NCBI GenBank assembly: GCA_026709025.1
Contig: JAPOTT010000009.1
Location: forward strand, 1-64,000
From: a bacterium
GTDB taxonomy: Bacteria; Actinomycetota; Acidimicrobiia; Acidimicrobiales; Bin134
Length of the DNA stretch: 64,000 nt
Reading direction: 5' to 3'
Shown one piece after another: positions 1 through 64,000 of the stretch (positions are counted from its first letter, which is position 1; each line of letters starts with the position of its first letter). Both the position numbers and the translations under genes were made by a program. The notes beneath the pieces are model-generated. The model was given only the letters and a program-made list of their open reading frames with translations. It did no database searches and was not told the DNA's origin.

Positions 1-451
1 TGGTTAGGGTTGGGCCAATCATCTTCATGAGTCGGCCGATCATGGCGCTGGTGGGATCTCCTATTTCTGAGAGTGGGTCTTCTCGTGGTTCGGATCGATA
101 CGAGGCTTCGCCGATGGGCTCTAGGAGGGGCTTATAGGATTTTATGGTTGCCGTTGCCCAAGATGAGCGGGTGCTAGGAATAATGGAAGCTGCCTCGCCA
201 CCCCGCACGGTAGAGAGCCCGGTGATATCGGCCACCTGCAGTTCAGCTATCCGGGTGAGCTGTTCTATGGCCCTGCGGTCGATGGGGTCTACGTTGGGCT
301 CATATCCATCCTCGATGGCTACCGCTATGGCAATCTCACGGGCGGTTTCCCATTTTGACGAAGCTTGTTTGGCAAACAACTTTCCCAGGTCACCAAAAAT
401 AGGCATCCCCTTGAACGGATTGAAATCCTCAGGTTGGTCTGCTTCGCTCAC
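1..451 (-). CDS. Zinc-metalloprotease-like DUF2342 family protein, N-terminal part (runs off the left edge)
   Basis: Reading the minus strand from a GTG at 451 gives an open frame with no stop to base 1, about 150 residues. The N-terminus has an acidic stretch, then NPFKGMPIFGDLGKLF, then a helical region. This leader resembles the actinobacterial DUF2342 family (annotated as zinc-dependent metalloprotease or F420-biosynthesis-associated protein), whose start also carries a short FxxLG-type motif. The metal-binding HExxH would lie beyond the window, so the catalytic claim cannot be tested here. GTG 451 is chosen because an in-frame TAG lies four codons upstream and no other start lies between. 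It follows the nuclease gene on the same strand with a 63-base gap that contains a short tandem repeat. Confidence 0.6.
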   Translation of the reverse strand, partial: MSEADQPEDFNPFKGMPIFGDLGKLFAKQASSKWETAREIAIAVAIEDGYEPNVDPIDRRAIEQLTRIAELQVADITGLSTVRGGEAASIIPSTRSSWATATIKSYKPLLEPIGEASYRSEPREDPLSEIGDPTSAMIGRLMKMIGPTLT

Positions 452-486
452 ACCAGAATACTACCCCCAAACCCAACCACCCCCAC

Positions 487-516
487 AGAGCACAGTGACT
501 TAGAGCACAGTGACTT
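487..516. repeat. 15-bp perfect tandem duplication at the 3' end of the nuclease gene
   Basis: Two adjacent identical copies of agagcacagtgactt occupy 487-501 and 502-516. The second copy overlaps the stop codon of the minus-strand nuclease gene (stop at 515-517). It looks like a recent slippage or microduplication event. No regulatory role is evident. Confidence 0.85.
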
Positions 517-1222
517 AGGGAGCGATGCGGACACAGTTGTTGTATAGGGATGACAGGTCTTTGATGCTGATACGAAACTTGGTTCCGTGATCCCTAATGC
601 CAGTGCCTTCTAGCGTCTTGTAGCGGGCATCAAGGTCTATGGCAATTGTGCTTTCAGTTATGAGCTTAGGGAGCGACAGAAGGCGGGGGTTGTTGTAGGC
701 CCATGCATCGGTGAATGTGACCATGCTGCCCTTTTTGTGAGCGGTGACGAGGATAAGGCGGCTTAGCTTGCGCCCGAAAGCAGAGCAAAGCTCGTTGTTG
801 TCCCAAGCGCAATAGTCGGTTGGGGTCGAATCGTTGATGTTGAACAAAGTTATCTTGGTGTTGGAATGAGAAGGTTCTGCATAGAAGCCGTGGCTGTTTG
901 GAGTATTGCCATAAATAGTGTTGCGGTAACTGAGAGGTTTCGTGGGATCGCTTTTGGGGTGGTATGCATAGGGGGAGCTTAAGATGACCGACATATTGGG
1001 CCGTCCTGTTTTATGAAAAAGGGTTAGCAGGTTGTTGCGACCCGTGTGGGTCTTGAGTTCCCATGAGCCCGTGTCGGGGATGTCGGTGTTGCTCCCATCT
1101 ACATCTAGGAGGTCTTCGAGCAGCTTGCCAACGCCTCCAGTGCCACCGTGTCTAGCACCTAGTTCCCAATCACCAGTGTCAACAATTTCGGCAACTTGCT
1201 TGAACAGGGCAGAATCGCTCAT
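515..1222 (-). CDS. MvaI/BcnI-family type II restriction endonuclease
   Basis: This 235-residue protein has a Gly-rich GGTGGVGKLLEDLL segment (about residues 26-39) followed by DIPDTGSWELKTH and NLLTLFHKTGRP. The arrangement of a D, then ELK, then LTLF is that of the MvaI/BcnI endonuclease family, which cuts CCNGG-type sites as monomers. The D and the E-x-K pair are the expected metal-binding and catalytic residues. It lies 14 bases downstream of a beta-class DNA methyltransferase on the same strand, giving the order methylase then nuclease. Full length for the family (about 230-250 residues). The recognition sequence is not deducible by eye; a CCWGG/CCSGG-like site is inferred from the family. 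Confidence 0.72.
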   Translation of the reverse strand: MSDSALFKQVAEIVDTGDWELGARHGGTGGVGKLLEDLLDVDGSNTDIPDTGSWELKTHTGRNNLLTLFHKTGRPNMSVILSSPYAYHPKSDPTKPLSYRNTIYGNTPNSHGFYAEPSHSNTKITLFNINDSTPTDYCAWDNNELCSAFGRKLSRLILVTAHKKGSMVTFTDAWAYNNPRLLSLPKLITESTIAIDLDARYKTLEGTGIRDHGTKFRISIKDLSSLYNNCVRIAP

Positions 1223-1236
1223 AGCTAAATGGCGTG

Positions 1237-2076
1237 TTAGGCAGTTTGGCTTTTAGCGGTGCTGTATTCAGCGATGCGGTTTTCGGCCATATCTACGTAT
1301 GGCTTGGCGGCTTCGATTCCTATCCAGCCAAAACCGTTGGCGATGGCTGCCAGCGCTGTGGTTCCGCTACCCATGAAGGGGTCTAGCACGATGCTGTCGT
1401 CGGAGCGTGGTATTGAGGCAATGCATCGGTTGGCCAGTTCAAAGGGAAATGGGGCCGGATGGTCGTTTTTGGCTTCTTGGTGAAACTTCCACACACAGCC
1501 AGCAGCATTGGCTTTGGGAGCGAGCTTGAAGCGCGGTTTGGCGATCAAATAGATAACTTCATAGTTGGGTAGAAAGTAGCCAGGATTGAAGTTAATGCCC
1601 CCTGAGCGCTCCCAGATGATGATTTGCCGTACCGGGAAGCCCTCCACGATGTCTTGGCGGTCTTGGATAAGCCCATTTTGGACCCGCCATTTGTGGTTGT
1701 AAAACAGAGCACCGTCGGGCCGAAGAAGGCGCACCATCTCAGCTAGGCACTGGCGTTGCCAACTTACATATTCATCATGGGGCATAGCATCGCCATGGCA
1801 TGCGTATCCATGTTGAAGTGCAGCATTTTTCCATTTGCCTCCTCGAGTGTCCTTCATCCCGTTTCCTGTACTGTTCTTAAGGTTGTAGGGCGGGCTGGTT
1901 ACGATCACTTGAACGCTGTGTGCAGGCAACTGCCGCATCACCTCTAGACAGTCGCCATGATGCACTCTACCTAACCATCTAGACATTTCATCTGACCCGC
2001 AACTGATGGGTTGCAAGGCAGCCCTGCCTGTGCTGTTTTCTTTGTTGGCTAGTTTTATAGGCATCATCGCATTCAT
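1237..2076 (-). CDS. Beta-class DNA methyltransferase of the R-M unit (probably N4-cytosine)
   Basis: The catalytic motif IV is TSPPYN (residues 60-65) and the AdoMet-binding motif I is DPFMGSGTT (232-240). Motif IV before motif I defines the beta class. The SPPY form is the one usual in N4-cytosine methylases, although N6-adenine methylases can share it. N4-cytosine methylation fits the neighbouring MvaI/BcnI-type nuclease, whose characterised partners are N4mC enzymes. The enzyme would protect host DNA from that nuclease. 279 residues, with a possible later start at Met31 (MSRWLGRVHHGDC), because the first 30 residues look unstructured and no clear ribosome site precedes either start. Divergent from moaE across about 50 bases. 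Confidence 0.85.
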   Translation of the reverse strand: MNAMMPIKLANKENSTGRAALQPISCGSDEMSRWLGRVHHGDCLEVMRQLPAHSVQVIVTSPPYNLKNSTGNGMKDTRGGKWKNAALQHGYACHGDAMPHDEYVSWQRQCLAEMVRLLRPDGALFYNHKWRVQNGLIQDRQDIVEGFPVRQIIIWERSGGINFNPGYFLPNYEVIYLIAKPRFKLAPKANAAGCVWKFHQEAKNDHPAPFPFELANRCIASIPRSDDSIVLDPFMGSGTTALAAIANGFGWIGIEAAKPYVDMAENRIAEYSTAKSQTA

Positions 2077-2127
2077 AGTAGATGCCTACTGTGACCATTT
2101 AGTGGAACGCCGCTATTGTCGCAATAT

Positions 2128-2724
2128 GTGGCACTAAACCCAAGACACATCGCTAGGGTTTACACTTTAGGTGTGCAACCGCCTGAACAACCGCCCGACA
2201 CAGCACAGGTGTGGACTGGTATCAGCGCCGCGCCCTTGCCTGTGGAGCAGGTGCTTGGGTGGGTGGGGCGTAATGATTGTGGTGGGGTGGTTCTGTTTAG
2301 CGGCACTGCCCGTAACCATTCTGAGGGGCGCCCCGAGGTGAGCGTGTTGCAATATGAGGCTTATGAGGCACATGTAGTTCCTCGCCTAGAAGCATTAGCC
2401 GCTCAGGCAAGGGCGCGCTGGCCCGAGTTGGGTCGCCTAGCGTTGTTGCATCGCACCGGGGCGGTGGAGATTGGGGAATCGGCGGTGGTTGTTGCAGCAT
2501 CGTCCCCCCATCGCGAAGAAGCATTTGCTGCGGCTAGGTTTTGCATCGATCAGCTAAAGTCCACAGTGCCTATATGGAAAAAGGAGACATGGCAAGGTGG
2601 ACAGAGTTGGGGTTTAGAGGCTCAGCACATATCTTCGGTAGAAGATTCTTCTGTGGGAGATCCCGCTGCGGGCAACCCTGTGGAGGGCGATTTGGGGTTG
2701 GCAGACAACGATGCGATGCGCTGA
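2128..2724 (+). CDS. moaE: Molybdopterin synthase catalytic (large) subunit MoaE
   Basis: MoaE transfers sulfur from MoaD thiocarboxylate to precursor Z to form molybdopterin. The core shows GGVVLFSGTARNHSEG, YEAYEAHVVPRLEALAAQA, LLHRTGAVEIGESAVVV, FCIDQLKSTVPIWKKE: the typical MoaE order with the conserved Arg, His and the KKE lysines. A C-terminal extension of about 40 acidic, Gly/Asp-rich residues is not part of the family fold. The start is uncertain: TTG at 2116, GTG 2128 or GTG 2173 are all in frame and none has a clear ribosome site; GTG 2128 is used. No moaD is adjacent. The product would serve the molybdenum hydroxylases at 23.8-32.4 kb. Confidence 0.88.
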   Translation: MALNPRHIARVYTLGVQPPEQPPDTAQVWTGISAAPLPVEQVLGWVGRNDCGGVVLFSGTARNHSEGRPEVSVLQYEAYEAHVVPRLEALAAQARARWPELGRLALLHRTGAVEIGESAVVVAASSPHREEAFAAARFCIDQLKSTVPIWKKETWQGGQSWGLEAQHISSVEDSSVGDPAAGNPVEGDLGLADNDAMR

Positions 2725-2768
2725 TCTCTTGCCCGTGGCCGCCTGCAAGATGAACGGAGAGTAGGGCT

Positions 2769-3764
2769 GTGGCGCGTGATCTAGCAATCGACTTGGGCAC
2801 TGCCAACACGCTTGTTTATGCCCGTGGTCAAGGCATTATCTTGAACGAACCCACGGTGATTGCCTTAAATCGTAATACCAACGAGGTGTTAGCAATAGGG
2901 CAAGAGGCATGGCAGATGATTGGTCGTACTCCGGCACACATTGTGGCCCTGCGTCCGCTACGCAAGGGGGCAATAACCGATTTTGCGGTGACAGAGCGGA
3001 TGATTCGCTTGTTGCTAGCCAATGCCGGGGTTAACCGCTTTAGCCGCCCCAAAGTGGTTATCTGTGTGCCTTCGGCCATTACAGCTGTAGAGCGGCGGGC
3101 TGTTATAGAGGCAGCTCGTCGAGCTGGAGCGGTAGAGACCCGTTTGATAGAACAGCCAGTGGCAGCTGCTATAGGCGCTGATCTTCCCATCAACGACCCC
3201 GTGGCAAACATGGTGGTGGATGTGGGTGGGGGCACCAGTGAAACTGCGCTCATCTCAATGGGTGGGGTGGTTGCCTTGAAAGCCATCCGGGTGGGATCGT
3301 TCGACATTGACGATGCGATTCAAGCTTATGTGCGTCGCAAGTTTGGCATTGCAATCGGAGAACGCACTGCTGAGGATGTGAAGATCACCGTGGGTTCGGC
3401 AGCTTATTTGCCCGGCGAGTGTGCGGTTGAGGTGCGGGGGCGCAATTTGTTGAGCGGTTTGCCCGAAATTATTGAGTTGACTCCCTATGAGGTACGTCTT
3501 GCGATTTCAGAAGTGGTTACATCGATTGTGGACTCGGTGGTGTCTTGCTTGGTGGAAGCACCCCCAGAGCTGTCCCAAGATGTAATCTCAGAGGGCATCA
3601 AGTTAGTAGGGGGCGGATCGTTGCTGCGGGGTTTAGCGGAGCGTTTATCGCAGAGCGCCGATGTGCCCGTGAGCTTGGTGGATGCTCCGCTAGAAGCCGT
3701 GGTGTTAGGTGCCGGGCGTTGCTTGGAGTCGTACCCCGATGTTCAAGAAATGTTCATGCAGTAA
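2769..3764 (+). CDS. mreB: MreB/Mbl-family actin homologue (cell shape)
   Basis: MreB forms membrane-associated filaments that direct lateral wall synthesis. This 331-residue protein begins DLAIDLGTANTLVYARGQG (phosphate-1 loop) and has VVDVGGGTSETALIS (phosphate-2) and KLVGGGSLLRGLAERL (adenosine motif), all intact, and family-typical length. GTG 2769 is preceded by GGAG. It is not followed by mreC/mreD, which are the usual partners; instead an opposing small membrane protein follows. MreB is patchily distributed in Actinobacteria, which grow at the pole when it is absent, so its presence suggests laterally growing or rod/curved cells (inference). Confidence 0.9.
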   Translation: MARDLAIDLGTANTLVYARGQGIILNEPTVIALNRNTNEVLAIGQEAWQMIGRTPAHIVALRPLRKGAITDFAVTERMIRLLLANAGVNRFSRPKVVICVPSAITAVERRAVIEAARRAGAVETRLIEQPVAAAIGADLPINDPVANMVVDVGGGTSETALISMGGVVALKAIRVGSFDIDDAIQAYVRRKFGIAIGERTAEDVKITVGSAAYLPGECAVEVRGRNLLSGLPEIIELTPYEVRLAISEVVTSIVDSVVSCLVEAPPELSQDVISEGIKLVGGGSLLRGLAERLSQSADVPVSLVDAPLEAVVLGAGRCLESYPDVQEMFMQ

Positions 3765-3818
3765 CCCCAACCCCTTAAACCTCAACCCTTTATTTCTTTA
3801 TTGATTGAGATTAAGCGT

Positions 3819-4166
3819 TCATACGATTGTTTCTAGCAATATCGTCATGGCTACAAAGAACACGCCAACTAGCAGGCTAAGTCCTAAGCCCAAAACAGAC
3901 ACCATAACCAACAACCCAAAACCAGCTCGCAGCCTTTGCCACCAACGCAAGCGGGCATTGGTACCATAATCGGCACGGTAGGAAGCAAGAACATCCCGTT
4001 CTGCTCTGGCCTCACGCCACGCTTGCCAACGTGCTAGCAGCCATTGGCTCACAGCGCCAGCGGAGTTGGACTCTGTGGTGTTAGTGCGTGAGGCTTTGGG
4101 GCCTGTGCTGTGAGATGAGCCGGTATTGTCGGAGTTGGAGATACGAATGCGTGACCAGAACACCAC
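3819..4166 (-). CDS. Small C-terminally anchored hypothetical membrane protein
   Basis: Up to 115 residues. The first 35 are Ser/Thr/Asn-rich, then a basic helical stretch with RWQAWREARAERD and RWWQRLRAG, then one hydrophobic segment (about residues 86-110) that would span the membrane. I do not recognise a family. The GTG at 4166 lies inside the start of the opposite-strand protease gene (ATG 4147), so the two divergent coding regions would overlap by about 20 bases unless this gene starts later. No ribosome site decides the start. Coding status rests on the clean amphipathic/TM organisation and the otherwise empty interval. Confidence 0.5.
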   Translation of the reverse strand: MVFWSRIRISNSDNTGSSHSTGPKASRTNTTESNSAGAVSQWLLARWQAWREARAERDVLASYRADYGTNARLRWWQRLRAGFGLLVMVSVLGLGLSLLVGVFFVAMTILLETIV

Positions 4167-5304
4167 AGAGGCTTCTAGGTTAGCCTCACCAACCCCTAAA
4201 GCCTTGTCTACTCAACTAGGTCAGCCCACGCGCCAGCCCGGATGGGGGCGTAGAAACCGCCGCTGGCTGATTCCCGCAGGAGCAGTTGTTTTGGTTTTGG
4301 CAGTTGTTGCGGTGGCGTTCACCTTTTGGCGCACTGACGAGGTCGCAGTGCGACCTGGGAAGGTGCTGGAGGTGCCTTCTTTGATAGCGGTTACTGGTGC
4401 TGAGGTATATCCACCCCAAAACGAGGTATCGCTGGTAACCGTATTGGTAAGTCAGCGTTTGAATATATGGCAACGTATTGCCGCTCAGTTTGAATCGGGC
4501 ACCGATATTGAACCAGAACGCACCTTCACAGGTGATGGCACCCGTAGCGAACTACGCCAACGAAACCAGAATCAGATGCGGACCTCGCATCGCGCAGCTG
4601 CGGTAGCGGCGTTGGCGCACCTCGGCTATGAGATCCCCACGCTCACTTCGGGTCTAATTGTGTTGGACACCACATCTGCTAGCCCTGCAGCACGTCTTTT
4701 GCGGTCTTCAGATGTGATTGTGGGGGCACAAGGCCACCCGGTGAGGAGTTTGGAAGAGTTGAGCGCTGTGTTAGCTCAGCACAACCCCGGCGAGATGGTT
4801 ACCTTGCAGGTGCAAAGAACGCTAGAGCTCACAGAACATCCAGAATCAACTACACCGCCCCAAGAGAATACCCAAGAGGAAATCACCCTGGAGGTGGAGC
4901 TTATTGAATCCGACACAGAGCCGCAGCGGGCATTGCTTGGGGTGGGGGTGACCGAACGGGTGGCCGATGTTGAGTTGCCAGTAGCAGTAGACGTAGACAG
5001 CGGCAGCATTGGTGGCCCTTCAGCAGGTTTAGCGTTGAGCTTGGGTATCATTGATCTGTTGACTCCTGGCGACCTAATGGGTGGATTACATGTGGCAGCC
5101 ACGGGCAGCATTTCGCCTGATGGCTCTGTGGGCACCATCGGTGAGGTGGATCAAAAAACCATCGCTGCACAAAGAGCGGGGATGGACATTTTTTTGGTGC
5201 CACACGAGAACTTAGCTGAGGCGCTCCACCATGCAGCTAACGGCATGAAAGTGGTAGGGGTAGCAAGCCTGCAAGAAGCGCTTGGTGCTTTGGCACAAGG
5301 TTAA
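4147..5304 (+). CDS. Membrane-anchored PDZ-domain, Lon-type (S16) serine protease, YlbL-like
   Basis: An N-terminal basic region is followed by one transmembrane helix (about residues 30-52), a periplasm-side domain, a PDZ segment around LLRSSDVIVGAQGHPVRSLEEL, and a C-terminal Lon proteolytic domain. The catalytic dyad is visible: Ser in GGPSAGLALS and Lys in DQKTIAAQRAG. This is the layout of Bacillus YlbL and the actinobacterial PDZ-containing S16 proteases, which degrade or regulate membrane-associated substrates. ATG 4147 is favoured over the in-frame TTG 4126 because GGAG ends seven bases before it. The UPF0182 gene follows after 30 bases, a common neighbour arrangement in actinobacteria. 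Confidence 0.9.
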   Translation: MRDQNTTEASRLASPTPKALSTQLGQPTRQPGWGRRNRRWLIPAGAVVLVLAVVAVAFTFWRTDEVAVRPGKVLEVPSLIAVTGAEVYPPQNEVSLVTVLVSQRLNIWQRIAAQFESGTDIEPERTFTGDGTRSELRQRNQNQMRTSHRAAAVAALAHLGYEIPTLTSGLIVLDTTSASPAARLLRSSDVIVGAQGHPVRSLEELSAVLAQHNPGEMVTLQVQRTLELTEHPESTTPPQENTQEEITLEVELIESDTEPQRALLGVGVTERVADVELPVAVDVDSGSIGGPSAGLALSLGIIDLLTPGDLMGGLHVAATGSISPDGSVGTIGEVDQKTIAAQRAGMDIFLVPHENLAEALHHAANGMKVVGVASLQEALGALAQG

Positions 5305-5334
5305 GAGCAGTTAGGGGCTAAGATTTCGGCAGCT

Positions 5335-8304
5335 ATGCGTAACCCCCGTGACGTTCTCAGATCTCGCCAGCAATCTCGTCCACGTTTTTCGCGTCGGTTC
5401 AAGGTGATTGGGGTAATCGTTGTTGCTGTTTTGCTGGTGGGTCTGCTCTCGGTGCGGGGTTTAGCTCGGCTGTGGACTGACTACCTTTGGTTTGATTCGT
5501 TGGGTCAAGGTGGAGTGTGGACGGAGATCTTTGTGTATCGGTTGGTGCTGGTGGCTATCTTCGTGAGCACCTTTTTCTTGTTGATGTTTTTCAACTTGAG
5601 TATTGCCGAGAAGCTTGCCCCAAAAACCCGTCCCCCTGGGCCAGAAGAGGATTTCCTAACTGGCTATCACAATGCTATTGGGCATCGTACTCGCTTGGTG
5701 AGCTTGGTGCTGGCCTTTTTCTTAGCACTGATCGTTGGAGGTGGTACTGGTGGGGAGTGGCAAAAGGCCATGTTGTTCTTCAACAGCGTGGAGTTTGGTC
5801 GCGAAGACCCACAGTTTGGCTACGACGTAGGCTTTTACGTTTTTGAGCTGCCGTTCATTCAGTTTTTGCTGGGCTGGGTTTTCAGAGCACTCATCATCGT
5901 GACTGTGTTTGTCGCTATGGCGCACTATGTGAACGGTGGTATTCGCTTCCAAACATCAGGACAACGGGTTACCCCGCAGGTAAAGGTGCATCTTTCAGTG
6001 CTGCTGGCCATGATTGCTTTGGTTCGGGCGGTGGGCTACTGGTTTGACCGCTTCAGCCTTAACTTTTCCTCTCGTGGTCCGGTAGATGGAGCCACTTACA
6101 CCGATGTCAACGCGCAGCTTCCAGCGTTGAACTTGTTGATCTTGATTTCGGTGCTATCGGCGGTGTTGTTGATCATCAACATTTGGCAGCGAGGTTGGGT
6201 GCTGCCGGTAACCGCTGTGGGTTTGTGGATGATCGTGGCAATCGTGATGGGGGCGATTTACCCGGCAATTATTCAGCGTTTCCGTGCGGAACCCCAAGAG
6301 TCTCAAAAAGAAGCCGTCTACATCGAGCGCAACATTGAAGAAACTAGGTTTGCGTTGGGTTTAGACAACGTAATCACCCGGGAGTTCAACCCTGATACTC
6401 AGATCAGCGCTGCGGAACTCACCAACAGCGACAGCGTGCGCAACATCCGCCTGCTAGACCCAGATATTGTGCCCAATGCCTTTCAGGTGGAGCAGTCTGA
6501 GCGCACCTTTTACACCTTTAACGGTGAGGTGGATGTGGATCGTTATGTGATTGACGGTGAAACCACCGAGGTGGTGATTGGTGCCCGCCAGCTTAATGTG
6601 GCCGATATTCCGCAGCAGTCTTGGGAAGGTCGCCATGTGCAGTACACCCATGGCTATGGAGTGGCAGTAGCCCCCGTCAACGAGGTGACTGTGCAGGGGT
6701 CGCCCAACTTTGTGGTGGGAGATGTTCCAGTATCAGCCGTTGGGGGTCTTGAGCTATCCCATCCGCAGCTTTACATCGGCGAGAACCTAAGCGGTTATGC
6801 CATAGTTGGGGCCACCATTCCCGAGGTTGATTACACCGAAGCTAACGAAACGGTGCCGTTTACCTACGACGGTGAAGACGGGGTAGATATTGGTGGTTTC
6901 TTCCGTCAAGCTGCTTTTGCATTGCGTTTTGGCGATATTAACCCGCTCATCTCTAGCCTTGTAGATAGCGACTCGCGCATTATCTTCAACCGAGATCTTC
7001 GCACTCGCGTAGAAACTTTGGCGCCGTTTTTGGAGTTCGATGCTGATCCATACCCGGTTGTGTCTGATGGGCGGGTGTACTACATAGCTGATGCCTATAC
7101 CACCACCCATCGTTACCCTTACGGGCAGGTGCCAGATATAAGCGATTTGGGCGATAAGAGTGGTTTAAAGAAGCAGTTCAATTACGTCCGTAATTCTGTT
7201 AAGGCAGTTGTGGATGCATTTGATGGCACAGCTACGTTTTATGTAATTGATCCTGACGATCCTATCATTCAAGCTTGGCGTAAGGTTTTCCCAGAATTGT
7301 TTGAGGATTTTGAACAGATGCCAGCCGACCTTCAGCGGCATTTGCGCTACCCCGAGGATTTGTTCCGAGTTCAAACCACTATGTGGGCTCGTTATTTCAT
7401 TGATGATCCAGAAACTTTTTATGCTAACTCCGTTACTTGGGCAGTTGCACAAGATCCTGGCACCCGTATTACAGCACGTAATCTCATAGATGAGTTTGCT
7501 GATGCCTTAGCCGCAGATGAGGCTACTACGGCTGCGGCCACACGGCAGCTAGAGCTGAGGATTAGGCCGTTTTATCAGCTCCTACAGCTTCCCGAAGAAG
7601 ACGACTTGGATTTCGTGATCTTTAGAACCTTTGTGCCCGTATCGGGTTCTGGTGATGATGATGACGAGCGCAAGGAACTCACCGCGTTTATTGTGGCTAA
7701 AAGCGATATTGAGGAATACGGAGAGCTAGTGGTTTACACCGTGCCGGGCACCAACATTCCCGGCCCTAGCATCGTGGATGCCAAGATCCAGGCCGATACC
7801 GAGATTGCCGATGCCTTTACCCAGCTTAATCAGCAGGGTTCTACCGTGCTGCAAGGCAATTTGTTGATGATTCCGGTAGGCGATTCGCTGCTATTTGTGC
7901 GTCCGGTTTATGTGCAGGCCACCGGCGATACTGAGTTGCCGCAGGTGAAACAGGTGATTGTGGGGTTAGGCAACGAAGATGATTTCTTGTTGCGTATTCG
8001 TCCCACTTTAGATGAAGCGTTGGCTGCGTTATCTGATGCCACGGGCCCGGTAGTGCAAGCTCCAGATGAGCCATCTGACTCTGAAACAGGCGACGGTGTG
8101 CCTGCACCCGCACCAACCGCAACGCCGTCTGTATCAGATGGTGTGCTCATCGATGAGGTGCCCATGGATAGCGACACTCGCAGGGCATTATCAGAGCTAA
8201 TCTCTGAGCTGCGAGCTACCCAAGAATCCATAGACGAAGATCGCCGCAACCTAGACGGCCTCATCGGCCAACTAGAAGACCTACTAACTTCTTCCAACCG
8301 CTAA
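5335..8304 (+). CDS. UPF0182 family multi-pass membrane protein
   Basis: 989 residues. The first third contains about seven hydrophobic helices (around residues 22-46, 62-88, 120-140, 170-205, 215-235, 260-285 and 290-312). The rest is a large extracytoplasmic-looking domain with motifs typical of UPF0182, such as NYVRNSVKAVVDAFDGT, HLRYPEDLFRVQTTMWARY, and YQLLQLPEEDD. The C-terminus has an acidic Ser/Thr/Pro-rich linker and an alpha-helical tail. The family is widespread in actinobacteria and cyanobacteria; its function is unknown. It directly follows the PDZ/Lon-like protease, which might process it (inference). Confidence 0.92.
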   Translation: MRNPRDVLRSRQQSRPRFSRRFKVIGVIVVAVLLVGLLSVRGLARLWTDYLWFDSLGQGGVWTEIFVYRLVLVAIFVSTFFLLMFFNLSIAEKLAPKTRPPGPEEDFLTGYHNAIGHRTRLVSLVLAFFLALIVGGGTGGEWQKAMLFFNSVEFGREDPQFGYDVGFYVFELPFIQFLLGWVFRALIIVTVFVAMAHYVNGGIRFQTSGQRVTPQVKVHLSVLLAMIALVRAVGYWFDRFSLNFSSRGPVDGATYTDVNAQLPALNLLILISVLSAVLLIINIWQRGWVLPVTAVGLWMIVAIVMGAIYPAIIQRFRAEPQESQKEAVYIERNIEETRFALGLDNVITREFNPDTQISAAELTNSDSVRNIRLLDPDIVPNAFQVEQSERTFYTFNGEVDVDRYVIDGETTEVVIGARQLNVADIPQQSWEGRHVQYTHGYGVAVAPVNEVTVQGSPNFVVGDVPVSAVGGLELSHPQLYIGENLSGYAIVGATIPEVDYTEANETVPFTYDGEDGVDIGGFFRQAAFALRFGDINPLISSLVDSDSRIIFNRDLRTRVETLAPFLEFDADPYPVVSDGRVYYIADAYTTTHRYPYGQVPDISDLGDKSGLKKQFNYVRNSVKAVVDAFDGTATFYVIDPDDPIIQAWRKVFPELFEDFEQMPADLQRHLRYPEDLFRVQTTMWARYFIDDPETFYANSVTWAVAQDPGTRITARNLIDEFADALAADEATTAAATRQLELRIRPFYQLLQLPEEDDLDFVIFRTFVPVSGSGDDDDERKELTAFIVAKSDIEEYGELVVYTVPGTNIPGPSIVDAKIQADTEIADAFTQLNQQGSTVLQGNLLMIPVGDSLLFVRPVYVQATGDTELPQVKQVIVGLGNEDDFLLRIRPTLDEALAALSDATGPVVQAPDEPSDSETGDGVPAPAPTATPSVSDGVLIDEVPMDSDTRRALSELISELRATQESIDEDRRNLDGLIGQLEDLLTSSNR

Positions 8305-8393
8305 GCCCTACAGCGTTCGCGTTGGTTTCTTCAACAGTTCCCGCTTGTTGAGCTAAGACTTCTCGCTGCGGGTAGCTGTTCTCAACAGGCAAG

Positions 8394-8421
8394 GGCGGGT
8401 GTATAGAGGCGGGTGTATAGA
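8394..8421. repeat. 14-bp perfect tandem duplication
   Basis: The unit GGCGGGTGTATAGA occurs at 8394-8407 and again at 8408-8421, in the 129-base gap between the convergent UPF0182 and ABC-permease genes. No open frame or terminator is convincing in this gap. Confidence 0.85.
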
Positions 8422-8433
8422 TGTGTTCTGGCG

Positions 8434-9132
8434 CTAGTCGATTTCGGTGCGGGTGAGGTACCAAGTGGTGTAGACGAGCCCGGCAACGCCGATAGCGAGT
8501 GGCACTATGTACGATGCCAGCGTGGAGCGGTCGGCTAGGCGCATTTCTACGCCGGTAGCATCTGAGAGGATGCTCATGGGGTAGCTGCGTACAGACAGGC
8601 GGGCGAACCAGTCGCCTAATCGGGATATCAGCAGTTCCCAGATGGCGATGTAGCCGAGGCCCACCAATAAGGAACGTTTGAATCGCAAACCTAAGGCTAA
8701 GAACAATCCCGAATAAGCAAATACTGCCAGAGCGGTAGCTACGGCAGTGGCCCAGATTATGTCTTGTGCTCCGCTAATGGCTGCAGACACGGTCATAACC
8801 GCCACCACGGTGGGAGCTACCACGCTGAACACCGCAGCCAAGGACGCAGTGGCGATGGAGTAGCGAGGAACGGGCCGCAGCCACACATACACCAGCGTGC
8901 GGTCTTCTAATAGGTTGCCCAACGCTGCTGAGCCTAAGGCTAAAGCAATAAAGGGAGCGAAGATGTTGGTACCGAAGGTGCCCATGCTCTGGGTAGCAAA
9001 TTCTGTGGGGTCATTAGCGGCTCGGGCAACAAAACCCAACAAGATTGCCACCCCGCTTAACCCAGCTAGTGCCAGCATTCGGCCCGTGCTGACCTGACTA
9101 CGAATCACCACCCGGTAGATGTGTGTGTTCAT
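8434..9132 (-). CDS. ABC-2-type transporter permease
   Basis: 232 residues with about six hydrophobic segments and the polytopic organisation of ABC-2 permeases: a first segment LALAGLSGVAILLGFVA, a short loop with NLLEDRTLVYVWLRPVPR (the cytoplasmic coupling region typical of the family), and four further helices. It is the last gene of a four-gene minus-strand operon and begins three bases after the stop of its ATPase partner. The substrate cannot be deduced. It probably forms a heteromeric or dimeric exporter with the ATPase at 9136-10128. Confidence 0.85.
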   Translation of the reverse strand: MNTHIYRVVIRSQVSTGRMLALAGLSGVAILLGFVARAANDPTEFATQSMGTFGTNIFAPFIALALGSAALGNLLEDRTLVYVWLRPVPRYSIATASLAAVFSVVAPTVVAVMTVSAAISGAQDIIWATAVATALAVFAYSGLFLALGLRFKRSLLVGLGYIAIWELLISRLGDWFARLSVRSYPMSILSDATGVEMRLADRSTLASYIVPLAIGVAGLVYTTWYLTRTEID

Positions 9133-9135
9133 CGT

Positions 9136-10128
9136 TTAGCCGTGGCCTACGAGGTATCTGAAGACGCTTTCTAGGTCGTCGTCTAGGGGGCGTACTTCTA
9201 GGAGTGAGGCATCTACGTCTTGTGCTGCGGGGGCTACGGCTCGGCGTAAGGCTGCTGGAGTAGATGTGTCCACAATCACCAAGTTGTCTTGATCTATGCG
9301 ACAGCCTGAGATTACGCAGCGGTCTAAAAGGGCAACGGCCAATGCCCTGGGTTGATCGGTGCGAATGCTGATTCGTAGCGGGCGGTCGTCCATCAGGTTG
9401 CGTATCTCGCGGAAGTCTCCCTCTGCGGCGAGGCGCCCTTGTGCAATCACCAGCACTTGTGAGCCAAACCGCTCTACCTCTTCAAGCACATGGCTAGATA
9501 CGATGACGCACTTGCCTTCGTTCCCCAAACGGTGGACTAGAGCGATCATCTCGCGGCGTTGTCTGGGGTCTAAGCCGGTTAGGGGTTCATCTAGCGCAAT
9601 CACCAAGGGATTATGCACGATAGCTTGGGCCAGCTTAATCCGCTGGCGCATGCCCTTGGAGTATGTAGACAGTTTGCGGGAATCTTTAGGGTCTAGCTCT
9701 ACGGTTTGAATGGCTCGCCAAGCTGCGTCATGTGGATTAGCAACGTTGTGCAACCGTGCGGCAAGCTCCACAAACTCATGACCGCTTAGGTAATCCAGCA
9801 GCGATTCTTGTTGCGGAGCCATGCCGATTTTGCCCAGAACAGCGATGTTAGATCGGGGATCTGTACCCAACACCGTGAGCGATCCGTTGGATGGCCGTGC
9901 CAAACCGCACATAATCCGCAAAAGGGTGGACTTGCCAGCGCCGTTGGGGCCTAGCAGGGCAGTAACACCTGAGCTGATGCTGAAGCTCACGTCGGACACT
10001 GCTACTAAGTCGCCAAACCATTTGGACACCCCGATTGCTTGCACCATGGGCGGAGCGCTTGGTTGTGGAGGTGGTGCCGTTATCGTGGCGTTGCTGGGCG
10101 CTTGTGTGGGCGCTTGTGTCTGGTTCAT
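9136..10128 (-). CDS. ABC transporter ATP-binding protein (second pair)
   Basis: 330 residues. Walker A is GPNGAGKST, the signature is YSKGMRQR in place of LSGGQ, Walker B is LVIALDEPLTGLDP, and the switch His is in VIVSSHVLEEVER. The MxQR-type signature and the C-terminal extension of about 100 residues match the ABC-2/CcmA-like exporter ATPases. The N-terminus contains a Pro/Thr/Gln-rich leader with a near-repeat of QAPT. The start overlaps the stop of the upstream permease by four bases, showing translational coupling. Confidence 0.9.
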   Translation of the reverse strand: MNQTQAPTQAPSNATITAPPPQPSAPPMVQAIGVSKWFGDLVAVSDVSFSISSGVTALLGPNGAGKSTLLRIMCGLARPSNGSLTVLGTDPRSNIAVLGKIGMAPQQESLLDYLSGHEFVELAARLHNVANPHDAAWRAIQTVELDPKDSRKLSTYSKGMRQRIKLAQAIVHNPLVIALDEPLTGLDPRQRREMIALVHRLGNEGKCVIVSSHVLEEVERFGSQVLVIAQGRLAAEGDFREIRNLMDDRPLRISIRTDQPRALAVALLDRCVISGCRIDQDNLVIVDTSTPAALRRAVAPAAQDVDASLLEVRPLDDDLESVFRYLVGHG

Positions 10129-10997
10129 CGGTGAACCTCAATTCGCTGGTAGCGCCAGCGGGTAAACAAGCTGAAGGCAAAGATGAGCCCAATCAGGGTT
10201 AGGTATATTGCCCATGTATCCACAGCATTTAGGGGTGCCCCGTCTAGGTCTGCCTCTCCAAAGATGCGCGCAACTGTTGCAAAGGGCAGGCCGATTAGAT
10301 TGAATAGCGCAAACGAGTCGCCCAGCTCTGCGCCCGTGCTGAGCCCATCGCCAACTGCTGAGCTGGCCAACAGGCCGACAAAAATACCAACGCTGGCTAG
10401 TGAGCGACGAGTGGTGAGGCTAGATAGAGCCAGCGAAAGCGCTGCCCAAAAAACGGCCACAGCGGTTCCCGCAGCCAATATGCGGCCCAGTTCTTTCAGC
10501 CATTCGACTGCGCCATCTGGTCCTACATCAGCAAAGGTGAAGGCGATCAGCAGTAGCAGGGGAGGTCCTAAGGTCATCACCCCTAGCACTGCTACGATGG
10601 CTGCAAACTTGGCTGCGATATATGTGTCGCGATTCAAAGGGGAGGCCAAGTACAGCCCTAGCATGCCGCTTCGGCGATCGGTGCATATTGCTTCTGGGGC
10701 TACGAATGCGGTGAACAAAAAGAGCGCACCGGTGATGAACCCGTAGTATTCGGGCGTTGACTCCATCCCAAGAGTGTCTCCATGGGGCAAAGCGGCGGCA
10801 ATTCCGATCAACACGATGGCAGGAATGAATGCAACTGCCAAGGTAAAGACGGGAAGAACCTTCTGCCAAAACGTTCGCTTTATTCCCAGCACGCGCTGCA
10901 TGGTGTGAACCATCAGGTTCAACATGGCGCGGCGTGGATGATGGCGGTGGCCGCTGTAGGCCATGTAGCCACGGTCGTGGATTCTGGCTTCGGTCAT
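10125..10997 (-). CDS. ABC-2-type transporter permease (first pair)
   Basis: 290 residues. A basic N-terminus is followed by a hydrophobic helix (VFTLAVAFIPAIVLIGIAAA), the coupling motif EAICTDRRSGMLGLYLASPLNR and four or five more helices. The DRRSGMLxLYLASPLxR segment is characteristic of ABC-2 permeases that work with CcmA-like ATPases. Both ends overlap neighbours by four bases (ATGA-type), so this pair and the next are one transcription unit. Substrate unknown. Confidence 0.87.
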   Translation of the reverse strand: MTEARIHDRGYMAYSGHRHHPRRAMLNLMVHTMQRVLGIKRTFWQKVLPVFTLAVAFIPAIVLIGIAAALPHGDTLGMESTPEYYGFITGALFLFTAFVAPEAICTDRRSGMLGLYLASPLNRDTYIAAKFAAIVAVLGVMTLGPPLLLLIAFTFADVGPDGAVEWLKELGRILAAGTAVAVFWAALSLALSSLTTRRSLASVGIFVGLLASSAVGDGLSTGAELGDSFALFNLIGLPFATVARIFGEADLDGAPLNAVDTWAIYLTLIGLIFAFSLFTRWRYQRIEVHR

Positions 10998-11926
10998 TGG
11001 GAAGCCTCAATAAACACGTCTTCGAGGGTGGTGCGGCGCGGTTCTAGCCGCCGCAATCCTAGATCTAAATCTGCGACCAGATCTCGTATCAGGTTTAACG
11101 TGGAATCGGTGCTGCTGTGAGCCACGGTGAGGATGTGGCCGTCGATTGCTGTTTGTGCTCCTCGAGCTACCAGCGCTTCAGCTAAGCGTTGGGGGTTGGA
11201 GTCCAGCTCAACTGTTATTGCGGCGGTGGATGATCTTGATTCTTGCAAGGTGCTCGAATGTGTAGCTACCCCGTTGGCCAAAATAACTACCGAATCGCAA
11301 ACCCGTTCCACTTCTTCCAACAGATGTGACGACAACAAGATGTTGATGTTGAACTCGCTGCCTACCCTTTTGATGAGGGTCAACATATCGTCACGATGAA
11401 CCGGGTCGAGGCCGTCGGTTGGCTCATCCAGCAGCAACAGGTGGGGATCGTGGGCTAGGGCTTGGGCTATCTTCACCCGTTGGCGCTGGCCGGTAGACAT
11501 GGTGCCGATGGGCCGGAATCGCTCCTCGCCGAGGCCCACTTGCCATAGGGCATCGCTAGCCCTTTCGGTGGCGGCGCGGCGCGGCAGTCCGTGGAGTTGG
11601 GCTATGTGGCGCACCAGATCGGCGGCTTGCACGTCGCCGGGTAAGTCGTGGTGCTCGGGAGCGTACCCTAGCAGTGATCGTAGTTCTGGCCCACTTTGTT
11701 GGGGATCTACCCCAAGAACCTTGAGCGTGCCACCATTGCGAGGGCGCAGTCCCAAGATCAGCCCAATAAAGGTGCTCTTGCCGGTTCCGTTAGCCCCTAA
11801 AAGGCCGGTGATCCCCGGCATGATGTCGCAGTTCAACCCCTTTAGAACGTGGTTCGCGCCATAGCTTTTTTGGACCTCTCGGGCCACGATAACAGGCGCT
11901 GTGACTGGGCTACCTGCCGGGTTCAT
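10994..11926 (-). CDS. ABC transporter ATP-binding protein (first pair)
   Basis: About 310 residues. Walker A GANGTGKST, signature MSTGQRQR, Walker B LLLLDEPTDGLDP, and a switch His in LLSSHLLEEVER. Each key ATPase residue is present. ATG 11926 is chosen; a TTG at 11953 would add nine residues, and neither has a good ribosome site. It heads the ATPase-permease-ATPase-permease operon read towards 8434. The two ATPase/permease pairs are related but clearly divergent, so they probably serve as two exporters or one four-subunit complex rather than a fresh duplication. Confidence 0.88.
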   Translation of the reverse strand: MNPAGSPVTAPVIVAREVQKSYGANHVLKGLNCDIMPGITGLLGANGTGKSTFIGLILGLRPRNGGTLKVLGVDPQQSGPELRSLLGYAPEHHDLPGDVQAADLVRHIAQLHGLPRRAATERASDALWQVGLGEERFRPIGTMSTGQRQRVKIAQALAHDPHLLLLDEPTDGLDPVHRDDMLTLIKRVGSEFNINILLSSHLLEEVERVCDSVVILANGVATHSSTLQESRSSTAAITVELDSNPQRLAEALVARGAQTAIDGHILTVAHSSTDSTLNLIRDLVADLDLGLRRLEPRRTTLEDVFIEASQ

Positions 11927-12042
11927 TGCTTTTAGCAGCCTGATAGGTTGCAACAGGGGGTATATTTTTGGGTACCAACATCGGTTGATGCTACAGCCTA
12001 AAGACCACAGCCCTAGATAAAGAACTCCAAGGAGAATAAACA

Positions 12043-12330
12043 GTGAAGTTGGAACCCAAGTTGGAACCCGTTGATAACCCCGATAGCCCTACAGTGTTGA
12101 TCGAGATCACAGAGCTAGTAGATCGGTTGCTAGATGCCATCGATGGGGAGCTGACGAGCCGCTCCCGTGTGGTGGACGGTTTATTAGATTTGCGATTGGT
12201 GGCCGCAGATTTGCCCGACATAGTGGCTCAGGTAGACGAGCGATTGGCTACCGTTCCCGGCAGCACCACCGTTACTAACCATTGGTGGATGGAGGCCCTA
12301 GCCGACCTCCGCAGTGCTGCTGCCAACTAG
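12043..12330 (+). CDS. Small hypothetical protein, helical
   Basis: 95 residues, GTG start with AAGGAG eight bases upstream. The N-terminus repeats KLEP twice, encoded by a perfect 12-bp tandem duplication (12046-12057 and 12058-12069). The rest is predicted to be helical and acidic (LIEITELVDRLLDAIDGEL, LLDLRLVAADLPDIVAQVDERL) with a conserved-looking WWMEALADLR end. No family recognised. Divergent from the ABC operon and convergent with the AcuI-like gene. Confidence 0.65.
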   Translation: MKLEPKLEPVDNPDSPTVLIEITELVDRLLDAIDGELTSRSRVVDGLLDLRLVAADLPDIVAQVDERLATVPGSTTVTNHWWMEALADLRSAAAN

Positions 12331-12344
12331 TTCAAATAGGCTGT

Positions 12345-12370
12345 ATCTGTTAGCTAGATCCGTTAGCTAG
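12345..12370. repeat. 13-bp tandem duplication over the 3' end of the AcuI-like gene
   Basis: Two adjacent copies, ATCYGTTAGCTAG with one mismatch, lie at 12345-12357 and 12358-12370. The second copy covers the stop codon of the minus-strand reductase at 12363-12365. Another example of the short tandem duplications seen across this window. Confidence 0.75.
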
Positions 12371-13352
12371 CCACGTCGATAACAAGCCGACCGCGAATTT
12401 GGCCAGCGATTATTTGGGCTGCTGCGGTTGGTACTTCTGCTAGGCCGATGGTAGAGGTCATGTCTTTCAACTTTGTTGTGTCAAGGTCGCTGACTAGTCG
12501 GTTCCAAGCTTGTGTTCGGCGTTGGGTTGACTCATAAACGCAGTTCACTCCAGCCAGAGTGACGGCACGCAGGATAAAAGGAGCAACCGATCCAGGGAGA
12601 TCCATTCCCTGTGCTAGGCCGCAAGCTGCCACGCACCCATGGGCTTGGGTTTGAGAGATAATGTTGGCCAAGGTGTGGCTGCCCACCGTATCTATGGCAC
12701 CAGCAAAGCGGGCTTTGCCTAAGGGGCGTGCCGGGCCAGAAAACTCTTCTCGCCCAACCAGCGAGGCTGCTCCAAGCCCACGCAGGTAGCTGCCCTCGGT
12801 GTTGATGCGCCCGCTAGATGCAATTACCTCATAACCCAGTTTGGCCAGAACTGCTACTGCAATGCTACCAACCCCGCCAGCTGCGCCGGTAACTATCACC
12901 GGGCCACAAGAAGGTGTGATGTTGTGTTCTTCAAGCGTTAGCACGCTCAGCATCGCGGTGTAGCCCGCCGTGCCCACTGACATGGCCTGCTTGGTGGTAA
13001 GGGCATCTGGCAAAGCGGTGAGCCAGTCACCGTCCACAGCCGCCTTGGTGGCCATGCCGCCCCAGTGCAGTTCACCTATATCCCAGCCGTTCACGATTAC
13101 CCGATCTCCCGGCGACCATCGCGGATCTTCACTGCTAGCTACCCGCCCAGCTAGATCGATGCCAGGTACCATTGGCCAACTTCGCACGATGGGTGTGCCG
13201 TTTACGATGGCCAGGCCGTCCTTGTAGTTGAGCGCGGAGTACTCCACATCTACAACTATGGGCTGATCGGGGAGTTCGGCATCATCCAAATCCACGATGG
13301 CATGGGAGCGATTGTCGTATTCGTCTTTGCTAAGCAGCAGGGCTTTAAACAT
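12363..13352 (-). CDS. acuI: Acrylyl-CoA reductase-like MDR oxidoreductase (YhdH/AcuI family)
   Basis: 329 residues of the zinc-independent medium-chain dehydrogenase/reductase fold. YhdH/AcuI-family hallmarks are visible: SALNYKDGLAI near residue 40, MVPGIDLAGRV, the NADPH-binding loop VTGAAGGVGSIAVAVLAKLGY, and the AGVNCVYES end motif. AcuI reduces acrylyl-CoA to propionyl-CoA with NADPH and detoxifies acrylate, for example from dimethylsulfoniopropionate or 3-hydroxypropionate metabolism. No DMSP lyase or other acrylate gene is adjacent, so the true substrate is uncertain. Read away from the haloperoxidase-like gene. Confidence 0.85.
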   Translation of the reverse strand: MFKALLLSKDEYDNRSHAIVDLDDAELPDQPIVVDVEYSALNYKDGLAIVNGTPIVRSWPMVPGIDLAGRVASSEDPRWSPGDRVIVNGWDIGELHWGGMATKAAVDGDWLTALPDALTTKQAMSVGTAGYTAMLSVLTLEEHNITPSCGPVIVTGAAGGVGSIAVAVLAKLGYEVIASSGRINTEGSYLRGLGAASLVGREEFSGPARPLGKARFAGAIDTVGSHTLANIISQTQAHGCVAACGLAQGMDLPGSVAPFILRAVTLAGVNCVYESTQRRTQAWNRLVSDLDTTKLKDMTSTIGLAEVPTAAAQIIAGQIRGRLVIDVAS

Positions 13353-13571
13353 GGTGTTACTTTCTCACGGATAGCGCTCTGTGTTCCATTTGCGCTCTCT
13401 AGCAAACCTAAATCCCACCAAAAAATCATGGACGGTTCAGCACTAGATGAGCGTCAGGGGTAGACTGATGGTTTGTGTGGGATAAGTACAAGCTGCATAT
13501 CAGTTTGGATGCGGGATTTGAACACACACCGTCTTCTACTGTTTAGACGAGACCTGTACAAGGAGCAATAA

Positions 13572-15416
13572 ATGAACATGTCTAGGAAGCTGCACTTTAG
13601 ATTTAAGAAGTCACCGGTGGTCGCGCTGTTGTGTGCAGTGTCTGTGCTGGTCTCTTCGCTTTTTTTGGTGAGTGCTACTTCATCGGCCCAAGAAGCTAGT
13701 GAAATTGCTGAGCGTGACCGTCGGGTAGCCGAACAAGAAAACAAGTTGAATGCCGAACGTTGTCGCTTGAATGTGGATACTGCGGCCGTTTTGGGAGGGT
13801 GCCCCGACTTTGACGAAAGTTCACCCAGCCCTGCCCCAAACCTGCCTAGCGCCGATGATATTGCTACACGCGATATGTTGCTGGCACAGCAGGAGGCCCT
13901 GCTAAATGCCTACCGCACGATGCAAGCATCTGACACCAGCGAGGGTGCCAACCGTGAGATTGATCTGGCCACCGGCAACGCCATGCAATTCGTATTTGGC
14001 CCTCGTCTGGGTCGTTGGCTTTTCCAAGAAGTGTCACCGGCCTTTAATGATGCGTCTATGGTGTTCCGATACAGCGTGCTGGCTTATGCCGCTTCGTTTG
14101 ATGCGGTAGCGCCTTATCACGAAACTGCTGTGGGTATTTATTCTCGGGTCGGGCGCCGTCCTGCTTCAGAGTCGGAGAACAACCTTTTGCCCAACACTGC
14201 GATCTTGTATGCCGTGTACCGCTTGATGCTGGAGTTCGCTCCCCATCGTGCTGATGAGTGGCGGGCAATTCTCACCGACTACGACCTGGATCCCGATGAC
14301 AGCACAGGGTTGGATTGGCCTTGCGATAGCAGCGATCGCACCGATGCCACTGCGGCGGCAATCGGCAACTTGGCCGCTAAATGCACCATGGATGCCCGAC
14401 GCAATGATGGGTTCAACCAATTCGGCGATGTTAACGGCTTGCCGCTGCAAGACACCACTGGATACACCCCGCTCAACACGCCCTTTGAGTTGAACGATGC
14501 CTCGCGTTGGCAGCCCTTAGTTGTACCCCACACCAGTGGCGTGTTCCGGTCGCAGGTTTTCGTGACTCCGCAGTGGGCCAATGTGCAGCCCTTCTCTGGT
14601 TTCAACCCCAGAGACCATCGGGTTGATCCTCCCACAGAGAGCAATCACGCCAATGCAGAGGAGTATCGGGCCCAGGCCCAAGAGGTAATTGAAGAGGTTG
14701 CCAACTTGGATGACTACAAGAAGACCATTGTGCATTTCTTTGACAACAAGCTGCGGGGAGCGCAGTTCCTGCCGCAGGTCAAGATCGACAACCTTGACGA
14801 CGTTGTTGCGTTCATTCAGAGCAACTTCTTGGTTGAGATGGCCTCACACGATGTAGGCGTGGTGGTCTGGCAGGAAAAGCAACGCTTTGACGCAGTGCGT
14901 CCTGTTACTGCCATTGGTCATCTCTTTGGCGATGAGATGATACAAGGATGGGGTGGCCCCGGTGAGGGCACAGTTGAGGTGCCTGCTAATCGGTGGAGAT
15001 CCTTTGCTAACACCGCCGATCACCCTGAGTACCCGTCGGCTACAACCTCATTCTGTGGGGCCTATGCTCAAGCGTTGCGCCGTTATGCGGATACAGAAGA
15101 TGCCACAGGTGGCTATACCGGTGTGCGTCCTGCGGGCTCTAATCCAATAGAACCTGGGGTAACCCCCGCAACCGATATTACTTTGAACTTTGAAACTTGG
15201 AGTGAGTACGAAGACCTCTGTGCCAAGAGCAGGGTTTGGGGTGGTGTTCACTTCTGGCCTGCAGTTGAAGTAGCTGTGCCGTTGGGCCAAAAGATCGGCG
15301 ACCTTGCCTATGAATACTGGGAAACCCTTATGGATGGCACCGCTGAGATGGTTGGGACGGTTGAGCCTCTAGAGCGCGACGCGCTGCTAGATGAGGCTCA
15401 CTGGACTGGCCGTTAG
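13572..15416 (+). CDS. Secreted vanadium-dependent haloperoxidase-like (PAP2-fold) protein, atypical active site
   Basis: 614 residues. A basic start and hydrophobic segment ending near TSSAQE (residues 14-40) form a signal peptide. The C-terminal half carries the vanadium-haloperoxidase landmarks: EKQRFDAVRP (about residues 434-443; Lys and Arg that bind vanadate), HPEYPSATTSF (about 485-495) and KSRVWGGVHFWPAVE (about 552-566; Arg and His). In known enzymes the middle motif is PSGH, where His is the acid-base residue. Here the GH pair is replaced by AT, so classical halide oxidation is doubtful. Start supported by AAGGAG seven bases upstream. It could be a divergent haloperoxidase, a phosphatase-like enzyme or a non-catalytic relative. 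Confidence 0.75.
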   Translation: MNMSRKLHFRFKKSPVVALLCAVSVLVSSLFLVSATSSAQEASEIAERDRRVAEQENKLNAERCRLNVDTAAVLGGCPDFDESSPSPAPNLPSADDIATRDMLLAQQEALLNAYRTMQASDTSEGANREIDLATGNAMQFVFGPRLGRWLFQEVSPAFNDASMVFRYSVLAYAASFDAVAPYHETAVGIYSRVGRRPASESENNLLPNTAILYAVYRLMLEFAPHRADEWRAILTDYDLDPDDSTGLDWPCDSSDRTDATAAAIGNLAAKCTMDARRNDGFNQFGDVNGLPLQDTTGYTPLNTPFELNDASRWQPLVVPHTSGVFRSQVFVTPQWANVQPFSGFNPRDHRVDPPTESNHANAEEYRAQAQEVIEEVANLDDYKKTIVHFFDNKLRGAQFLPQVKIDNLDDVVAFIQSNFLVEMASHDVGVVVWQEKQRFDAVRPVTAIGHLFGDEMIQGWGGPGEGTVEVPANRWRSFANTADHPEYPSATTSFCGAYAQALRRYADTEDATGGYTGVRPAGSNPIEPGVTPATDITLNFETWSEYEDLCAKSRVWGGVHFWPAVEVAVPLGQKIGDLAYEYWETLMDGTAEMVGTVEPLERDALLDEAHWTGR

Positions 15417-15555
15417 GCATCAGTTAGTAAGCAAAAGTTTACCTACGTTGGCAAACTGCGTTGATGCGGAGTGAGGTTATGCCTCAAGGCTGTGCTTCAA
15501 CACAGTTTGTCGCATTTGGTAATAAGCGATTGATATTGAGCGAGAGGGTAACTCA

Positions 15556-16470
15556 GTGAACATTGCTATGTGTGGCATGGACCTGTACAGAAACGGAGGT
15601 TGCCCAGAATCTTTGGACACCATTCGAGAGCATGTGCAGCGTGCCCACAGTGGGGGTTTCAACGGTTATTGGCTCCCTCAAACCAACAGCATGGACGCTC
15701 TGACCATTCTGGCCTCGGTCGGATCCGGGGTTGATGTGCCCATGGGAGTGGCCGTCGTTCCGGTGTACACCCGTCATCCGGTAGCGTTGGCTCAGCAGGC
15801 CTTGACGGTGAACAAGGCGCTCAACGGAAACCTGACCCTCGGCGTGGGTGCTTCCGACCGGTTTATCGTAGAACGGGTGTGGGGTCAGAGCTTTGACCGC
15901 CCTGTGGCGTACATGTCTGAGTATCTAGAGATATTGCTGCTCCTGCTAGAAGAGCGGGAGGCCTATATGAGGGGCAAGCGAGTATTCATGAGGGGTGAGT
16001 TAGACATCGAGGGCCCCGCCTGCAGTGTGATCATGGCAGCTCTTGGCCCTCGCATGCTGGAGTTGGCAGGCAGGGTGGCCGCTGGTGCCATGACATGGAT
16101 GACGGGGCCGAAGACGATCCGAGACTTCACTGTGCCCACCATTAACAAAGCGGCGGAGGCCGCAGAGCGTGGCGCTCCAGAGGTGATCGTATCGCTGCCA
16201 GTGTGCGTAACCGACGACGCTGAAGGTGCCAAGGCGCTGGCCAACGAATTGTTGGCCAAGTGGGAGCAGGCCCCCGCGTGCCGGGATATGTTAGACCGTG
16301 AGGGCCTCTCTAGCGCTGGGGATATCTGTGTGATCGGTAACGAGGATCAGGTGGCAGAGAGGCTGGCTGTGTTCTTTGCGGCAGGCGCTACGAAAGTTGT
16401 GGTGGTTCCTGCTGGCACTGACGAGGAAATTGAGCGCACCTGGGAAGCAATGGCAGCGCTTGTAGCCTAA
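15556..16470 (+). CDS. LLM-class (luciferase-like) oxidoreductase, probably F420-dependent
   Basis: 304 residues of the bacterial luciferase-like TIM barrel. Typical segments are GYWLPQTNSMDALTILA, VPVYTRHPVALAQQALTVNKAL, LTLGVGASDRFIVERVWG and a final VVVPAGTDEEIERTW. The motif TRHPxxxAQQAxTxxxxxxGxxxLGxG is usual in F420-dependent members from actinobacteria. GTG start at 15556 after a GAGGG-containing leader. It precedes the ACP/ketosynthase operon by 113 bases on the same strand and could supply a redox tailoring step; the shared direction and spacing make this plausible but not proven. Confidence 0.85.
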   Translation: MNIAMCGMDLYRNGGCPESLDTIREHVQRAHSGGFNGYWLPQTNSMDALTILASVGSGVDVPMGVAVVPVYTRHPVALAQQALTVNKALNGNLTLGVGASDRFIVERVWGQSFDRPVAYMSEYLEILLLLLEEREAYMRGKRVFMRGELDIEGPACSVIMAALGPRMLELAGRVAAGAMTWMTGPKTIRDFTVPTINKAAEAAERGAPEVIVSLPVCVTDDAEGAKALANELLAKWEQAPACRDMLDREGLSSAGDICVIGNEDQVAERLAVFFAAGATKVVVVPAGTDEEIERTWEAMAALVA

Positions 16471-16491
16471 CTGTCTAATGGTATCGCCGAA

Positions 16492-16520
16492 TTGTCGGGA
16501 AATCTGTTACAAGATAAAGT
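16492..16520 (+). promoter_or_regulatory. Possible sigma-70-type promoter of the biosynthetic operon
   Basis: TTGTCG at 16492-16497 and TAAAGT at 16515-16520 are separated by 17 bases, the ideal spacing, 64 bases upstream of the ACP start. Both boxes are imperfect matches. Confidence 0.35.
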
Positions 16521-16554
16521 GTCTGACGAAATCTACTGAACTTGACTTAACTGA

Positions 16555-16570
16555 TGGGTTAGAGAACCCA
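16555..16570 (+). promoter_or_regulatory. Short hairpin directly before the ACP ribosome-binding site
   Basis: TGGGTT (16555-16560), a four-base loop AGAG, and AACCCA (16565-16570) form a perfect 6-bp stem that ends right at the AAAGGA ribosome site of the ACP gene (ATG 16584). It could tune translation or mRNA stability. Confidence 0.4.
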
Positions 16571-16583
16571 AAAGGAATAAATT

Positions 16584-16970
16584 ATGGAAGAAATATCTGC
16601 GAAGATACACGAGATAGTGGCTGATTCGCTTGACATTGAGCAGGACGAGGTGAGTGATGAGGCTCGTCTGAACGATGATCTTGAAGCCGATTCTCTTGAC
16701 ATTTTGGACATCAACTACCGGGTTCGCAAAGAGTTTGGTGTGGAACTGGCCTTGGCCGGTGTTCAAAGGCACTTTGAGGAGTCAGGAATCCGCTGGCTTG
16801 ATGAAAACGGAGGGGTGACCACAGAGGGTTTGGCTTGCCTTAATGATTTCATGCCCGAGGTGGACGACGGGCGGATTGCAGCAGGTGACAAGGTAGAGAA
16901 CGTCTTTGTCATGCTAAAAGTTGGCGACCTAACCGCCATGTTGCAAAGAGCTTTGGCTGAGAATGCCTAA
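16584..16970 (+). CDS. Acyl carrier protein with a C-terminal extension
   Basis: The phosphopantetheine attachment motif is EADSLDIL with Ser37 as the modified residue, preceded by LNDDL as in classical ACPs. At 128 residues it is longer than the usual 75-90; the extra part includes GLACLNDFMPEVD and a final VFVMLKVGDLTAMLQRAL helix. It would carry acyl intermediates for the ketosynthase encoded immediately downstream (overlap of eight bases). ATG start with AAAGGA seven to eight bases upstream. Clearly dedicated to this locus rather than housekeeping FAS, since the next seven genes are also acyl-chain enzymes. Confidence 0.88.
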   Translation: MEEISAKIHEIVADSLDIEQDEVSDEARLNDDLEADSLDILDINYRVRKEFGVELALAGVQRHFEESGIRWLDENGGVTTEGLACLNDFMPEVDDGRIAAGDKVENVFVMLKVGDLTAMLQRALAENA

Positions 16971-18171
16971 GGCGGTCATTACCGGCCTCGGTGCCGTGTG
17001 TTCAGCAGGCTGGGGTATGGACGATTGCTGGGAGGCTGCGGTCCAAGGGCGTTCGGGTACCGGCAGGCTGGACATGGTGGAAGTCGGAGATGAGGATTGC
17101 CAGGTAGCCGCCCAAGTACCAGCCCGAGATGGCAATGGCTACGAATCATCCGTGTTTCGGCTGCTGGACTTCTACCGGTTTGCCGAAGCCGAGGCCTTGG
17201 AACATGCTGGCTTAGATCGCAATGCCCTTGTTAGCAACCAGCGGGCCAGAGTGGTTGTGGCCAGCCATGGGTTCGCATGGAAGTCGGATGAATTCGCCGC
17301 GGCCAGCCGTGGTGAGAAAGTTGATGGTCACGATTTGTCCCTTCACTTCAGACAGCCGGTGGAGAGCGCCCATCAACTTATTGGCGGCGATTTTGGCGAC
17401 CGCTACTCGGGGGTGGGAACGGCCTGTTCGGCGGGTTTGGTGGCTTTGTTGGAAGCAGGTGAGATGGTGCGATCAGGCCTTGCCGACATCGTGATCGCGG
17501 GTGGCGTTGAGACCGCCATCAAGGAGGCCATGGTCACTATGTATTCTCGGCTGGGAGCACTGACCACGCTCAACGACACGCCTGAGACCGCATCAAGGCC
17601 CTTTGACGTAACCCGCGCAGGATTCGTGGGTGGCGAGGGAGCCGCCATGTTGGTGATTGAGTCGGAAAAGAGTGCTGAGGCCAGGGGAGTTACACCCCTT
17701 GCGGAGTTGGCTGGTTATGGAACGGCCGTCTCTACTGCTCACATAACCGCAGGGTCGGTAGGAGGTGAGATACAGGCGCTTTCTATGCAGCGTGCCCTAG
17801 ACAATGCGGGTGCTGGGATAGCCGATGTGGATTACATCAATATGCACGGAACATCTACCCCAGACAACGATTTGTCGGAGAGCGAGGGGGTTCTGCGGGT
17901 GTTCGGAGATGCCGCACCTCCCGTCAGTTCTACGAAGGGGGTTACTGGGCATCTTCTTGGCGCAGCGGGTGCCATAGAGGCTGCGTTTTCGGTGATGGCC
18001 ATTCGTACCGACACCTTGCCCCCCACTGCGAACTTGAATGAAGTTGATCCCCGCTGCAAGCTCGGCGACTACATCAGCGGAAGCGCCCGTCATACCCCAT
18101 GTAGTGGAGTGCTCTCCAACTCCTTCGGTTTGGCTGGCTCCAATGCTTCGGTGTTTTTGAGGCAGCTATGA
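16963..18171 (+). CDS. Beta-ketoacyl-ACP synthase (FabF/KAS II-like)
   Basis: 402 residues with a complete Cys-His-His catalytic set: Cys155 in GTACSAG, His295 in NMHGTSTPDND and His330 in KGVTGHLLGAAG, plus the closing NSFGLAGSN loop. It catalyses decarboxylative Claisen condensation of an acyl primer with malonyl-ACP. Overlaps the ACP stop by eight bases and the next gene by four. The best functional reading is the condensing enzyme of a type II fatty-acid or polyketide system, paired with the ketosynthase-like protein that follows. Confidence 0.92.
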   Translation: MPKAVITGLGAVCSAGWGMDDCWEAAVQGRSGTGRLDMVEVGDEDCQVAAQVPARDGNGYESSVFRLLDFYRFAEAEALEHAGLDRNALVSNQRARVVVASHGFAWKSDEFAAASRGEKVDGHDLSLHFRQPVESAHQLIGGDFGDRYSGVGTACSAGLVALLEAGEMVRSGLADIVIAGGVETAIKEAMVTMYSRLGALTTLNDTPETASRPFDVTRAGFVGGEGAAMLVIESEKSAEARGVTPLAELAGYGTAVSTAHITAGSVGGEIQALSMQRALDNAGAGIADVDYINMHGTSTPDNDLSESEGVLRVFGDAAPPVSSTKGVTGHLLGAAGAIEAAFSVMAIRTDTLPPTANLNEVDPRCKLGDYISGSARHTPCSGVLSNSFGLAGSNASVFLRQL

Positions 18172-18860
18172 GAGCTTTTGTTGATGCTTCGGCCAAGATT
18201 GGTTTCGGCGATCCTTATGAGTTGAACCGCCGTGAGCTGGTGCCATTTCGCCATGACCGTCGCTGCATTGGCGACTTTGAGTTCTTGACCTTGGCGTGTT
18301 TCAAGGAACTGCTGGGCGCTGAAGGCCAGATGGAAGGGCGCCGCTGCGGACTCTACTTCGCCGGTGCTAAAGACACCATGAGGCTTGACGCGGAGCTTCA
18401 TGAGTATCTCGCCGACAAGCCAGACAGGGTTGCCGCGCTCACACAGTTCTCTGAGGAGCTCAACCCTTTGGTTGCACTCGAATGGCTTACCAATATCGGG
18501 CTCTACCTCGCCGTTAAAGAAGGCATCGATTGCTGGCGGCACACTCAGTACATTAACCACTCCCATTCAGATCACAGCGCGGTGGCAGCAGCGGTGCGAG
18601 ATTTGTCTATCGGGGCGGTAGATGTCGGGTTTGCAGTGGTCGCTATTGCTGGTCCTCGCTTTGATGAGGTGCCTGAGAAAGTAGGTGCCGTTGGGGTGCG
18701 TATCGTTGCGCAAGGGGATAATGAGGCTGGTGATGTCTTTGAGGTTGTGTCTCGTCCTCAGCCCGAACTGTTATTAGAGATGCAAAGTGCTCACTCAGTG
18801 GTAGGGCACGGTTCGGCTTTGGCCATTGAACTGCCTGTAAACGAGCCTGTGGGGTCATGA
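18168..18860 (+). CDS. Ketosynthase-like protein lacking the active Cys (chain-length-factor-like half)
   Basis: 230 residues that resemble only the N-terminal half of a ketosynthase: FEFLTLACFKELL early, NPLVALEWLTNIGLYLAVKEGI, then a segment AVAAAVRDLSIGAVDVGFAVVAIAG that aligns with the stretch following the active Cys in KS enzymes. Where the Cys loop is expected (about residues 127-135) the sequence reads QYINHSHSD, with no Cys. Such halves occur as partners in aryl-polyene and related type II systems (for example small KS/CLF proteins). ATGA overlap with the KS gene indicates coupled translation and a likely KS/CLF-type heterodimer (inference). Confidence 0.6.
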   Translation: MRAFVDASAKIGFGDPYELNRRELVPFRHDRRCIGDFEFLTLACFKELLGAEGQMEGRRCGLYFAGAKDTMRLDAELHEYLADKPDRVAALTQFSEELNPLVALEWLTNIGLYLAVKEGIDCWRHTQYINHSHSDHSAVAAAVRDLSIGAVDVGFAVVAIAGPRFDEVPEKVGAVGVRIVAQGDNEAGDVFEVVSRPQPELLLEMQSAHSVVGHGSALAIELPVNEPVGS

Positions 18861-19603
18861 CATCCGATGAGCCTAGGTCGTCCTGTGTCGTAGTCGGGGC
18901 GACAGGTGCAATTGGAGCGGGAATTTGCCGGGCGCTCGCCCCAAACTGGAATGTGCTTGGGGTTGGAAGAAGCGAGTTGCCAGAGGATTTGTCGGCTGCT
19001 GGTGTCGCTGGCCTTCGGGCAGACATAACCGCTCCTGATGTTGGGGAGGTAATCGAAAGCAGGCTCCATGACCAGGGTTGGGATTGCGATGGTCTGGTGA
19101 TCGCTTCGGGCATTCACCAAGTGGCGCTGCTGGCCGAATTGAAGATTGAATCGATGGAGCAGATGCTCGCGGTCAACTTTCTGGGGCCTTTGGCGATCAC
19201 AAAGGCTCTCGTGCCCGCAATGCTGTCTCAAAGGAGGGGTTCGATTGTCTGGATTAGTTCACTGCGCGGAGAGCGAGGCGACCCGGGACAGGTGGCTTAC
19301 GCCGCTAGCAAGGGGGCGATGAACGCATCCCTCTATTCGCTGGCACGTGAGGTGGGCCGCCGAAATGTCCGAATTAATGTCGTGGCACCGGGGATGGTTG
19401 TATCGCCAATGGCCGAGATGATTGCTCAGACAAGGCAGGCTCTGGTGGATCGCAGTCCGCTGGGTCGGATGGCTGACCTTGAAGAGTTGGCTGCGGCCGT
19501 AGCCTGGCTTGTAGGGCCGCACAGTTCATACGTGACCGGCACGATTTTGAACGTGGACTGTGGGGAGTCTGCAGCCGTACACCAAGAGCCGGTGTCGGCA
19601 TGA
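18857..19603 (+). CDS. Short-chain dehydrogenase, ketoreductase (FabG-like)
   Basis: 248 residues. Nucleotide loop VVVGATGAIGAGI near the start, NFLGPLAITKALVPAML, catalytic Ser135 and Tyr148-Ala-Ala-Ser-Lys152 (YAASK), then NVVAPGM and a FabG-type end with TGTILNVDCG. All catalytic residues of a classical SDR are present. Expected to reduce the beta-keto group made by the ketosynthase with NADPH. Overlaps both neighbours by four bases. Confidence 0.88.
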   Translation: MTSDEPRSSCVVVGATGAIGAGICRALAPNWNVLGVGRSELPEDLSAAGVAGLRADITAPDVGEVIESRLHDQGWDCDGLVIASGIHQVALLAELKIESMEQMLAVNFLGPLAITKALVPAMLSQRRGSIVWISSLRGERGDPGQVAYAASKGAMNASLYSLAREVGRRNVRINVVAPGMVVSPMAEMIAQTRQALVDRSPLGRMADLEELAAAVAWLVGPHSSYVTGTILNVDCGESAAVHQEPVSA

Positions 19604-20352
19604 GAACCCGGCCTGCGGAACAAGTGCCGGTAGTTGTGGCTTGGGGATCCAGCGGGATTGGTGCCGCTATTGTGCGCTCTTTGGCCACCGCAGGACATCC
19701 AGTGTCGTTAGGTTACCCTGCTGGTGTTTCCTCTCACCGCGATCTGGTTGCAGAACTTACTGATTCTGGTTGCAAGGTGGCCGATTATGAGCTTGAAGGG
19801 TTAGATCCGAGTTCTTTGAGAACATTCAGGGAGATGAGCGCCGCGCAATTCGGTGTACCGCTATATGTAGTAGGTGTTACCCCTGTTGTGGAACCGAGCC
19901 CATCGCAAGATTTGACTCCGCAGCAGTGGCAGAGCACGATCCACGCAAATCTGTCAGAAACCTTCTGGCTGGCTCAGGAGTTTCTTGCTGGTATGTGCGA
20001 GCAGAACTATGGGCGTGTGGTGTTTGTGGGTTCGGTGGCATCGGTGGTGGGCTACCCCGGGCATGCGGCCTTTTGCGCATCCTCAGCAGCCCTAGAGGGT
20101 TTGGTGCGGTCTTTAGCTGTAGAGTTTGCGCCTCATGGTGTGCTCGTAAACGCGGTGGCACCGGGATATATAGAAGGCGGTGGAGATGCCCTTTCTGGTG
20201 ACGTGGATCGTAAGCAATTACGGACCCGAACTGCTTTGCGCCGGGCAGGTACTCCGGGTGAGGTTGCTGAGGCAGTTCGCTTTTTGTGCGGCCCTGGTGC
20301 TAGTGCCATAACGGGATGCGTGTTGAAGGTAGACGGCGGCCTGACCGCTTAG
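19600..20352 (+). CDS. FabG-like SDR with degenerate catalytic residues
   Basis: 250 residues with the SDR fold: AWGSSGIGAAIVRSLA at the start, NYGRVVFVGSVASVVGYPG, VNAVAPGYIEGG and a TGCVLKVDGGL end. In the active-site helix the expected Tyr-x-x-x-Lys is Phe158-Cys-Ala-Ser-Ser162; the Ser (145) remains. The nucleotide loop is also altered (Trp in place of the first Gly of TGxxxGIG). It therefore probably does not reduce ketones by the usual mechanism and may act as a structural partner of the active SDR just upstream (overlap of four bases), or catalyse something else. The lesion is in key residues only; the rest is well kept. Confidence 0.82.
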   Translation: MRTRPAEQVPVVVAWGSSGIGAAIVRSLATAGHPVSLGYPAGVSSHRDLVAELTDSGCKVADYELEGLDPSSLRTFREMSAAQFGVPLYVVGVTPVVEPSPSQDLTPQQWQSTIHANLSETFWLAQEFLAGMCEQNYGRVVFVGSVASVVGYPGHAAFCASSAALEGLVRSLAVEFAPHGVLVNAVAPGYIEGGGDALSGDVDRKQLRTRTALRRAGTPGEVAEAVRFLCGPGASAITGCVLKVDGGLTA

Positions 20353-20385
20353 AGTTTGTTGTGCTTTTGGAAAAGGAGAGCAGTT

Positions 20386-21168
20386 GTGGGTGATTTGGTC
20401 AGGATCGAAACCGGTACAGCCGAGGGTGTGGCAACGCTGCGGTTAGATAGCCCTAAGAGAAACCCTTTGGGCGCCGACATGATGGCAGACCTACATCAGG
20501 CGGTGGAGGAACTGTCGGAGCGAACCGACATTCGGGCCGTAGTGGTCTGGGGCGGTCCGCGGGTGTTCTCCTTAGGCGCTGACATAGACCTGCTCAAAGG
20601 ATTGAGCGTAGATGAGGCCCGTGAGCAGTCTAGAGGGTTCAACAGGGCGTTCAGGGCCGTGGAGCTTTTACCACAGATCACCATTAGCGCCGTGAACGGT
20701 TACGCTTTGGGTGGCGGGTGCGAGTTGGCCATGGCCACAGAGTTTCGGCTGATCGGGCAGGGAGCGGTGTTGGGTTTTCCAGAGATCAAATTGGGGACAA
20801 TACCCGGAGCGGGCGGAACCCAAAGACTGAGCCGTCTGGTGGGCATCACAAAGGCCAAGGAACTGATCTACAGTGGGCGCAATGTGTGGCCTGAAGAAGC
20901 GCTGTCTATAGGGCTGGTCTCCGCAGTATTCCCAGATGACGATGTGTATGACGAGGCCTTGAAGTTAGCTACGGGATACGCCCACGGGCCTGCAGCAATG
21001 TCCATCGTCAAAAAAGCTATTTTGGAAGGTTATCCCTTGTCTTTGGATGATGCGCTAGATGTGGAGGTAGAGGCTTTCGCCGCATGTTTTGCTACTGAAG
21101 ATGCCCATATTGGTGTGGCTAGCTATTTCGATAAAGGCCCCGGCAAGGCGCAGTTCACCGGCAGGTGA
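20386..21168 (+). CDS. Enoyl-CoA hydratase/crotonase family protein of the biosynthetic locus
   Basis: 260 residues. GTG 20386 is chosen because AAAAGGAG ends eight bases before it, and because the resulting start (GDLVRIETG) matches its paralogue at 52860 (GEFVKMETG). Crotonase landmarks: oxyanion-hole FSLGADI, then NGYALGGGCELAMATE with the first catalytic Glu, and FPEIKLGTIPGAGGTQRL with the second. Likely role: dehydration of a 3-hydroxyacyl chain, or CoA-ester chemistry, in this locus. It replaces the hot-dog dehydratase usually found in type II systems. Very similar overall to the 52.9-kb gene, suggesting duplication from a housekeeping enzyme. Confidence 0.88.
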   Translation: MGDLVRIETGTAEGVATLRLDSPKRNPLGADMMADLHQAVEELSERTDIRAVVVWGGPRVFSLGADIDLLKGLSVDEAREQSRGFNRAFRAVELLPQITISAVNGYALGGGCELAMATEFRLIGQGAVLGFPEIKLGTIPGAGGTQRLSRLVGITKAKELIYSGRNVWPEEALSIGLVSAVFPDDDVYDEALKLATGYAHGPAAMSIVKKAILEGYPLSLDDALDVEVEAFAACFATEDAHIGVASYFDKGPGKAQFTGR

Positions 21169-21215
21169 TCATGCAAGGTGTAAACATCACTGTCAGCAAG
21201 CTAGCCTGATCACTA

Positions 21216-22196
21216 GTGACACTGCTTGAGTTCAACCAACACACAATGAACACCGACCTATACGGGGAAATTTACGGGTCGGGGGTGTATCCCTTACCAT
21301 CAGGTTATATAGTCCCCCGCCCACAGGAGGTGCTAGACGTAACTGCGGCCGACGGAGCCACCATCATTGTACGCCGTCACGGAAATCCTAATGGGCCGCG
21401 GCTTTTGCTGAGCCACGGGTGCGGGCTTGCTTCTGATCTTTACTATCCGTATTGGTCGTTGCTTACTGATCGCTTTGAAGTTTGTCTGTTTGATATGAGG
21501 AGCCACGGCTGGAACCCTGCTGTGTCCACTGGCAGCTTTAATATCCCAACCATGGTTGGTGATAGTCGGGCCGTTATTGAGGCTATCTCGTCTAGTTGGG
21601 GGGAAAAGCCGTGTTATGGGGTATTCCACTCGATTTCTACCATCGTTGGGTTGGCTCATCAGCTTGAAAAGCCTGATTTCGCAGCCCTGGTTCTGTTCGA
21701 TCCTGCCCTTCAGTGGCCTTTACGGGGGAACAAGACCATAGATGATGTGTGTAGGCGCCAAGCCAGGCGGGCTCGTCGCAGACAGAGGCATTTTGAGTCT
21801 TATTGTGAAATGGCCAAGATGTTTGCTAATGCACCGGCCTACTCACTCATACCACCTGATGTGCTAATGCTGTTGGCTGAAACTACCCTTAGGTACGCAG
21901 AAGGTGGAGGCTATGAGTTGAGGTGCTCACCTGAACAAGAGGCCCAGCTGTACGAGTGGTACTTTGGCTTTTCCATGCAAATAATCGACAAGCTAGACAG
22001 CTATGACATCCCCTTGAAGGCCATCGGAGCTGATCCCACTTTTCAGACATCCTTTATACCCAGCTTTAACCTGAGCAAGTTATCCAAGTTTGAATACGAC
22101 TTTTTGCCAGACAAAACGCATTTCTTACAGCTTGAGGCCCCCGAGGAGTGCGCCACGTTGACGGTTGAGTTCTTGGAACAACACGGCTTAGCCTAA
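21216..22196 (+). CDS. Alpha/beta-hydrolase fold protein (possible thioesterase)
   Basis: 326 residues. Elements of the fold: PRLLLSHGCGLASDLYYPYW (oxyanion side), CLFDMRSHGWN, then the nucleophile elbow GVFHSISTIVG, and a C-terminal DKTHFLQLEAPEE with the probable catalytic His. The elbow reads F-H-S-I-S rather than G-x-S-x-G, an unusual form. Placed 47 bases after the crotonase, it could release the product from the ACP. Start GTG 21216 versus ATG 21246 is not resolved; no ribosome site decides it. Confidence 0.75.
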   Translation: MTLLEFNQHTMNTDLYGEIYGSGVYPLPSGYIVPRPQEVLDVTAADGATIIVRRHGNPNGPRLLLSHGCGLASDLYYPYWSLLTDRFEVCLFDMRSHGWNPAVSTGSFNIPTMVGDSRAVIEAISSSWGEKPCYGVFHSISTIVGLAHQLEKPDFAALVLFDPALQWPLRGNKTIDDVCRRQARRARRRQRHFESYCEMAKMFANAPAYSLIPPDVLMLLAETTLRYAEGGGYELRCSPEQEAQLYEWYFGFSMQIIDKLDSYDIPLKAIGADPTFQTSFIPSFNLSKLSKFEYDFLPDKTHFLQLEAPEECATLTVEFLEQHGLA

Positions 22197-22207
22197 GAAG
22201 GCTTTTT
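22190..22207 (+). terminator. Short Rho-independent-like terminator between convergent genes
   Basis: AGCCT (22190-22194), loop AAGA, AGGCT (22199-22203), then TTTT. It lies across the stop codon of the hydrolase and at the end of the opposing acyltransferase gene, closing the biosynthetic operon. Confidence 0.45.
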
Positions 22208-23129
22208 ACGCGGCTTTGATGATTCGTTTGCGGGAAATTCCTGAGTAGCGAATCATGTTGAATATGCCCGCATTGGGTAAAGATTCCACAAACAGGGTGT
22301 TTTCGTCAAAAGATTGAACGGTTGCCATCAAGTCGAAGGGCTTTTCGATGTTGATTGCTAGCCTATCCCACAGATTGTCGAGGCTAACAGGGCCCGGATC
22401 TCCGGTGAAGCAGTCGTAAAAGTCAACTGCGTTTGACTCATCACTGTGAATGATCTCAAGATCGCTCATTGCCTTTTTGAGTTCGTCTGCCACCCCCTCC
22501 ATTAGGGGGCAATGGCTAGCGAAGTCGATGGGTAGCCGTACAACGTTGGCTTCAATTTGACTGGAGATGATTTTTTCGGCCTCTTCACGGGCATCTAGTC
22601 GGCATCCCAGGGTTACAGAACTTCGGGTCATTACTCCCGATACCCAGCAGCCATCAATGCCTTGTACCACTGCGGCTGTTTCTTCTGGGGCAGGCCCCAC
22701 TACTGAGAGCATGCGCCCCTCGCCGTGGCGGATGCTGGCTTCGGCTATCAGTTCTCCTCGGATCATGAGCAATCTGCAAGCATCTTCAATGCGAATAGCG
22801 CCCATCAGGGCAGCCGCAGCCCACACACCGCTGGATTGGCCTATAACCGCCATTGGCTGGGCATTTCCGTAGCGTTGGCGGGAACAGGCGTAGGTGAGGG
22901 CTGCCACGCTGCTTTGGTATGGGCCTGGGGCGGAACCCACCTCGCCTCTGGCAATTTGACCTGCAACGTCTATGTTTAGGAAGCTGCCGATGCGCTCTAG
23001 GTAGGTGCTTTTTAGCAATGGGGTATCACGCATGCTGTTCATGTCGATACCGCCACCGGGAAACATCACTGCTTCTTGGGAGCTAGTGATGGGTGCTTGG
23101 CTATCTTGATTTGTTGTATCTTCGTTCAC
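22206..23129 (-). CDS. Acyltransferase (FabD/malonyl-CoA:ACP transacylase-like)
   Basis: 307 residues. FabD landmarks: VMFPGGGIDM near residue 21, nucleophile loop VIGQSSG with Ser99, LMIRGELIAEAS with the substrate-binding Arg124, and SHCPLMEGVADEL with catalytic His206. The nucleophile motif is GQSSG, where most transacylases have GHSxG, so the residue before the Ser differs. Catalytic Ser, Arg and His are all kept. It would load extender units on the ACP of the convergent operon that ends ten bases away. The only gene of the locus on the minus strand. Confidence 0.8.
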   Translation of the reverse strand: MNEDTTNQDSQAPITSSQEAVMFPGGGIDMNSMRDTPLLKSTYLERIGSFLNIDVAGQIARGEVGSAPGPYQSSVAALTYACSRQRYGNAQPMAVIGQSSGVWAAAALMGAIRIEDACRLLMIRGELIAEASIRHGEGRMLSVVGPAPEETAAVVQGIDGCWVSGVMTRSSVTLGCRLDAREEAEKIISSQIEANVVRLPIDFASHCPLMEGVADELKKAMSDLEIIHSDESNAVDFYDCFTGDPGPVSLDNLWDRLAINIEKPFDLMATVQSFDENTLFVESLPNAGIFNMIRYSGISRKRIIKAA

Positions 23130-23202
23130 AGGCCCTCAACAATCGTGGGTTGCAATTCAGCTAATGATACACGCAGGAGCGCCTGATGGGTAGACTGCAC
23201 TC

Positions 23203-23757
23203 ATGAGCAGTAGGAGCGAATCTGTAAGCGATGCCCCAGCAAGCTCGCAGGAGCAGTCTGGGCGACGGCCACGAATAGCTAGAAGAATATTAAGGTTCGG
23301 TAAGGGTTCCCCACAGGACGGCTACTTGGGGCAGTTTTTCGGGCCGCACTTTGCAGACCTCTGGCTGATATTTAGGGTGGGCTTCGCCATTATGACGGCG
23401 ATGCACGGCATCCAGAAGACCTTCTTGTTGTGGAACTTCCCTGCAGATCAAGATTTAGACCCTTGGGTGGATATTGCGGGATATGTAGAGTTGATTGCCG
23501 CCGTGCTGATTGGTATTGGGTTGTATACCCGAATGGCTGCTGGTGCCATGATGGTGGTTACAGGATTGTCGTTTTTCCTGATCCACATAGATCGAGGACT
23601 GTGGCCTCATTACTGGAACCCTGAGTTTGGCTTCGACCATCTTCACCATGGCGGCGAAGCAGCAATCATGCACTTCTTGGCAGCTTGGGCTATCGGTATC
23701 TTAGGTAGCGGCAAGTGGGGTTTGGAGCGCATGAGAACCGGTAAGGAGATGTTCTGA
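23203..23757 (+). CDS. DoxX-family membrane protein
   Basis: 184 residues with four hydrophobic helices (about 45-65, 85-105, 112-130, 150-170). Motifs FRVGFAIMTAMHGIQK, GYVELIAAVLIGIGLYTRMAAGAMMV and FLAAWAIGILGSGKWGLERM are typical of the DoxX family, a redox- or oxidative-stress-associated membrane family of uncertain biochemistry. Encoded alone between the acyltransferase and the molybdenum hydroxylase operon. Confidence 0.85.
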   Translation: MSSRSESVSDAPASSQEQSGRRPRIARRILRFGKGSPQDGYLGQFFGPHFADLWLIFRVGFAIMTAMHGIQKTFLLWNFPADQDLDPWVDIAGYVELIAAVLIGIGLYTRMAAGAMMVVTGLSFFLIHIDRGLWPHYWNPEFGFDHLHHGGEAAIMHFLAAWAIGILGSGKWGLERMRTGKEMF

Positions 23758-23808
23758 ACAACCTGTTCGGTTTGGTTCATCTCGCGGGTGCCGCGGGTGC
23801 CCGTGGGC

Positions 23809-26085
23809 TCAGCTAAGGGCGATATCGGCAGGGCGAATCGGTATTCGGGGTAGGTCTAGGCCAGTAGCGGCTCTCACAGCGGCTGCTACGGCAGCAGATG
23901 AGGAGATGGTTGGGGGTTCGCCGATGCCTTTGGCACCGTAGGGGGCACCGGGCTCTGGTTCTTCAATGAAGGCAGCGATGGTGACATCGGGCATATCTAA
24001 GGTGGTGGGGATTACGTAGTCGGTGAAGGAGGCGTTGCGGACTAAGCCATTATCGAGCACGATCTCCTCCATCAGCGCTAAGCCCACTCCTTGGGCGGTG
24101 CCGCCTTCAATTTGGCCCACAGCTTGAGTGGGATTGAGGATGCGCCCCACATCTTGGGCGGTGGTGATGTGGCGTATGCGAACTAGGCCGAGGTCTGGGT
24201 CTACATCGGCAATCACCTTGTGGGCTGCGCAAGCGAATGACACATGGGCGTTGCCTTGGCCGTTTTCGTCTAGTGCTTCGGTAGGGGCGTGACGGTACAC
24301 AACATCGGCTTCGTAGGCACGGTTTGCGGTTAGTTCGGCCAGCGAAGCTTGTTGCTGGCCGTCTAGGGTGCAAATCAACCCGTCGCGCAACACCAGCCCA
24401 TCTAGATGTACCCCCCATTTGGCGGATATGTCGGCAAGTATCAGAGAACGCACCTTGTTGCAGGCTGCCTGTACAGCACCGCCCGACATCCACGTTTGGC
24501 GGCTAGCGGAGGTAGACCCAGCAGAGCCGATGGTGGCGGTTTGAGCTGGGGCCAGAATTACCTCGTCTATGCCCAACTCTGTACGGGCGATCTGTTGAGC
24601 CAAAGTTACGAACCCCTGGCCAACCTCGGCACACGCACAGGTAATGGTGGCCACCCCGTCGGCCAACCGGCAGGCGGCCGAAGAGAAATCGTCAAACCCT
24701 TCAGAGAACATGAGGTTCTTAAAGCCCACAGCAAACCCCTCGCCGCGTGCTGTGTCGGTGGCCTCGGTGGTGCGCCCAGAGCCTCCCGGTAAGTTGCGGT
24801 GATCTTGTGTGGGTGCTAGCTCAGGTGTAGGTGCCTCGGCGCATTGGCGGATCACCTCGGCCACTGGGAAGGTGCCGGTGATTTGTTGCCCGGTGATTAG
24901 GCGGTCGCCGGGTGCCAGGGCATTGAGCAAGCGCAACTCTATTGGGTCCATCTCTAGGGCTACGGCCAGTTTGTCCATCTGTGATTCGTGGGCGAAGCAG
25001 GTTTGTACTGCGCCAAAGCCTCGCATAGCCCCACAAGGCGGGTTGTTGGTTCGCACCGCTAAGCCTTCTATGTGGGCTGAGCCAACCTTGTAGGGGCCAA
25101 CCGCAAAGCAAGCAGCGTTGGCAATAACTGCCCCTGAGGAGGAGGCATAAGCCCCGCCATCTAACACGATGCGGGCTTCAACCTTGACGAGGCGACCTTG
25201 GCGGGTTGCGTGGTGGCGGTACCACATCTTGGCGGGATGGCGGTGCACATGTCCGAGGAAGGACTCGTCGCGGCTGTAGACCATCTTTATGGGCTTTTGG
25301 GTGTACAGGGCCAACAGGCATAGGTGGAGTTGTAAGGAGAGGTCTTCGCGCGCCCCAAAGGCACCACCAACACCAGCTAGGGTGATTCGCACTTGTGCTT
25401 CGGCTATACCCAAGCAGGCAGCAATCTGGCTGCGATCAACATGCAGCCATTGTGTAGACACAAACAGTTCCACCCCGCCATCTTCATCGGGTAAGGCCAT
25501 GCCCGACTCGGGACCCATGAAGGCTTGGTCTTGCATGCCGACCTCATAGGTGCCTTCCACCGTCACCTCGCCGGTTGCGTTGATGTTGCCGTGGCGAATG
25601 TTGAGTTGGCGAATGACGTTGCCGTCGGGATGAATTGGGGCGGCTTGAGGTGCTGCTTCGGAATCGGTTAGTGGTTCGGTTACCTCATAGTACACAACGA
25701 TGGCTTCTGCGGCACGGCGGGCTATGTCGGGATGGTCGGCAGCAACCAACGCCACTGGTTCGCCAACATAGCGAACTTGGTTGGCTGCTAGCACTGGCTG
25801 ATCTCCGTGTTCCAAGCCGAAGTTGAGTTGACCCGGAACATCTTCGGCTGTGAGCACCGCGTGTACGCCAGTGGTAGCTAGGGCTGGGCCGATATCGATG
25901 CTAACGATGCGGGCTGAGGCGTGGGGTGAGCGCAACGTGTGGCCCCACAAAAAGTCATCAGCCCACAAATCAGAGGAGAAGGCGAAGCTGCCTTGTACCT
26001 TAGGTATCCCGTCGGGGCGGGTTACATCTGCGCCAATCCCACGGTTAGCGGTGTTTGTGTGGGTGATGGTTGCTTGCCTGCTCAT
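23809..26085 (-). CDS. Xanthine dehydrogenase family, molybdopterin-binding large subunit
   Basis: 758 residues of the molybdenum hydroxylase large subunit. Landmarks: N-terminal RPDGIPKVQGSFAFSSD, GVGGAFGAREDLSLQLH (molybdopterin contact), NNPPCGAMRGFG, EVGQGFVTLAQQIARTELG and the catalytic Glu in YGAKGIGEPP near the end. The order and spacing fit PucD/XdhD-type subunits that oxidise purines such as hypoxanthine or xanthine; the exact substrate is not readable. Last gene of a minus-strand operon FAD subunit, Fe-S subunit, Mo subunit; its start overlaps the Fe-S gene by four bases. Confidence 0.92.
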   Translation of the reverse strand: MSRQATITHTNTANRGIGADVTRPDGIPKVQGSFAFSSDLWADDFLWGHTLRSPHASARIVSIDIGPALATTGVHAVLTAEDVPGQLNFGLEHGDQPVLAANQVRYVGEPVALVAADHPDIARRAAEAIVVYYEVTEPLTDSEAAPQAAPIHPDGNVIRQLNIRHGNINATGEVTVEGTYEVGMQDQAFMGPESGMALPDEDGGVELFVSTQWLHVDRSQIAACLGIAEAQVRITLAGVGGAFGAREDLSLQLHLCLLALYTQKPIKMVYSRDESFLGHVHRHPAKMWYRHHATRQGRLVKVEARIVLDGGAYASSSGAVIANAACFAVGPYKVGSAHIEGLAVRTNNPPCGAMRGFGAVQTCFAHESQMDKLAVALEMDPIELRLLNALAPGDRLITGQQITGTFPVAEVIRQCAEAPTPELAPTQDHRNLPGGSGRTTEATDTARGEGFAVGFKNLMFSEGFDDFSSAACRLADGVATITCACAEVGQGFVTLAQQIARTELGIDEVILAPAQTATIGSAGSTSASRQTWMSGGAVQAACNKVRSLILADISAKWGVHLDGLVLRDGLICTLDGQQQASLAELTANRAYEADVVYRHAPTEALDENGQGNAHVSFACAAHKVIADVDPDLGLVRIRHITTAQDVGRILNPTQAVGQIEGGTAQGVGLALMEEIVLDNGLVRNASFTDYVIPTTLDMPDVTIAAFIEEPEPGAPYGAKGIGEPPTISSSAAVAAAVRAATGLDLPRIPIRPADIALS

Positions 26086-26564
26086 GGGGTGCTACGCATC
26101 TGTTCTGCTGCCGCATGCACTGCGGCTAGGATTCTTCCGTAACCGGTGCAGCGGCAGAGATTTCCCGACAGTGCTTCACGCACATCGGTATCGGTGGGTG
26201 CCGGGTCGGCCTCTAGCAGATCGTGAACAGCCACGATCAAACCCGGGGTGCAGAACCCACACTGCACGGCACCGTTATCCACAAAGGCTTGCTGTACAAC
26301 AGACAAATCCTCTGGCCCGTTGCTGAGCCCTTCTACTGTGGTGATCTCTTGGCCCTCAACGGCTGCGGCCAACACCAAACAAGAACAGGTGAGCATCCCG
26401 TCTACCAACACCGCACAAGAACTGCATTCACCCTCCGTGCAGGCATTTTTGGTGCCTGTTAGCCCGAGCCTTTCTCGGAGCACGAACAGCAAGCTCTCGG
26501 TGATGTCGGAGTCGGTTACCTCGCAATCGGTGCCGTTTACTCGCAGTGAGTAAGTATTAGACAT
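26082..26564 (-). CDS. Xanthine dehydrogenase family, 2Fe-2S subunit
   Basis: 160 residues. Plant-type cluster ligands NACTEGECSSCAVLVDG with a later Cys (LTCSC), and the second cluster in QCGFCTPG and NLCRCTGYGRIL: eight Cys as in the two 2Fe-2S domains of the family. ATG 26564 (MSNTYS) is preferred over ATG 26570 because AAGGA lies six bases before it but directly abuts the earlier one. Passes electrons between the molybdenum site and the FAD subunit. Confidence 0.93.
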   Translation of the reverse strand: MSNTYSLRVNGTDCEVTDSDITESLLFVLRERLGLTGTKNACTEGECSSCAVLVDGMLTCSCLVLAAAVEGQEITTVEGLSNGPEDLSVVQQAFVDNGAVQCGFCTPGLIVAVHDLLEADPAPTDTDVREALSGNLCRCTGYGRILAAVHAAAEQMRSTP

Positions 26565-27423
26565 GGCCATTCCTTTTTGGTGAACAGACTCGGTTTAGCG
26601 CTCGGGCGGCTAGCACGCCAATGGCGTGGCGGCGATAGGCCGCCGTTGAGCGATGATCGTCAATCGGGGAGCATTCTGTGGATACTCGCTGCCCGAACTC
26701 TTGGGCCACTGCGGGGTCTATCGCAGCGCCGTTATCCCAATCGATGCGCTCGGCTGCCCATGCTTCGGCTTTGAGTGCCCGTGGTATTCCAGCATCAACT
26801 GATCCCATAGCACAGCGCACCGAGCGGGTATCGAGATCGGCAACTAGCGCAACTCCGGCCATGGATATCACCATGGCGTTGCGGGGACCTATCTTGAGGT
26901 ACTCTTGGCCTCCGTTGGTGCGGTCTAGTTCGGTAGCGATGATTAGCTCTCCTGGCTCTAAACATGTGCGTTTTACTCCCACCATAAACTCATCTAGTTG
27001 CAGTTGTCTTTGGCCGTTGGCGCTCTGTAGGAGGATTGTGGCGTTGAGGGTAGCTAGCACCGGCAGCGTGTCGCCAGCAGGGGAGGCGGTTCCCAAGTTG
27101 CCACCCAAGGTGCCTGCATTGCGTATCGGTGGTGAGCCCACCGTGCGTGCTGCTTGAGCCAAAGCGGGAGCAGCTTGGGCTATTTCGGTTGTCATGATCT
27201 CTGTGTAGGTAACCCCAGCACCTATGTGGATGCGATTTGGGGTTATCTCCCAGCGGCGCAATTCGGGTACTTTTGCTAGCGCCAACACGCTAGTAGGGCG
27301 GCGCATCCCACGGTTGATCTCTACCATTAGATCGGTGCCTCCAGCCAACACGGTGGCATCAGGATCAGCAGTTAGTGTGCTTAGTGCCTCTTGAAGGCTG
27401 AGGGGTAAAACAACTCTATTCAT
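26557..27423 (-). CDS. Xanthine dehydrogenase family, FAD-binding subunit
   Basis: 288 residues of the CO-dehydrogenase flavoprotein type. FAD contacts are visible in TVLAGGTDLMVEINRG and PIRNAGTLGGNLGTASPAGD. ATG 27423 (MNRVVLPLS) is preferred to the upstream in-frame start at 27489, which would add a Cys-rich, family-foreign leader. First gene of the three-gene operon. Divergent from the carbamoylase gene across only 46 bases, so the two operons may share regulatory sequence. Confidence 0.9.
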   Translation of the reverse strand: MNRVVLPLSLQEALSTLTADPDATVLAGGTDLMVEINRGMRRPTSVLALAKVPELRRWEITPNRIHIGAGVTYTEIMTTEIAQAAPALAQAARTVGSPPIRNAGTLGGNLGTASPAGDTLPVLATLNATILLQSANGQRQLQLDEFMVGVKRTCLEPGELIIATELDRTNGGQEYLKIGPRNAMVISMAGVALVADLDTRSVRCAMGSVDAGIPRALKAEAWAAERIDWDNGAAIDPAVAQEFGQRVSTECSPIDDHRSTAAYRRHAIGVLAARALNRVCSPKRNGHV

Positions 27424-27469
27424 CTTTGGTCTTCTGTTTGCTCCACATCTCTGACAAAATATCTCACCT

Positions 27470-28807
27470 GTGGCTATTGCTAAGAACAACTACGGTATCA
27501 GAATAGACGGCTCTGCCTTGAATGAACGGCTAGCTGATTTAGCAGCTATCGGCGCAATCGGCGATACCGATGGTGCTTGTCGCTTAGCGCTTACCGATGA
27601 GGACAAAGCCGGGCGTGATCTGGTGGTTACTTGGATGCGGGATTTGGGCATGGATGTTCGGATTGACGGTATCGGTAACGTTGTGGCTACCACTGTTGGG
27701 GTTGGAAAACATGGTGCTGGCTTGGGTGATGTTGATCCTGTGGCACCGGTGATGTGTGGTAGCCACATCGATACTGTTCGAACAGGTGGGCGTTACGACG
27801 GGAACTTAGGGGTTTTGGCAGGGTTGAGCGTGGTGGAGGCTGTGCAGCGAACTGGGCTGGTAACCCAGCGGCCCTTAGCAGTGGGTTTTTTTACAGACGA
27901 GGAAGGTGCGCGTTTTCCCCCCGACATGTTGGGCAGCTTGGTGTATACCGGTGAGATGGCACTAGAAGAGGCTTTGGACGTTGTGGGTGCTGACGGAGCA
28001 GTGCTGGGCCAAGAGTTAGATCGCATTGGCTACCGTGGTACCGCACCTTGTCCTGCGCCACCACCTCACGCTTTTGTAGAGTTGCACATTGAGCAGGGCC
28101 CAGTTTTGGATACCGAAGATGTGATCATCGGGGCTGTTACCGGTGTGCAGGGCATTAGCTGGACTGAGATCAAGGTGGCTGGACAGTCTAACCATGCTGG
28201 CACTACGCCTATGCACATGCGCCATGACGCTGGCTGGGTTGCCACCCGGATAGCGGTTTTTGTTCACGAGCTAGCCGAAACCTTTGGCCCTCCTCAAGTG
28301 GCTACTGTAGGGCGTATGGAGTTGCACCCCAATCTGGTGAATGTAGTAGCCGCCGATGCTGTGATGACGGTGGATATGCGTAACACCGATGACAGCCTGT
28401 TGCATGAGGCCGAGAACCGGCTTGAGCTGTTTTTGGAGCAACTAGCCGATGAGTCAGGTACCACCATCACTTCTCGTAGGCTGGCTCGTTTTGCGCCGGT
28501 GGAGTTTAATGCTGACATGGTGTGTTTGGTGGAAAATGTGGCCTCCGACTTAGGGTACAGCCACCGGCGTTTGTGTTCGGGCGCCGGCCATGATGCCCAG
28601 ATGTTTGCTCCGATATGTCCTACCTCCATGATCTTTGTGCCTTCTTGGGAGGGCATTAGTCATAATCCCTTTGAGCACACCGAACCAGAGCATCTTGAGG
28701 CGGGGGCCAACGTGTTGTTGCAGGTGATGCTGGAGCTAGCCGAAGTAGCCGAGGCCTCTGAGCAAACCACAGCTGAGCTAACCCATAGCAAGGGGGTTAA
28801 CAGATGA
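27470..28807 (+). CDS. M20-family amidohydrolase: N-carbamoyl-L-amino acid hydrolase / allantoate amidohydrolase
   Basis: 445 residues. Metal ligands of the M20 hydantoinase/carbamoylase group are visible: GSHIDTVRTGGRYDGNLG (His and Asp), FTDEEGARF (Glu pair), VELHIEQGP (His) and SGAGHDAQMFAP (His). NHAGTTPMHMRHDA is the substrate/dimer segment. Known members hydrolyse N-carbamoyl-L-amino acids, ureidoglycine or allantoate, releasing CO2 and ammonia. Next to a purine-type dehydrogenase it fits ureide or hydantoin degradation. GTG start without a clear ribosome site. The stop overlaps the next start (ATGA). Confidence 0.88.
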   Translation: MAIAKNNYGIRIDGSALNERLADLAAIGAIGDTDGACRLALTDEDKAGRDLVVTWMRDLGMDVRIDGIGNVVATTVGVGKHGAGLGDVDPVAPVMCGSHIDTVRTGGRYDGNLGVLAGLSVVEAVQRTGLVTQRPLAVGFFTDEEGARFPPDMLGSLVYTGEMALEEALDVVGADGAVLGQELDRIGYRGTAPCPAPPPHAFVELHIEQGPVLDTEDVIIGAVTGVQGISWTEIKVAGQSNHAGTTPMHMRHDAGWVATRIAVFVHELAETFGPPQVATVGRMELHPNLVNVVAADAVMTVDMRNTDDSLLHEAENRLELFLEQLADESGTTITSRRLARFAPVEFNADMVCLVENVASDLGYSHRRLCSGAGHDAQMFAPICPTSMIFVPSWEGISHNPFEHTEPEHLEAGANVLLQVMLELAEVAEASEQTTAELTHSKGVNR

Positions 28808-29790
28808 GCGATAGCCCTCGCAGCTATCTAACTAGCACCAATCGTCAGATTACGGTGGGAGCAGCTCAGCTTGGCCCTATTGCACGAGACGAGTCGCGCG
28901 CTGAGGTGGTAGAGCGGCTGGTTGACCTTTTGCATCAAGCCGCCAAGTTCGGATGCGATCTGGTGGTATATCCCGAGTTAGCGCTCACCACCTTTTTCCC
29001 GCGTTGGTGGATTGAGGATCCTGTGGAGTTGAACAGCTTTTACGAAACCGAGATGCCTTCGCCTGTGGTTAGGCCGTTGTTTGATGAGGCAGCTCGATTA
29101 GGAATTGGCTTTTGTTTGGGCTATGCCGAACTTACAGCAGACGGCCATCGCTATAACACGTATCTGTTGGTAGACGGCGAGGGTAAAGAGGTGGCTAAGT
29201 TCCGCAAGGTACACATCCCGGGTCATGAGACTCATGAGCCGCAGCGACCGTTTCAGCATTTGGAGCGGGCTTATTTTGAGCCTGCTTCTGAGACGTTTCG
29301 CACATGGACAGCCTTTCGGGGGGAGATCGGCCTAGCGTTATGCAATGACCGCCGTTGGCCTGAAACCTATCGGGTAATGGGGTTGGCTGATGTGGAGATG
29401 ATCCTGATCGGCTACAACACCCCTATTCACTATTATCCCGATCCTTCACAGGATTTTTTGGCGGGTTTTCATAATCGGCTGGTAATGCAGGCCGGGGCCT
29501 ATCAAAATGGCACCTTCGTGGTGGGAGTGGCTAAAGGCGGCGTAGAAGAAGGGGTGGAGAGCTTAGCTGAGAGCTGCATCATCGGCCCTTCCGGTGAGGT
29601 GCTGGCCCAAGCAGTCACCGATGCTGATGAGCTAGTGGTGTCCGAATGCAACCTGAACTGGTGTACCGCCTACAAGAACACGTTGTATGATTTTAGTCGT
29701 TACCGTCGCCCGGAGATGTACAAGAGCATCTCAGAGCAAATGCCGCTTATCGCAGATGAGCCTCAGGTAGAACTCAGGTATAAGGAGTAG
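28804..29790 (+). CDS. N-carbamoyl-D-amino acid hydrolase-like nitrilase superfamily enzyme
   Basis: 328 residues of the carbon-nitrogen hydrolase fold. The Glu-Lys-Cys triad is present: Glu58 in VVYPELAL, Lys135 in KFRKVHIPG and Cys180 in LALCNDRRWPETYRVMG. CNDRRWPETYRVMG is the signature of D-carbamoylases, which convert N-carbamoyl-D-amino acids to D-amino acids. Start overlaps the preceding carbamoylase by four bases. Side-by-side L- and D-type carbamoylases suggest degradation of both ring-opened isomers, or of a non-amino-acid ureide. Confidence 0.88.
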   Translation: MSDSPRSYLTSTNRQITVGAAQLGPIARDESRAEVVERLVDLLHQAAKFGCDLVVYPELALTTFFPRWWIEDPVELNSFYETEMPSPVVRPLFDEAARLGIGFCLGYAELTADGHRYNTYLLVDGEGKEVAKFRKVHIPGHETHEPQRPFQHLERAYFEPASETFRTWTAFRGEIGLALCNDRRWPETYRVMGLADVEMILIGYNTPIHYYPDPSQDFLAGFHNRLVMQAGAYQNGTFVVGVAKGGVEEGVESLAESCIIGPSGEVLAQAVTDADELVVSECNLNWCTAYKNTLYDFSRYRRPEMYKSISEQMPLIADEPQVELRYKE

Positions 29791-29793
29791 CCG

Positions 29794-32352
<2,559 letters not shown>

Positions 32353-32418
32353 GTTGTGGTGTATGGGTCGCACCGTGTGTATGGGTAGCTGTGTGGTGTG
32401 TAGGTAGCAGGCCCACAC

Positions 32419-33474
32419 GTGGAAGCTTCGTTGGTTGATTCTATGTCGGCTATTACGCCGGGTTTGGTGTGTGCTCATCACCACCTGTATTCCGCGTTGG
32501 CTAGGGGAATGCCTGCTCCACCTCGCACCCCCGGTGGGTTCGCCGAAGTGTTGGAGCTGATCTGGTGGCGCTTGGATCGAGCGCTAGATCTGGACACCAT
32601 AGAATGGTCGGCCAAACTGGGGGCGCTAGAAGCCCTAGAGTGTGGGTGTACCGCAATCATCGACCACCATGAGTCACCCAATGCTATTGAAGGATCGCTA
32701 GATGTGATTGCCGATGCCTGCGCAGAGGTGGGGGTACGGGTGAGCTGTTGTTATGGCGTTACCGACCGTCACGGGGCCGAGGGTGCTCGCCGGGGGCTGG
32801 CAGAGAACGAGCGATTTTTACGATCTGCTCGCAAGGGAATGGTTGGGGTTCACGCTGCTTTTACCTGTACGGATGAAACCCTAGAGGCCGCAGCTAGCCT
32901 GGCTGTAGATTTTGGAGTGGGAGTGCATGTTCATGTAGCCGAAGGGGCGCTAGATGCTGCGGCGGCAGAGCGGCTTATGGCTTTGACATCGCCAGATTGG
33001 CTGTTGGTACATGGCGTGCATTTGCCAGACGATCATGGGCTGTTGGGCACCGTGGTACACAACCCCCGCTCCAACATGAACAACGCCGTGGGTTATGCCA
33101 ATCCAAGTCGCTTCGCTAATCCAATAGCGTTGGGTACAGACGGTATTGGGGCCGACATGTTAGAGGAGTTTCGTGTGGCTTATGCCCGCCATCGAGAGTG
33201 CGATGTTACTGCATCTGCGGAGACGGCTTGGTCTTGGCTGATACAGGGTTGGGAGTTGTTTCCTGAAGCCCGCACAGATGTGGTGAGGTGGTCGTATCAG
33301 CCTATGGACCCGTGGAGGCTGGCTTACACACCTGCGGTGCGCGCCACAGATGTGGTGGTTGATGGGGTAGAGGTGCTTACCGGCGGTGTAGCTACACGGG
33401 TAGATCCAGTGGAAGTGCGGGCTAAGGCTGCTGAGGCTGCAGCCCGCTTGTTCAAGAAATTGGAGGACGTTTGA
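32419..33474 (+). CDS. SsnA-like amidohydrolase, N-terminally short
   Basis: 351 residues; family members are about 440. Landmarks: [20 protein letters not shown] at the metal site, [39 protein letters not shown] (His) and [10 protein letters not shown] (Asp). The fit to SsnA, a putative aminohydrolase found with selenium-dependent xanthine dehydrogenase, is good from residue 14 onward. The first 50 or so residues of the family, which build part of the beta-sandwich, are missing: an in-frame TAG at 32401-32403 is only five codons before GTG 32419. Either it is a truncated enzyme or a naturally short form. Overlaps the next gene region by a few bases. Confidence 0.8.
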
Positions 33475-33476
33475 CT

Positions 33477-34484
33477 ATGAGTTCATATCCAGTAGCGCTT
33501 TATCTTCAGGATGCCCATCTTGTGGCCGAGGCCATGGAGTATGTGCGTTATGCCGAAAAGCGTGGTTTTGGGGCCGTATGGCAGGCCGATTCCAGGTTGG
33601 TGCGCGAGGCCACTGTGCCGATGGCCGCCTTCGCGGCTGTTACTGAACAGATCAAGGTTGGAAGCGGGGTGTTAGATATGTGGACCCGCAACCCGGCCCG
33701 CTTGGCAGCCACCTTCTCCACGCTAGACGATTTGGCGCCCGGTCGCATCCTCTGCGGGTTGGGGGCTTGGTGGGAACCGCTGGCATCCAAGGTGGGTGTA
33801 AAACGGCAGCGTCCCCTTGGCGCTATGCGAGAGGTGGTAACCGTGGTGCGAGCGCTTCTGGCTGACGAGAACGTGACCTTTCACGGGGAGTACGTGCATC
33901 TAGATGGGGTGGAGTTGGATTACGTGCATCAGGAGCGTCGGGCAAAGGATGTGCCTATATACATTGGGGCTACTGGCATGAAGATGATGGAGCTAACCGG
34001 TGAGCTAGCTGATGGGGTGGTGTTGAATTACTTGGTGTCGCCCGACTACAACCGCAGGGCCATCGCTGCGCTAGGTGAGGGCGCGGCTAAGGTGGGGCGT
34101 GATATTGATGCTTTGGATCGTCCGCAGCTGGTGGTGTGCTCGTTGGCTGAGGATCGCAGCGAGGCGCTAGATGCGGCCCGGATGTTGGTAACGCAGTACT
34201 TGGGCCAACAGCCGCACATTATGGCAGCATCAGGCGTGCCGGATTCGCTGTTAGAGAAGGTAAACGAGGTGCTCACCTGGCCTGCCACCAAAGAGCAAGT
34301 TGAGGCTGCAGCAGCGCTGGTTCCCGATGAGATAGTGCAGATGCTGTGCGCTGCGGGCACTGCGGATGAATGCCGTGCCAAGGTGGACGAATACGTAGCC
34401 AACGGCGCCACCTGCCCAATCCTTTATCCCTTGGGCCCCGATGTAAAAGCCATGATAGACACCTTCGCCCCCACCCCCACCTGA
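33477..34484 (+). CDS. LLM-class (luciferase-like) oxidoreductase, probably F420-dependent
   Basis: 335 residues of the F420-dependent luciferase-like group: [67 protein letters not shown], and [34 protein letters not shown] 33477 is favoured (GGAGG ten bases upstream); a TTG at 33471 is also in frame. Last gene of the catabolic operon that begins with the carbamoylases. A likely role is a reduction or ring-oxidation step on a heterocycle (inference). Confidence 0.87.
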
Positions 34485-34509
34485 CAAAAGCTACAAGCCC
34501 ATAACCTAC

Positions 34510-34526
34510 CGCCGTGCTTTACGGCG
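34510..34526. terminator. Hairpin between convergent genes
   Basis: CGCCGT (34510-34515), loop GCTTT, ACGGCG (34521-34526): a perfect 6-bp stem in the 64-base gap between the LLM gene and the opposing ATPase gene. There is no U-tract, so it may be a weak or Rho-assisted terminator. Confidence 0.4.
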
Positions 34527-34548
34527 ATAGTTGCCTAGCTGTTCCTGC

Positions 34549-35838
34549 TTAGGGCCCGAGCAAGGTGATGGGAACAACAGCGATGTTGTCGGTGGTTTCA
34601 AAAGCATGCCCAACTGCTGTTAAAACGATTAGGCGGGATGGATTGCCAGCTTTCTGAGTGTCTACTTTGTCGCGAACTTTGCGAAGTGAGGCAATACCAC
34701 TAGCGATGGCATTTGCGCCTCCTAGTTTTATTTCTACTGCTGCCCATTGGCCGTGTCTTTGTTTAATGCCCCCGGTGATTATGGCATCGCATTCTAGGTT
34801 CTTGCTATCGCGGTAGTAGCGCAGATCAGCACGCAAAGCTTGGATATAGACCCGCAAGTCTCGGATAGCTAGAGATTCGAAAAGCAAGCCCAGGGTGGGT
34901 AGATCGTTGAGCAACGCCTCTGGGGTGGCATTTAGTGCTGCGGCGGCTAGTGAGGGATCGGTGAAATAGCGTTTGGGTGTAGACCTGAGGGTAGTTTTGC
35001 TGCGCAAGTGGGTGTTCCATCCTCTGAGGTGCTCAAGCACAAAGGCTTGGCTGAGGCGTTCAAGGTAGCGTGTGATCGTGGCACGATCTGCTGGGCCTCC
35101 GCTATTGCCAATGTCGTTAGCAAGGGTTTGGTGAGAAGCTGAAGTCGTTTCGTTGCGGGCCAAAGACCTGATCAGAGCCGTCATTTTTTCTGGATCGTGG
35201 TCTGCTTTGCCATTACCAGATAGGTCTAGCAGGGCAATGTCTTTGAGGTAGTCCACCATGCGCGCTTGAGCATCTGTTGGGCTTGCGGTGACAAACCGAG
35301 GAAAACCTCCACGACAGATCAGGGAAGCGATTTGCTGCAGATCTATGTCTGGGGCATCGCTGGCGCATTCGCTACCTTCTAGTAGAGCGCTAAGGGAAAT
35401 GCTGCCGCTTGAGTCGTCAGATTCCACGAGCGACATGGGCCGCATTTGTATTCGGGCTACTCGCCCCGCCCCGCTGTGATCTGTAGCGCTATAGGTGGGT
35501 TTGATTGAGCCAGCCAAGATGAACTGACCGTTGAGATTTCTGTCGTCGCAAGCATGGCGCATTGCGTTCCACAGGCCGTCGGCGAGGTGCCATTCGTCAA
35601 GCAAGCGGGGGGTGTTGCCAGTAAGAAAAGATGCGGGATTGACCTCCAGGCTTAATCTAGTGGCCTCTAGCTCATCAAAGCGGACCATACTGTTGGCGAA
35701 ACTCCGCCCGGTCCAAGTTTTGCCACACGCCCTCGGTCCTTCTAGCACTACAGCGGGCGATGATCTCAGGGCATCTTGTATTGACTGGTCTACCACTCGG
35801 GGTATATAGCCCTCGGGACCTATATCGCTCTGGCGCAT
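34549..35838 (-). CDS. AAA ATPase with C-terminal DUF4143 (nuclease-like) domain
   Basis: 429 residues. Walker A variant GPRACGKTWTG near residue 34, then PRLLDEWHLADGLWNAMR (Walker B region) and FILAGSIKPTYS, the arrangement of the AAA_14 family. The C-terminal half (SQAFVLEHLRGWN, LLFESLAIRDLRVYIQ, DAIITGGIKQRHGQWAAVEIKLG) is DUF4143, with a PD-(D/E)xK-like D...E-x-K pattern. Such proteins are common as solitary accessory genes in bacteria and archaea; their function is unknown, and toxin or defence roles have been suggested. The start region (ATG 35838) lies inside a 23-bp tandem repeat. It marks the left edge of the defence island. Confidence 0.85.
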   Translation of the reverse strand: MRQSDIGPEGYIPRVVDQSIQDALRSSPAVVLEGPRACGKTWTGRSFANSMVRFDELEATRLSLEVNPASFLTGNTPRLLDEWHLADGLWNAMRHACDDRNLNGQFILAGSIKPTYSATDHSGAGRVARIQMRPMSLVESDDSSGSISLSALLEGSECASDAPDIDLQQIASLICRGGFPRFVTASPTDAQARMVDYLKDIALLDLSGNGKADHDPEKMTALIRSLARNETTSASHQTLANDIGNSGGPADRATITRYLERLSQAFVLEHLRGWNTHLRSKTTLRSTPKRYFTDPSLAAAALNATPEALLNDLPTLGLLFESLAIRDLRVYIQALRADLRYYRDSKNLECDAIITGGIKQRHGQWAAVEIKLGGANAIASGIASLRKVRDKVDTQKAGNPSRLIVLTAVGHAFETTDNIAVVPITLLGP

Positions 35839-35896
35839 CCCACAAATTGTACCTTAATCATCCCGCAATTTGTACCTTAATCATCCCGCAATTTGT
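35828..35896. repeat. 23-bp tandem repeat at the start of the AAA_14/DUF4143 gene
   Basis: Two perfect copies of a 23-base unit (accttaatcatcccgcaat plus ttgt) occupy 35851-35873 and 35874-35896. A third, imperfect partial copy (catcccacaaattgt) covers about 35835-35850 and contains the gene's own start codon. On the minus strand each unit includes GGGATG, so the translation-start region itself has been duplicated upstream, creating decoy ATGs. It may also be an operator array built around a TTGTAC-type core. Confidence 0.8.
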
Positions 35897-36031
35897 ACTA
35901 GACGGTAGAACAGGATGCACAAAGCACGCCAGCCGAGTTTTAGCACAAGTAAAGTTTTAGACCGATTGTCTCACTTATGGTGTAGAGTGGATATTGCTAT
36001 CGGCCGTTCTGTGGCCCTTTATCAAACTTTA

Positions 36032-36047
36032 GGCAACTTTGGTTGCT
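36032..36047 (+). promoter_or_regulatory. Conserved dyad before the toxin-like gene (copy 1)
   Basis: GGCAAC-TTTG-GTTGCT: a dyad with GCAAC/GTTGC arms, ending ten bases before ATG 36057 and replacing any visible Shine-Dalgarno. The same element in perfect form is found at the identical distance before the homologous gene at 44071. Likely an operator for the HTH antitoxin or a translation-control hairpin. Confidence 0.55.
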
Positions 36048-36056
36048 TCTGGCACA

Positions 36057-36308
36057 ATGGACGACTATCTCAGCAGGGCGGAAATTGCGGAGAGCGCCCG
36101 CAAGCATGGTGTGACCGATGAAGATATCAGGCACGCCCTGCGGTATCACTGGATTACTCTCAGTGCCGATGATCTTGCAGTTGTGATGCATGTTGGGCCT
36201 TCTATGACTTCTCAACCCTTGGAGATAGGTGTGCTGCACAAAAGCCATGTGAGGGTTATCATTCATGCTATGCCTGCAAGACGCAGGTTTTTGAACAAAA
36301 GGAGATGA
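36057..36308 (+). CDS. Small toxin-like protein of a putative toxin-antitoxin pair
   Basis: 83 residues. Start at ATG 36057 (MDDYLSRAEIAESARKHG), with the alternative TTG 36039 rejected because it lies inside the dyad element. Ends VIIHAMPARRRFLNKRR. The layout (SARKHGVTDEDIRHAL..., HVGPSM, VIIHAMPxRxxFL) resembles small proteins that occur in actinobacteria ahead of an HTH antitoxin and are annotated as putative toxins. It overlaps the HTH gene by four bases (ATGA). A homologous N-terminus is fused to a second HTH protein at 44071. Toxicity is inferred from context only. Confidence 0.6.
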   Translation: MDDYLSRAEIAESARKHGVTDEDIRHALRYHWITLSADDLAVVMHVGPSMTSQPLEIGVLHKSHVRVIIHAMPARRRFLNKRR

Positions 36309-36595
36309 CTGTGGAAGAGTTCAGCGAAGAGTATTTGGTTGAGAAGCTAGCCGCGTTGGAGAAGTGGGCTGATGAGGTTAAACCAGAGGAACTGAAGCCA
36401 GCTCCTTTGGAGTCTTATGCAGCTACCGCCGCTTGGGTCAATCAGTTTGATGAGGTAAATGAGGCTTTGGCGGGGGCGGTTGGTGATGCTCTTGCGCGTG
36501 GGCTTAGTTGGGTGCAGGTGGCTGATTTGCTGGGGGTGTCTGAGGAAGCAGCCCGTAAGAAGTACGAGAGCCGAGTCCTAGCGCAAACAGCCTAG
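36305..36595 (+). CDS. HTH protein, putative antitoxin/regulator
   Basis: 96 residues. The N-terminus is acidic-helical (EEYLVEKLAALEKWADEVKPEELKP split over residues 9-33), and the C-terminus contains a helix-turn-helix, LSWVQVADLLGVSEEAARKKYE. Start ATG 36305 with AGGAG directly before and a four-base overlap with the toxin-like gene. Likely binds DNA at the dyad upstream (36032-36047) and represses the pair; it may also influence drmD, which starts 40 bases downstream. Strongly similar to residues 50-144 of the fused protein at 44071. Confidence 0.65.
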   Translation: MTVEEFSEEYLVEKLAALEKWADEVKPEELKPAPLESYAATAAWVNQFDEVNEALAGAVGDALARGLSWVQVADLLGVSEEAARKKYESRVLAQTA

Positions 36596-36635
36596 TAGAG
36601 CTTGTGGAAGCAACCATGTAGCATCGGCAGTATTC

Positions 36636-39434
36636 ATGGTGGGATTAAAACAGGATTGGCGGGTTGGCATCCCTGAGCAGGGAAATCTGGTGCGGGTTCG
36701 CGACCGGTTTTGGGTGGTCGAATCGGTGATACCATCGCGCCCGCTGCCCACCAGCACCAACGGCACTAGCTCAGACACTCATCACGCGGTGCGGGTGGTG
36801 CCGGTGGACGATAAGGGGAGCCCCGATCCGCTTACCGTGTTCTGGGAACTTGAGCCTGGCACCGAAATACGCCCTCAAGCATCCCTGCCCGATCTTGCCG
36901 ACGGGCTCGACGACAGCGAAACGTTCAGCGCTTTCTTAGATGCCGTCCGCTGGGGTGCGGTGGCTGCGGCCGACCCATCCGCGTTTCAGGCACCTTTTAG
37001 GGCTGGCATCGACATCAAGGACTATCAGCTTCTGCCACTGCTCAAAGCCCTAGCCATGCCTCGAGTGAGCATGCTTATCGCCGATGATGTCGGCCTCGGC
37101 AAAACCATCGAGGCCGGGCTTATCGCTGAAGAGCTGGTGCTACGCGGCCTGGTCCGCAAGATCATGGTGGTGTGTCCGCCCAGCCTATGCGGAAAGTGGC
37201 AGCGGGAGATGCGAGACAAGTTCGGGCTCGCCTTCGAGGTGGTCAACAGGGAATATGTGGCTAAGCTGCGGCGGGAGCGGGGCGTAGGCACTAACCCATT
37301 CCGCTCCCACCCCCGGCTGATCGTGTCGTTGGAATGGCTGAAGCTGGAGCCACAGCTTAGGCGGCTAAACGAATTCCTGCCGCCTGATCCGAACGTCTAT
37401 CCCCGAGCATTTGATCTCCTCATTGTAGACGAAGCCCACTTGATCGCTCCCGCAGCATTGGGCAATTACGCCAAGCCATCGCTGCGAACTCAGGCTCTGC
37501 GGAAGTTAGCCCCGCATTTTGAGCATCGGCTCTTCCTCACCGCCACTCCCCATAACGGCTACCGTGAGTCGTTCGAGTCGCTGATGGAGACTCTCGACCC
37601 CAATCGCTTTGCCAACGGGGTGCCGGTGACAAACCAAGACCGAGACGCGGTGATGGTACGGCGGCTGAAGTCGCATCTACGCCACCTGCTGCCTGACAGC
37701 CGGGCCGACTTTCCCACTCGGCGAATCCATGCCATCGAGGTGGCCTTCGACAACGCTGAGCGGGAGATGTTCGAGCTTCTAGACCAGTATGCCGCCGCCC
37801 GCCGTTCCCACGCCTCAACACCCGCAGAAAAAGCTGCGGCCCGCTTCATCACCCTGCTGCTGAAAAAGCGCCTCCTCTCGTCTCCGGCGGCTTTCAAGCA
37901 CACGCTCGACCGCCACATCGAGACTCTAGACAGGGCCTCCTCGCACATCGCCACAGTTCATGCCGTAGAGGAAGCCGCTAGCGTGCTCGATGCCGAGGTT
38001 GACGATGACGACGCGCTCGACGAGTTAGAACAGCAAGCCTTGGCCGTAGTGGCCACTGCTTTCCCCGATACCAAGACCAGCGATCAAGAACTGCTGGCCC
38101 GACTACGATCCCGGACACTGCCGTATAGTTTGCCGAGGCAGATACTAGACCAGTTGAAGCAGCATGCCGATCACAACTGGCGTCGTCCCGATGCCAAGAC
38201 CCAGTCATTGCTTGACTGGATTGCCGAGATTTGCTTTCCGGAGGGCAGGTGGAACAACGAGCGGGTTATCGTCTTCACCGAGTACAGGGCCACGCTCAAC
38301 TACCTCCGTGAGATGCTGAGCAGCCTGCACCCCAACCGCCTGTTTATGAGCGACCGGGTTGAGGTGTTCCACGGCGGCACCAGCCAAGACGAGCGGGACC
38401 GGATCATCCGGGAGTTCAACTACGATCCAAAGGTCACCAAGGCGCGAGTACTGCTGGCCACTGATGCCGCATCCGAAGGCATCGACCTGCATGGGGCCTG
38501 CTACCGGCTGGTACATGTCGAAGTTCCGTTCAACCCCAACCGCATGGAGCAGCGCAACGGCCGGGTAGACCGCCACGGCCAGAAATCCCCCCATGTGGAC
38601 ATCTTCCACTTCACATCTCCCGCCGAAGAGAAAGACTCCATCGGTTACGATCACGCTTTCTTGCTGCGGGTTGCTCAGAAGGTGGACGAGATACGCGATG
38701 ATTTGGGTACGGTCTCATCGGTTTTGGCCGAGCGTATCGAAGCACGGATGCTACGTGACGGCGACGACAGTTTGGATTTGGAGTCCACCCTGGCTGCCCG
38801 TAGGGACAAGGCCCAAGTTGATCTAGCCAAGCTCAAGCGGGATTTCACTGAGCAGCTCAGTGATGTTCAACACCGCTACCGTGACAGCGCTAATGAGCTT
38901 AATCTGTCACCATCCAGCGTGGAACGGGCTGTTCGGGTGGGGTTGCGGATTTCCAATCAGCCTCAACCCATCCCCAAGGTCGTGCAACGACCGCAAGGCC
39001 CGGACACGGTGTTCAAGATTCCCGATCTATCCGGCACCTGGCCAGAAACGCTGGTGGGCCTTCATGACGAGGTGGCCGACAAGCGCCTATCGGCAACCTT
39101 TGATGCTCAAGTGGCCTCGGGTGACGACAACATGGCTTACCTCCACTTGGGTCATCCGCTGGTTGCCCGGTGCTTGCGCATCCTGCGGGCCCAGGTATGG
39201 GGAGCATCTGTAGACCGCACCATCCACCGGGCCGCCATCCGCTATGGCGAGGTGGATGAGCCCATTGCGATTGGCCACGCCCGCATTGTAGTTAACGGTT
39301 CCGATGGTTCAACCTTGGATGAAGTGATTGAGCCTGCCGCAGTTCGGGTGGGCGGACGCCAAGGTCGCCTCAATGTGGGTGAAACCCAAGCGGCACTGGC
39401 AGCGGCCCGCAGCAACTCCCCCCCCCGTATGTAG
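36636..39434 (+). CDS. drmD: DISARM DrmD-like SNF2 helicase, N-terminal 932 residues (frame broken at a C9 tract)
   Basis: SNF2/SWI2-type helicase with all core motifs: motif I DDVGLGKTIEAG (about residue 147), DEAH box near 264, motif III TATPHNG near 302, and motif VI QRNGRVDRHGQK near 638. DrmD is the class 1 DISARM helicase. The frame ends at 39432-39434 right after a run of nine C (39418-39426). Adding one C would continue in frame into the ORF at 39464-39835, giving one protein of about 1066 residues. As written, the C-terminal 130 residues are lost. The gene uses noticeably more GC-rich codons than the flanking loci, consistent with acquisition by transfer. Start ATG 36636, weak ribosome site. 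Confidence 0.82.
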   Translation: MVGLKQDWRVGIPEQGNLVRVRDRFWVVESVIPSRPLPTSTNGTSSDTHHAVRVVPVDDKGSPDPLTVFWELEPGTEIRPQASLPDLADGLDDSETFSAFLDAVRWGAVAAADPSAFQAPFRAGIDIKDYQLLPLLKALAMPRVSMLIADDVGLGKTIEAGLIAEELVLRGLVRKIMVVCPPSLCGKWQREMRDKFGLAFEVVNREYVAKLRRERGVGTNPFRSHPRLIVSLEWLKLEPQLRRLNEFLPPDPNVYPRAFDLLIVDEAHLIAPAALGNYAKPSLRTQALRKLAPHFEHRLFLTATPHNGYRESFESLMETLDPNRFANGVPVTNQDRDAVMVRRLKSHLRHLLPDSRADFPTRRIHAIEVAFDNAEREMFELLDQYAAARRSHASTPAEKAAARFITLLLKKRLLSSPAAFKHTLDRHIETLDRASSHIATVHAVEEAASVLDAEVDDDDALDELEQQALAVVATAFPDTKTSDQELLARLRSRTLPYSLPRQILDQLKQHADHNWRRPDAKTQSLLDWIAEICFPEGRWNNERVIVFTEYRATLNYLREMLSSLHPNRLFMSDRVEVFHGGTSQDERDRIIREFNYDPKVTKARVLLATDAASEGIDLHGACYRLVHVEVPFNPNRMEQRNGRVDRHGQKSPHVDIFHFTSPAEEKDSIGYDHAFLLRVAQKVDEIRDDLGTVSSVLAERIEARMLRDGDDSLDLESTLAARRDKAQVDLAKLKRDFTEQLSDVQHRYRDSANELNLSPSSVERAVRVGLRISNQPQPIPKVVQRPQGPDTVFKIPDLSGTWPETLVGLHDEVADKRLSATFDAQVASGDDNMAYLHLGHPLVARCLRILRAQVWGASVDRTIHRAAIRYGEVDEPIAIGHARIVVNGSDGSTLDEVIEPAAVRVGGRQGRLNVGETQAALAAARSNSPPRM
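39418..39426 (+). repeat. drmD: C9 homopolymer at the drmD frameshift point
   Basis: Nine consecutive C on the coding strand. C9 gives ...NSPPRM and stop; C10 gives ...NSPPPYVASKYVDQW and joins the downstream frame; C8 gives a stop after four more codons. This is the structure of a slipped-strand contingency locus, but a homopolymer sequencing error would look the same. Confidence 0.9.
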
Positions 39435-39463
39435 CCAGTAAGTACGTAGACCAGTGGCCGCGG

Positions 39464-39835
39464 GTGAGGTCTGCACTGGAACAGGCCCTTGCTGCCAGGG
39501 CAGAAGAAGTCCACGACCAGCGGGAACGGCGTCTCGACACCAAGCGCGGCCGGGAGGCTGATCGGCTCCGAAGCACGCTGACCGACCTCAAGGAGTCAAT
39601 TAGGCGCCGATTGGACGATCTTGAGTCTGGCGACAACAGCTTCCAGCTCGCTCTGTTCGATCATGAAGAGAGCGAGCGCTTCCAAGCCGACATCGCCGCG
39701 CTGCGTCGCAGGCTTGACGAGATCGACGACGACATAGATACAGAAATCAACAATCTCATGGCGCGCTACAAAGTGCGCGACATCCACTGGTTCCCGGTTG
39801 CGGTGGAGATAGTCGTGCCTTTAGGAGAGATCTAA
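39464..39835 (+). CDS. drmD: C-terminal fragment of DrmD (coiled coil), out of frame
   Basis: 123 residues from GTG 39464; the open frame extends back to within the poly-C tract. It is rich in charged helix with coiled-coil heptads (RERRLDTKRGREADRLRS, LRRRLDEIDDDIDTEINNLM) and ends WFPVAVEIVVPLGEI. In frame +1 relative to the upstream helicase ORF, so it is the expected tail of DrmD rather than a separate gene. It ends TAATG, overlapping the drmMI start by one base, with AGGAGA in its last codons, so drmMI translation is probably coupled to reading through this segment. Confidence 0.7.
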   Translation: MRSALEQALAARAEEVHDQRERRLDTKRGREADRLRSTLTDLKESIRRRLDDLESGDNSFQLALFDHEESERFQADIAALRRRLDEIDDDIDTEINNLMARYKVRDIHWFPVAVEIVVPLGEI

Positions 39836-42800
39836 TGGCCGTCTCTAGGCAGGTTGCCATCACCCATGAAGACTGGCTGAACCTCTGCGACCCCGAACAG
39901 CCCTGGTTCACCCTACCGGTGATTAAGCGGGCCTTTCCGCAGGGGTTGCACCCGGTGTCCAGCATAATCAGGGCCGAACACAAGGCCCGCTGGAACGAGG
40001 TCCACGACTCCGCCGACCGCAATGAGTACATCGAATGGCTGCTGCGAGAGGTACTGGGCTGGCGGGCTGACTACCGCGTCGGCGATCAGCTGCCCGAAGA
40101 CTTGGTTGCGGGGATTGCCGAACAGGGAGTGACCGTGGCACCAGAAGGGGCGTATTGCCCGGCACCTCCTTCGCCGGTGGGGGTCTTGAGCAACACCATC
40201 TCCGATGAGGTAGAACCAGACCCTCGAGTCTTGGTGTTCATCCTGCCTGCGGGTACCGATCCCGCCACCCGGCCTCGGGATGGCTGGTCGGCCACGTGGA
40301 TACAACGGGCCGCCCAGTGCTGCCGGCAGTTCAAGGCTCCGCTGGCCCTGGTCACCGACGGCGACTACCTCACGCTGGTCCACGCCAGCGACAACCATCC
40401 CACCGGCTGGGGCACATGGCGGGCCTCGGTGTTCGCCAACGAACTGGCGTTCTTGGATTCTTTTGCCTCAATGCTGGAAGCCCGGCGCTTCACCACCGTT
40501 GCTGACACTGACACCCCCGAATCGCTGCTCGTGGAGTCTGTGGGATCGCAGGCTGATGTTACCGATCAGCTTGGCGTACAGGTCCGACAGGCGGTGGAAC
40601 TGCTGGTGAACGCCATCTCCCGAGCCAACCTCGATCGCAACCAGAGTCTGCTGGAGGGAATCACACCCAAGCAGGTGTATGAGGCTGCGGTGACCGTGGT
40701 GATGCGCCTTGTGATCCTGCTGGTGGCCGAGGAGAAGAACCTCCTTCCGGTAGACGACGAGCAGTACCGCCAGCTATATGCAGTACACATTCTTCATGAG
40801 AGTTTAGAGCGAGAGCATAGCGAAAACCCTGAATCCATGGAGGCTCGTTGTACCGCTTGGCATTGCCTTTTGTCCACCGCTCGGGCGCTTTACACCGGCG
40901 TTCGCCACCATGAGCTGTCGCTTCCAGTCTATGGCAGCTCGTTGTTCGATCCCGACCGCTTCGGCTTTCTGGAGGGTCGGGCACATGGTCAGAGGTGGCG
41001 CGACGGCACCAGCACTCCCATTCAGGTAACCGACGCCGACATCTTGGCCATTCTCGATGCCCTGCTGGTGCTGCGGTTCCGCTCGGCAGCCGGGGCCACC
41101 GACACCCGCCGGCTCTCTTACCGCAATGTAGAGGTGGAGCAAGTAGGCCACGTCTATGAGAAGTTGCTTGACCCCAGCATTCTGGTGGCTGACGGCCCAG
41201 TGCTGGGTTGTGTGGGCAAGCAAGGTAATGAGCCAGAGATACCTTTGCGCGATCTGGAAACAGCCCAGATGGACGGGCGCGAGGCACTGCTCAAGTTCCT
41301 GACTGACAGCGGTGGCAAGAAATGCGGCTACTACACGGGCACCAAAAAGCAGGTTATCAAGATGTTGGACGATGCGGTTCCCGCGCAGCTACTGGCCGAA
41401 TTGCGAACTGCCTGCGGCGGCGACGCTGATCTGATGAAGCGGATCAAGCCGTATGCCAACCTGCTGCGGCTTGACCTTCGGTGCCGCCCGGTGGTGTTTT
41501 TGCCCGGCGCGGTGTACGTGACTGAGACCGGCAGCAACCGGGCCTCGGGCACGGCCTATACCACCAGAGAGCTAGCCGAGGAAGTGGCCAAGTACGCCCT
41601 TCAACCCCTCTGCTACTCGCCCGGCCCCCAAGATACTGCCGATGCCAATCAATGGCAGCTGCGCCCGTCTGATGAACTGCTGGCCCTCAAAGTATGCGAC
41701 CCGGCGGTGGGCTCAGGGGCCATCCTCGTGGCCGCTTGCCGCTATCTGGCCGACCGGGTGATCCAGGCTTGGATTGCCGAAGGCAACCTTCGAGCTCCCG
41801 AATTGGCCACCGCCGCCGACGATCCCAACTCTTTGCAAGGCAAGACGGACGCCTTGCGGCTGGTGGCCGAGAGATGCTGCTACGGCGTTGACCGCAACCC
41901 CATGACGGTAGAAATGGCCAAGCTCTCAATGTGGCTCACCACCATGGCCAAAGACCGCCCGTTCACCTTTCTGGATCACGCCATCAAATCGGGTGACAGC
42001 CTCTTGGGCATCTGGGATTTGGACCAGCTCCGCTGGCTTCATATCGACCCCGCCGCCGGCCGCCAGAGGGACCGCGCTTTTGACTGGATGGTTGGCGATC
42101 GCGATGTGCTGGAATTGCTGCAAGAGCGGTTGGACGAGGCCGCGTTGCTGCGAATGGAACTGCAAAGCCAGTCCACCGACTCAATCGGCGATGTGGACCG
42201 CAAGGCCGACCAGCATGCCCGCAGCGAGCAACTGCTCCACAGCCTGGCCGCTGCCGCCGACCTTGTTGCGGGAGCGGCTCTTGCCTCAGCCCAAGAGCAC
42301 AACCTAGCCGACGCGCTGAACCAGATCGTCGAGGCCGACCTGCCCGTGCTGCAAGACGTGCTGACCGCGCTGGACACCGCCGAAGAGCACACTGCGCTGG
42401 AAGCCGCCCGATACAGGGTGACGGCGCGGCTCAACGAAGGCCGCCCCGAGGGTGCCCTGGCCCGACAGCCTCTACACTGGCCCATCGCCTTCCCCGAGGT
42501 GTTCGTGGACGGCGGCAAGTTTGATGCCATGATCGGCAATCCACCCTTCATCGGTGGCCAGCGTCTGTCGGGTGCGTCTGGCGGTGACTATCGAGAGTTC
42601 TTGGTGCAGTGGATCGCACAAGGCGCTAAGGGCTCGGCCGATTTGGTGACCTACTTCTTCCTCTATGCCGCCAAGCAAACTCGGTCGCTGGGCTATCTGG
42701 CCACCAACACCATCGCCCAGGGCGATACCAGCGAAGTTGGTTTGGCTCAGCTGATCGACCACGGATGGACCATTCACCGAGCGGTGTCGTCGACTCCTTG

Positions 42801-43968
42801 GCCGGGCCATGCATCGTTGGAAATCGCCAAGCTCTGGATGTCGTCAACGGGCTGGCATGGGCCGAAGCATCTGGACGACCGTTGGGTTGCCGGGATAGAT
42901 GAGATGCTGTACCCCATAAGCCGGTCTAACTGGCGTAAGCAACCCCTGGCCGCTAACAAGGACCAATCATTTCAAGGATCAATCGTGCTCGGGACGGGAT
43001 TCACAATAAGCCCTGAAGAAGCACAAGCGCTTATTCAGAAAGATCCGCGCAATGAAGAGGTTCTGTTCCCATATCTCAATGGTCAAGATCTGAATCAACA
43101 CCCCGCTCATGCTGCTTCCCGCTGGGTAATAAACTTCTTCGACTGGTCTGAATCTCACGCTCGAAGTTATTCGGATTGTTTTGCGATAGTTGACGAAAAT
43201 GTACGACCTGAGCGGATGTTTAAGAAAGGCAAGCATTACGAGGCAGCCCGTCAATTTTGGTGGCAATATCTAGCTAAGAGAAAGGGATTATACAGCTCTA
43301 TCTCAGATCTAGACCGAGTTCTTATCATAGCTCGAGTCAGCAGCACAGTCATCCCAGTTTTTGTTCCAAACCGTCAAGTGTTCTCCGATGCAACTGTCGT
43401 CTTCGCTTACGACGACTTGTTTCACCTTGGCTTGCTTTCCAGCGGGTTCAATTTTCGCTGGGTTGTCAGGCACACATCGACTCTTGGGGCAGGAACCCGC
43501 TATACCCCCACCGATGTCTTCGAGACCTTCCCTCAACCAGACCACTCAGATGCCGTAACTGAAGTAGCCGAGGCCCTTGACAACCACCGTCGGCCACTAA
43601 TGGTTGCCGAACAAATTGGGCTGACCTCGCTTTATAACCGAGTCCACGATGTCGCCGACCGCAGCCCAGCCATTGAAGAGATGCGCCGCCTGCACTGTAA
43701 TCTTGATTTCGCGGTGCGTGATGCCTACGGCTGGCACGACATCGAGCTTGATCACGGGTTTTACGATGTTCGAGGTGCGGGCATCCGCTACACCTTCGCT
43801 CCTGAGGCTGCGGACGAAATCTTAGAGCGCTTGCTGGAGTTGAACCGCGACCGCTACCAAGCTGAAATCAAAGCGGGCCTCCACAGCGAAGTCAAGAAAA
43901 AGAACACCACCCCACTTGGTGGTCTATTCCAAGAGATCAACGATCAGGGCCAAGCGGCTAGCGCGTAA
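39835..43968 (+). CDS. drmMI: DISARM DrmMI-like N6-adenine DNA methyltransferase
   Basis: 1377 residues. AdoMet motif I is CDPAVGSGAILVAA (about residue 620) and catalytic motif IV is IGNPPFIGG (about 901): gamma-class, N6-adenine type, like Eco57I/PglX enzymes. Between them lies MAKLSMWLTTMAKDRPFTFLDHAIKSG in two parts, typical of the class. The C-terminal third (from about 930) resembles a target-recognition region. In class 1 DISARM it marks host DNA. Start ATG 39835 with AGGAGA six bases upstream. The rare-codon-rich, lower-GC stretch around 42.9-43.5 kb falls in the recognition region, where recombination is common. Confidence 0.85.
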   Translation: MAVSRQVAITHEDWLNLCDPEQPWFTLPVIKRAFPQGLHPVSSIIRAEHKARWNEVHDSADRNEYIEWLLREVLGWRADYRVGDQLPEDLVAGIAEQGVTVAPEGAYCPAPPSPVGVLSNTISDEVEPDPRVLVFILPAGTDPATRPRDGWSATWIQRAAQCCRQFKAPLALVTDGDYLTLVHASDNHPTGWGTWRASVFANELAFLDSFASMLEARRFTTVADTDTPESLLVESVGSQADVTDQLGVQVRQAVELLVNAISRANLDRNQSLLEGITPKQVYEAAVTVVMRLVILLVAEEKNLLPVDDEQYRQLYAVHILHESLEREHSENPESMEARCTAWHCLLSTARALYTGVRHHELSLPVYGSSLFDPDRFGFLEGRAHGQRWRDGTSTPIQVTDADILAILDALLVLRFRSAAGATDTRRLSYRNVEVEQVGHVYEKLLDPSILVADGPVLGCVGKQGNEPEIPLRDLETAQMDGREALLKFLTDSGGKKCGYYTGTKKQVIKMLDDAVPAQLLAELRTACGGDADLMKRIKPYANLLRLDLRCRPVVFLPGAVYVTETGSNRASGTAYTTRELAEEVAKYALQPLCYSPGPQDTADANQWQLRPSDELLALKVCDPAVGSGAILVAACRYLADRVIQAWIAEGNLRAPELATAADDPNSLQGKTDALRLVAERCCYGVDRNPMTVEMAKLSMWLTTMAKDRPFTFLDHAIKSGDSLLGIWDLDQLRWLHIDPAAGRQRDRAFDWMVGDRDVLELLQERLDEAALLRMELQSQSTDSIGDVDRKADQHARSEQLLHSLAAAADLVAGAALASAQEHNLADALNQIVEADLPVLQDVLTALDTAEEHTALEAARYRVTARLNEGRPEGALARQPLHWPIAFPEVFVDGGKFDAMIGNPPFIGGQRLSGASGGDYREFLVQWIAQGAKGSADLVTYFFLYAAKQTRSLGYLATNTIAQGDTSEVGLAQLIDHGWTIHRAVSSTPWPGHASLEIAKLWMSSTGWHGPKHLDDRWVAGIDEMLYPISRSNWRKQPLAANKDQSFQGSIVLGTGFTISPEEAQALIQKDPRNEEVLFPYLNGQDLNQHPAHAASRWVINFFDWSESHARSYSDCFAIVDENVRPERMFKKGKHYEAARQFWWQYLAKRKGLYSSISDLDRVLIIARVSSTVIPVFVPNRQVFSDATVVFAYDDLFHLGLLSSGFNFRWVVRHTSTLGAGTRYTPTDVFETFPQPDHSDAVTEVAEALDNHRRPLMVAEQIGLTSLYNRVHDVADRSPAIEEMRRLHCNLDFAVRDAYGWHDIELDHGFYDVRGAGIRYTFAPEAADEILERLLELNRDRYQAEIKAGLHSEVKKKNTTPLGGLFQEINDQGQAASA

Positions 43969-44045
43969 GCAGGGATACTAACTGTCACACCCTGTACCTA
44001 AAGTAAACGCGGTTATCGGTCGTCCACCGACCCCTCCTAATCTCT

Positions 44046-44061
44046 GGCAACGCTGGTTGCC
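44046..44061 (+). promoter_or_regulatory. Conserved dyad before the fused toxin/antitoxin-like gene (copy 2)
   Basis: GGCAAC-GCTG-GTTGCC, a perfect 6-bp dyad with a four-base spacer, ending ten bases before ATG 44071. Same element, spacing and position as at 36032-36047. Confidence 0.6.
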
Positions 44062-44070
44062 TAAAGCGCA

Positions 44071-44505
44071 ATGGACGAGCACCTTGAAAGAGCAGCAATC
44101 ACGCCGAGCGCCTGCAAACATGGTATTGCAGACGCAGATATACGTCATGCTTTGAAACACTATTGGGCTTTGCACTACACCAAAGACCCTGCTGTCACGA
44201 TGTATATTGGTCCTTCTATGAGCAAATACAGCGAAGAGTTCTTGGCAGAGAAGCTGGCAGCGTTTGAGAAATGGGCAGATGAGGTCAAACCTGAGGAACT
44301 TAAGCCTCTTCCGTTCGAGGACATGGGCTACATCGCCAAGTGGATAAATCAGTTTGACCATGTTAACGAGGCCATGGCTGAAGCCATTGGCGATGCGCTC
44401 TCGAGAGGCTTCACATGGTCGCAGATTGGTGACTTGCTCGGAGTTTCCGAACAGGCCGCACGCGACAAATACAGCTCCTATATCCCTGCTCAGATTCTCT
44501 CATAG
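44071..44505 (+). CDS. In-frame fusion of a toxin-like N-terminus to an HTH antitoxin-like protein
   Basis: 144 residues. Residues 1-50 (MDEHLERAAITPSACKHG ... YIGPSM) match the N-terminal half of the 36057 protein; residues 51-144 match the whole 36305 HTH protein (SEEFLAEKLAAFEKWADEV, FTWSQIGDLLGVSEQAARDKY). The toxin's C-terminal half, including its IHAMPARRRF end, is absent. The joint falls at ATGA, where the antitoxin start would be, so an internal start at ATG 44218 could still make the antitoxin alone. Placed between drmMI and drmA, it is well placed to regulate drmA-drmB. Whether the fusion is a degraded module or a recruited regulator is open. Confidence 0.7.
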   Translation: MDEHLERAAITPSACKHGIADADIRHALKHYWALHYTKDPAVTMYIGPSMSKYSEEFLAEKLAAFEKWADEVKPEELKPLPFEDMGYIAKWINQFDHVNEAMAEAIGDALSRGFTWSQIGDLLGVSEQAARDKYSSYIPAQILS

Positions 44506-44541
44506 CGCTAGGATACAGCCGAGCATCGGTCGCCAATTCAA

Positions 44542-44573
44542 GCTGTCACAGGGTGGTAGTAACCTGTGACAGC
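44542..44573 (+). promoter_or_regulatory. 11-bp perfect inverted repeat overlapping the drmA start
   Basis: GCTGTCACAGG (44542-44552) and CCTGTGACAGC (44563-44573) flank a ten-base spacer. The right arm contains the GTG start of drmA (44566). As DNA it is an operator-like site; as RNA it would hide the GTG in a stable stem. A CTGTCACA half-site also occurs near 43982, before the fusion gene. The adjacent HTH fusion protein is a candidate ligand. Confidence 0.65.
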
Positions 44574-47500
44574 AATACTTATGTCAACAATTCCTACGGT
44601 CAGCAACACCGCTTTACCTGATTGGGCTCAACAGCCAGCAGCCATTCGTAATGAGCTGGTGCGGCGGGTTAGCGCCGATCTGCTCGGCCCGCTCGACGGC
44701 GAGCACGAGGTGATCCGTGGTTATCAACGTGATGATGGCACTTGGACACAACCAGGGCGAGTAAATGATCGCTACTTGGTGGGGAAGTTAGCCCCAGTTG
44801 GAACTGTAGTCCGCGACCCAGAACGCACCGACGATCCCGGTACCGGCGACGAAGACCCAGCCCAGGGCAGCCACGACGGGCAGGTGGCGCAGAGGGTAAT
44901 GGCCCGCTCGTCGGTGGGCCTCACTGCGGTGGTGTCAGCAAGCACTGCTCAACTGTTAGCCCGCTGCCGGTGGGGGCAGTACACCCGCCAAGTCGAAGCC
45001 CATGAAGACGGCACTACCGCCAGGGTTTGGCAGCGGGAACCAATCGACCTTGAGGTCTCGATCTCCCTGCAAGTTCCTGAACAAGAAGATGCTATCGGTC
45101 CGTTACCGGTACAGGAAGCTGGAGTGGTGCTGCGAGGCCGTGTGGCATCGGCTGCGGGCGGGGAGCTGCTGATCGTCACTGTGTTTTTGTGCAACGAGCA
45201 GGAACCCGTCCTTATCAACAAAGACGAGCGCTGGTTGTTTCAAGCCAGCCTTGATCTCACCGCCCCCGACGGCGAGGCTGTGTTTCTGGGCAGAGAAGCG
45301 CTCCATGCCGCTTCAACTGTCCCTGAGTCTGAACGCAAGGAAACCGCCCAACTCGACATGAACTATCGCCACGAGGTGGAACTGGCCGTGGGTCACGGAA
45401 TCGGCGTGAACTGGGACAGCACCCTTGGTACACGCCGGGGTACCCGCGTAGGAACTGCGGTGTTGCCGCGGTACGAGGTTGGCCGCACCGAAGCCCCTGG
45501 CGTGGCTGGAACACCCCAACTCTCCGGGCTGGTAACCGACATGAGCGTGCTTGCCGAATTGGCAGTGGATGACCTGACTAGCGCCCTTGCCCCGCTGGCA
45601 GACGGCTACCGGGCCTGGCTGGAAGACGAGATCAACCACGCCGAGGGGCTGGATGATCATCGAGAGGCCGCCGAAGCAGCGCTGGCTGAAGCGAGGAACG
45701 TTGCTGATGCCATTCAAGACGGCATCACACTGCTGCAAGAGAACCCCGATGCCTTAGAAGCATTTCGATTTGCCAATCAGGCTATGTCGCGACAGCGAGT
45801 CCATACCGTGGCCGTCGGTGAGCGGCGCAACAAACCCGATTTGTCGTTGCGGGAGGCGCTTATTCAAGCGGACATTCCTGCAAACCGCTCGTGGCGACCC
45901 TTCCAGCTTGCGTTCATCTTGTTGTGCCTGCCATCGCTTACCGACCCTGCCCACCCTGAGCGTACTGGTGACACCGCGCTGGCCGACCTACTGTTTTTCC
46001 CAACCGGTGGCGGCAAGACCGAGGCGTATCTGGGATTGGTGGCCTACACCCTGGCCATGCGCCGGCTCCAGGGGGTAGTGGGCGACGGGGAAGATGCAGT
46101 AACCGGACGCGACGGCGTGGCTGTGATCATGCGCTACACGCTGCGGCTGCTCACTGCTCAGCAGTTTCAGCGAGCAGCCACGCTGATTTGTGCTGCTGAG
46201 CTCATCCGTCAACATCGAGCTGTATCTGACAGCAGATATGCAGGCGTGCCGTTCCGCTTGGGTATGTGGGTGGGCGGCGGGGTGACCCCCAATCAAGATG
46301 TTGAAGCCAAGGAATGGGTAGAGGCCCAGCGCAGCCGAAGCCGGGGGTTCAGCGGTGCTAGCACACCGCTCCAGCTCACCGAGTGCCCATGGTGCGGCTA
46401 CGCGCTTAACGGTGGCCGAGACTGCCGCTATGACGAGCCCCATCAGCGCTTTCTGGTTTTTTGTGGCGATCCTGAATGCTCGTTTACCGCCAAGCAAGCG
46501 CCGGGTGAGGGCATTCCAGTGGTGACCGTGGACTCCCAGGTGTACCGGCTACTGCCCGCGTTTGTGATCGCCACCATTGACAAATTCGCTCAGCTGCCTT
46601 GGAACGGTGCCCTAGCTACTTTGTTTGGCCGGGTTGACCAATGGTGCGAACGCCACGGCTATCGTAACCCTGATCTAGACCAGCGTCACCGGAGTCACTG
46701 GCAGGAAAGCAACAAGCACACCGCCCGTGGGGATCTGCCCGCAGCAGCCACGCTCGCCGTTTTGCCTCGGCTGCGACCTCCTGATTTGATCCTCCAAGAC
46801 GAGATGCACCTGGTAACCGGCCCTTTGGGCACGATGGCAGGGTTGTACGAAGCCGCCATCGACCGGCTGGCAACATGGACCTATGCGGGGCGAGAGGTCC
46901 GCCCCAAAGTGGTGGCATCAACTGCCACCGTGCGCCGTGCCGAACAGCAGGCTTGGGCGCTGTTCTGGCGGAAGCTGCGGGTGTTCCCACCCCCAGTGTT
47001 GGATGCCCGCCGGTCGTTCTTTGCTGAACAGATCGACCCCACCGATGAGGTGCCGGGACGGCTTTATCTCGGCATAAGCGCCCATGGAGAGCGGCTCAAA
47101 CAGGTGGAGCTGCGGGTGTTCGCCTCGCTCATGGCCGCAGCTCAAGCCATGTATGAGGAGTTGGGTGATGAGGGTGCCATGGTAGACCCTTGGATGACCA
47201 CCGTGGGCTACTTCAACGCAGTGCGAGAGTTAGCCGGAATGCGCCGTCTGGCTGAAGATTATCTTCAGTCAAAGCTGCGGCGTGCTCACTTCACCACCGG
47301 CCTAGCCGACCGCAAGCAAATTAACTTGGATGAGTTGACCTCCCGGGTCTCTTCGGAAGACATCAAGCAGGTACTCCGCCGCCTGTTCAACACATTTGAC
47401 CCCGCACAGGAGGACGAGGACCGCAACCAGCGCCCCTTAGACCTGCTACTAGCCACGAACATGGTATCGGTTGGGGTGGATGTGCCCCGGCTGGGTTCCA

Positions 47501-48246
47501 TGGTGGTGGTGGGCCAGCCCAAGGCCACCGCCGAGTACATCCAGGCCACCTCTCGGGTTGGCCGTAGCTCAGGTGGGCCTGGTCTGGTTATCACCTTGTA
47601 CAACTGGGCCCGACCGCGGGATCTGTCTCACTATGAGACCTTCGCCTATTACCACGCCACCTTCTACCGCCAGGTGGAGCCGCTGTCGGTCACGCCGTTC
47701 TCTGAACGGGCTTTGGATAAAGGGCTCACTGCTGTGCTGGTGGCCGCAATCCGCCACTGCGACACGGTGTGGAACCCTAACGACACCGCCCGCTCGCTTG
47801 AAAAAGACGACCCTCGTATCAGCGCCCACTTGGCCGCGTTGTCGGAGCGGGCCGAGGCCGTGACCGCCAACCCCACAGCAGGCCAGTTGTTGAGGAACAT
47901 GGCCCAACATCGCCTCGATGACTGGGAACGGGAAGCCTCGCTGCGACCCTCCCTCTCCTATGACGCTCGTCAGCGAGACGATGTGGCGTTGTTGAAGCGA
48001 CCCGAAACGGGAAGTTGGACGGTGCGGACCTGTCCGAACTCGCTACGCGACACTGAGTCTCAGATCAACCTGCAAATTGAAACTGTAGATCCCACTTACG
48101 AGTCGAAAAGTCAGCCCAAGATTATTCTCGGCCAACCTAAACCAGATGCCGACGAGCCCAGAGTTACCATGGTTGAAGATGATGAGGTGGATGAGTCGAT
48201 AGATGCGGCGCAGCACTTCGACGAATTTGGCAAGGCTTCCCCGTGA
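44566..48246 (+). CDS. drmA: DISARM DrmA-like helicase
   Basis: 1226 residues. Helicase motif I is FPTGGGKTEAYLG (about residue 478), the DExH-type box is LILQDEMHLVTGPLG (about 742), and the C-terminal helicase domain has IQATSRVGRS (about 990), ending in an acidic tail. This long, divergent superfamily 2 layout with DEMHL is that of DrmA, the core DISARM helicase thought to act with DrmB on incoming DNA. A Cys pair region (ECPWCGYAL, FCGDPECSF near 605-645) may bind zinc. GTG 44566 is used (GGGTGG upstream); ATG 44581 is an alternative that would lie just after the inverted repeat. Confidence 0.85.
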   Translation: MTAILMSTIPTVSNTALPDWAQQPAAIRNELVRRVSADLLGPLDGEHEVIRGYQRDDGTWTQPGRVNDRYLVGKLAPVGTVVRDPERTDDPGTGDEDPAQGSHDGQVAQRVMARSSVGLTAVVSASTAQLLARCRWGQYTRQVEAHEDGTTARVWQREPIDLEVSISLQVPEQEDAIGPLPVQEAGVVLRGRVASAAGGELLIVTVFLCNEQEPVLINKDERWLFQASLDLTAPDGEAVFLGREALHAASTVPESERKETAQLDMNYRHEVELAVGHGIGVNWDSTLGTRRGTRVGTAVLPRYEVGRTEAPGVAGTPQLSGLVTDMSVLAELAVDDLTSALAPLADGYRAWLEDEINHAEGLDDHREAAEAALAEARNVADAIQDGITLLQENPDALEAFRFANQAMSRQRVHTVAVGERRNKPDLSLREALIQADIPANRSWRPFQLAFILLCLPSLTDPAHPERTGDTALADLLFFPTGGGKTEAYLGLVAYTLAMRRLQGVVGDGEDAVTGRDGVAVIMRYTLRLLTAQQFQRAATLICAAELIRQHRAVSDSRYAGVPFRLGMWVGGGVTPNQDVEAKEWVEAQRSRSRGFSGASTPLQLTECPWCGYALNGGRDCRYDEPHQRFLVFCGDPECSFTAKQAPGEGIPVVTVDSQVYRLLPAFVIATIDKFAQLPWNGALATLFGRVDQWCERHGYRNPDLDQRHRSHWQESNKHTARGDLPAAATLAVLPRLRPPDLILQDEMHLVTGPLGTMAGLYEAAIDRLATWTYAGREVRPKVVASTATVRRAEQQAWALFWRKLRVFPPPVLDARRSFFAEQIDPTDEVPGRLYLGISAHGERLKQVELRVFASLMAAAQAMYEELGDEGAMVDPWMTTVGYFNAVRELAGMRRLAEDYLQSKLRRAHFTTGLADRKQINLDELTSRVSSEDIKQVLRRLFNTFDPAQEDEDRNQRPLDLLLATNMVSVGVDVPRLGSMVVVGQPKATAEYIQATSRVGRSSGGPGLVITLYNWARPRDLSHYETFAYYHATFYRQVEPLSVTPFSERALDKGLTAVLVAAIRHCDTVWNPNDTARSLEKDDPRISAHLAALSERAEAVTANPTAGQLLRNMAQHRLDDWEREASLRPSLSYDARQRDDVALLKRPETGSWTVRTCPNSLRDTESQINLQIETVDPTYESKSQPKIILGQPKPDADEPRVTMVEDDEVDESIDAAQHFDEFGKASP

Positions 48247-50126
48247 GCAGAAGTAGGCCAACATCAGGGCATGCACCAGAACCTACACGGATCGGTGGCT
48301 TGCGGCCTTCCCAAATGATTCACACCTTCGGCCCCGGCGCCGTGGTGGATCTTCCCTCTATGTCGGTGGTGGTGGGCGGAATCAGTGACTGGAACATCAA
48401 TGACACTGCCCTCATCGCCGAAGCTAGGTTGCTTCACAACGTCAGATCTTTGCCGTGTTGCGCCCGGGTGAGTGAGTTGCGGAGCCCACCGTGGATGGAA
48501 GAGTCGCCAAATCCTCACCAGCATTGGGCTTATGTTGGAGTACCGGTTTTCCCATTTCCTCGCTGGATGAGGTGCACAGGGTGCAGCCGGCTCGCCCCGG
48601 TGGACTATAAAGAGTTCACCTTGGAGGTGAATCGCTTCCGGCCTGACCGCTCGTATTGGTATCACGACCGGTGCCATGGCCGCAAACCCCAGGTCGTGCC
48701 CACTCGGTTCATGGTGGCCTGTGCCAATGGGCACCTCGACGACTTCCCCTGGATTGAGTACGTCCACCGGGGCGGCCCCTGCCCTGGGGGCAGCGCGATA
48801 TTGGAACTGCGAGAGGCCGGGCAAGCCAACCGGGCTGCCGATGTGCGGGTGATCTGCAAAACCTGTGGTGCCCAGCGAATGGCCCATGACGCTTTCGGAG
48901 ATCAGGCATGGCAGCACTTGCCCCAATGCCGCGGCCGCCACCCACATCTTCAGCGTTTTGACGAGGGTTGCCAGGAGTCGCCTCGGGCGCTGTTGCTAGG
49001 CGCGTCCAATACGTGGTTCTCTATTTCGCGCTCCGCGCTCACCATTCCTACCGGTGCCAATGGAGTTGACGAAATAGACCAGAAGGTCGCCGAGCGCTGG
49101 GATGATCTGCTTGATATAGAAGACCGTGTGATCCTCGACTATGTAATCAAACGCTTGCAGCGAGGCCAAGGCGAACAACAGCGCCGCTGGCTGTTGGATT
49201 ATGACTCAGATGAGATATGGGCAACCATCGAGCGACACCGCCAACAAACATCGGCAGAGTTAGAGCAAGGGGAGGAACACACCGATTTACGGGGGCCGGA
49301 ATGGCGGGCCTTTGCTGCTCCAGAGTCGTTGGAGACAGAAGACTTCAAAGTGCAGATACTCGATGTCCCCGCAGGGTTTGCCGGGCTACTAGATCAGCCC
49401 ATAGCGGTGGATCGGTTGCGAGAGGTTGTTGCGCTGTGCGGGTTCACTCGTATTGACGGCCCCGATGACGTTGGTAGGGCAGATCGAATTGCACCACTTT
49501 GGAGTGAGAACCCCACATGGCTTCCATCTGCGGAAACTCGGGGGGAAGGTTTGCTGATCCGGTTATCTGAAGCACAGGTGCAAGCATGGGAATCTGGCTA
49601 CGAGGCTAGCGATCGATACTTGAAACTCCTAGACGCTCACCATGTCTGGCGGGCTCGTCGGGGGTTGGACCCCAATCAATCCGAGCCCCGATCTCGGTTC
49701 CTGTTGCTTCACTCTCTGGCCCATCTGTTGATCCACCAGGTGGCTTTGGATTGCGGCTATTCCACCGCATCCATACGTGAACGGCTCTATAGCAGGACAC
49801 CCGACGAGGGAGACCCAATGGCCGGGGTGCTGTTGTATACCGCATCGCCCGATAGCGAGGGCACCCTGGGTGGGCTGGTAGCTCTGGTCGACCCTGAACG
49901 CCTTGCTGCCACTTTGCGTGATGCCCTCAACCGGGCAAAATTGTGTTCTACCGATCCCATCTGTGCCGACCACCGGGCCGAAGGAACCAACGACACCCTC
50001 CACCACGCGGCCTGCCACGCCTGTATGTTCGTACCCGAAACATCCTGCGAACACGGCAACCGTTACCTTGACCGCGCCACCATCGTCCCCACCCTAAGCC
50101 CCCCAAACCTCGCCTACTTCGCCTAG
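48243..50126 (+). CDS. drmB: DISARM DrmB-like DUF1998 protein
   Basis: 627 residues. N-terminal GGLRPSQMIHTFGPGAVVDLPS, a zinc-type MRCTGCSRLAPVD (about residue 108), CANGHLDDFPW (about 160), CKTCGAQRMAHDAF, then the DUF1998 core LLLHSLAHLLIHQVALDCGYSTASIRERLY split over two segments near 485-515, and CHACMFVPETSCEHGNRYLDR with further Cys/His at the end. This is the DrmB pattern: it forms a complex with DrmA. GTG start overlaps the drmA stop by four bases. In canonical DISARM the phospholipase-D gene drmC follows; here it does not. Confidence 0.87.
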   Translation: MSRSRPTSGHAPEPTRIGGLRPSQMIHTFGPGAVVDLPSMSVVVGGISDWNINDTALIAEARLLHNVRSLPCCARVSELRSPPWMEESPNPHQHWAYVGVPVFPFPRWMRCTGCSRLAPVDYKEFTLEVNRFRPDRSYWYHDRCHGRKPQVVPTRFMVACANGHLDDFPWIEYVHRGGPCPGGSAILELREAGQANRAADVRVICKTCGAQRMAHDAFGDQAWQHLPQCRGRHPHLQRFDEGCQESPRALLLGASNTWFSISRSALTIPTGANGVDEIDQKVAERWDDLLDIEDRVILDYVIKRLQRGQGEQQRRWLLDYDSDEIWATIERHRQQTSAELEQGEEHTDLRGPEWRAFAAPESLETEDFKVQILDVPAGFAGLLDQPIAVDRLREVVALCGFTRIDGPDDVGRADRIAPLWSENPTWLPSAETRGEGLLIRLSEAQVQAWESGYEASDRYLKLLDAHHVWRARRGLDPNQSEPRSRFLLLHSLAHLLIHQVALDCGYSTASIRERLYSRTPDEGDPMAGVLLYTASPDSEGTLGGLVALVDPERLAATLRDALNRAKLCSTDPICADHRAEGTNDTLHHAACHACMFVPETSCEHGNRYLDRATIVPTLSPPNLAYFA

Positions 50127-50360
50127 ATTGTCTGCGTGAATAGGTACATGACAGTAATCTAAGAGTTGACCTGTCGCGATTTACCAGTAGGTCTGATATA
50201 CGATGATGATAGAAGGAGGTAGGTCTTGAGGCTTGTGAGCGACCCCCGCTTTGCAGAACATGGAAGCCGGTCTGAGATGCCAAGCCAAGGAACTAGTAGT
50301 TATCCGCAATGGACAAAGAGTGTTCGCGGAGATCATCGAGCAATACCTCAAGCTCATTAG
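50127..50360. other. Gap after drmB: no confident gene
   Basis: A good ribosome-site sequence (GAAGGAGG, 50212-50219) precedes TTG 50226, which opens a frame of only 44 codons to TAG 50358. Another frame (from 50251) is open to 50487 and reads VVIRNGQRVFAEIIEQYLKL in its middle, which looks protein-like, but I recognise no family. The stretch probably holds remnants of small genes where drmC would be expected. Confidence 0.4.
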
Positions 50361-50501
50361 TTATGGATCAGATGGGTATGCATCCCTCATCCCGACGGGC
50401 TGCCTGACCTCTTTCTTGACCGCAGCTTGGGGCGGATACAGGTTCCAGCATTGCTGCGCCAGGCCAGTCTCCGACTCTCTTTGCTAGTTGCTTTTGTATA
50501 A
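50361..50501 (+). pseudogene. Possible remnant of a PIN-like toxin gene
   Basis: In the frame after TAG 50358 the sequence reads PDLFLDRSLGRIQVPALLRQ followed by ASLRLS. This resembles the first strand-helix of PIN-like toxin domains (FxDRSLGR-xxVPxxLRxAGLR). The similarity stops near 50475, close to the end of the opposing ATPase gene, so only about 30 residues survive. No start codon is in frame after the stop. Low confidence because the fragment is short. Confidence 0.35.
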
Positions 50502-51995
50502 ACGGTGTAGGTCTATGAGTTCTACGTCGGTGCGAGTTTTAGCGGCATTGATTAGTTTGGTGGTGAAACCTTGAGCGGAGAACAAAAGGCGCTTGGTGTT
50601 GGGCGACAGCGTGACTCCGGAGCGGCTAGCTAGCAGGCCGGTGAGCTGGTCGAGTCGTTCAAGCGCGTTGGTGTCTAGCTTGTATGTCTTTGCCTCGCCT
50701 ATCAACTGGACGGTTTTGGTCTTACCTTTTTTGGGGTCACGTTGGAGCGCCACTATGTCTAGCTCGAAGCTTTGGCGTTGGGTACGGTCGTGTATTTGCA
50801 CAGAGGCTGATGGTTCAGCCGGGCCGCCCAGAGTCACTTCCGAGGCGTAGCGATCTACCCAAAGGCGGCATAGTGCCTCGAAATGGGGGCCTACGATCTG
50901 AGATCGGTAGGTTGCCTCCGCGTTAGCCCACACCTCCAACGTTTGGCGGTCTTCTAGTTGGGCGCGGTGTCGCCGATTGATCAGATGGTGGAAGCGCACA
51001 ATCGGATCTGCCACTCTATAAACCGGTCGCTTAGCGGTTAACAGATCCTCATGTCGGACAACGAAACCGGCTGTGGTCATTACCCCTAGGTGGTGACTGA
51101 TGTCGTTGGAGGTCTTGCCCAGAGCCTCGGCAATTTTTGCCGGTGATGTCCGTCCGTCGGCTACTGCATTGAGCAGGGAATAATAGGTGGCCTCGTCGGT
51201 AACCCGAGGGTCTTCTCTCAGTAGATAGTCGTCTTCACGAAATAGAACATGGGACGGGTTCAGCAACGTAGCTGCTAGCCATTCTGGCAGATCGTCCACG
51301 CTGCTAGGAACCCCGGCATCTGCAGTTAGGTCTTTGTATCCCGCGACACCGCCAACAATGGTGTCTAACAAGAATGCTGTGTCTGGGTTTTGGATATTCC
51401 AATAGCCTTTGGCTTGGCGGTAGTCGAATGGGGACAGCGGCATGTCTAGAATCGCCCGGCCTCGCAAGGGCGATGTGCCGCTCAATAGCTGCGTCATCAC
51501 GGACATAGCCGAACCGCACAGAATAATGCTCACGGGTGCTGTCCACTTGTCGGCCAGTCCGCCAGCTGCTGTCTCGTCTATAACAGCTTGGACCGCAGAA
51601 TCCAGCTCTGGGCTGGTTTGCTGTAGGTAGGGGTACTCGTCTAACACCAAGAGCTGGGGTTGATGCCCGCTTGTCCCCAACTTATGTACTGTCTGTTGCA
51701 GGGCATCGCTCCAGTCTCGGAACGGCTGAGGCGGTGCCCACCGAAGTTGGCGGCTGAGGCTGTTGGTAAACCGGTCTAGGGCAGGTCTGCGGTCTTCCCG
51801 TAAAGCTAAGTGGTACACCCCACCAATTGACTCAACTAGGCGGCGTAACAAATAGCTTTTGCCGTAGCGGCGTCGACCATAAAGGATGCCCAATCGAAGC
51901 CCTTGGCGTGGCGCTAGCACAAAACGCGACAGGTCGTCCCATTCAACTTCCCTGTTGTAGAGGCTTGCAGGTTTTGTGAAGCTTCTCTCGGTCAT
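50484..51995 (-). CDS. AAA ATPase with winged-helix and DUF234-like C-terminal domain
   Basis: 503 residues. Walker A variant YGRRRYGKSYLLRRL, Walker B LLVLDEYPYL, sensor-like IILCGSAMSVM, then a winged-helix segment (GRTSPAKIAEALGKTSNDISHHLGVM) and a C-terminal nuclease-like region with FELDIVALQRD and QLIGEAKTYK (D...E-x-K). This is the archaeal-type ATPase/DUF234 organisation. Role unknown; such genes are found as solitary accessory loci. ATG start without a Shine-Dalgarno, 15 bases from an array of three palindromes, which its own winged-helix domain may bind. Right boundary gene of the defence island. Confidence 0.85.
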   Translation of the reverse strand: MTERSFTKPASLYNREVEWDDLSRFVLAPRQGLRLGILYGRRRYGKSYLLRRLVESIGGVYHLALREDRRPALDRFTNSLSRQLRWAPPQPFRDWSDALQQTVHKLGTSGHQPQLLVLDEYPYLQQTSPELDSAVQAVIDETAAGGLADKWTAPVSIILCGSAMSVMTQLLSGTSPLRGRAILDMPLSPFDYRQAKGYWNIQNPDTAFLLDTIVGGVAGYKDLTADAGVPSSVDDLPEWLAATLLNPSHVLFREDDYLLREDPRVTDEATYYSLLNAVADGRTSPAKIAEALGKTSNDISHHLGVMTTAGFVVRHEDLLTAKRPVYRVADPIVRFHHLINRRHRAQLEDRQTLEVWANAEATYRSQIVGPHFEALCRLWVDRYASEVTLGGPAEPSASVQIHDRTQRQSFELDIVALQRDPKKGKTKTVQLIGEAKTYKLDTNALERLDQLTGLLASRSGVTLSPNTKRLLFSAQGFTTKLINAAKTRTDVELIDLHRLYKSN

Positions 51996-52009
51996 TGTGC
52001 AGATAATAG

Positions 52010-52052
52010 TAAGTGAACTTATTATAAGTCAACTTAAGATAAGTAGACTTAT
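52010..52052 (-). promoter_or_regulatory. Three phased palindromes, TAAGT-N2-ACTTA, upstream of the AAA/DUF234 gene
   Basis: Perfect dyads at 52010-52021 (spacer GA), 52025-52036 (spacer CA) and 52040-52051 (spacer AG; extended by one more pair to 52039-52052). Their centres are exactly 15 bases apart. They begin 15 bases from the ATG at 51995, so they overlap the promoter/leader. Conserved arms with variable spacers indicate selection for protein binding rather than simple duplication. Confidence 0.75.
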
Positions 52053-52089
52053 GTTAGTGCCCGAGGTGCAGGCAGGACACCAGAAAGAG

Positions 52090-52180
52090 CGGAGAGGGTG
52101 GGATTCGAACCCACGAACCACCTTGCGGCAGTTACTTCCTTAGCAGGGAAGCGCCTTCAACCGGACTCGGCCACCTCTCC
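52090..52180 (-). tRNA. tRNA-Ser (anticodon GCT)
   Basis: 91 bases. Acceptor arms GGAGAGG and CCTCTCC pair fully, discriminator G. The anticodon arm is CTTCC-CTGCTAA-GGAAG giving GCT. A long variable arm (class II) and T-arm with GGTTCGAATCC are present. CCA is not encoded. Confidence 0.95.
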
Positions 52181-52309
52181 AGTTGTGTCTATTTGTGTCT
52201 ATCTTAGTCAACTGTACACGCAGTATCTCTATGGAATAACAAAGGTGGGTATTTGGCGAGACTGAAATTGCTGAGACAAGCGGTGATGGTTGGCGCTAGT
52301 GTGTTGGAT

Positions 52310-52396
52310 GGAGGGATGGCAGAGCGGACGAATGCGGCGGCCTTGAAAGCCGTAGGGCCTTTAGGGGTCCCGGGGGTTCGAATCCCCCTCCCTCCG
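52310..52396 (+). tRNA. tRNA-Ser (anticodon TGA)
   Basis: 87 bases. Acceptor arms GGAGGGA and TCCCTCC pair fully, discriminator G. Anticodon loop CTTGAAA (anticodon TGA) on a CGGC/GCCG stem, long variable arm and T-arm with GGTTCGAATCC. Lies 130 bases from the tRNA-Ser(GCT), in the opposite direction. Confidence 0.95.
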
Positions 52397-52497
52397 CACA
52401 CGAAACATCCCAACAGTTGACGCTAAAAGTATCTAAGGTGGGGTATACTATATCTAGCAAGATTTGTTGTTCTCCTAGACACCTGAAAGGCCCACCT

Positions 52498-52800
52498 GTG
52501 AACGTGTACGTATCTGCACCCAATGATGTGATTGAGCGTTCTAAAGCCGAACGCAGGCCGCACATCAACTTTCCCTATGGCGCAACCGTAGAGCAGATTG
52601 TGGGCGGGGCGTTGGCTTTAGGAGGTGGCTTAAGCAGCGTGTCAGCTGAGATATATAGTGGTAGCTCAAGTGCCCGCAAACTCTACCGGCGGCTGCGTTT
52701 GAGGAATTGGCTGGTTCCGCAGTCGAAAAGGTTTGCCATCGTATTGCTACACAATCAACAGGTTGAGCCTGCAACACAAGTTGAGCCTGCAACACAGTAG
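52498..52800 (+). CDS. Small hypothetical protein
   Basis: 100 residues from GTG 52498 (NVYVSAPNDVIERSKAERR), chosen because AAAGG lies about seven bases upstream; an earlier TTG start is possible but would run through the leader. Central Gly-rich helix IVGGALALGGGLSSVSAEIY and a basic KLYRRLRLRNWLVPQSKRF. The last 12 residues are VEPATQ twice, from a perfect 18-bp tandem duplication (52762-52779, 52780-52797). No family recognised. A TATACT box at 52444 may be its promoter. Confidence 0.6.
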   Translation: MNVYVSAPNDVIERSKAERRPHINFPYGATVEQIVGGALALGGGLSSVSAEIYSGSSSARKLYRRLRLRNWLVPQSKRFAIVLLHNQQVEPATQVEPATQ

Positions 52801-52859
52801 GCACGCTGCGCTTGTGTGAAAGCAAGCAAATATGTTCCCAATTCAAAAGGAGTTTACTA

Positions 52860-53633
52860 ATGGGTGAGTTTGTGAAGATGGAAACCGGCGAGGTAGCAGG
52901 CGTTGCTACTTTGCGGTTAGATCGTCCAAAGGTGAATGCATTGAGTGTTCCGCTCTTGTTGGAACTTGCAGATTGCGTATCAGAGCTAACCCAGCGTAGC
53001 GACATTCGTGCGGTTGTGCTGTGGGGAGGAACCAGGGCGTTCTCTGCGGGGGCTGAACTAAGTGAACTGTCTCAAGATGACGGCGACAGCGTGGGCGATC
53101 AGATTTCTGGGGTGTTTGAGAGGCTAGAAGCGTTGCCTCAGATCACCATATCTGCCATTAATGGCTACGCCTTAGGCGGCGGTTGTGAGTTGGCTATGGC
53201 TACCGAGTTTCGGCTACTAGGCGAAAAGGCTGTGTTAGGGCTGCCAGAGATTTTGTTAGGCATAATCCCTGGTGGGGGTGGCACACAGCGACTGACCCGA
53301 CTAGTGGGCATCACCAAGGCTAAGGAGTTGATTTACAGTGGGCGGAGGATACCTGCATCTGAGGCTTTGGAGATCGGGTTAGCTTCTGCTGTGTATCCCG
53401 ATGATCAGGTATATTCCGAGGCCCTTAAGTTGGCTGCCACCTATGCAGCCGGGCCAGCGGCGCTACGCCAAGCCAAGCGTGCTATCACCGAGGGTAGCGA
53501 ACTGCCGCTAAAAGATGCCCTAAAGCTGGAATCCGAAGCCTTTGCAGCCAGTTTGGAGACCGAAGACGCTCGCATTGGCATGGCCAGCTTTTTTGAAAGC
53601 GGGCCAGGTAAAGCTACTTTTACCGGCCAGTAG
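52860..53633 (+). CDS. Enoyl-CoA hydratase
   Basis: 257 residues, ATG 52860 with AAAGGAG upstream. Oxyanion hole FSAGAELSEL; the two catalytic Glu in NGYALGGGCELAMATE and LPEILLGIIPGGGGTQRL. Hydrates enoyl-CoA in fatty-acid oxidation. Closely related to the crotonase of the biosynthetic locus at 20386 over the whole length, including identical stretches such as LVGITKAKELIYSGR. Likely the housekeeping parent of that copy. Confidence 0.92.
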   Translation: MGEFVKMETGEVAGVATLRLDRPKVNALSVPLLLELADCVSELTQRSDIRAVVLWGGTRAFSAGAELSELSQDDGDSVGDQISGVFERLEALPQITISAINGYALGGGCELAMATEFRLLGEKAVLGLPEILLGIIPGGGGTQRLTRLVGITKAKELIYSGRRIPASEALEIGLASAVYPDDQVYSEALKLAATYAAGPAALRQAKRAITEGSELPLKDALKLESEAFAASLETEDARIGMASFFESGPGKATFTGQ

Positions 53634-53650
53634 TTGAAGAAACCTCAGCT

Positions 53651-54634
53651 CTATTCTCTAAAGCCCTGTCCCCTGATTGCCATTTCTTCGGGTGGGGTAG
53701 GGCCGTAACGTCTCCAAGCCCAACCTGAAAAACCACCTATCACAATCATCAAAACACCAAATAAGGCCATATCCAACAAGCGTCCGTTGAGGTCTCCAAG
53801 TAAGGCCTCGTGGATGGATTGGGCAGCCCTAACGGTGTTGGTTTTGCTGATCAGCACAGCAAGCAGTGCTCGGGTGCCGTAAATGCCCACTGCTAGCAAA
53901 CCTGCCATGCCTGAGACACCGATGCCGATGGCCCACACAACCCGGGTACGAGAAGGCGAAAGCAACAGCGCTGCAATGCCGCACATGATCATTAATGAGA
54001 TGGTGGCAGATCGTCTATCTTGGAGTTGACCGATGAACTCCCAGAAACGGTCGCCGGGCACTGCGCGTTGCAAAACGGTTATCACGCCAGCATCAGCAGG
54101 CGGATTGATGGCGTTTAAAAATGACAGCTCCTCGTTGGTGGCAATTTCAGCCAGAGTCTGATTGAAGATGGGCCGAAGATCTGCCCGCACACTAAGCAAA
54201 GGCGGGTTGGCTACTAGCGTGCCTGCTTCGACAGCCAAGATGTCTTGATGGGTTTGACGTATAACCCCCGCAAGCAAACCAGCGTTGGCTGTGCTGTTCA
54301 ACAGCCTTGTAACCACCGGTGGAATGTCGGTTTGCAGGGTGAGTTCAACACCTGCTGCCCCTGCGGGTGCCGCTGGTTGATTGGCCATATCAATGGCTGA
54401 GGTAACAAAGGAATCGGCTACAACGCTTTGTATGTCCTCGTCGGCGAAGATATCGCCTAGTTCTGTGGCGAAGCGATCTTCGTCAAACAACACGAGGTTG
54501 GAATAAGTGGCTAGCGCCGAGAACCCGGCACCAATCACCACAATTAACAACAACAACACCGACACCGCCTCGCGAATCGTGCGAGAGGTGACGCTGCGCC
54601 ACGCCTTAACTAGCTGGGTTAGGTACTGCTCCAC
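53651..54634 (-). CDS. Actinobacterial integral membrane protein of unknown function
   Basis: 327 residues. One N-terminal transmembrane helix (about 24-46), a long extracytoplasmic domain (about 47-205) with FDEDRFATELGDIFADEDIQ and VIRQTHQDILAVEAG, then three helices (about 208-226, 232-258, 290-310). I recognise the general organisation of actinobacterial membrane proteins with an N-terminal helix plus a long loop, but no function. GTG start at 54634, divergent from the reductoisomerase-like gene. Confidence 0.75.
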   Translation of the reverse strand: MEQYLTQLVKAWRSVTSRTIREAVSVLLLLIVVIGAGFSALATYSNLVLFDEDRFATELGDIFADEDIQSVVADSFVTSAIDMANQPAAPAGAAGVELTLQTDIPPVVTRLLNSTANAGLLAGVIRQTHQDILAVEAGTLVANPPLLSVRADLRPIFNQTLAEIATNEELSFLNAINPPADAGVITVLQRAVPGDRFWEFIGQLQDRRSATISLMIMCGIAALLLSPSRTRVVWAIGIGVSGMAGLLAVGIYGTRALLAVLISKTNTVRAAQSIHEALLGDLNGRLLDMALFGVLMIVIGGFSGWAWRRYGPTPPEEMAIRGQGFRE

Positions 54635-54693
54635 TGTGATTAGTTTGCCCGTTGTTTGTGGGTTTTAGGCGCATTACCCCTAGCGTTGCCAAA

Positions 54694-55674
54694 ATGAACG
54701 GTTTTTTTTATGAACAAGATGCTGATTTAGAAGTTCTAGCAGGCCAACGTGTGGCCGTGGTGGGCTATGGGAATCAAGGTAGACCGTGGGCTTTGAACAT
54801 GCGCGATGCGGGACTGTCGGTAACGGTGCATGTGCGCGCAGACGACAGCCGCGCTCAAGCCCGCCAAGATGGTTTTGAGGTGGGTGAGATTGCCGAGTCA
54901 CAAGATGCCGATGTGATCTGCGTGTTGGTTCCTGATGACGCGGTGGCCGGGTTAGGGCTCAGCCCCAAAGACGAGGCTCTCACCGTTGTGGCAAGCGGCT
55001 ATACCTTGGCATTTGAGCGTTTTTCGCCTCCCGGGGATGTGGTGATGGTAGCGCCGCGAATGTTGGGGCCTGAGGTGCGGCGCTGTTATGAGCAGGGTGT
55101 GGGTTTCATAACTGCTGTAGGGGTGTTCCAAGATAGCACCGGCAATGCTGAGGCCCGGATGTTGGCGGTGGCTAGCGCCATTGGCGGGTTGCGCCAAGGG
55201 GCCATCTGCATGACCCCTCACCAAGAGGCTGTTTTGGATTTAGCGGTGGAGCAGCTTTTGTCTCCAGCACTTACCCACATAAATACCACTTTTGCGATGG
55301 TGCTTTTAGAACATGGCATTCCCCTAGAGGCTATTACCACCGAATTGTTTTTTTCTGGGGAGGTGGAGCGCAACTACAGGCTCCTGCGAGAAGAGGGGTT
55401 TGTGGCACAGCTAGACCATCACTCTCCGGCTAGCCAATACGGGCAGCTTTCTAGGCGGGGACGTTACGATCATCTTGATGTAGCAGCCACGATGAAGGAG
55501 TTGCTAGCTGATATTGCATCGGGCAGGTTTGCGGATGAGTGGGATGCTGAGGCCGCTGCGGGAGCGCCTCGACTAGCGGAGCTGCGTGCCGAGCACGCGG
55601 GCGAGTTGATGAAGGCAGTTGAGGCAGATCTGCGCTCCAAACTCGGTCCCCAAGCTGTACAGACACAAGACTAG
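54694..55674 (+). CDS. Ketol-acid reductoisomerase-like protein
   Basis: 326 residues from ATG 54694 (MNGFFYEQDADLEVLAGQRV); an earlier in-frame start at 54652 adds non-family residues. NADPH loop VAVVGYGNQGRPWALNMRDAG, then VVMVAPRMLGPEVRR and EAVLDLAVEQLLSPA, where the metal-binding D...E of KARI (DLFGEQ) is kept as DLAVEQ. The C-terminal knotted domain is recognisable (ELFFSGEVERNYRLLREEG, SPASQYGQLSRRG) but diverged. No other branched-chain biosynthesis gene is adjacent, so it may be a paralogue acting on a different 2-keto acid. Confidence 0.8.
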   Translation: MNGFFYEQDADLEVLAGQRVAVVGYGNQGRPWALNMRDAGLSVTVHVRADDSRAQARQDGFEVGEIAESQDADVICVLVPDDAVAGLGLSPKDEALTVVASGYTLAFERFSPPGDVVMVAPRMLGPEVRRCYEQGVGFITAVGVFQDSTGNAEARMLAVASAIGGLRQGAICMTPHQEAVLDLAVEQLLSPALTHINTTFAMVLLEHGIPLEAITTELFFSGEVERNYRLLREEGFVAQLDHHSPASQYGQLSRRGRYDHLDVAATMKELLADIASGRFADEWDAEAAAGAPRLAELRAEHAGELMKAVEADLRSKLGPQAVQTQD

Positions 55675-55746
55675 GTTTTGCTTCAAAGCTCAGGCGCAGA
55701 AGCTCAGTGCGCCCAGTGCGCTCAGTGCAATAGCGCTGCTGGTTGG

Positions 55747-56088
55747 TTAGTTCAGGGGTGGGAGATGACCAAAATCCATGGTGAATGGTAAGTCTGGCTC
55801 GGGTTCGTCATCTTCTTGTTGAAACACCACACGGGTTTTCTCAGGTTCCAGAATCTCACCCACCGCTACCATTGCTGCGCCAAGAGCCGAGCCACCAGCC
55901 GAGCCTGTCATCTTCTCAACGAATCCTTCGGGGCGCACATAGTCGCGCGGATCGGCCCACTGAAACTCTAAGTTGTCGGGATCTTGGGGAGTGTGTGCGT
56001 CTTGTGGGTTGGGATCGTGTGGGTCGGTATCTTGCACGCTGGGATTGTGTGGGTCGGGCGTAACCTCGGGCTCTTGGGAATCGACCAT
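55747..56088 (-). CDS. Hypothetical acidic protein with a Pro/Asp/His-rich N-terminus
   Basis: 113 residues from ATG 56088. The first half is Pro/Asp/Gln-rich with irregular short repeats (DPHNP, DPHDPNPQD, TPQDPDN). The second half reads FQWADPRDYVRPEGFVEKM, GGSALGAAMVAVGEILEPEKT. No recognised family. Encoded 40 bases after the EF-G2 gene on the same strand and probably cotranscribed. Start uncertain: GTG 56109 is also in frame; the track's longest frame to 56160 would overlap EF-G2. Confidence 0.6.
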   Translation of the reverse strand: MVDSQEPEVTPDPHNPSVQDTDPHDPNPQDAHTPQDPDNLEFQWADPRDYVRPEGFVEKMTGSAGGSALGAAMVAVGEILEPEKTRVVFQQEDDEPEPDLPFTMDFGHLPPLN

Positions 56089-56128
56089 ATTTTCTAGGCT
56101 ATCGGGCACAGATGAGCGGCGGCAGGTT

Positions 56129-58168
56129 CTATTGCGCTGTGGCAGCTTCAGGTAACGCACCGTTTAGGATCTCATAGCCCACTCGCTTAGATGTAAAGCT
56201 GGCTCTGCCACCGGTAAGCGAGCGCAGTTCAATGGCGTAGCGCACCAGTTCGGCTTCGGGAACGATGGCGTGAATCACCTGTTGCCCCCACGGCCCTGCA
56301 TCTGTGCCTTGTAGTTGACCGCGACGCGAAGAGAGGTCGCCCATCACATCGCCCTGATATTCTGCAGCCACAGTGATTTCCACTTGGGCCATGGGCTCTA
56401 GCACCACAGGGTTGGCTTGAGCAAAAGCGGCGTTGAAGGCCAGCTTTCCAGCCATGGTGAAGCTGAACTCCGAGGAGTCCACCGAGTGGTGCTTGCCGTC
56501 ATACACAGTTGCTTTCACATCTACAATGGGGAAACCTAAGTCGGCCCCGTTGGACATGCCATCGCGAATGCCTGTCTCTACTGCAGGGATGTAGCCGCGC
56601 GGGATGGAGCCACCGGTTACGGCATTGATGAACTCAAAACCGCCTCCTCGAGGTAGTGGTTCGATGCGAACAAAGGCTACGCCGAACTGTCCATGACCAC
56701 CCGATTGTTTTTTGTGCTTCCCCTCCGCATCGCCGTTACCGGTAACGGTTTGGCGATAAGGCACCCGCAGTTCCTCGGTGTCTATTTCGATACCCATGCG
56801 TTCTAAGCGAGCTAAAGCTAGGCGTAGGTGGGCATCGCCTAGCCCCCACAGCAGGGTCTGGTGGGTTTCATCGTTACGTTCTAGGTGCAGCGATGGGTCT
56901 TCATCTGTGAGGCGGCGTAGGCCGGTGCCCAACTTGTCTTCGGCTGCTCGAGTGGTGGGAACGATGCCATAAGCCAAAACTGGAGCAGGCCACGGCTCTA
57001 GTTGCACCACAGCTTGTCCTGCGTTGGTGAGGGTGTCTGTGGTACGGGTTTGTTGAAGTTTGGTTACGCCGCCGATGTCGCCCGCAGCGATCTCGCCGAT
57101 GTCACTGGTGGAGCCGCCTAGCAGGCTCACCAAGCCGCGCAGCCGCTCGCTGTTGTTGTTGGTGGAGTTGTTGAGGTTGTCGTCGCGCCGGATTGTGCCC
57201 GAAAGTACCCGAAACAGCGAGATTTGACCCACATAGTCGTCGCTTATGGTCTTGAACACAAAGGCCAGCTGATCTGCTTTCGGGTTGCATTCTGGTTCTG
57301 TGGTTATGTCGCTCATCGTGACCGGTATCTTGCGAGATGTGGGCGGCGGGCCTATCTCAACCAAGAAGTTGGCTAGGCGGTCTACGGCGATGGGGCCAGT
57401 AGCCGAGCCGCACACCACAGGGAAGACAGAGCCATCCACAACGCCCCTGCTCAGCACCTCTTCAAGTTGGCTGGTGTCTGGTATGTTGCCCTCTAGGTAC
57501 TGCTCCAGCATTGTGTCATCGGCCACAACGATGCCCTCAATGAGCTGTTCATGCACAGTGGCCTCTAGGGCTTCCATTTCAGATGGGATTTCGGCTTCTT
57601 CTGCGGCACCACTGTCGTAGATGTAAGCCTTGTCGGTGAGCAGGTCGGCTATCCCGTGAAAATCGGCGCCTTCGCCAATGGGTAGCTCTAGGGGTGCTAT
57701 ACCTGCGCCGAAGGCTTCTTGCAGATCGCTCAGTACTGTTTGGAAGTTAGCGTGTTCGCGATCCAGCTTGTTGATGAATACGATGCGGGGCAGTCCAGCA
57801 TCGGCGGCCTGATGCCAAATGGCTGTGGCGCGATGGTCTACTCCACTAGATGCATCAATAACAAACACCAAAAGGTCGGCCACTTGTAGGGCTGCGTGGA
57901 GGTCGCCTGCGTAGTCGGGGGCACCAGGGGTGTCTAGGAGGTTGATCTTGTGGCCTTGCCACTCAAAGTTGGCTAGGGCTAGGGATTGACTGTGATGGGC
58001 TGCCTTTTCCTCGGGTGTGAAATCGCAGATGGATGTGCCATCTTCCACGCTGCCGGTGCGGTCGATCACCCCGGCTCGATACAGCATGGCCTCAGCTAGG
58101 GTGGTCTTGCCAGACCCTTGTGAGCCCACCAATGCCACGTTGCGTATCTTGTTGGTTGCAAAAGCCAT
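56129..58168 (-). CDS. fusA2: Elongation factor G-like GTPase (EF-G2/FusA2 type)
   Basis: 679 residues. G1 GSQGSGKTTL, G3 LLDTPGAPDYAGD, G4 FINKLDRE; then EF-G domains II to V with HGQFGVAFVRIEPLPRGGGF and GLGDAHLRLALARLERMG. The altered G1 (GSQGSGKT) and TISDDYVGQISLFRVLSG are typical of the EF-G2 paralogues in actinobacteria, not of the canonical EF-G encoded next to rpsL. Role not well defined; it may act in translation under stress. Confidence 0.88.
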   Translation of the reverse strand: MAFATNKIRNVALVGSQGSGKTTLAEAMLYRAGVIDRTGSVEDGTSICDFTPEEKAAHHSQSLALANFEWQGHKINLLDTPGAPDYAGDLHAALQVADLLVFVIDASSGVDHRATAIWHQAADAGLPRIVFINKLDREHANFQTVLSDLQEAFGAGIAPLELPIGEGADFHGIADLLTDKAYIYDSGAAEEAEIPSEMEALEATVHEQLIEGIVVADDTMLEQYLEGNIPDTSQLEEVLSRGVVDGSVFPVVCGSATGPIAVDRLANFLVEIGPPPTSRKIPVTMSDITTEPECNPKADQLAFVFKTISDDYVGQISLFRVLSGTIRRDDNLNNSTNNNSERLRGLVSLLGGSTSDIGEIAAGDIGGVTKLQQTRTTDTLTNAGQAVVQLEPWPAPVLAYGIVPTTRAAEDKLGTGLRRLTDEDPSLHLERNDETHQTLLWGLGDAHLRLALARLERMGIEIDTEELRVPYRQTVTGNGDAEGKHKKQSGGHGQFGVAFVRIEPLPRGGGFEFINAVTGGSIPRGYIPAVETGIRDGMSNGADLGFPIVDVKATVYDGKHHSVDSSEFSFTMAGKLAFNAAFAQANPVVLEPMAQVEITVAAEYQGDVMGDLSSRRGQLQGTDAGPWGQQVIHAIVPEAELVRYAIELRSLTGGRASFTSKRVGYEILNGALPEAATAQ

Positions 58169-58310
58169 TGCTTTCCCCCTGGATTTTGCCTATGTTGTGC
58201 GCCAAGCGCTGTGGGTTAGAGCCTAGTCAATTCTCACCCGTAGCGGTAACCGCTCCATCGGGCTGCTTGTTGGCCGCTTGTGTGGGGGCGTATTTGGTTA
58301 GGATTAGGTG

Positions 58311-58940
58311 ATGGGATTGTTTGGAAGCAAAAAGACTGCCATGGTTGCTGCCGAAGATGCGTTAGTTGGCCGTGATAGCGAGATGGTTGTGCCGGAGGCG
58401 CATTTTGTTACTGGTAATCGCCTAAAGCCGCCGTTTCCAGCCAACATCGAGCAGATCATGGTAGCGATGGGCTGTTTTTGGGGTGCTGAGCGGGTGTATT
58501 GGCAAGCTCCGGGGGTGTTCACCACTGCGGTGGGCTATGTTGCAGGGTTTACGCCCAATCCCACCTATGAGGAGGTGTGTTCGGGCCTCACTGGTCATAC
58601 AGAGGCGGTTTTGGTTGTGTTCGACCCTGATGTCAGCAGTTATGAAGAGATGTTGGCAGTGTTTTGGCAGAATCACAACCCAACACAGGGCATGCGCCAA
58701 GGCAACGATGTTGGCACTCAGTATCGCTCGGGTATCTACTGTTTTGAAGATGCCCAGCTAGTTGTAGCTGAGCAGTCTCGGGAGGATTACGGGGTTCGGC
58801 TCCGCGCGGCTGGTTATGGAGACATTACAACCGAGATAATGGCCGCTCCGGAGTTCTATTACGCCGAGGAGTACCACCAGCAGTACTTGGCCAAGGTGCC
58901 GGGAGGTTACTGCGGGTTAGGTGGAACAGGGGTTAAGTAG
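58311..58940 (+). CDS. msrA: Peptide methionine sulfoxide reductase MsrA
   Basis: 209 residues. Catalytic Cys in [12 protein letters not shown], then [24 protein letters not shown] split over two parts, [23 protein letters not shown] and a C-terminal [10 protein letters not shown] carrying the probable resolving Cys. Reduces methionine-S-sulfoxide in proteins. ATG 58311 chosen (a GTG three bases earlier is in frame). The 3' end overlaps the opposing SH3-like gene by 34 bases. Confidence 0.95.
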
Positions 58941-59377
58941 CCAGCAAACACCCAGCCGGTGATGGTGGGTGTTTGGGCTTGCACCCAAGTACCGCTGGTT
59001 GAGGATTCAGATACTTGGCCGGTGAGCGTGACTGTGGAATCCAACTCGGCTGTACCCACAATCTGATGGTTAGTTCCCGGCCCGGCCCGCACGTTCAGCG
59101 CAGCGGGCACATCAAACACAGTCCAAACTGAGTTGGGCGGGTAGCGCTCATCGGTTGTGAGTGTGACCCCATCGGTGTTGGTATCAAACGGGGTGAGGCT
59201 GAGGTTGGGTTCGGCATTTGGTGACGAGGTGGGCGCGGTGGTGGCTTGGATGGCCGGGGCTTCGGAGGTGATGGTGACCCAATCAAATCCCCAAGCAGCC
59301 AAAATGCCCGCCAAGCCGAGGCCAACCATTATCAAACCTGCTGCCACCACACAGCAGACGATCGCTCTGATGCCCAT
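58907..59377 (-). CDS. Membrane-anchored protein with a bacterial SH3-like domain
   Basis: 156 residues. An N-terminal hydrophobic segment (about 5-30) acts as signal or anchor, then a Thr/Ser/Pro-rich linker and a bacterial SH3 domain: [28 protein letters not shown] (in two parts) with a final WVFAGYL. Such domains often bind wall peptides. Divergent from a 206-base region; the 3' end overlaps msrA by 34 bases on the opposite strand. Confidence 0.8.
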
Positions 59378-59583
59378 AGAAACTCCTACCCTACAGGAGA
59401 GGCCGCAGGGTATCGGTGAGATGGGTGGTGCGTGTGGGTGGTGGGGTATCCACTAGGCGGGGCGGCTAGGGCGATACTGTCACAGGTGTGAAGTACTGTG
59501 CGAGTGGCACTACCAGCGACAAGGTGGCGTTCCAGCATCCCCGTCAGCTAAGTGCCGCGGGGAGAGAGCGGTAGGTTTGGGAG

Positions 59584-60363
59584 GTGTTTTTTGTTGAGAT
59601 TTATGAGCCGGTGGCTCGCATTATTTTGGCTAATCCGAAGCGGCGTAACGCGCTGAGCCTGCAGGTGATGCAAGAGCTAACTGCAGCGTTGCGGGAACTG
59701 GGCAACAACCAAAATGTTGGAGCGATTGTGATTGCCTCTGAGGGGTCTGCTTTTTCTGCGGGGCATGATCTGGCTGAAATGGTAGACCGCAGTGCAGGCT
59801 TTTATACCCAACTGTTTGGGGCCTGCACAGAGTTGATGCAGACCATCCACAACGTGCCACAACCGGTAATTGCGGAGGTGGCCGGTGTGGCCACAGCCGC
59901 TGGATGTCAGCTTGTGGCGGCATGCGATCTGGCTGTGGCATCTGCACAAGCAACCTTTGCTACGCCGGGAGTTCGTATTGGTTTGTTCTGTTCAACCCCG
60001 ATGGTGCCCATATCTAGAGCAGTAGGCCGCAAACGGGCCATGCAGATGCTGCTAACTGGTGAGGCCATCAGCGCCACAACTGCGGCTGAGTGGGGTTTGG
60101 TGAACCGTGTGGTGGAACCGCAAGAACTGCGTAGCGCCACCGATGAGCTAACTGCCAAGATCACCTGTTTTAGCAGCGACACAATCGCAAGGGGCAAGCA
60201 GGCGTTTTATCGTCAATTAGATTGTGGCGAGCCTGAGGCGTATGAGCTAACCGGTGCGGTGATGGCCGCAAATGCCGCTAGCGATGATGCCCAAGAAGGC
60301 ATGGATGCCTTTTTAGCAAAGCGCCCCCCGGCATGGTCGAAGCCATCCTCGGAGCGCCACTGA
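59584..60363 (+). CDS. Enoyl-CoA hydratase/isomerase family (ECHDC3-like)
   Basis: 259 residues, GTG 59584. FSAGHDLAEM forms the oxyanion hole; the segment VAGVATAAGCQLVAACDLAVAS and GVRIGLFCSTPMVPISR match the ECHDC3/enoyl-hydratase-like branch, in which the second catalytic Glu is absent. Probably acts on a CoA ester but hydratase activity is uncertain. A single gene between the SH3-like protein and mapB. Confidence 0.85.
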   Translation: MFFVEIYEPVARIILANPKRRNALSLQVMQELTAALRELGNNQNVGAIVIASEGSAFSAGHDLAEMVDRSAGFYTQLFGACTELMQTIHNVPQPVIAEVAGVATAAGCQLVAACDLAVASAQATFATPGVRIGLFCSTPMVPISRAVGRKRAMQMLLTGEAISATTAAEWGLVNRVVEPQELRSATDELTAKITCFSSDTIARGKQAFYRQLDCGEPEAYELTGAVMAANAASDDAQEGMDAFLAKRPPAWSKPSSERH

Positions 60364-60446
60364 AGCCCACCTGTGCGCCGTTAGCGCCATAAGCGACTGC
60401 ACACACTACTAGTGGTAACGCTCAGGTTCACTAAACTAGGCATTCT

Positions 60447-61406
60447 GTGGCAAAGCGAAAGCGCTCTAGGGGTGCTCTGTTGGAAGGGGTGCCCGTGTCG
60501 GAACCTCCAGTGCGGCCAGGGCTTGTGGGGCCGCGCCGTGTTGTGCCGCGTCACATTCAGCGCCCTGTGTATGCCCGAACGGGCGATCCAGGGCCTCCTA
60601 TATCGGCACCAGTGCGAACCCCCGATGAGGTGGTTGCAATGCGCCGGGCCGGGCAGCTAGCTGCAGAGGTGCTTTTGTTTGCGGGAAAGCTGGTGAAACC
60701 AGGCATACACACCGACCAAATTGATGCCCGTGTGCATGAGAAGATCGTACGTCGGGGGGCCTATCCCAGCCCCTTGAACTACCGCGGCTTTCCCAAGTCG
60801 GTTTGCACATCGGTAAACGAGGTGATCTGTCACGGTATACCCGACAGTCGCCCGCTGGCCGATGGCGACATCATCAACATAGATGTCACCGTGTACATCG
60901 ATGGGGTTCATGGCGATACTTCGGTTACCTTTGAGGTGGGTGAGGTAGACGAACACTCCCAGATGTTGGTGCGCGAGACCCGCAACGCTATGTACGCTGG
61001 CATCCAAGCGGTGCGCCCCGGGGCCCCAGTGCATGCCATCGGACGAGCTATTGAGCGTCATGCTCAGGCCCATCAACTAGGCGTGGTACGGGATTTCATC
61101 GGTCATGGCGTGGGCACCGAATTCCATAGCAGCCTGCAAATACCTCACTACTACGACCGCCGCCATGCCACATTGCTGGCCGACGCGATGACCTTCACCA
61201 TCGAACCCATGCTTACGTTGGGCACCCCAGATATGTACTTGTGGGACGACGAGTGGACTGCTGTAACCACCGATCAGCGTCGTAGCGCTCAGTTTGAGCA
61301 CACGCTGTTATGTGTATATGCCGACCAGGGTGCTGCAGGTAGTGGGGCAGAAATACTCACCCGAACTCCCGCTGGCGAGGGCGCAGCAGAGGTTTACGCT
61401 CGCTAA
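60447..61406 (+). CDS. mapB: Methionine aminopeptidase type I (MapB-like)
   Basis: 319 residues. Removes the initiator Met from new proteins. A Pro/Arg-rich leader of about 50 residues (GLVGPRRVVPRHIQRPVYA) is the PxxP-type extension of mycobacterial MetAP1c. The pita-bread domain follows with FPKSVCTSVNEVICHGIPDS, INIDVTVYIDGVHGDTSVTF (two metal Asp), FIGHGVGTEFH (His), FTIEPMLTLG (Glu) and FEHTLL (Glu). GTG start without a clear ribosome site. The stop overlaps the opposing DegV gene by a few bases. Confidence 0.93.
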   Translation: MAKRKRSRGALLEGVPVSEPPVRPGLVGPRRVVPRHIQRPVYARTGDPGPPISAPVRTPDEVVAMRRAGQLAAEVLLFAGKLVKPGIHTDQIDARVHEKIVRRGAYPSPLNYRGFPKSVCTSVNEVICHGIPDSRPLADGDIINIDVTVYIDGVHGDTSVTFEVGEVDEHSQMLVRETRNAMYAGIQAVRPGAPVHAIGRAIERHAQAHQLGVVRDFIGHGVGTEFHSSLQIPHYYDRRHATLLADAMTFTIEPMLTLGTPDMYLWDDEWTAVTTDQRRSAQFEHTLLCVYADQGAAGSGAEILTRTPAGEGAAEVYAR

Positions 61407-62326
61407 TCCCAATACCAAGCAAGGCCACGCACGCCGATGCCAGAGTTGATCATCATGGCCTGACCAAAGCCGCTGATGAAGCTCTCGGCTGGGGGCACCT
61501 CGACAGTTACCGCATCTAGCAGGGCCTGTGCGTGCTGGGGTGCCTCAGCGTGCAGGCTCACTAGGTACAACTGGGGTTGCTGAGGCTGCTGGACGTGGGG
61601 GCTTGTGTGCGAGTTGACATGGGGGCTTGTATGCGAGCGAGACTGCGATGCATCGGGTTCAGCAGGCTGAGTTTGGGCATAATTGTGGGGTAGGGTGCGC
61701 CGCCAAAGAGCTAGGAGGCGCTGGGTGGCTGCGTGATCGCTAAGTGCTGGGCGCATCTTGGCGATAGCACCGTGGCGAATTTGGAACAGCGGTCGCACGC
61801 CCAAACGATTGCCAGTACGCCCTGCTAGCTCTGGCACACGGCCGCTACGGATGAGCTGATCCAAGTTGCCCAGAGCACCGAGCAGCCTAATTCTTTGGGT
61901 CACATGTGTGGCTGCGGCTGCCACATCGGTGAGGTTAGCTCCAGCGTGGCTAGCTCGAGCAGCTGCTATTGCCACTAGAGCGAGCCCGCCTGCGGCTGTG
62001 CGGCTGTCGACTATCTGTGTGGGGCATGTGGCTTGTTGAGCAGCCAAGCTAGCTGCCTGATAGGTGCTACTCAAGGTGGCCGCCACCGTCAACACAATCA
62101 CTCCCTGGCCTTGATCTTGGGCAGCGATGGCTTGGGCAAACGCACCCGGAGAGGGGCTAGCCGAGGAATAGGTTTTGGCGGCCAAGATTTCAGACGTGGC
62201 CAACTCACCTTCTTGCACGGTGCGACCATCCACCGTGAGGCTGAGCGGCACCACGGCTATGTCCCACCTTTTTTGAACCTCGGTGGGAAGCGCTGCGGTG
62301 CTATCGGTAACGATGCCAACCGTCAT
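61403..62326 (-). CDS. DegV family fatty-acid-binding protein
   Basis: 307 residues. TVGIVTDSTAALPTEVQKRW at the start, VPLSLTVDGRTVQEGEL, TYSSASPSPGAF and VDSRTAAGGLALVAIA are DegV signatures; family members bind fatty acids and serve fatty-acid kinases. An insert of about 30 low-complexity residues (SHTSPHV twice, then QQPQQPQ) is encoded by a near-perfect tandem duplication around 61590-61645. Start overlaps the MFS gene stop by four bases. Confidence 0.9.
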   Translation of the reverse strand: MTVGIVTDSTAALPTEVQKRWDIAVVPLSLTVDGRTVQEGELATSEILAAKTYSSASPSPGAFAQAIAAQDQGQGVIVLTVAATLSSTYQAASLAAQQATCPTQIVDSRTAAGGLALVAIAAARASHAGANLTDVAAAATHVTQRIRLLGALGNLDQLIRSGRVPELAGRTGNRLGVRPLFQIRHGAIAKMRPALSDHAATQRLLALWRRTLPHNYAQTQPAEPDASQSRSHTSPHVNSHTSPHVQQPQQPQLYLVSLHAEAPQHAQALLDAVTVEVPPAESFISGFGQAMMINSGIGVRGLAWYWD

Positions 62327-63588
62327 CTAGCTTGTTCTGCGTCAAGCACCGGGCGCACCGTTGCTGCCGAAGCCAGCACCACCAAGCCCGATGCCAAAAG
62401 TACTAACCTGCTGCCAGCCAATCCAGCTTCGTTCAGACCATCGCCCACCGCTCCGGCCCCAAGAGCGGCGATGCCTAAACCAATGCGAATCACCACATGA
62501 AAGGCCGAAAACGCCAGCACCCGCTCTTGTTCAAGCAGAATACGAGATTGCAGTGCGCTGATCCCCGAGGTAAGCGCCACGGTTGCTCCAGCGCCAAAGC
62601 CAACAGCTCCTAAAAACGCCAGCCAAATGGTTGGGCTTTGACTCATCAGAGCCACAAGCGCTCCCATGGCTATGGCCCCGCGGCGGGTAAGCACCAACAG
62701 GTCTAGGTGGCGAGAACGATGGGCTAGGGCCAAGCCAGCACCCGCTCCCACCCCAAACAGCACTATCAAGATGCCGTACTGTGTGTCGGAGGCACCTAGT
62801 TCTTCGCGCACCAGTTTGATCCCCAAAGAGAAAAGCGCCCCAAGCCCCACGGCTGCGGCTGCGGTGGCGGGAAGTACCCGGCGCACTAACGGAATAGCCC
62901 AAGCATCGCGCAAGCCACGGGTTCCAACAGTTGCCTCGCCGGACGTTGCCTCGGCGGGTGTTGCTTCTGCTGGGCTTTGGTGAGCGCTGCTTTGCTGGGA
63001 CACAGGCTTGAGGGTGGCAATGCGGGCGATGAAGTAGGCCGACAGCACAAACGTGAGCCCATCGATGAAAAAAACCAGCGCATAAGGGTGCGCCCCGAGC
63101 CAGCCGCCATCCAAGGGTAGAGCAGCAAACATGGCAAAAAGCCCCGCCCCGATGGGGATGTTGCCATAAGACGAGCCCATCATGGCAGCGTTGGCCAGTG
63201 GCAGGTCGGTCTCGTCTACCAACTCGGGGATAGCCGAATCTCTAGATGCCAAGAACACCACGCTAGGGGCCTCTATCGCCAGCGCCCACAGGTACACCCA
63301 CCAAAGCTCTTGCACAAAGGGTACGGCTGCAATCATGGCCGCACGCAACAAGTCCATGATGATCATGGTGCGGCGACGGTCCCATTTGTGTACAAGCTTG
63401 GCGGCCAGCGTGCCTCCCACAGCCGCAGGGATGAGCCTAAAGGCTAAGATGCCCCCCACTGCGGTAGCTGAGTCGCTCAGGTGATCCACCAGCGCCATCA
63501 AAGCAAAGGTGCCCATCCAATCGCCCAAAGCCGAGGAACCCTGGCCAATCAGGAGTCGCCGAAAGTCAACTTGGTGGCGGAGGCTCAA
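62323..63588 (-). CDS. MFS transporter
   Basis: 421 residues with about ten to twelve hydrophobic helices. FRRLLIGQGSSALGDWMGTFALMALV begins the first helix pair (in two parts), DRRRTMIIMDLLRAAMIA is the conserved loop between helices 2 and 3 (D-R-x-x-R-R-T type), and a Thr/Ala/Glu-rich loop (SPAEATPAEATSGEATVG) separates the two halves. Resembles the enterobactin-exporter-like branch (MFS_3). Substrate unknown. Coupled to degV and plsY-like genes by four-base overlaps. Confidence 0.85.
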   Translation of the reverse strand: MSLRHQVDFRRLLIGQGSSALGDWMGTFALMALVDHLSDSATAVGGILAFRLIPAAVGGTLAAKLVHKWDRRRTMIIMDLLRAAMIAAVPFVQELWWVYLWALAIEAPSVVFLASRDSAIPELVDETDLPLANAAMMGSSYGNIPIGAGLFAMFAALPLDGGWLGAHPYALVFFIDGLTFVLSAYFIARIATLKPVSQQSSAHQSPAEATPAEATSGEATVGTRGLRDAWAIPLVRRVLPATAAAAVGLGALFSLGIKLVREELGASDTQYGILIVLFGVGAGAGLALAHRSRHLDLLVLTRRGAIAMGALVALMSQSPTIWLAFLGAVGFGAGATVALTSGISALQSRILLEQERVLAFSAFHVVIRIGLGIAALGAGAVGDGLNEAGLAGSRLVLLASGLVVLASAATVRPVLDAEQAR

Positions 63589-64000
63589 TGCTCAGGTGAG
63601 GGTTGTACGGGCCAGTGGTCGTTGTCAAACACTAGCCGGTGGGCCGCAGCCCGTAAACGGTTTTGCGCGGGCAGGGGTGTATTGCCTAGCACCCTTTTGG
63701 CGAACATGGGTAAGACTATAAGTGCGGCGGCGATAGTGGCTTGGGCGCTGTCTATCCATAAAAGAAAAAGCGGCAGCGTGGGGAGCGCAACAAACACCAC
63801 CAGACCGGTGTGATGCACAAGGCGGCCCAATGCTAGTGCGCCCAACAAGTACAAAGAGGCTGGCCAGGCGATAATGCTAAACGCTCCCAGCGCAGGCGAG
63901 ATGCCTCGTCCGCCCGCACCCCACAACAACACCGACCAGTTGTGCCCCGCCACTGCTGCGGCACCAGCGAAGGCCACCAACAGCCAGCGATCTTCGGCCC
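63585..64000 (-). CDS. PlsY-like glycerol-3-phosphate acyltransferase, C-terminal part (runs off the right edge)
   Basis: The frame is open from the right edge. GHNWSVLLWGAGGRGISPALGA is the PlsY motif (canonical GHxxxVFLxFKGGKG), in which the last Gly-rich loop binds phosphate; here KGGKG is AGGRG. Three or four hydrophobic helices follow. PlsY transfers acyl phosphate to glycerol-3-phosphate. The first part of the protein is outside the window. Confidence 0.65.
   Translation of the reverse strand, partial: AEDRWLLVAFAGAAAVAGHNWSVLLWGAGGRGISPALGAFSIIAWPASLYLLGALALGRLVHHTGLVVFVALPTLPLFLLWIDSAQATIAAALIVLPMFAKRVLGNTPLPAQNRLRAAAHRLVFDNDHWPVQPSPEH

Follow-up and report, generated by a model that had tools for sequence, protein, structure and literature searches.

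The 64,000-nucleotide stretch analyzed here (the window), part of a 2.2-Mb draft genome, carries a cluster of about 11 genes between positions 13572 and 23757, from a vanadium haloperoxidase (VHPO) gene through a gene for a DoxX-family membrane protein. With a probability of about 0.55, we read it as a horizontally exchanged, discrete type II PKS/FAS-like cluster of probably sponge-symbiotic Acidimicrobiia, whose released product would be halogenated or oxidatively cyclized outside the cytoplasm. The gene set, the catalytic residues, the purifying selection, the co-occurrence, the shuffled synteny and the N-terminal export signals on which this reading is built were all observed directly. The original prediction had placed the locus at 15556-23129; this range is too short, as it overlooked the VHPO (13572-15416) and DoxX (23203-23757) genes, which belong to the same unit. 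A zinc-type oxidoreductase gene at 12363-13352 was also considered as a member and left out, as it is not conserved beside the cluster in related loci. The genes are as follows:

13572-15416 (+): VHPO, NapH1-type, 614 aa (Pfam DUF6851 1.2e-37, VCPO_2nd 8.8e-39)
15556-16470 (+): LLM-class oxidoreductase, F420-dependent, 304 aa (TIGR03564, 280.7 bits)
16584-16970 (+): ACP, 128 aa, DSLD motif (PF00550)
16963-18171 (+): KS, 402 aa, Cys-His-His intact (PF00109/PF02801)
18168-18860 (+): KS partner, 230 aa, without nucleophilic Cys (4-bp overlap with KS; conserved in 8 genomes)
18857-19603 (+): SDR1, FabG-type ketoreductase, active site intact (PF13561, 3e-40)
19600-20352 (+): SDR2, catalytic residues lost (PF13561, 3.4e-39)
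20356-21168 (+): crotonase-fold enoyl hydratase-like protein (PF00378, 8.6e-54), with GTG 20386 as a possible start
21216-22196 (+): alpha/beta hydrolase, candidate thioesterase (PF12146/PF12697)
22206-23129 (-): stand-alone acyltransferase (AT), GQSSG (PF00698, 1e-10; PDB 3hjv, 1.6e-14)
23203-23757 (+): DoxX-family membrane protein (PF07681, 8.1e-07; synteny)

The genes listed in the original prediction are all in frame at those positions and belong to the families named, except for the 230-aa protein. The type II PKS/FAS-like character of the locus is borne out by the joint presence of a discrete ACP, a KS with intact active site, a ketoreductase and an AT, the latter being the predicted convergent GQSSG-type transacylase. 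Most genes do overlap by 4 to 8 bases, with overlaps of 8, 4, 4, and 4 bp from the ACP through SDR2; the crotonase gene follows SDR2 after a 3-bp gap, or after about 33 bp if GTG 20386 is the start. A promoter scan of the locus gave no informative site. The LLM oxidoreductase ahead of the ACP was also correctly recognized, its TIGR03564 match (280.7 bits) lying above the curated cut-off of 234.25.

The ACP is long, as claimed, with 128 residues and an insertion of about 50 aa ahead of the last helix. The AlphaFold2 model (pLDDT 85.6, closing helix at 113-127) has a normal ACP fold, the insertion apart. Among solved structures, those nearest to it are ordinary ACPs and the specialized ACP RPA2022 (3lmo; VIA-align Z of about 10 over 90 residues), and its profile matches RPA2022 and the ACP model PRK06508. 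ACPs of similar length, aligned over 90%, are encoded on Streptomyces linear plasmids. One of them, at 32% identity, belongs to a type II cluster (NZ_CP108982) in which it adjoins FabD, KR, and KS genes; that cluster differs from ours by two dehydratase genes and several KS genes, and the stretch read holds no VHPO or LLM gene.

For the motif residues of the KS, SDR, crotonase, hydrolase, and AT proteins, catalytic roles were assumed from general family knowledge. The Cys of TACSAG, the His of HGTST and the His of GHLLG in the KS are invariant in 7 orthologues, and SDR1 retains YxxxK in all copies, so that the KS and the first SDR were rightly called active. The KS reaches at most about 38% identity to the plasmid FabF-type KS and 36% to the other KS of the host, and it scores 306.6 bits against the FabF model vs 174.7 bits against AmcF (cut-off 325). 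A phylogeny of the KS and its partner had been proposed as a check: the KS forms a separate deep clade in a tree whose deeper branches could not be ordered, and the joint MAFFT alignment of KS and partner was misaligned.

The 230-aa protein had been described as a half-size KS-like partner without Cys. The missing nucleophilic Cys is confirmed; KS-likeness, in turn, is not demonstrable from the sequence. The protein has no match in Pfam (PF00109 and PF02801 included), NCBIfam or the PDB, a PF13723 search with E values up to 10 matched none of the 8 partners, and no relatives were found among viral contigs and plasmids. PF13723 was likewise absent from 149 genomes of the phylum, with a control genome giving the expected match. 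Comparison of the partner with the KS by hhalign and hmmsearch did not rise above shuffled sequences, and the positive control, ApeC (a family of 10 sequences built in this analysis) against KS, failed likewise. An AlphaFold2 model computed with 8 close relatives in the alignment reached a pLDDT of 34. Two apparent distant relatives from the genome scan (L024, L025) were rejected as antisense frames overlapping UDP-glucose dehydrogenase-like genes. Half-size KS partners as such are not new: ApeC, which pairs with ApeO, is of half size and has a single thiolase domain (PMC8358021), and AmcG, the KS partner of AmcF, has no recognizable motifs (PMC10698177). A half-size CLF-like or cyclization-factor-like KS subunit is in our view the probable identity of the protein.

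The second SDR is degenerate, as predicted. In the window it has FxxxS in place of YxxxK; none of the 6 comparable copies retains the Lys, and only one retains the Tyr. Every gene tested is under purifying selection, including this dead SDR2 (dN/dS 0.10-0.18) and the partner (0.16-0.25); thus, neither is decaying. SDR2 is probably a structural subunit acting with SDR1.

Both catalytic Glu residues of the crotonase (CELAM, PExxLG) are conserved. Crotonases usually act on 3S-hydroxyacyl groups, whereas FabG-type SDRs make the 3R form, and the dehydration step is therefore uncertain. The atypical elbow noted in the hydrolase (VFHSIS in the window) recurs as FHS[ILV]S in all copies, and the Ser and the C-terminal His (THF) are kept wherever the sequence reaches. 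The AT keeps its Ser (GQSSG), the carboxylate-binding Arg (RGEL/RGDL) and the His (SHCPLM). Not every enzyme of the cluster is obligatory, since the LLM is absent in one carrier (G395), where a second crotonase (L016:6395-7177) occupies the position held by the LLM in other loci, and since the L010 stretch yielded no crotonase. DoxX belongs by synteny to the cluster in L010, L011, L015, and G408, and most related loci have it close to the hydrolase, crotonase or SDR1 gene.

The VHPO scores 129.9 bits for DUF6851 and 133.8 bits for VCPO_2nd (Pfam cut-offs of 27), and matches the structures 9ptr (1.5e-119), NapH1 (3w35, 9.7e-93) and NapH3 (8cxl, 2.3e-81). Homology extends along about 460 residues of the enzyme domain for 9ptr and 9l8x, and about 420 for NapH1 and NapH3. 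In the alignment, the vanadate ligands K, R, S, R, and H (K..RP, PS, SRxxGxH) are invariant across the copies, with the motifs WQEKQRFDAVRP, YPSA, and SRVWGGVH in 7 orthologues. The vanadate motif reads PSATTS, vs PSGSTS in NapH1 and PSGFTT in NapH3, the change of Gly to Ala being shared with 9ptr. These departures from NapH1, Gly to Ala and Ser to Thr, weigh against the preferred reading. According to a published scheme, K324 and S427 of NapH1 separate halogenases (selective chloroperoxidases) from relatives like NapH3, a non-halogenase (PMC12871659). The Lys equivalent to K324 is present in our VHPO (DNKLRG) and a Thr stands at the S427 equivalent (by alignment, with an inferred numbering offset of 4); NapH3 has neither that Lys nor a hydroxyl residue at the S427 position. 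Because of these two residues, halogenation appears more likely than a rearrangement of the NapH3 type.

On sequence inspection, the N-terminus of the window VHPO reads as a signal peptide, with two short-repeat copies ahead of the enzyme domain, and that of L011 and L015 as a lipobox. These export signals suggest that the VHPO is probably exported and would work outside the cytoplasm on the released product; once exported, it cannot act on ACP-bound intermediates. The N-terminal module (window 13572-13930, with repeats like RDQLIANQENLLNTYRC) is also carried by secreted-looking but unrelated proteins of the genus (L067:946-2979, L068:1925-3970, L069:1636-2835), RCC1-like repeat proteins among them, and may serve them all for surface anchoring or sorting.

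We read seven related loci, in addition to the fragments of genome G396. Six other multi-gene loci hold the same gene set with differing order and strand, at protein identities of 44-96%. The window, L012, L014, and L016 share the row ACP-KS-partner-SDR1-SDR2-crotonase, and in L010, L011, and L015 SDR2 adjoins the AT gene on the opposite strand. In spite of the reshuffling, the VHPO keeps its place beside the ACP or LLM gene; all related loci of sufficient length have a copy adjoining the cluster. In G408, the cluster contains a type I PKS of 3.25 kaa (KS-AT-DH-MT-ER-KR-ACP-KS) and a xanthine/uracil-type permease (L066:7364-17128), both between the crotonase and AT genes. Such a type I PKS was found neither in the window nor in the other related loci read; it may resemble the Sup-type type I PKS of sponge symbionts.

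Among 22 genomes of the genus, 8 carry the cluster (G396 and G409 as fragments). The partner, the AT and the VHPO enzyme domain were each counted in 7 genomes and the LLM in 6; the AT occurs in the same genomes as the cluster, the LLM in cluster-bearing genomes exclusively, and VHPO, LLM, partner, and AT are all absent from the other 14. Among about 85,000 species genomes scanned, carriers were found only in this genus, plus one in another family. The KS, VHPO, and partner trees strongly support L011, the locus of that last carrier, as the sister of L010 of this genus, and these topologies indicate a transfer of the cluster between families.

The named carriers are uncultured Acidimicrobiia of the Candidatus Poriferisocius group; one record (L020) is Candidatus Poriferisocius aerobius, a genus placed under Acidimicrobiia in NCBI. 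Isolates with the name prefixes RHO, CAR, SB, and p16 are further carriers. Rhopaloeides odorabile and Carteriospongia foliascens were sampled in a study on demosponges of coral reefs (PMC8163846), and the names suggest that RHO and CAR stand for these two hosts; judged by their names, the carriers are probably sponge symbionts. Sponges are rich in halogenated metabolites, often with no producer identified, and the cluster is a concrete candidate source.

From the genes and their conserved residues we infer the reaction steps, the complex of KS and partner, and the nature of the product. The AT would load an extender unit onto the long ACP. Chain elongation would fall to the KS, probably in a pair with the 230-aa partner, which would act as a half-size CLF or an analogue of a cyclization factor. 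SDR1 would reduce the 3-oxo group, the dead SDR2 probably serving it as structural subunit, and the crotonase would dehydrate or otherwise process the 3-hydroxyacyl group; the F420-dependent LLM enzyme may reduce an enoyl group. After release by the hydrolase, the product would be chlorinated, brominated or oxidatively cyclized outside the cytoplasm by the probably exported VHPO.

The collections and papers searched yielded no described cluster of the same composition, and we provisionally regard the cluster as a gene combination without described match. With the aryl polyene systems (ApeO-ApeC) it shares a KS with a half-size partner, an ACP, a KR and compact genes. However, the PF13723 CLF, the hot-dog dehydratases, the aryl-priming ligase and the MMPL export of these systems are missing here, and the VHPO, LLM, crotonase, AT, and dead SDR are found here; the crotonase and the dead SDR thus set the locus apart from aryl-polyene clusters, as had been proposed. 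Aromatic type II PKS have a full-size, KS-homologous CLF, which this cluster lacks. With the napyradiomycin enzymes NapH1 and NapH3, the VHPO shares homology along most of the enzyme domain and the vanadate ligands, and it keeps the NapH1-type Lys. It differs by its probable export, its N-terminal repeat module and PSAT in place of PSGS, and its pathway by a type II PKS/FAS-like companion without prenyltransferase or type III PKS. A Streptomyces relative of the VHPO belongs to a biosynthetic cluster that also encodes an aromatic prenyltransferase and a type III PKS.

Several other explanations have to be weighed against the horizontally exchanged biosynthetic cluster with an exported VHPO. The product might be an envelope or membrane lipid, comparable to those of AcpXL or ladderane systems, with the VHPO serving cell-surface defence or modification of envelope lipids. 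The ACP matches to RPA2022 and PRK06508, the DoxX membrane protein often found among the cluster genes and the apparent lipoprotein character of the VHPO in L011 and L015 are consistent with this idea. We nevertheless consider it unlikely, as the conserved set holds no lipid acyltransferase, glycosyltransferase or MMPL-type transporter, and as NapH1, NapH3 and the Streptomyces relative of the VHPO come from natural-product pathways. It could also be that VHPO and LLM are neighbours by mere convenience, the genes from ACP to AT making a fatty acid and the VHPO making diffusible hypohalite for defence or signal destruction. The VHPO is indeed encoded separately, at its own distance from the ACP operon, and its export module is common to unrelated secreted proteins of the genus. 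However, neither several rearrangements nor a family boundary has separated it from the set, and a full-length copy is absent from 14 of the 14 cluster-free genomes of the genus, which makes this explanation improbable.

In the cispentacin/coronafacic acid type, AmcF-AmcG, a motif-less KS partner and a discrete ACP are shared with our cluster (PMC10698177), and the 230-aa protein could by the same logic be an AmcG-like cyclization factor leading to a small carbocyclic acid. AmcG is likewise motif-less and KS-paired (PMC10698177), and the KS has its sub-cut-off match to AmcF. But this match is far surpassed by that to FabF, a KR and a crotonase are present here, and neither AmcH (adenylate-forming acyltransferase) nor AmcE (hot-dog) has a homologue among the cluster genes, which include no AMP-binding protein; we hold this origin to be very doubtful. 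A bolder version of the preferred reading sees in the cluster a new class of type II PKS, with a KS and half-size diverged partner, a dead SDR as scaffold, a crotonase in place of hot-dog dehydratases and a surface VHPO. We advance it only tentatively; if true, sponge symbionts make halogenated polyketides or fatty acids through it. In any case, the cluster couples dissociated polyketide enzymes with a probably exported protein of the haloperoxidase family, is restricted, as far as searched, to few Acidimicrobiia, and constitutes a test case for the roles of a dead SDR and of a motif-less KS partner.

Other genes of the window are also worth mentioning. Upstream of the cluster, at 9136-10997 (-), lie a DrrA-like ABC transporter ATPase (189.6 bits, below cut-off) and an unassigned 290-aa neighbour. 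Downstream, the row at 23809-34484, which resembles purine catabolism genes, encodes molybdenum hydroxylase subunits, a selenium-dependent-xanthine-dehydrogenase-like protein, an SsnA-like aminohydrolase and another F420-type LLM enzyme. Finally, a Class 1 DISARM core of DrmD, DrmMI, DrmA, and DrmB was detected at 36636-50126 (+) (PADLOC; 1024.5, 1488.7, 942.8, and 248 bits), flanked by the candidate defence genes PDC-S01 (34552-35838) and PDC-S27 (50487-51995).

What the first reader, a model, noticed from the sequence alone, without database searches (positions are those of the whole stretch)
36057..50126. Class 1 DISARM-like locus without drmC and with toxin/HTH modules built in
Seen: SNF2 helicase (DEAH, motif VI), gamma-class N6-adenine methylase (NPPF), long SF2 helicase with DEMHL, and a DUF1998 protein, in the order drmD, drmMI, drmA, drmB. 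Known: class 1 DISARM has these plus the core phospholipase-D gene drmC. Here no PLD-like HxK frame follows drmB; instead gene remnants and an opposing ATPase are found. Uniquely, a toxin/HTH pair precedes drmD and a fused copy splits drmMI from drmA. This could be a regulated DISARM variant in which a toxin or HTH protein replaces drmC or controls expression.
Basis: partly seen in the sequence, partly recalled or inferred. Interest (0 to 1): 0.85.

Follow-up and report, generated by a model that had tools for sequence, protein, structure and literature searches.

The report
DISARM wired to toxin-antitoxin promoter cassettes
In a sponge-type Acidimicrobiia bacterium, a known anti-phage system (class 1 DISARM, without its optional nuclease drmC) carries a toxin-antitoxin cassette with a DNA-damage-type promoter in front of each half of its operon, which suggests the defence is switched on by damage and tied to the antitoxin, although this copy has a frameshift in one gene.

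Summary
The DISARM genes are real: drmD, drmMI, drmA and drmB match PADLOC models strongly. No drmC exists in the window or genome. The small genes are not generic. They are a RelS-RelI toxin-antitoxin pair (published June 2026, PDB 9sdc). Copy 1 keeps the catalytic residues; copy 2 is a truncated toxin fused in frame to RelI. Same-genus relatives carry the pair at the same drmMI/drmA junction, so it is not a random neighbour. Each copy brings a recA-like (PafBC/RecA-NDp type) promoter and a palindromic candidate RelI operator. In the whole genome that operator occurs only at these two sites and once inside a coding gene. TA-less DISARM relatives have neither element. This supports "controls expression" and argues against "replaces drmC": drmC is also missing from five TA-less relatives, was lost at least twice, and is reported as dispensable and often absent.

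Eight of ten drmC-less loci have a broken drm gene, against 0 of 7 with drmC. The "remnants" after drmB are a decayed DUF433/PIN toxin-antitoxin pair. Verdict: a new regulatory variant of a known system, possibly off here. Regulation is inferred from sequence, not tested.

The parts
35966..35988 (+). Promoter-like element TTGTCTCACTTATGGTGTAGAGT (RecA-NDp/PafBC type) upstream of relSI copy 1
   Evidence: same architecture precedes recA in this genome
36002..36016 (.). Inverted repeat 1, GGCCG-n5-TGGCC
36032..36047 (.). Candidate RelI operator GGCAACTTTGGTTGCT
36057..36308 (+). RelS-like toxin, copy 1 (83 aa); K9, H10, H64 and R69 equivalents kept
   Evidence: RelS residues from PMC13284704
36305..36595 (+). 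RelI-like HTH antitoxin, copy 1 (96 aa), overlapping the end of relS
36636..39434 (+). drmD, SNF2 helicase, 932 aa, C-terminus cut off by a frameshift
39418..39426 (+). Run of 9 C at the drmD frameshift; the only C/G run of 7 or more in the window
39464..39835 (+). Out-of-frame C-terminal remainder of drmD
   Evidence: dN/dS 0.17
39835..43968 (+). drmMI, N6-adenine methyltransferase (type IIG/MmeI-like), 1377 aa
43982..44004 (+). Promoter-like element CTGTCACACCCTGTACCTAAAGT upstream of copy 2
44018..44032 (.). Inverted repeat 1, GGTCG-n5-CGACC
44046..44061 (.). Candidate RelI operator GGCAACGCTGGTTGCC (perfect palindrome)
44071..44505 (+). Copy 2: N-terminal half of RelS (C-terminal active-site half missing) fused in frame to RelI, 144 aa
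   Evidence: RelI part dN/dS 0.035 against L057
44543..44565 (+). Further promoter-like element CTGTCACAGGGTGGTAGTAACCT just before drmA
44566..48246 (+). drmA, YprA-family SF2 helicase (an ATG lies at 44581)
48243..50126 (+). drmB (MZB zinc-binding/DUF1998-type), 627 aa
50127..50483 (+). Decayed HTH_66/DUF433 + PIN_10 toxin-antitoxin pair, in pieces in different frames
50484..51995 (-). Convergent ATPase (ATPase_2 + ArsR-type HTH), neighbour; homologue on the same side in L052

Best explanation
This is a class 1 DISARM that lost drmC and gained a RelS-RelI toxin-antitoxin cassette between drmMI and drmA (shared by the genus clade) and, in this genome, a second copy before drmD. The cassette is: promoter, inverted repeat, RelI operator, relS, relI. 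Proposed mechanism: RelI (or the RelS-RelI complex) binds the palindrome and holds both half-operons low; DNA damage or phage replication activates the PafBC-type promoter and drives relSI together with drmD-drmMI and with drmA-drmB. Copy 2 has lost its toxin and would act only as regulator or antidote. Shown by computation: gene identities, absence of drmC, conserved cassette position, conserved palindrome and recA-like promoter, drmD frameshift. Inferred: RelI binding, damage induction, control of the drm genes. In this genome DrmD lacks its C-terminus, so the system may be off or weakened.
For: Both proteins match the solved RelS-RelI complex 9sdc (E 4e-7 and 9e-6). HTH relatives of 59% identity or more lie only in DISARM loci among the 16 genomes searched. 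The TA-bearing loci form one clade in the drmA tree, 100/100. A GTCAAC-n4-GTTGAC-type palindrome sits at the same place, 64-66 nt upstream of a fixed point in relS, in 14 of 15 close RelSI loci; the sites read GGCARC where RelI has LGVSE instead of LGVSK/R. Genome-wide the GGCAAC form occurs at both copies plus once inside a gene. The promoter element has the architecture of that of recA in 4 of 4 genomes and of the published tTGTCRgtg-8nt-TannnT consensus apart from GTG (PMC5656591); it was found twice in 457,148 strand-bases of TA-less loci and, in its looser form, at none of their drmD/drmA upstream regions. The genome has exactly two WYL genes, in tandem, as expected of pafBC. The fused copy lost the toxin yet keeps operator and RelI.
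Against: For M. tuberculosis RelSI the authors found no evidence of DNA binding and no upstream inverted repeats (PMC13284704). All substitutions in the repeats of the DISARM-linked copies remain G-U compatible, so an RNA hairpin is not excluded. L050 has the operator but no promoter match. The operator/helix change may be a single event. Most TA-bearing loci have broken drm genes, which fits a dying system as well as a regulated one.
Confidence: 0.55

Rival explanations
1. RelSI is an addiction module that settled in a decaying defence locus. It persists because losing it is toxic, while drmC and other drm genes erode; it has no role in regulating DISARM.
For: All five TA-bearing genomes have a damaged drm gene (frameshift, IS insertion in drmMI, or large deletions) while relI stays intact; drmC-less loci are broken in 8 of 10 cases against 0 of 7 with drmC (Fisher p 0.002, not corrected for kinship). 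Free-standing RelSI pairs are common in the class. A second, unrelated TA pair also sits after drmB.
Against: drm genes show dN/dS 0.07-0.17, so decay is recent. The fused copy has no usable toxin yet keeps operator, promoter and RelI. The copies sit at the two operon heads of this locus.
Confidence: 0.3
2. RelSI is a guard: when a phage shuts off DISARM or the host, RelI is lost and RelS cleaves 16S rRNA to abort infection.
For: Copy 1 RelS keeps the key residues; RelS cleaves 16S rRNA in its characterised relative (PMC13284704).
Against: No sequence evidence links toxin release to DISARM failure. One of two copies has lost the toxin. DISARM lesions in relatives coexist with intact relS.
Confidence: 0.1
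3. The toxin or HTH protein has taken over the job of drmC.
For: All TA-bearing loci lack drmC.
Against: drmC is also absent from five TA-less relatives (G055, G060, G063, G064, G068) and was lost at least twice. RelS is a RelE/BrnT-type RNase, DrmC a PLD-type nuclease. DrmC is reported as dispensable and often missing (PMC9142583).
Confidence: 0.03
4. The drmD frameshift is a reversible poly-C phase-variation switch (compatible with the best explanation).
For: The break lies in a 9-C run, the only C/G run of 7 or more in 64 kb, and the downstream drmD codons are still conserved.
Against: No relative has the tract. A Markov model expects about one such run per 64 kb. A sequencing or assembly error or a simple mutation would look the same.
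Confidence: 0.12

Closest known systems
DISARM class 1 (drmD, drmMI, drmA, drmB, drmC)
   Same: Same genes, same order, high-scoring models.
   Different: No drmC, TA cassettes before drmD and before drmA, drmD frameshifted.
RelS-RelI toxin-antitoxin system (M. tuberculosis Rv2663-Rv2664, PDB 9sdc)
   Same: Toxin-first pair, homologous toxin and HTH antitoxin, key toxin residues kept.
   Different: Sits inside DISARM, has a conserved upstream palindrome and damage-type promoter; the second copy is a truncated toxin fused to RelI.
PafBC / RecA-NDp promoters of actinobacteria
   Same: TTGTC/CTGTC, fixed spacing and TAnnnT, as in the local recA promoter.
   Different: CAC or CAG replaces GTG; control by PafBC here is not tested.
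ARMADA type II (GajB-like helicase fused to a RelE-like toxin domain; PMC12458937)
   Same: Also pairs a DISARM-related operon with a RelE-superfamily toxin; relative L050 has a GajB/UvrD-like helicase next to relS.
   Different: Here drmA and drmB are separate genes matching DISARM models and the toxin is a stand-alone TA partner.

Membership tests
DISARM class 1 | drmA helicase and drmB (DUF1998-type) as adjacent separate genes | tested here: met
   PADLOC 943 and 248 bits
DISARM class 1 | drmD and drmMI upstream | tested here: met
   1024 and 1489 bits; drmD is frameshifted
DISARM class 1 | drmC phospholipase-D-type nuclease | tested here: not met
   Absent from window and genome. The literature calls it non-essential and often missing (PMC9142583), so I describe the locus as a drmC-less DISARM variant
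DISARM class 1 | protects against phage | not testable with these tools
   needs an experiment
RelS-RelI TA | toxin homologous to RelS with K9, H10, H64, R69 | tested here: met
   profile E 4e-7, residues aligned; met for copy 1, not for fused copy 2
RelS-RelI TA | HTH antitoxin homologous to RelI, downstream of relS | tested here: met
   E 9e-6
RelS-RelI TA | toxicity and neutralisation | not testable with these tools
   needs an experiment
PafBC-controlled promoter | tTGTCRgtg-8nt-TannnT | tested here: inconclusive
   matches except GTG; the same architecture precedes recA in four genomes
PafBC-controlled promoter | pafB-pafC pair in the genome | tested here: met
   two tandem WYL genes; orthology to pafBC is assumed

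The most novel reading that the evidence does not exclude
A portable cassette (damage-inducible promoter + antitoxin operator + RelS-RelI) has been wired twice into DISARM, turning it into a damage-induced defence whose two half-operons are co-repressed by one antitoxin pool, with the toxin as back-up and one copy reduced to a pure regulator.
Probability: 0.4. Interest if true: 0.68.

Novelty: new variant of a known kind. Interest (0 to 1): 0.52.

Why it matters
How DISARM is regulated is largely unknown, and the published model assumes constitutive expression (PMC9142583). A DNA-damage promoter plus an antitoxin operator in front of both DISARM halves would be a concrete, testable control circuit. 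It would also show RelI, described in 2026 without evidence of DNA binding, acting as an operator-binding regulator. The link between drmC loss and broken drm genes warns against counting drmC-less loci as working systems.

Tried and rejected
drmC replaced by the TA pair: rejected because TA-less relatives also lack drmC. A hidden drmC in the remnant after drmB: rejected; it is a DUF433/PIN pair. The first DrmC search, with model PDLC02586, found nothing anywhere and was uninformative; it was repeated with PDLC02585, which rings in relatives. Pfam and NCBIfam gave no family for the toxin above cut-off; only profile search against solved structures did. An RNA-hairpin reading of the repeats is possible but not preferred, since several free-standing RelSI loci have an ATTGAC arm that does not pair fully. 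Assembly error as the cause of the large deletions: unlikely where junction overlaps are only 5-12 bp, but not excluded. Papers describing RelSI with DISARM, or phase-variable DISARM, were not found in the held library.

Full report
What is there. The window lies in contig C49 of a 2.2 Mb, 96%-complete genome. The related loci are mostly Acidimicrobiia metagenome-assembled genomes; that they come from sponges is my reading of the sample names. PADLOC models confirm drmD, drmMI, drmA and drmB in this order. Pfam gives SNF2/Helicase_C, Eco57I/MmeI methylase and target-recognition domains, Helicase_C and the MZB zinc-binding domain.

drmC. The best DrmC model finds nothing in this genome at E 1e-3, while it finds full-length matches in relatives directly after drmB. 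It is absent from DISARM of all five TA-bearing genomes (G000, G004, G009, G019, G021) and of TA-less G055, G060, G063, G064 and G068, the last with an 83-residue remnant; the few weak matches in some of these genomes lie elsewhere and cover about a quarter of the model or less. The drmA tree needs at least two changes. The literature describes DrmC as non-essential and often missing (PMC9142583). Absence of drmC is therefore neither unique nor tied to the toxin pair.

The small genes. Profiles of the toxin and HTH proteins match the two chains of PDB 9sdc, RelS and RelI (E 4e-7 and 9e-6), a toxin-antitoxin pair reported in June 2026 in which RelS cleaves 16S rRNA in the anti-Shine-Dalgarno region (PMC13284704). 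Copy 1 keeps the equivalents of K9, H10, H64 and R69. Copy 2 keeps K and H but lacks the C-terminal half, and is joined in frame to RelI. dN/dS of relS and relI is 0.03-0.26 where it can be estimated.

Association with DISARM. In four other same-genus genomes the pair lies between drmMI and drmA or directly before drmA: L050 (G019), L052 (G004), L057 (G009) and L021/L112 (G021). In the 16 genomes searched, RelI relatives of 59% identity or more occur only in DISARM loci. L052 has a further relI after drmB. The copy before drmD is seen only in this window. Across the class, RelI-like matches are common (84 of 296 genomes), but the 29 loci inspected outside this clade have no drm gene within about 1.5 kb. 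The TA-bearing DISARM loci are one clade (100/100).

Control elements. Upstream of relS lies a palindrome, GTCAAC-n4-GTTGAC in most close RelSI loci and GGCAAC/GGCAGC-n4-GTTGCC/T in the window and in L021. It sits 64-66 nt upstream of a fixed point in relS in 14 of 15 such loci. Loci with GGCARC have E in the RelI helix (LGVSE) where the others have K or R (LGVSK/R). This may be a single coordinated change, so it is suggestive only. In the whole genome GGCAACNNNNGTTGCY occurs at the two cassettes and once inside a coding gene. Before it, at 35966 and 43982, and again at 44543 just before drmA, is [CT]TGTCNCA-n9-TAnnnT. An element of the same architecture precedes recA in G000, G004, G019 and G021. 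It resembles the RecA-NDp/PafBC consensus tTGTCRgtg-8nt-TannnT (PMC5656591), with a different GTG part. The genome has two tandem WYL genes, as expected of pafBC. Promoter element and palindrome were not found before drmD or drmA of TA-less relatives.

Integrity. drmD breaks frame at a 9-C run; its last codons continue in another frame. Twelve relatives have no break at this point, and none has the tract. A run of this length is expected about once per 64 kb, so the tract alone is no proof of phase variation, and a sequencing error cannot be excluded. Among 10 drmC-less loci, 8 carry a lesion in drmD, drmMI, drmA or drmB (frameshifts, deletions, an IS-like transposase in drmMI of G019); none of 7 complete drmC-bearing loci does (Fisher p 0.002, not corrected for kinship). 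dN/dS of 0.07-0.17 shows that the drm genes were under selection until recently.

Interpretation. The best account is a DISARM variant with a TA-derived control cassette at the head of each half-operon, possibly damage-induced, with one cassette reduced to RelI. The main rival is an addiction module in a decaying locus. The two are not exclusive. No regulation, toxicity or defence has been measured here.

Noticed in passing
L016:13683-15116 (-) and L050:1-137: In G019 drmMI is interrupted near codon 91 by an IS-like transposase (family by my reading of the translation).
   Followed up: partly
L018/L121, L009/L120, L052, L056, L057, L112: Large internal deletions in DISARM genes; junction overlaps in L057, L018 and L052 are about 5-12 bp.
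   Followed up: partly
L050:4165-6093: GajB/UvrD-like helicase between drmMI and relS in G019, reminiscent of ARMADA type II gene content.
   Followed up: no
L130:1294-1740: Another truncated RelS fused in frame to RelI, in a different family of the same order, with the GTCAAC palindrome kept.
   Followed up: partly
L051:598-1759: Intact HTH_66/DUF433 + PIN_10 pair directly after drmB in G021, the counterpart of the remnant in the window.
   Followed up: yes
L060:724-1089: PemK/MazF-type toxin gene a few hundred bases after drmB in drmC-less G055.
   Followed up: no
window 34549-35838 and 50484-51995: Two ATPases (AAA_14+DUF4143; ATPase_2+ArsR-type HTH) flank the island; two tRNA-Ser genes lie at 52089-52397.
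   Followed up: no
window 59477: A fourth promoter-like element of the same pattern, CTGTCACAGGTGTGAAGTACTGT, outside the island.
   Followed up: no

Follow-up and report, generated by a model that had tools for sequence, protein, structure and literature searches.

RelI, the antitoxin of the RelS–RelI toxin–antitoxin (TA) system, is an HTH, ClpC2-like protein, and BrnA, the antitoxin of BrnT–BrnA, is a ribbon-helix-helix protein. CreTA-type modules are RNA-based TA systems that guard CRISPR-Cas. The RelS–RelI pair (Rv2663-Rv2664, PDB 9SDC) was described in M. tuberculosis in June 2026, with RelS, a BrnT-like RNase that cleaves the anti-SD region of 16S rRNA, restrained by the small HTH antitoxin (PMC13284704). 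The RelS residues K9, H10 and H64 are essential or almost essential for toxicity, H64A being severely impaired, while residues 2-24 of RelI are required for neutralisation, and RelI D8/D12 contact RelS K9, H10, H64 and R69 (PMC13284704). For M. tuberculosis RelSI, no inverted repeats and no DNA-binding evidence were found, the RelI HTH was argued to be occupied by RelS, and both the regulation of the operon and the stress that it answers were left open (PMC13284704).

The window, the whole stretch of 64,000 nucleotides analysed here (contig JAPOTT010000009.1, an Acidimicrobiales assembly), contains two modules of this kind, an intact pair (module 1) before drmD and, about 8 kb downstream inside a DISARM operon, a reading frame in which the start of the toxin is joined to the antitoxin. 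In common with RelS–RelI, both halves of the fusion are homologous to the described proteins, and the toxin comes first. Apart from their position, the modules differ from the M. tuberculosis pair in the truncation of RelS at residue 50 and its fusion to RelI at 44071, and in an upstream dyad and a PafBC-type promoter, neither of which was reported for M. tuberculosis.

Family assignment and the intact module

Profile searches against PDB matched the toxin to 9sdc_C (E=2.7e-10) and the antitoxin to RelI, 9sdc_A (E=9.5e-10), and by these matches both modules are assigned to the RelS–RelI family (Rv2663-Rv2664, PDB 9SDC). In Pfam, NCBIfam and PADLOC, the toxin could not be assigned to a family, and the antitoxin had only weak HTH matches. 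BrnT (3u97) was the top, weak fold match, as the BrnT-like fold of RelS has it (PMC13284704), but the toxin sequence matches RelS and not the Pfam BrnT model. Residue mapping placed RelS K9/H10/H64 at K16/H17/H70 of the toxin, with H70 invariant across the aligned genus toxins, and RelI D8/D12 at E19/D23 of the antitoxin starting at 36305, and at E66/D70 of the fusion. Alignments A4 and A5, which wrongly placed toxins on the antitoxin HTH, were excluded from prediction.

Module 1 consists of a relS-like toxin gene (36057..36308, + strand, profile match to 9sdc_C) and a relI-like antitoxin gene (36305..36595, + strand, profile match to 9sdc_A), overlapping at an ATGA. All mapped residues (K16, H17, H70, E19, D23) are present, so that the RelS-homologous toxin has the equivalents of K9, H10 and H64, and the adjacent antitoxin, encoded after it, has the acidic-x-W-x-D helix and the HTH of RelI. 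By analogy with RelS–RelI, the toxin is predicted to be a 16S rRNA anti-SD RNase neutralised by the 36305 antitoxin. Directly preceding module 1 is a gene for an AAA_14/DUF4143 ATPase (34549-35838, minus strand).

Anatomy and origin of the fusion

The fusion ORF (44071..44505, + strand, 144 aa), taken from the ORF list and from profile matches to the RelS and RelI families, aligned with the 36057 protein over residues 1-51 (53% identity), and with the 36305 protein over residues 49-141 (65% identity), bearing out the original prediction that the N-terminal part of a toxin continues in frame into an HTH antitoxin. A search of its own genome with the fusion recovered 36057 (E=2.7e-12) and 36305 (E=4.8e-37), and no relatives beyond these matches. 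The RelS stub (residues 1-50, 44071..44220, + strand) keeps K16/H17 (= RelS K9/H10), and carries C15 where 35 of 38 toxins carry the near-invariant R15. All RelS sequence past residue 50 is gone, including the region of H70 (= RelS H64), and with it a complete RelS with its catalytic residues; since the H64 equivalent is absent, the fusion is probably non-toxic, as had been proposed from the loss of the C-terminal half of the toxin. The RelI part (44218..44505, + strand) is complete, with the neutralising helix E66-K67-W68-A69-D70, containing the retained E66 and D70, and the HTH WSQIGDLLGVSEQAARDKY.

The joint coincides with an ATGAGC (44218..44223, + strand), a direct repeat across which approximately 100 bp were lost. 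This joint corresponds to the RelI start codon on the antitoxin side, and to an internal ATGAGC of the toxin gene (codons 50-51) on the other. The ATGA gene overlap of the intact pair lies approximately 100 bp beyond the toxin-side joint and is removed in the fusion; an earlier placement of the joint at this overlap thus holds for the antitoxin side, but not for the toxin side. Since the closest intact relative (L033) has GATGAGC at both joint positions, a single loss of approximately 100 bp between short direct repeats accounts for both the fusion and its reading frame, the repeat putting toxin codon M50 on the antitoxin start ATG, and hence joining the halves in frame. Judged from these sequences, the fusion derives from an intact pair that lost approximately 100 bp between two short copies of ATGAGC.

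AlphaFold gave pLDDT below 50 for fusion residues 1-53, a part covered by no homologous rows, and the models, which were of low confidence overall (pLDDT 63 and 53) and lend weak support, suggest that the RelS stub is probably an unfolded passenger. CapRel-type fused TA proteins (PMC13423816) and a single-polypeptide type II system (PMC4826407) also combine toxin and antitoxin within one chain, but with an active toxin, whereas the toxin here is truncated and predicted dead.

The antitoxins of module 1 and the fusion are 64-65% identical, and in the antitoxin tree the fusion groups with G017 and G018 (support 98/95), with module 1 outside them (99/96). This placement makes module 1 an older paralogue, and not a duplicate made together with drmD-drmMI. 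The proposal that the two copies had been duplicated with the DISARM genes was dropped, since the antitoxins split before the fusion clade diverged from G018/G017, and since relatives carry the pair between drmMI and drmA, with none before drmD in L033, the sole relative in which that position could be checked.

The DISARM site in related genomes

The locus encodes drmD (36636..39434, + strand, frame broken near its 3' end), with its C-terminal portion lying in a different frame (39464..39835, + strand, NF038317, profile positions 905-1018), drmMI (39835..43968, + strand), drmA (44566..48246, + strand), and drmB (48243..50126, + strand), the gene content and order of DISARM class 1, from which it differs by the RelS–RelI module between drmMI and drmA. 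The frame break of drmD (39400-39464) shifts the last approximately 120 residues, while drmD is uninterrupted in L036 and L174; the site contains a run of C, and the break may reflect either a genuine mutation or an error in the sequence. In the part of the genes that was scanned, the gene after drmB (50484-51995, minus strand) encodes an ATPase matching the PADLOC candidate PDC-S27, and is not drmC.

An intact RelS–RelI pair was found between drmMI and drmA in four related genomes (L041/G013, L036/G009, L033+L173/G018 and L034/G002). The G018 site spans two contigs, with the end of C14 (L033) and the start of C2 sharing 55 identical bases, and drmA following on C2. In a fifth DISARM locus (L174, G005), drmMI is followed directly by drmA, with no pair. 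In L033, L034 and L036, large internal DISARM deletions join the ends of drmD/drmMI and of drmA/drmB, leaving the RelS–RelI pair intact, and two different drmA/drmB deletions stop at about the same drmB codon (539-550). Deletions of DISARM genes around an intact pair are the pattern expected of an addictive module, and fit a putative guard or selfish role of the intact pair at DISARM. CreTA-type modules are likewise TA pairs embedded in a defence locus, which they may guard, but CreTA has RNA parts and guards CRISPR-Cas, and guarding is here only a candidate role. Intact, empty and toxin-dead versions of one DISARM site make it a natural test case for the guarding of defence operons by TA modules.

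Recurrence of toxin loss

The fusion is unique among the 22 genus genomes. Across 395 class-level genomes, a profile built from three fusions returned only three uninterrupted fusions, those of the window, G121 and G208. In G121, toxin model positions 8-48 are followed by frameshifted toxin sequence and the antitoxin, and in G208 the antitoxin follows toxin model positions 12-42; since they belong to other families and have other joints, they arose independently. The original prediction was to be given up if no other genome carried a fusion and the region looked like an assembly chimera, whereas fusions are present in G121 and G208, and relatives carry the unfused orthologue in place. Three candidates were rejected as further fusions, L035 since it holds only a C-terminal toxin remnant after a PIN-like gene, and G516 and G362 since stops lie between toxin and antitoxin despite matches spanning both halves. 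Two scans of viral contigs found no relatives.

RelI is present without a working RelS in L032, L035, a second copy in L036, L037, L043 and L044, and toxin genes interrupted by frame breaks or premature stops occur in L084, L086/L141 and L089 (these could be sequencing errors), and in L177, all such counts over-representing toxin loss, as they begin from antitoxin searches. In G127, parts of both toxin and antitoxin are lost. As far as these loci tell, loss of the toxin with RelI kept is a recurrent route, and the fusion itself is of interest as one instance of losing the toxin while keeping the antitoxin. In a toxin-first pair overlapping at ATGA, some inactivating deletions will enter the antitoxin frame by chance, and the fusion calls for no special explanation.

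A candidate RelI operator

A perfect dyad, GGCAAC-GCTG-GTTGCC (44046..44061), lies 9 bp before the fusion start and is a predicted RelI operator; a similar dyad, GGCAAC-TTTG-GTTGCT (36032..36047), precedes module 1. Upstream of RelS-type toxins the dyad takes the form GTCAAC-N4-GTTGAC or GGCAAC-N4-GTTGCC, with at least 10 of 12 positions matched in 28 of 48 modules, versus 23 of 960 shuffles. Of these 28 module dyads, 26 share one spot to within 4 bases (20 exactly). The GG...CC dyads occur only with an LGVSE recognition helix (four modules: module 1, the fusion, L033 and L034), the fusion combining this helix with a 12/12 match to the GG form, and the GT...AC dyads of near-clade modules occur with LGVSK, LGVSR or LGVTR helices. 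The two arms of the dyad covary, which would be expected if a dimer read it as an operator, and a dyad sequence that follows the recognition helix suggests autoregulation by the RelI family, with the limit that the LGVSE/GG association comes from one clade, and may be a single evolutionary change. A reading of the dyad as an RNA hairpin was set aside, since outside the genus (e.g. G121) it lies upstream of the likely -10, favouring a DNA operator. With the regulation of the RelSI operon left open (PMC13284704), a dyad tracking the recognition helix offers a directly testable answer.

A second dyad, GGTCG-TCCAC-CGACC (44018..44032), was seen by eye in the fusion leader, and recurs as GGTCG-N5-CGACC or GGCC-N7-GGCC in module leaders of the genus, including positions 36002-36016 of the window.

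PafBC-type promoter motifs

TGTCAC-N10-TANNNT is one form of the PafBC motif given for M. tuberculosis (PMC8151990). Matches to the promoter motif TGTC(GG/AG/AC)-N10-TANNNT are present before the fusion (TGTCAC-N10-TAAAGT, 43983..44004, + strand) and at the start of drmA (TGTCAC-N10-TAACCT, 44544..44565, + strand, with an equivalent site in L033 (G018)/L034 (G002)), and a site with one mismatch precedes module 1 (TGTCTC-N10-TAGAGT, 35967..35988, + strand). Within the genus, the motif, allowing up to one mismatch, is present at -88 to -91 relative to the toxin start in 8 of 12 upstream regions; of the remaining four, one offers only 62 bp of upstream sequence. Outside the genus no such motif was found before the toxin start.

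The motif is short. The whole genome holds 27 exact sites versus 0 for a reversed-pattern control, and the 22 genus genomes hold 194 versus 14. Downstream genes include recA, an Lhr-type helicase and DUF222-HNH proteins, and, as defence genes besides drmA, a type III mod (L051), SspB (L062) and a McrB-like ATPase (L057). Among the DUF222-HNH genes following the motif (G000, loci L049-L075), two were checked by Pfam, and two more are alike in sequence. pafA is followed by two adjacent WYL genes, the pafBC arrangement with both pafB and pafC, the assignment being made by WYL domains and the neighbouring pafA rather than by a dedicated family model. The sites and this arrangement make DISARM and the RelSI modules candidate members of a DNA-damage regulon, and the fusion and drmA may both rise on DNA damage. 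In a limited, open-access literature search, no report of PafBC or DNA-damage control of DISARM was found. The stress answered by RelS–RelI was left open (PMC13284704), and the motif in this genus provides a testable answer. In several cases the motif lies 7 nt before ATG, which suggests leaderless transcripts.

Proposed history and function of the fusion, and alternative explanations

In the history that we favour, an ancestor of these Acidimicrobiia would have acquired a RelS–RelI module in the drmMI–drmA interval of a class-1-type DISARM. In this genome, approximately 100 bp would then have been lost between two short ATGAGC repeats located within relS and at the start codon of relI, leaving one reading frame for a dead RelS stub followed by a complete RelI. 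The deletion would have removed the stretch, next to the relS end, in which relI translation normally starts, and the in-frame joint still allows RelI to be translated from the relS start. The product is most likely still a working RelI protein, predicted to bind RelS toxin through the N-terminal helix of its RelI part, and could serve as a spare antitoxin, either backing up the intact module, which lies 8 kb upstream, or countering an incoming relative. It probably represses its own promoter and that of module 1 through the GGCAAC-N4-GTTGCC dyads, and the PafBC-type motifs would place the fusion and drmA under DNA-damage induction. Taken as a whole, a same-site pair, a repeat deletion and retained RelI function form the best explanation, which we hold to be probable with moderate confidence. 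Of the sensor-regulator role that had been suggested, the regulator part is plausible through the HTH, but a sensor role of the 50-residue stub finds no support.

The main rival is plain decay, in which a degenerating module has left the fusion as a neutral, functionless intermediate whose RelI activity, if any, is incidental. In its favour, at least six other genus modules retain RelI with RelS broken or missing, G127 has lost parts of both genes, the near-invariant R15 is C in the fusion, and the drmD of this locus is frame-broken. Against it, the 95-residue RelI part is open and conserved, with 83% identity to L033 and a tree branch (0.062 versus 0.066 for its sister) that is not accelerated, the promoter motif and dyad of the fusion are both intact, and the in-frame joint keeps RelI translated, so that we regard decay as unlikely, albeit worth serious consideration. 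Synonymous sites are saturated in the Ka/Ks comparison, which therefore neither dates the fusion nor measures selection on the stub, and the fusion could be a recent allele that is being lost.

That the stub is itself a working part, the N-terminal half of RelS modulating RelI (e.g. by occupying its helix in cis) to give a conditional regulator or phage sensor resembling fused toxin–antitoxin sensors, appears improbable. The independent fusions of G121 (8-48) and G208 (12-42) keep a similar N-terminal piece, and K16/H17, whose counterparts RelI contacts in the RelS–RelI structure (PMC13284704), are kept, but the joints differ among fusions, which have no linker in common, the beta-sheet core is missing, AlphaFold pLDDT is below 50 over residues 1-53 where homologous rows are lacking, and deletions in a toxin-first pair leave short upstream pieces. 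An assembly artefact joining two strain variants is more improbable still, to the point of being hardly credible: the genome is a fragmented MAG, and related MAGs show apparent strain-variant breaks at the locus, but a 6-bp repeat explains the joint while being too short to mislead an assembler, and the flanks are unbroken in a 95-kb contig.

Beyond the retained RelI function that we favour for the fusion, the regulatory pattern of its relatives may matter more than the fusion itself. RelI-family proteins as autorepressors whose operator specificity changes together with the recognition helix, and a toxin-less RelI kept as a regulator, with PafBC tying DISARM and the TA modules to DNA damage, form a broader proposal that we consider rather doubtful at present.

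A PIN-like gene lies just upstream of a lone RelI in L035 (9600-10360) and L036 (6300-7110), with RelS reduced to a C-terminal remnant, and toxin exchange is possible at these loci. Homologues of the PDC-S27-type ATPase are found near the RelI remnants of the same two loci.
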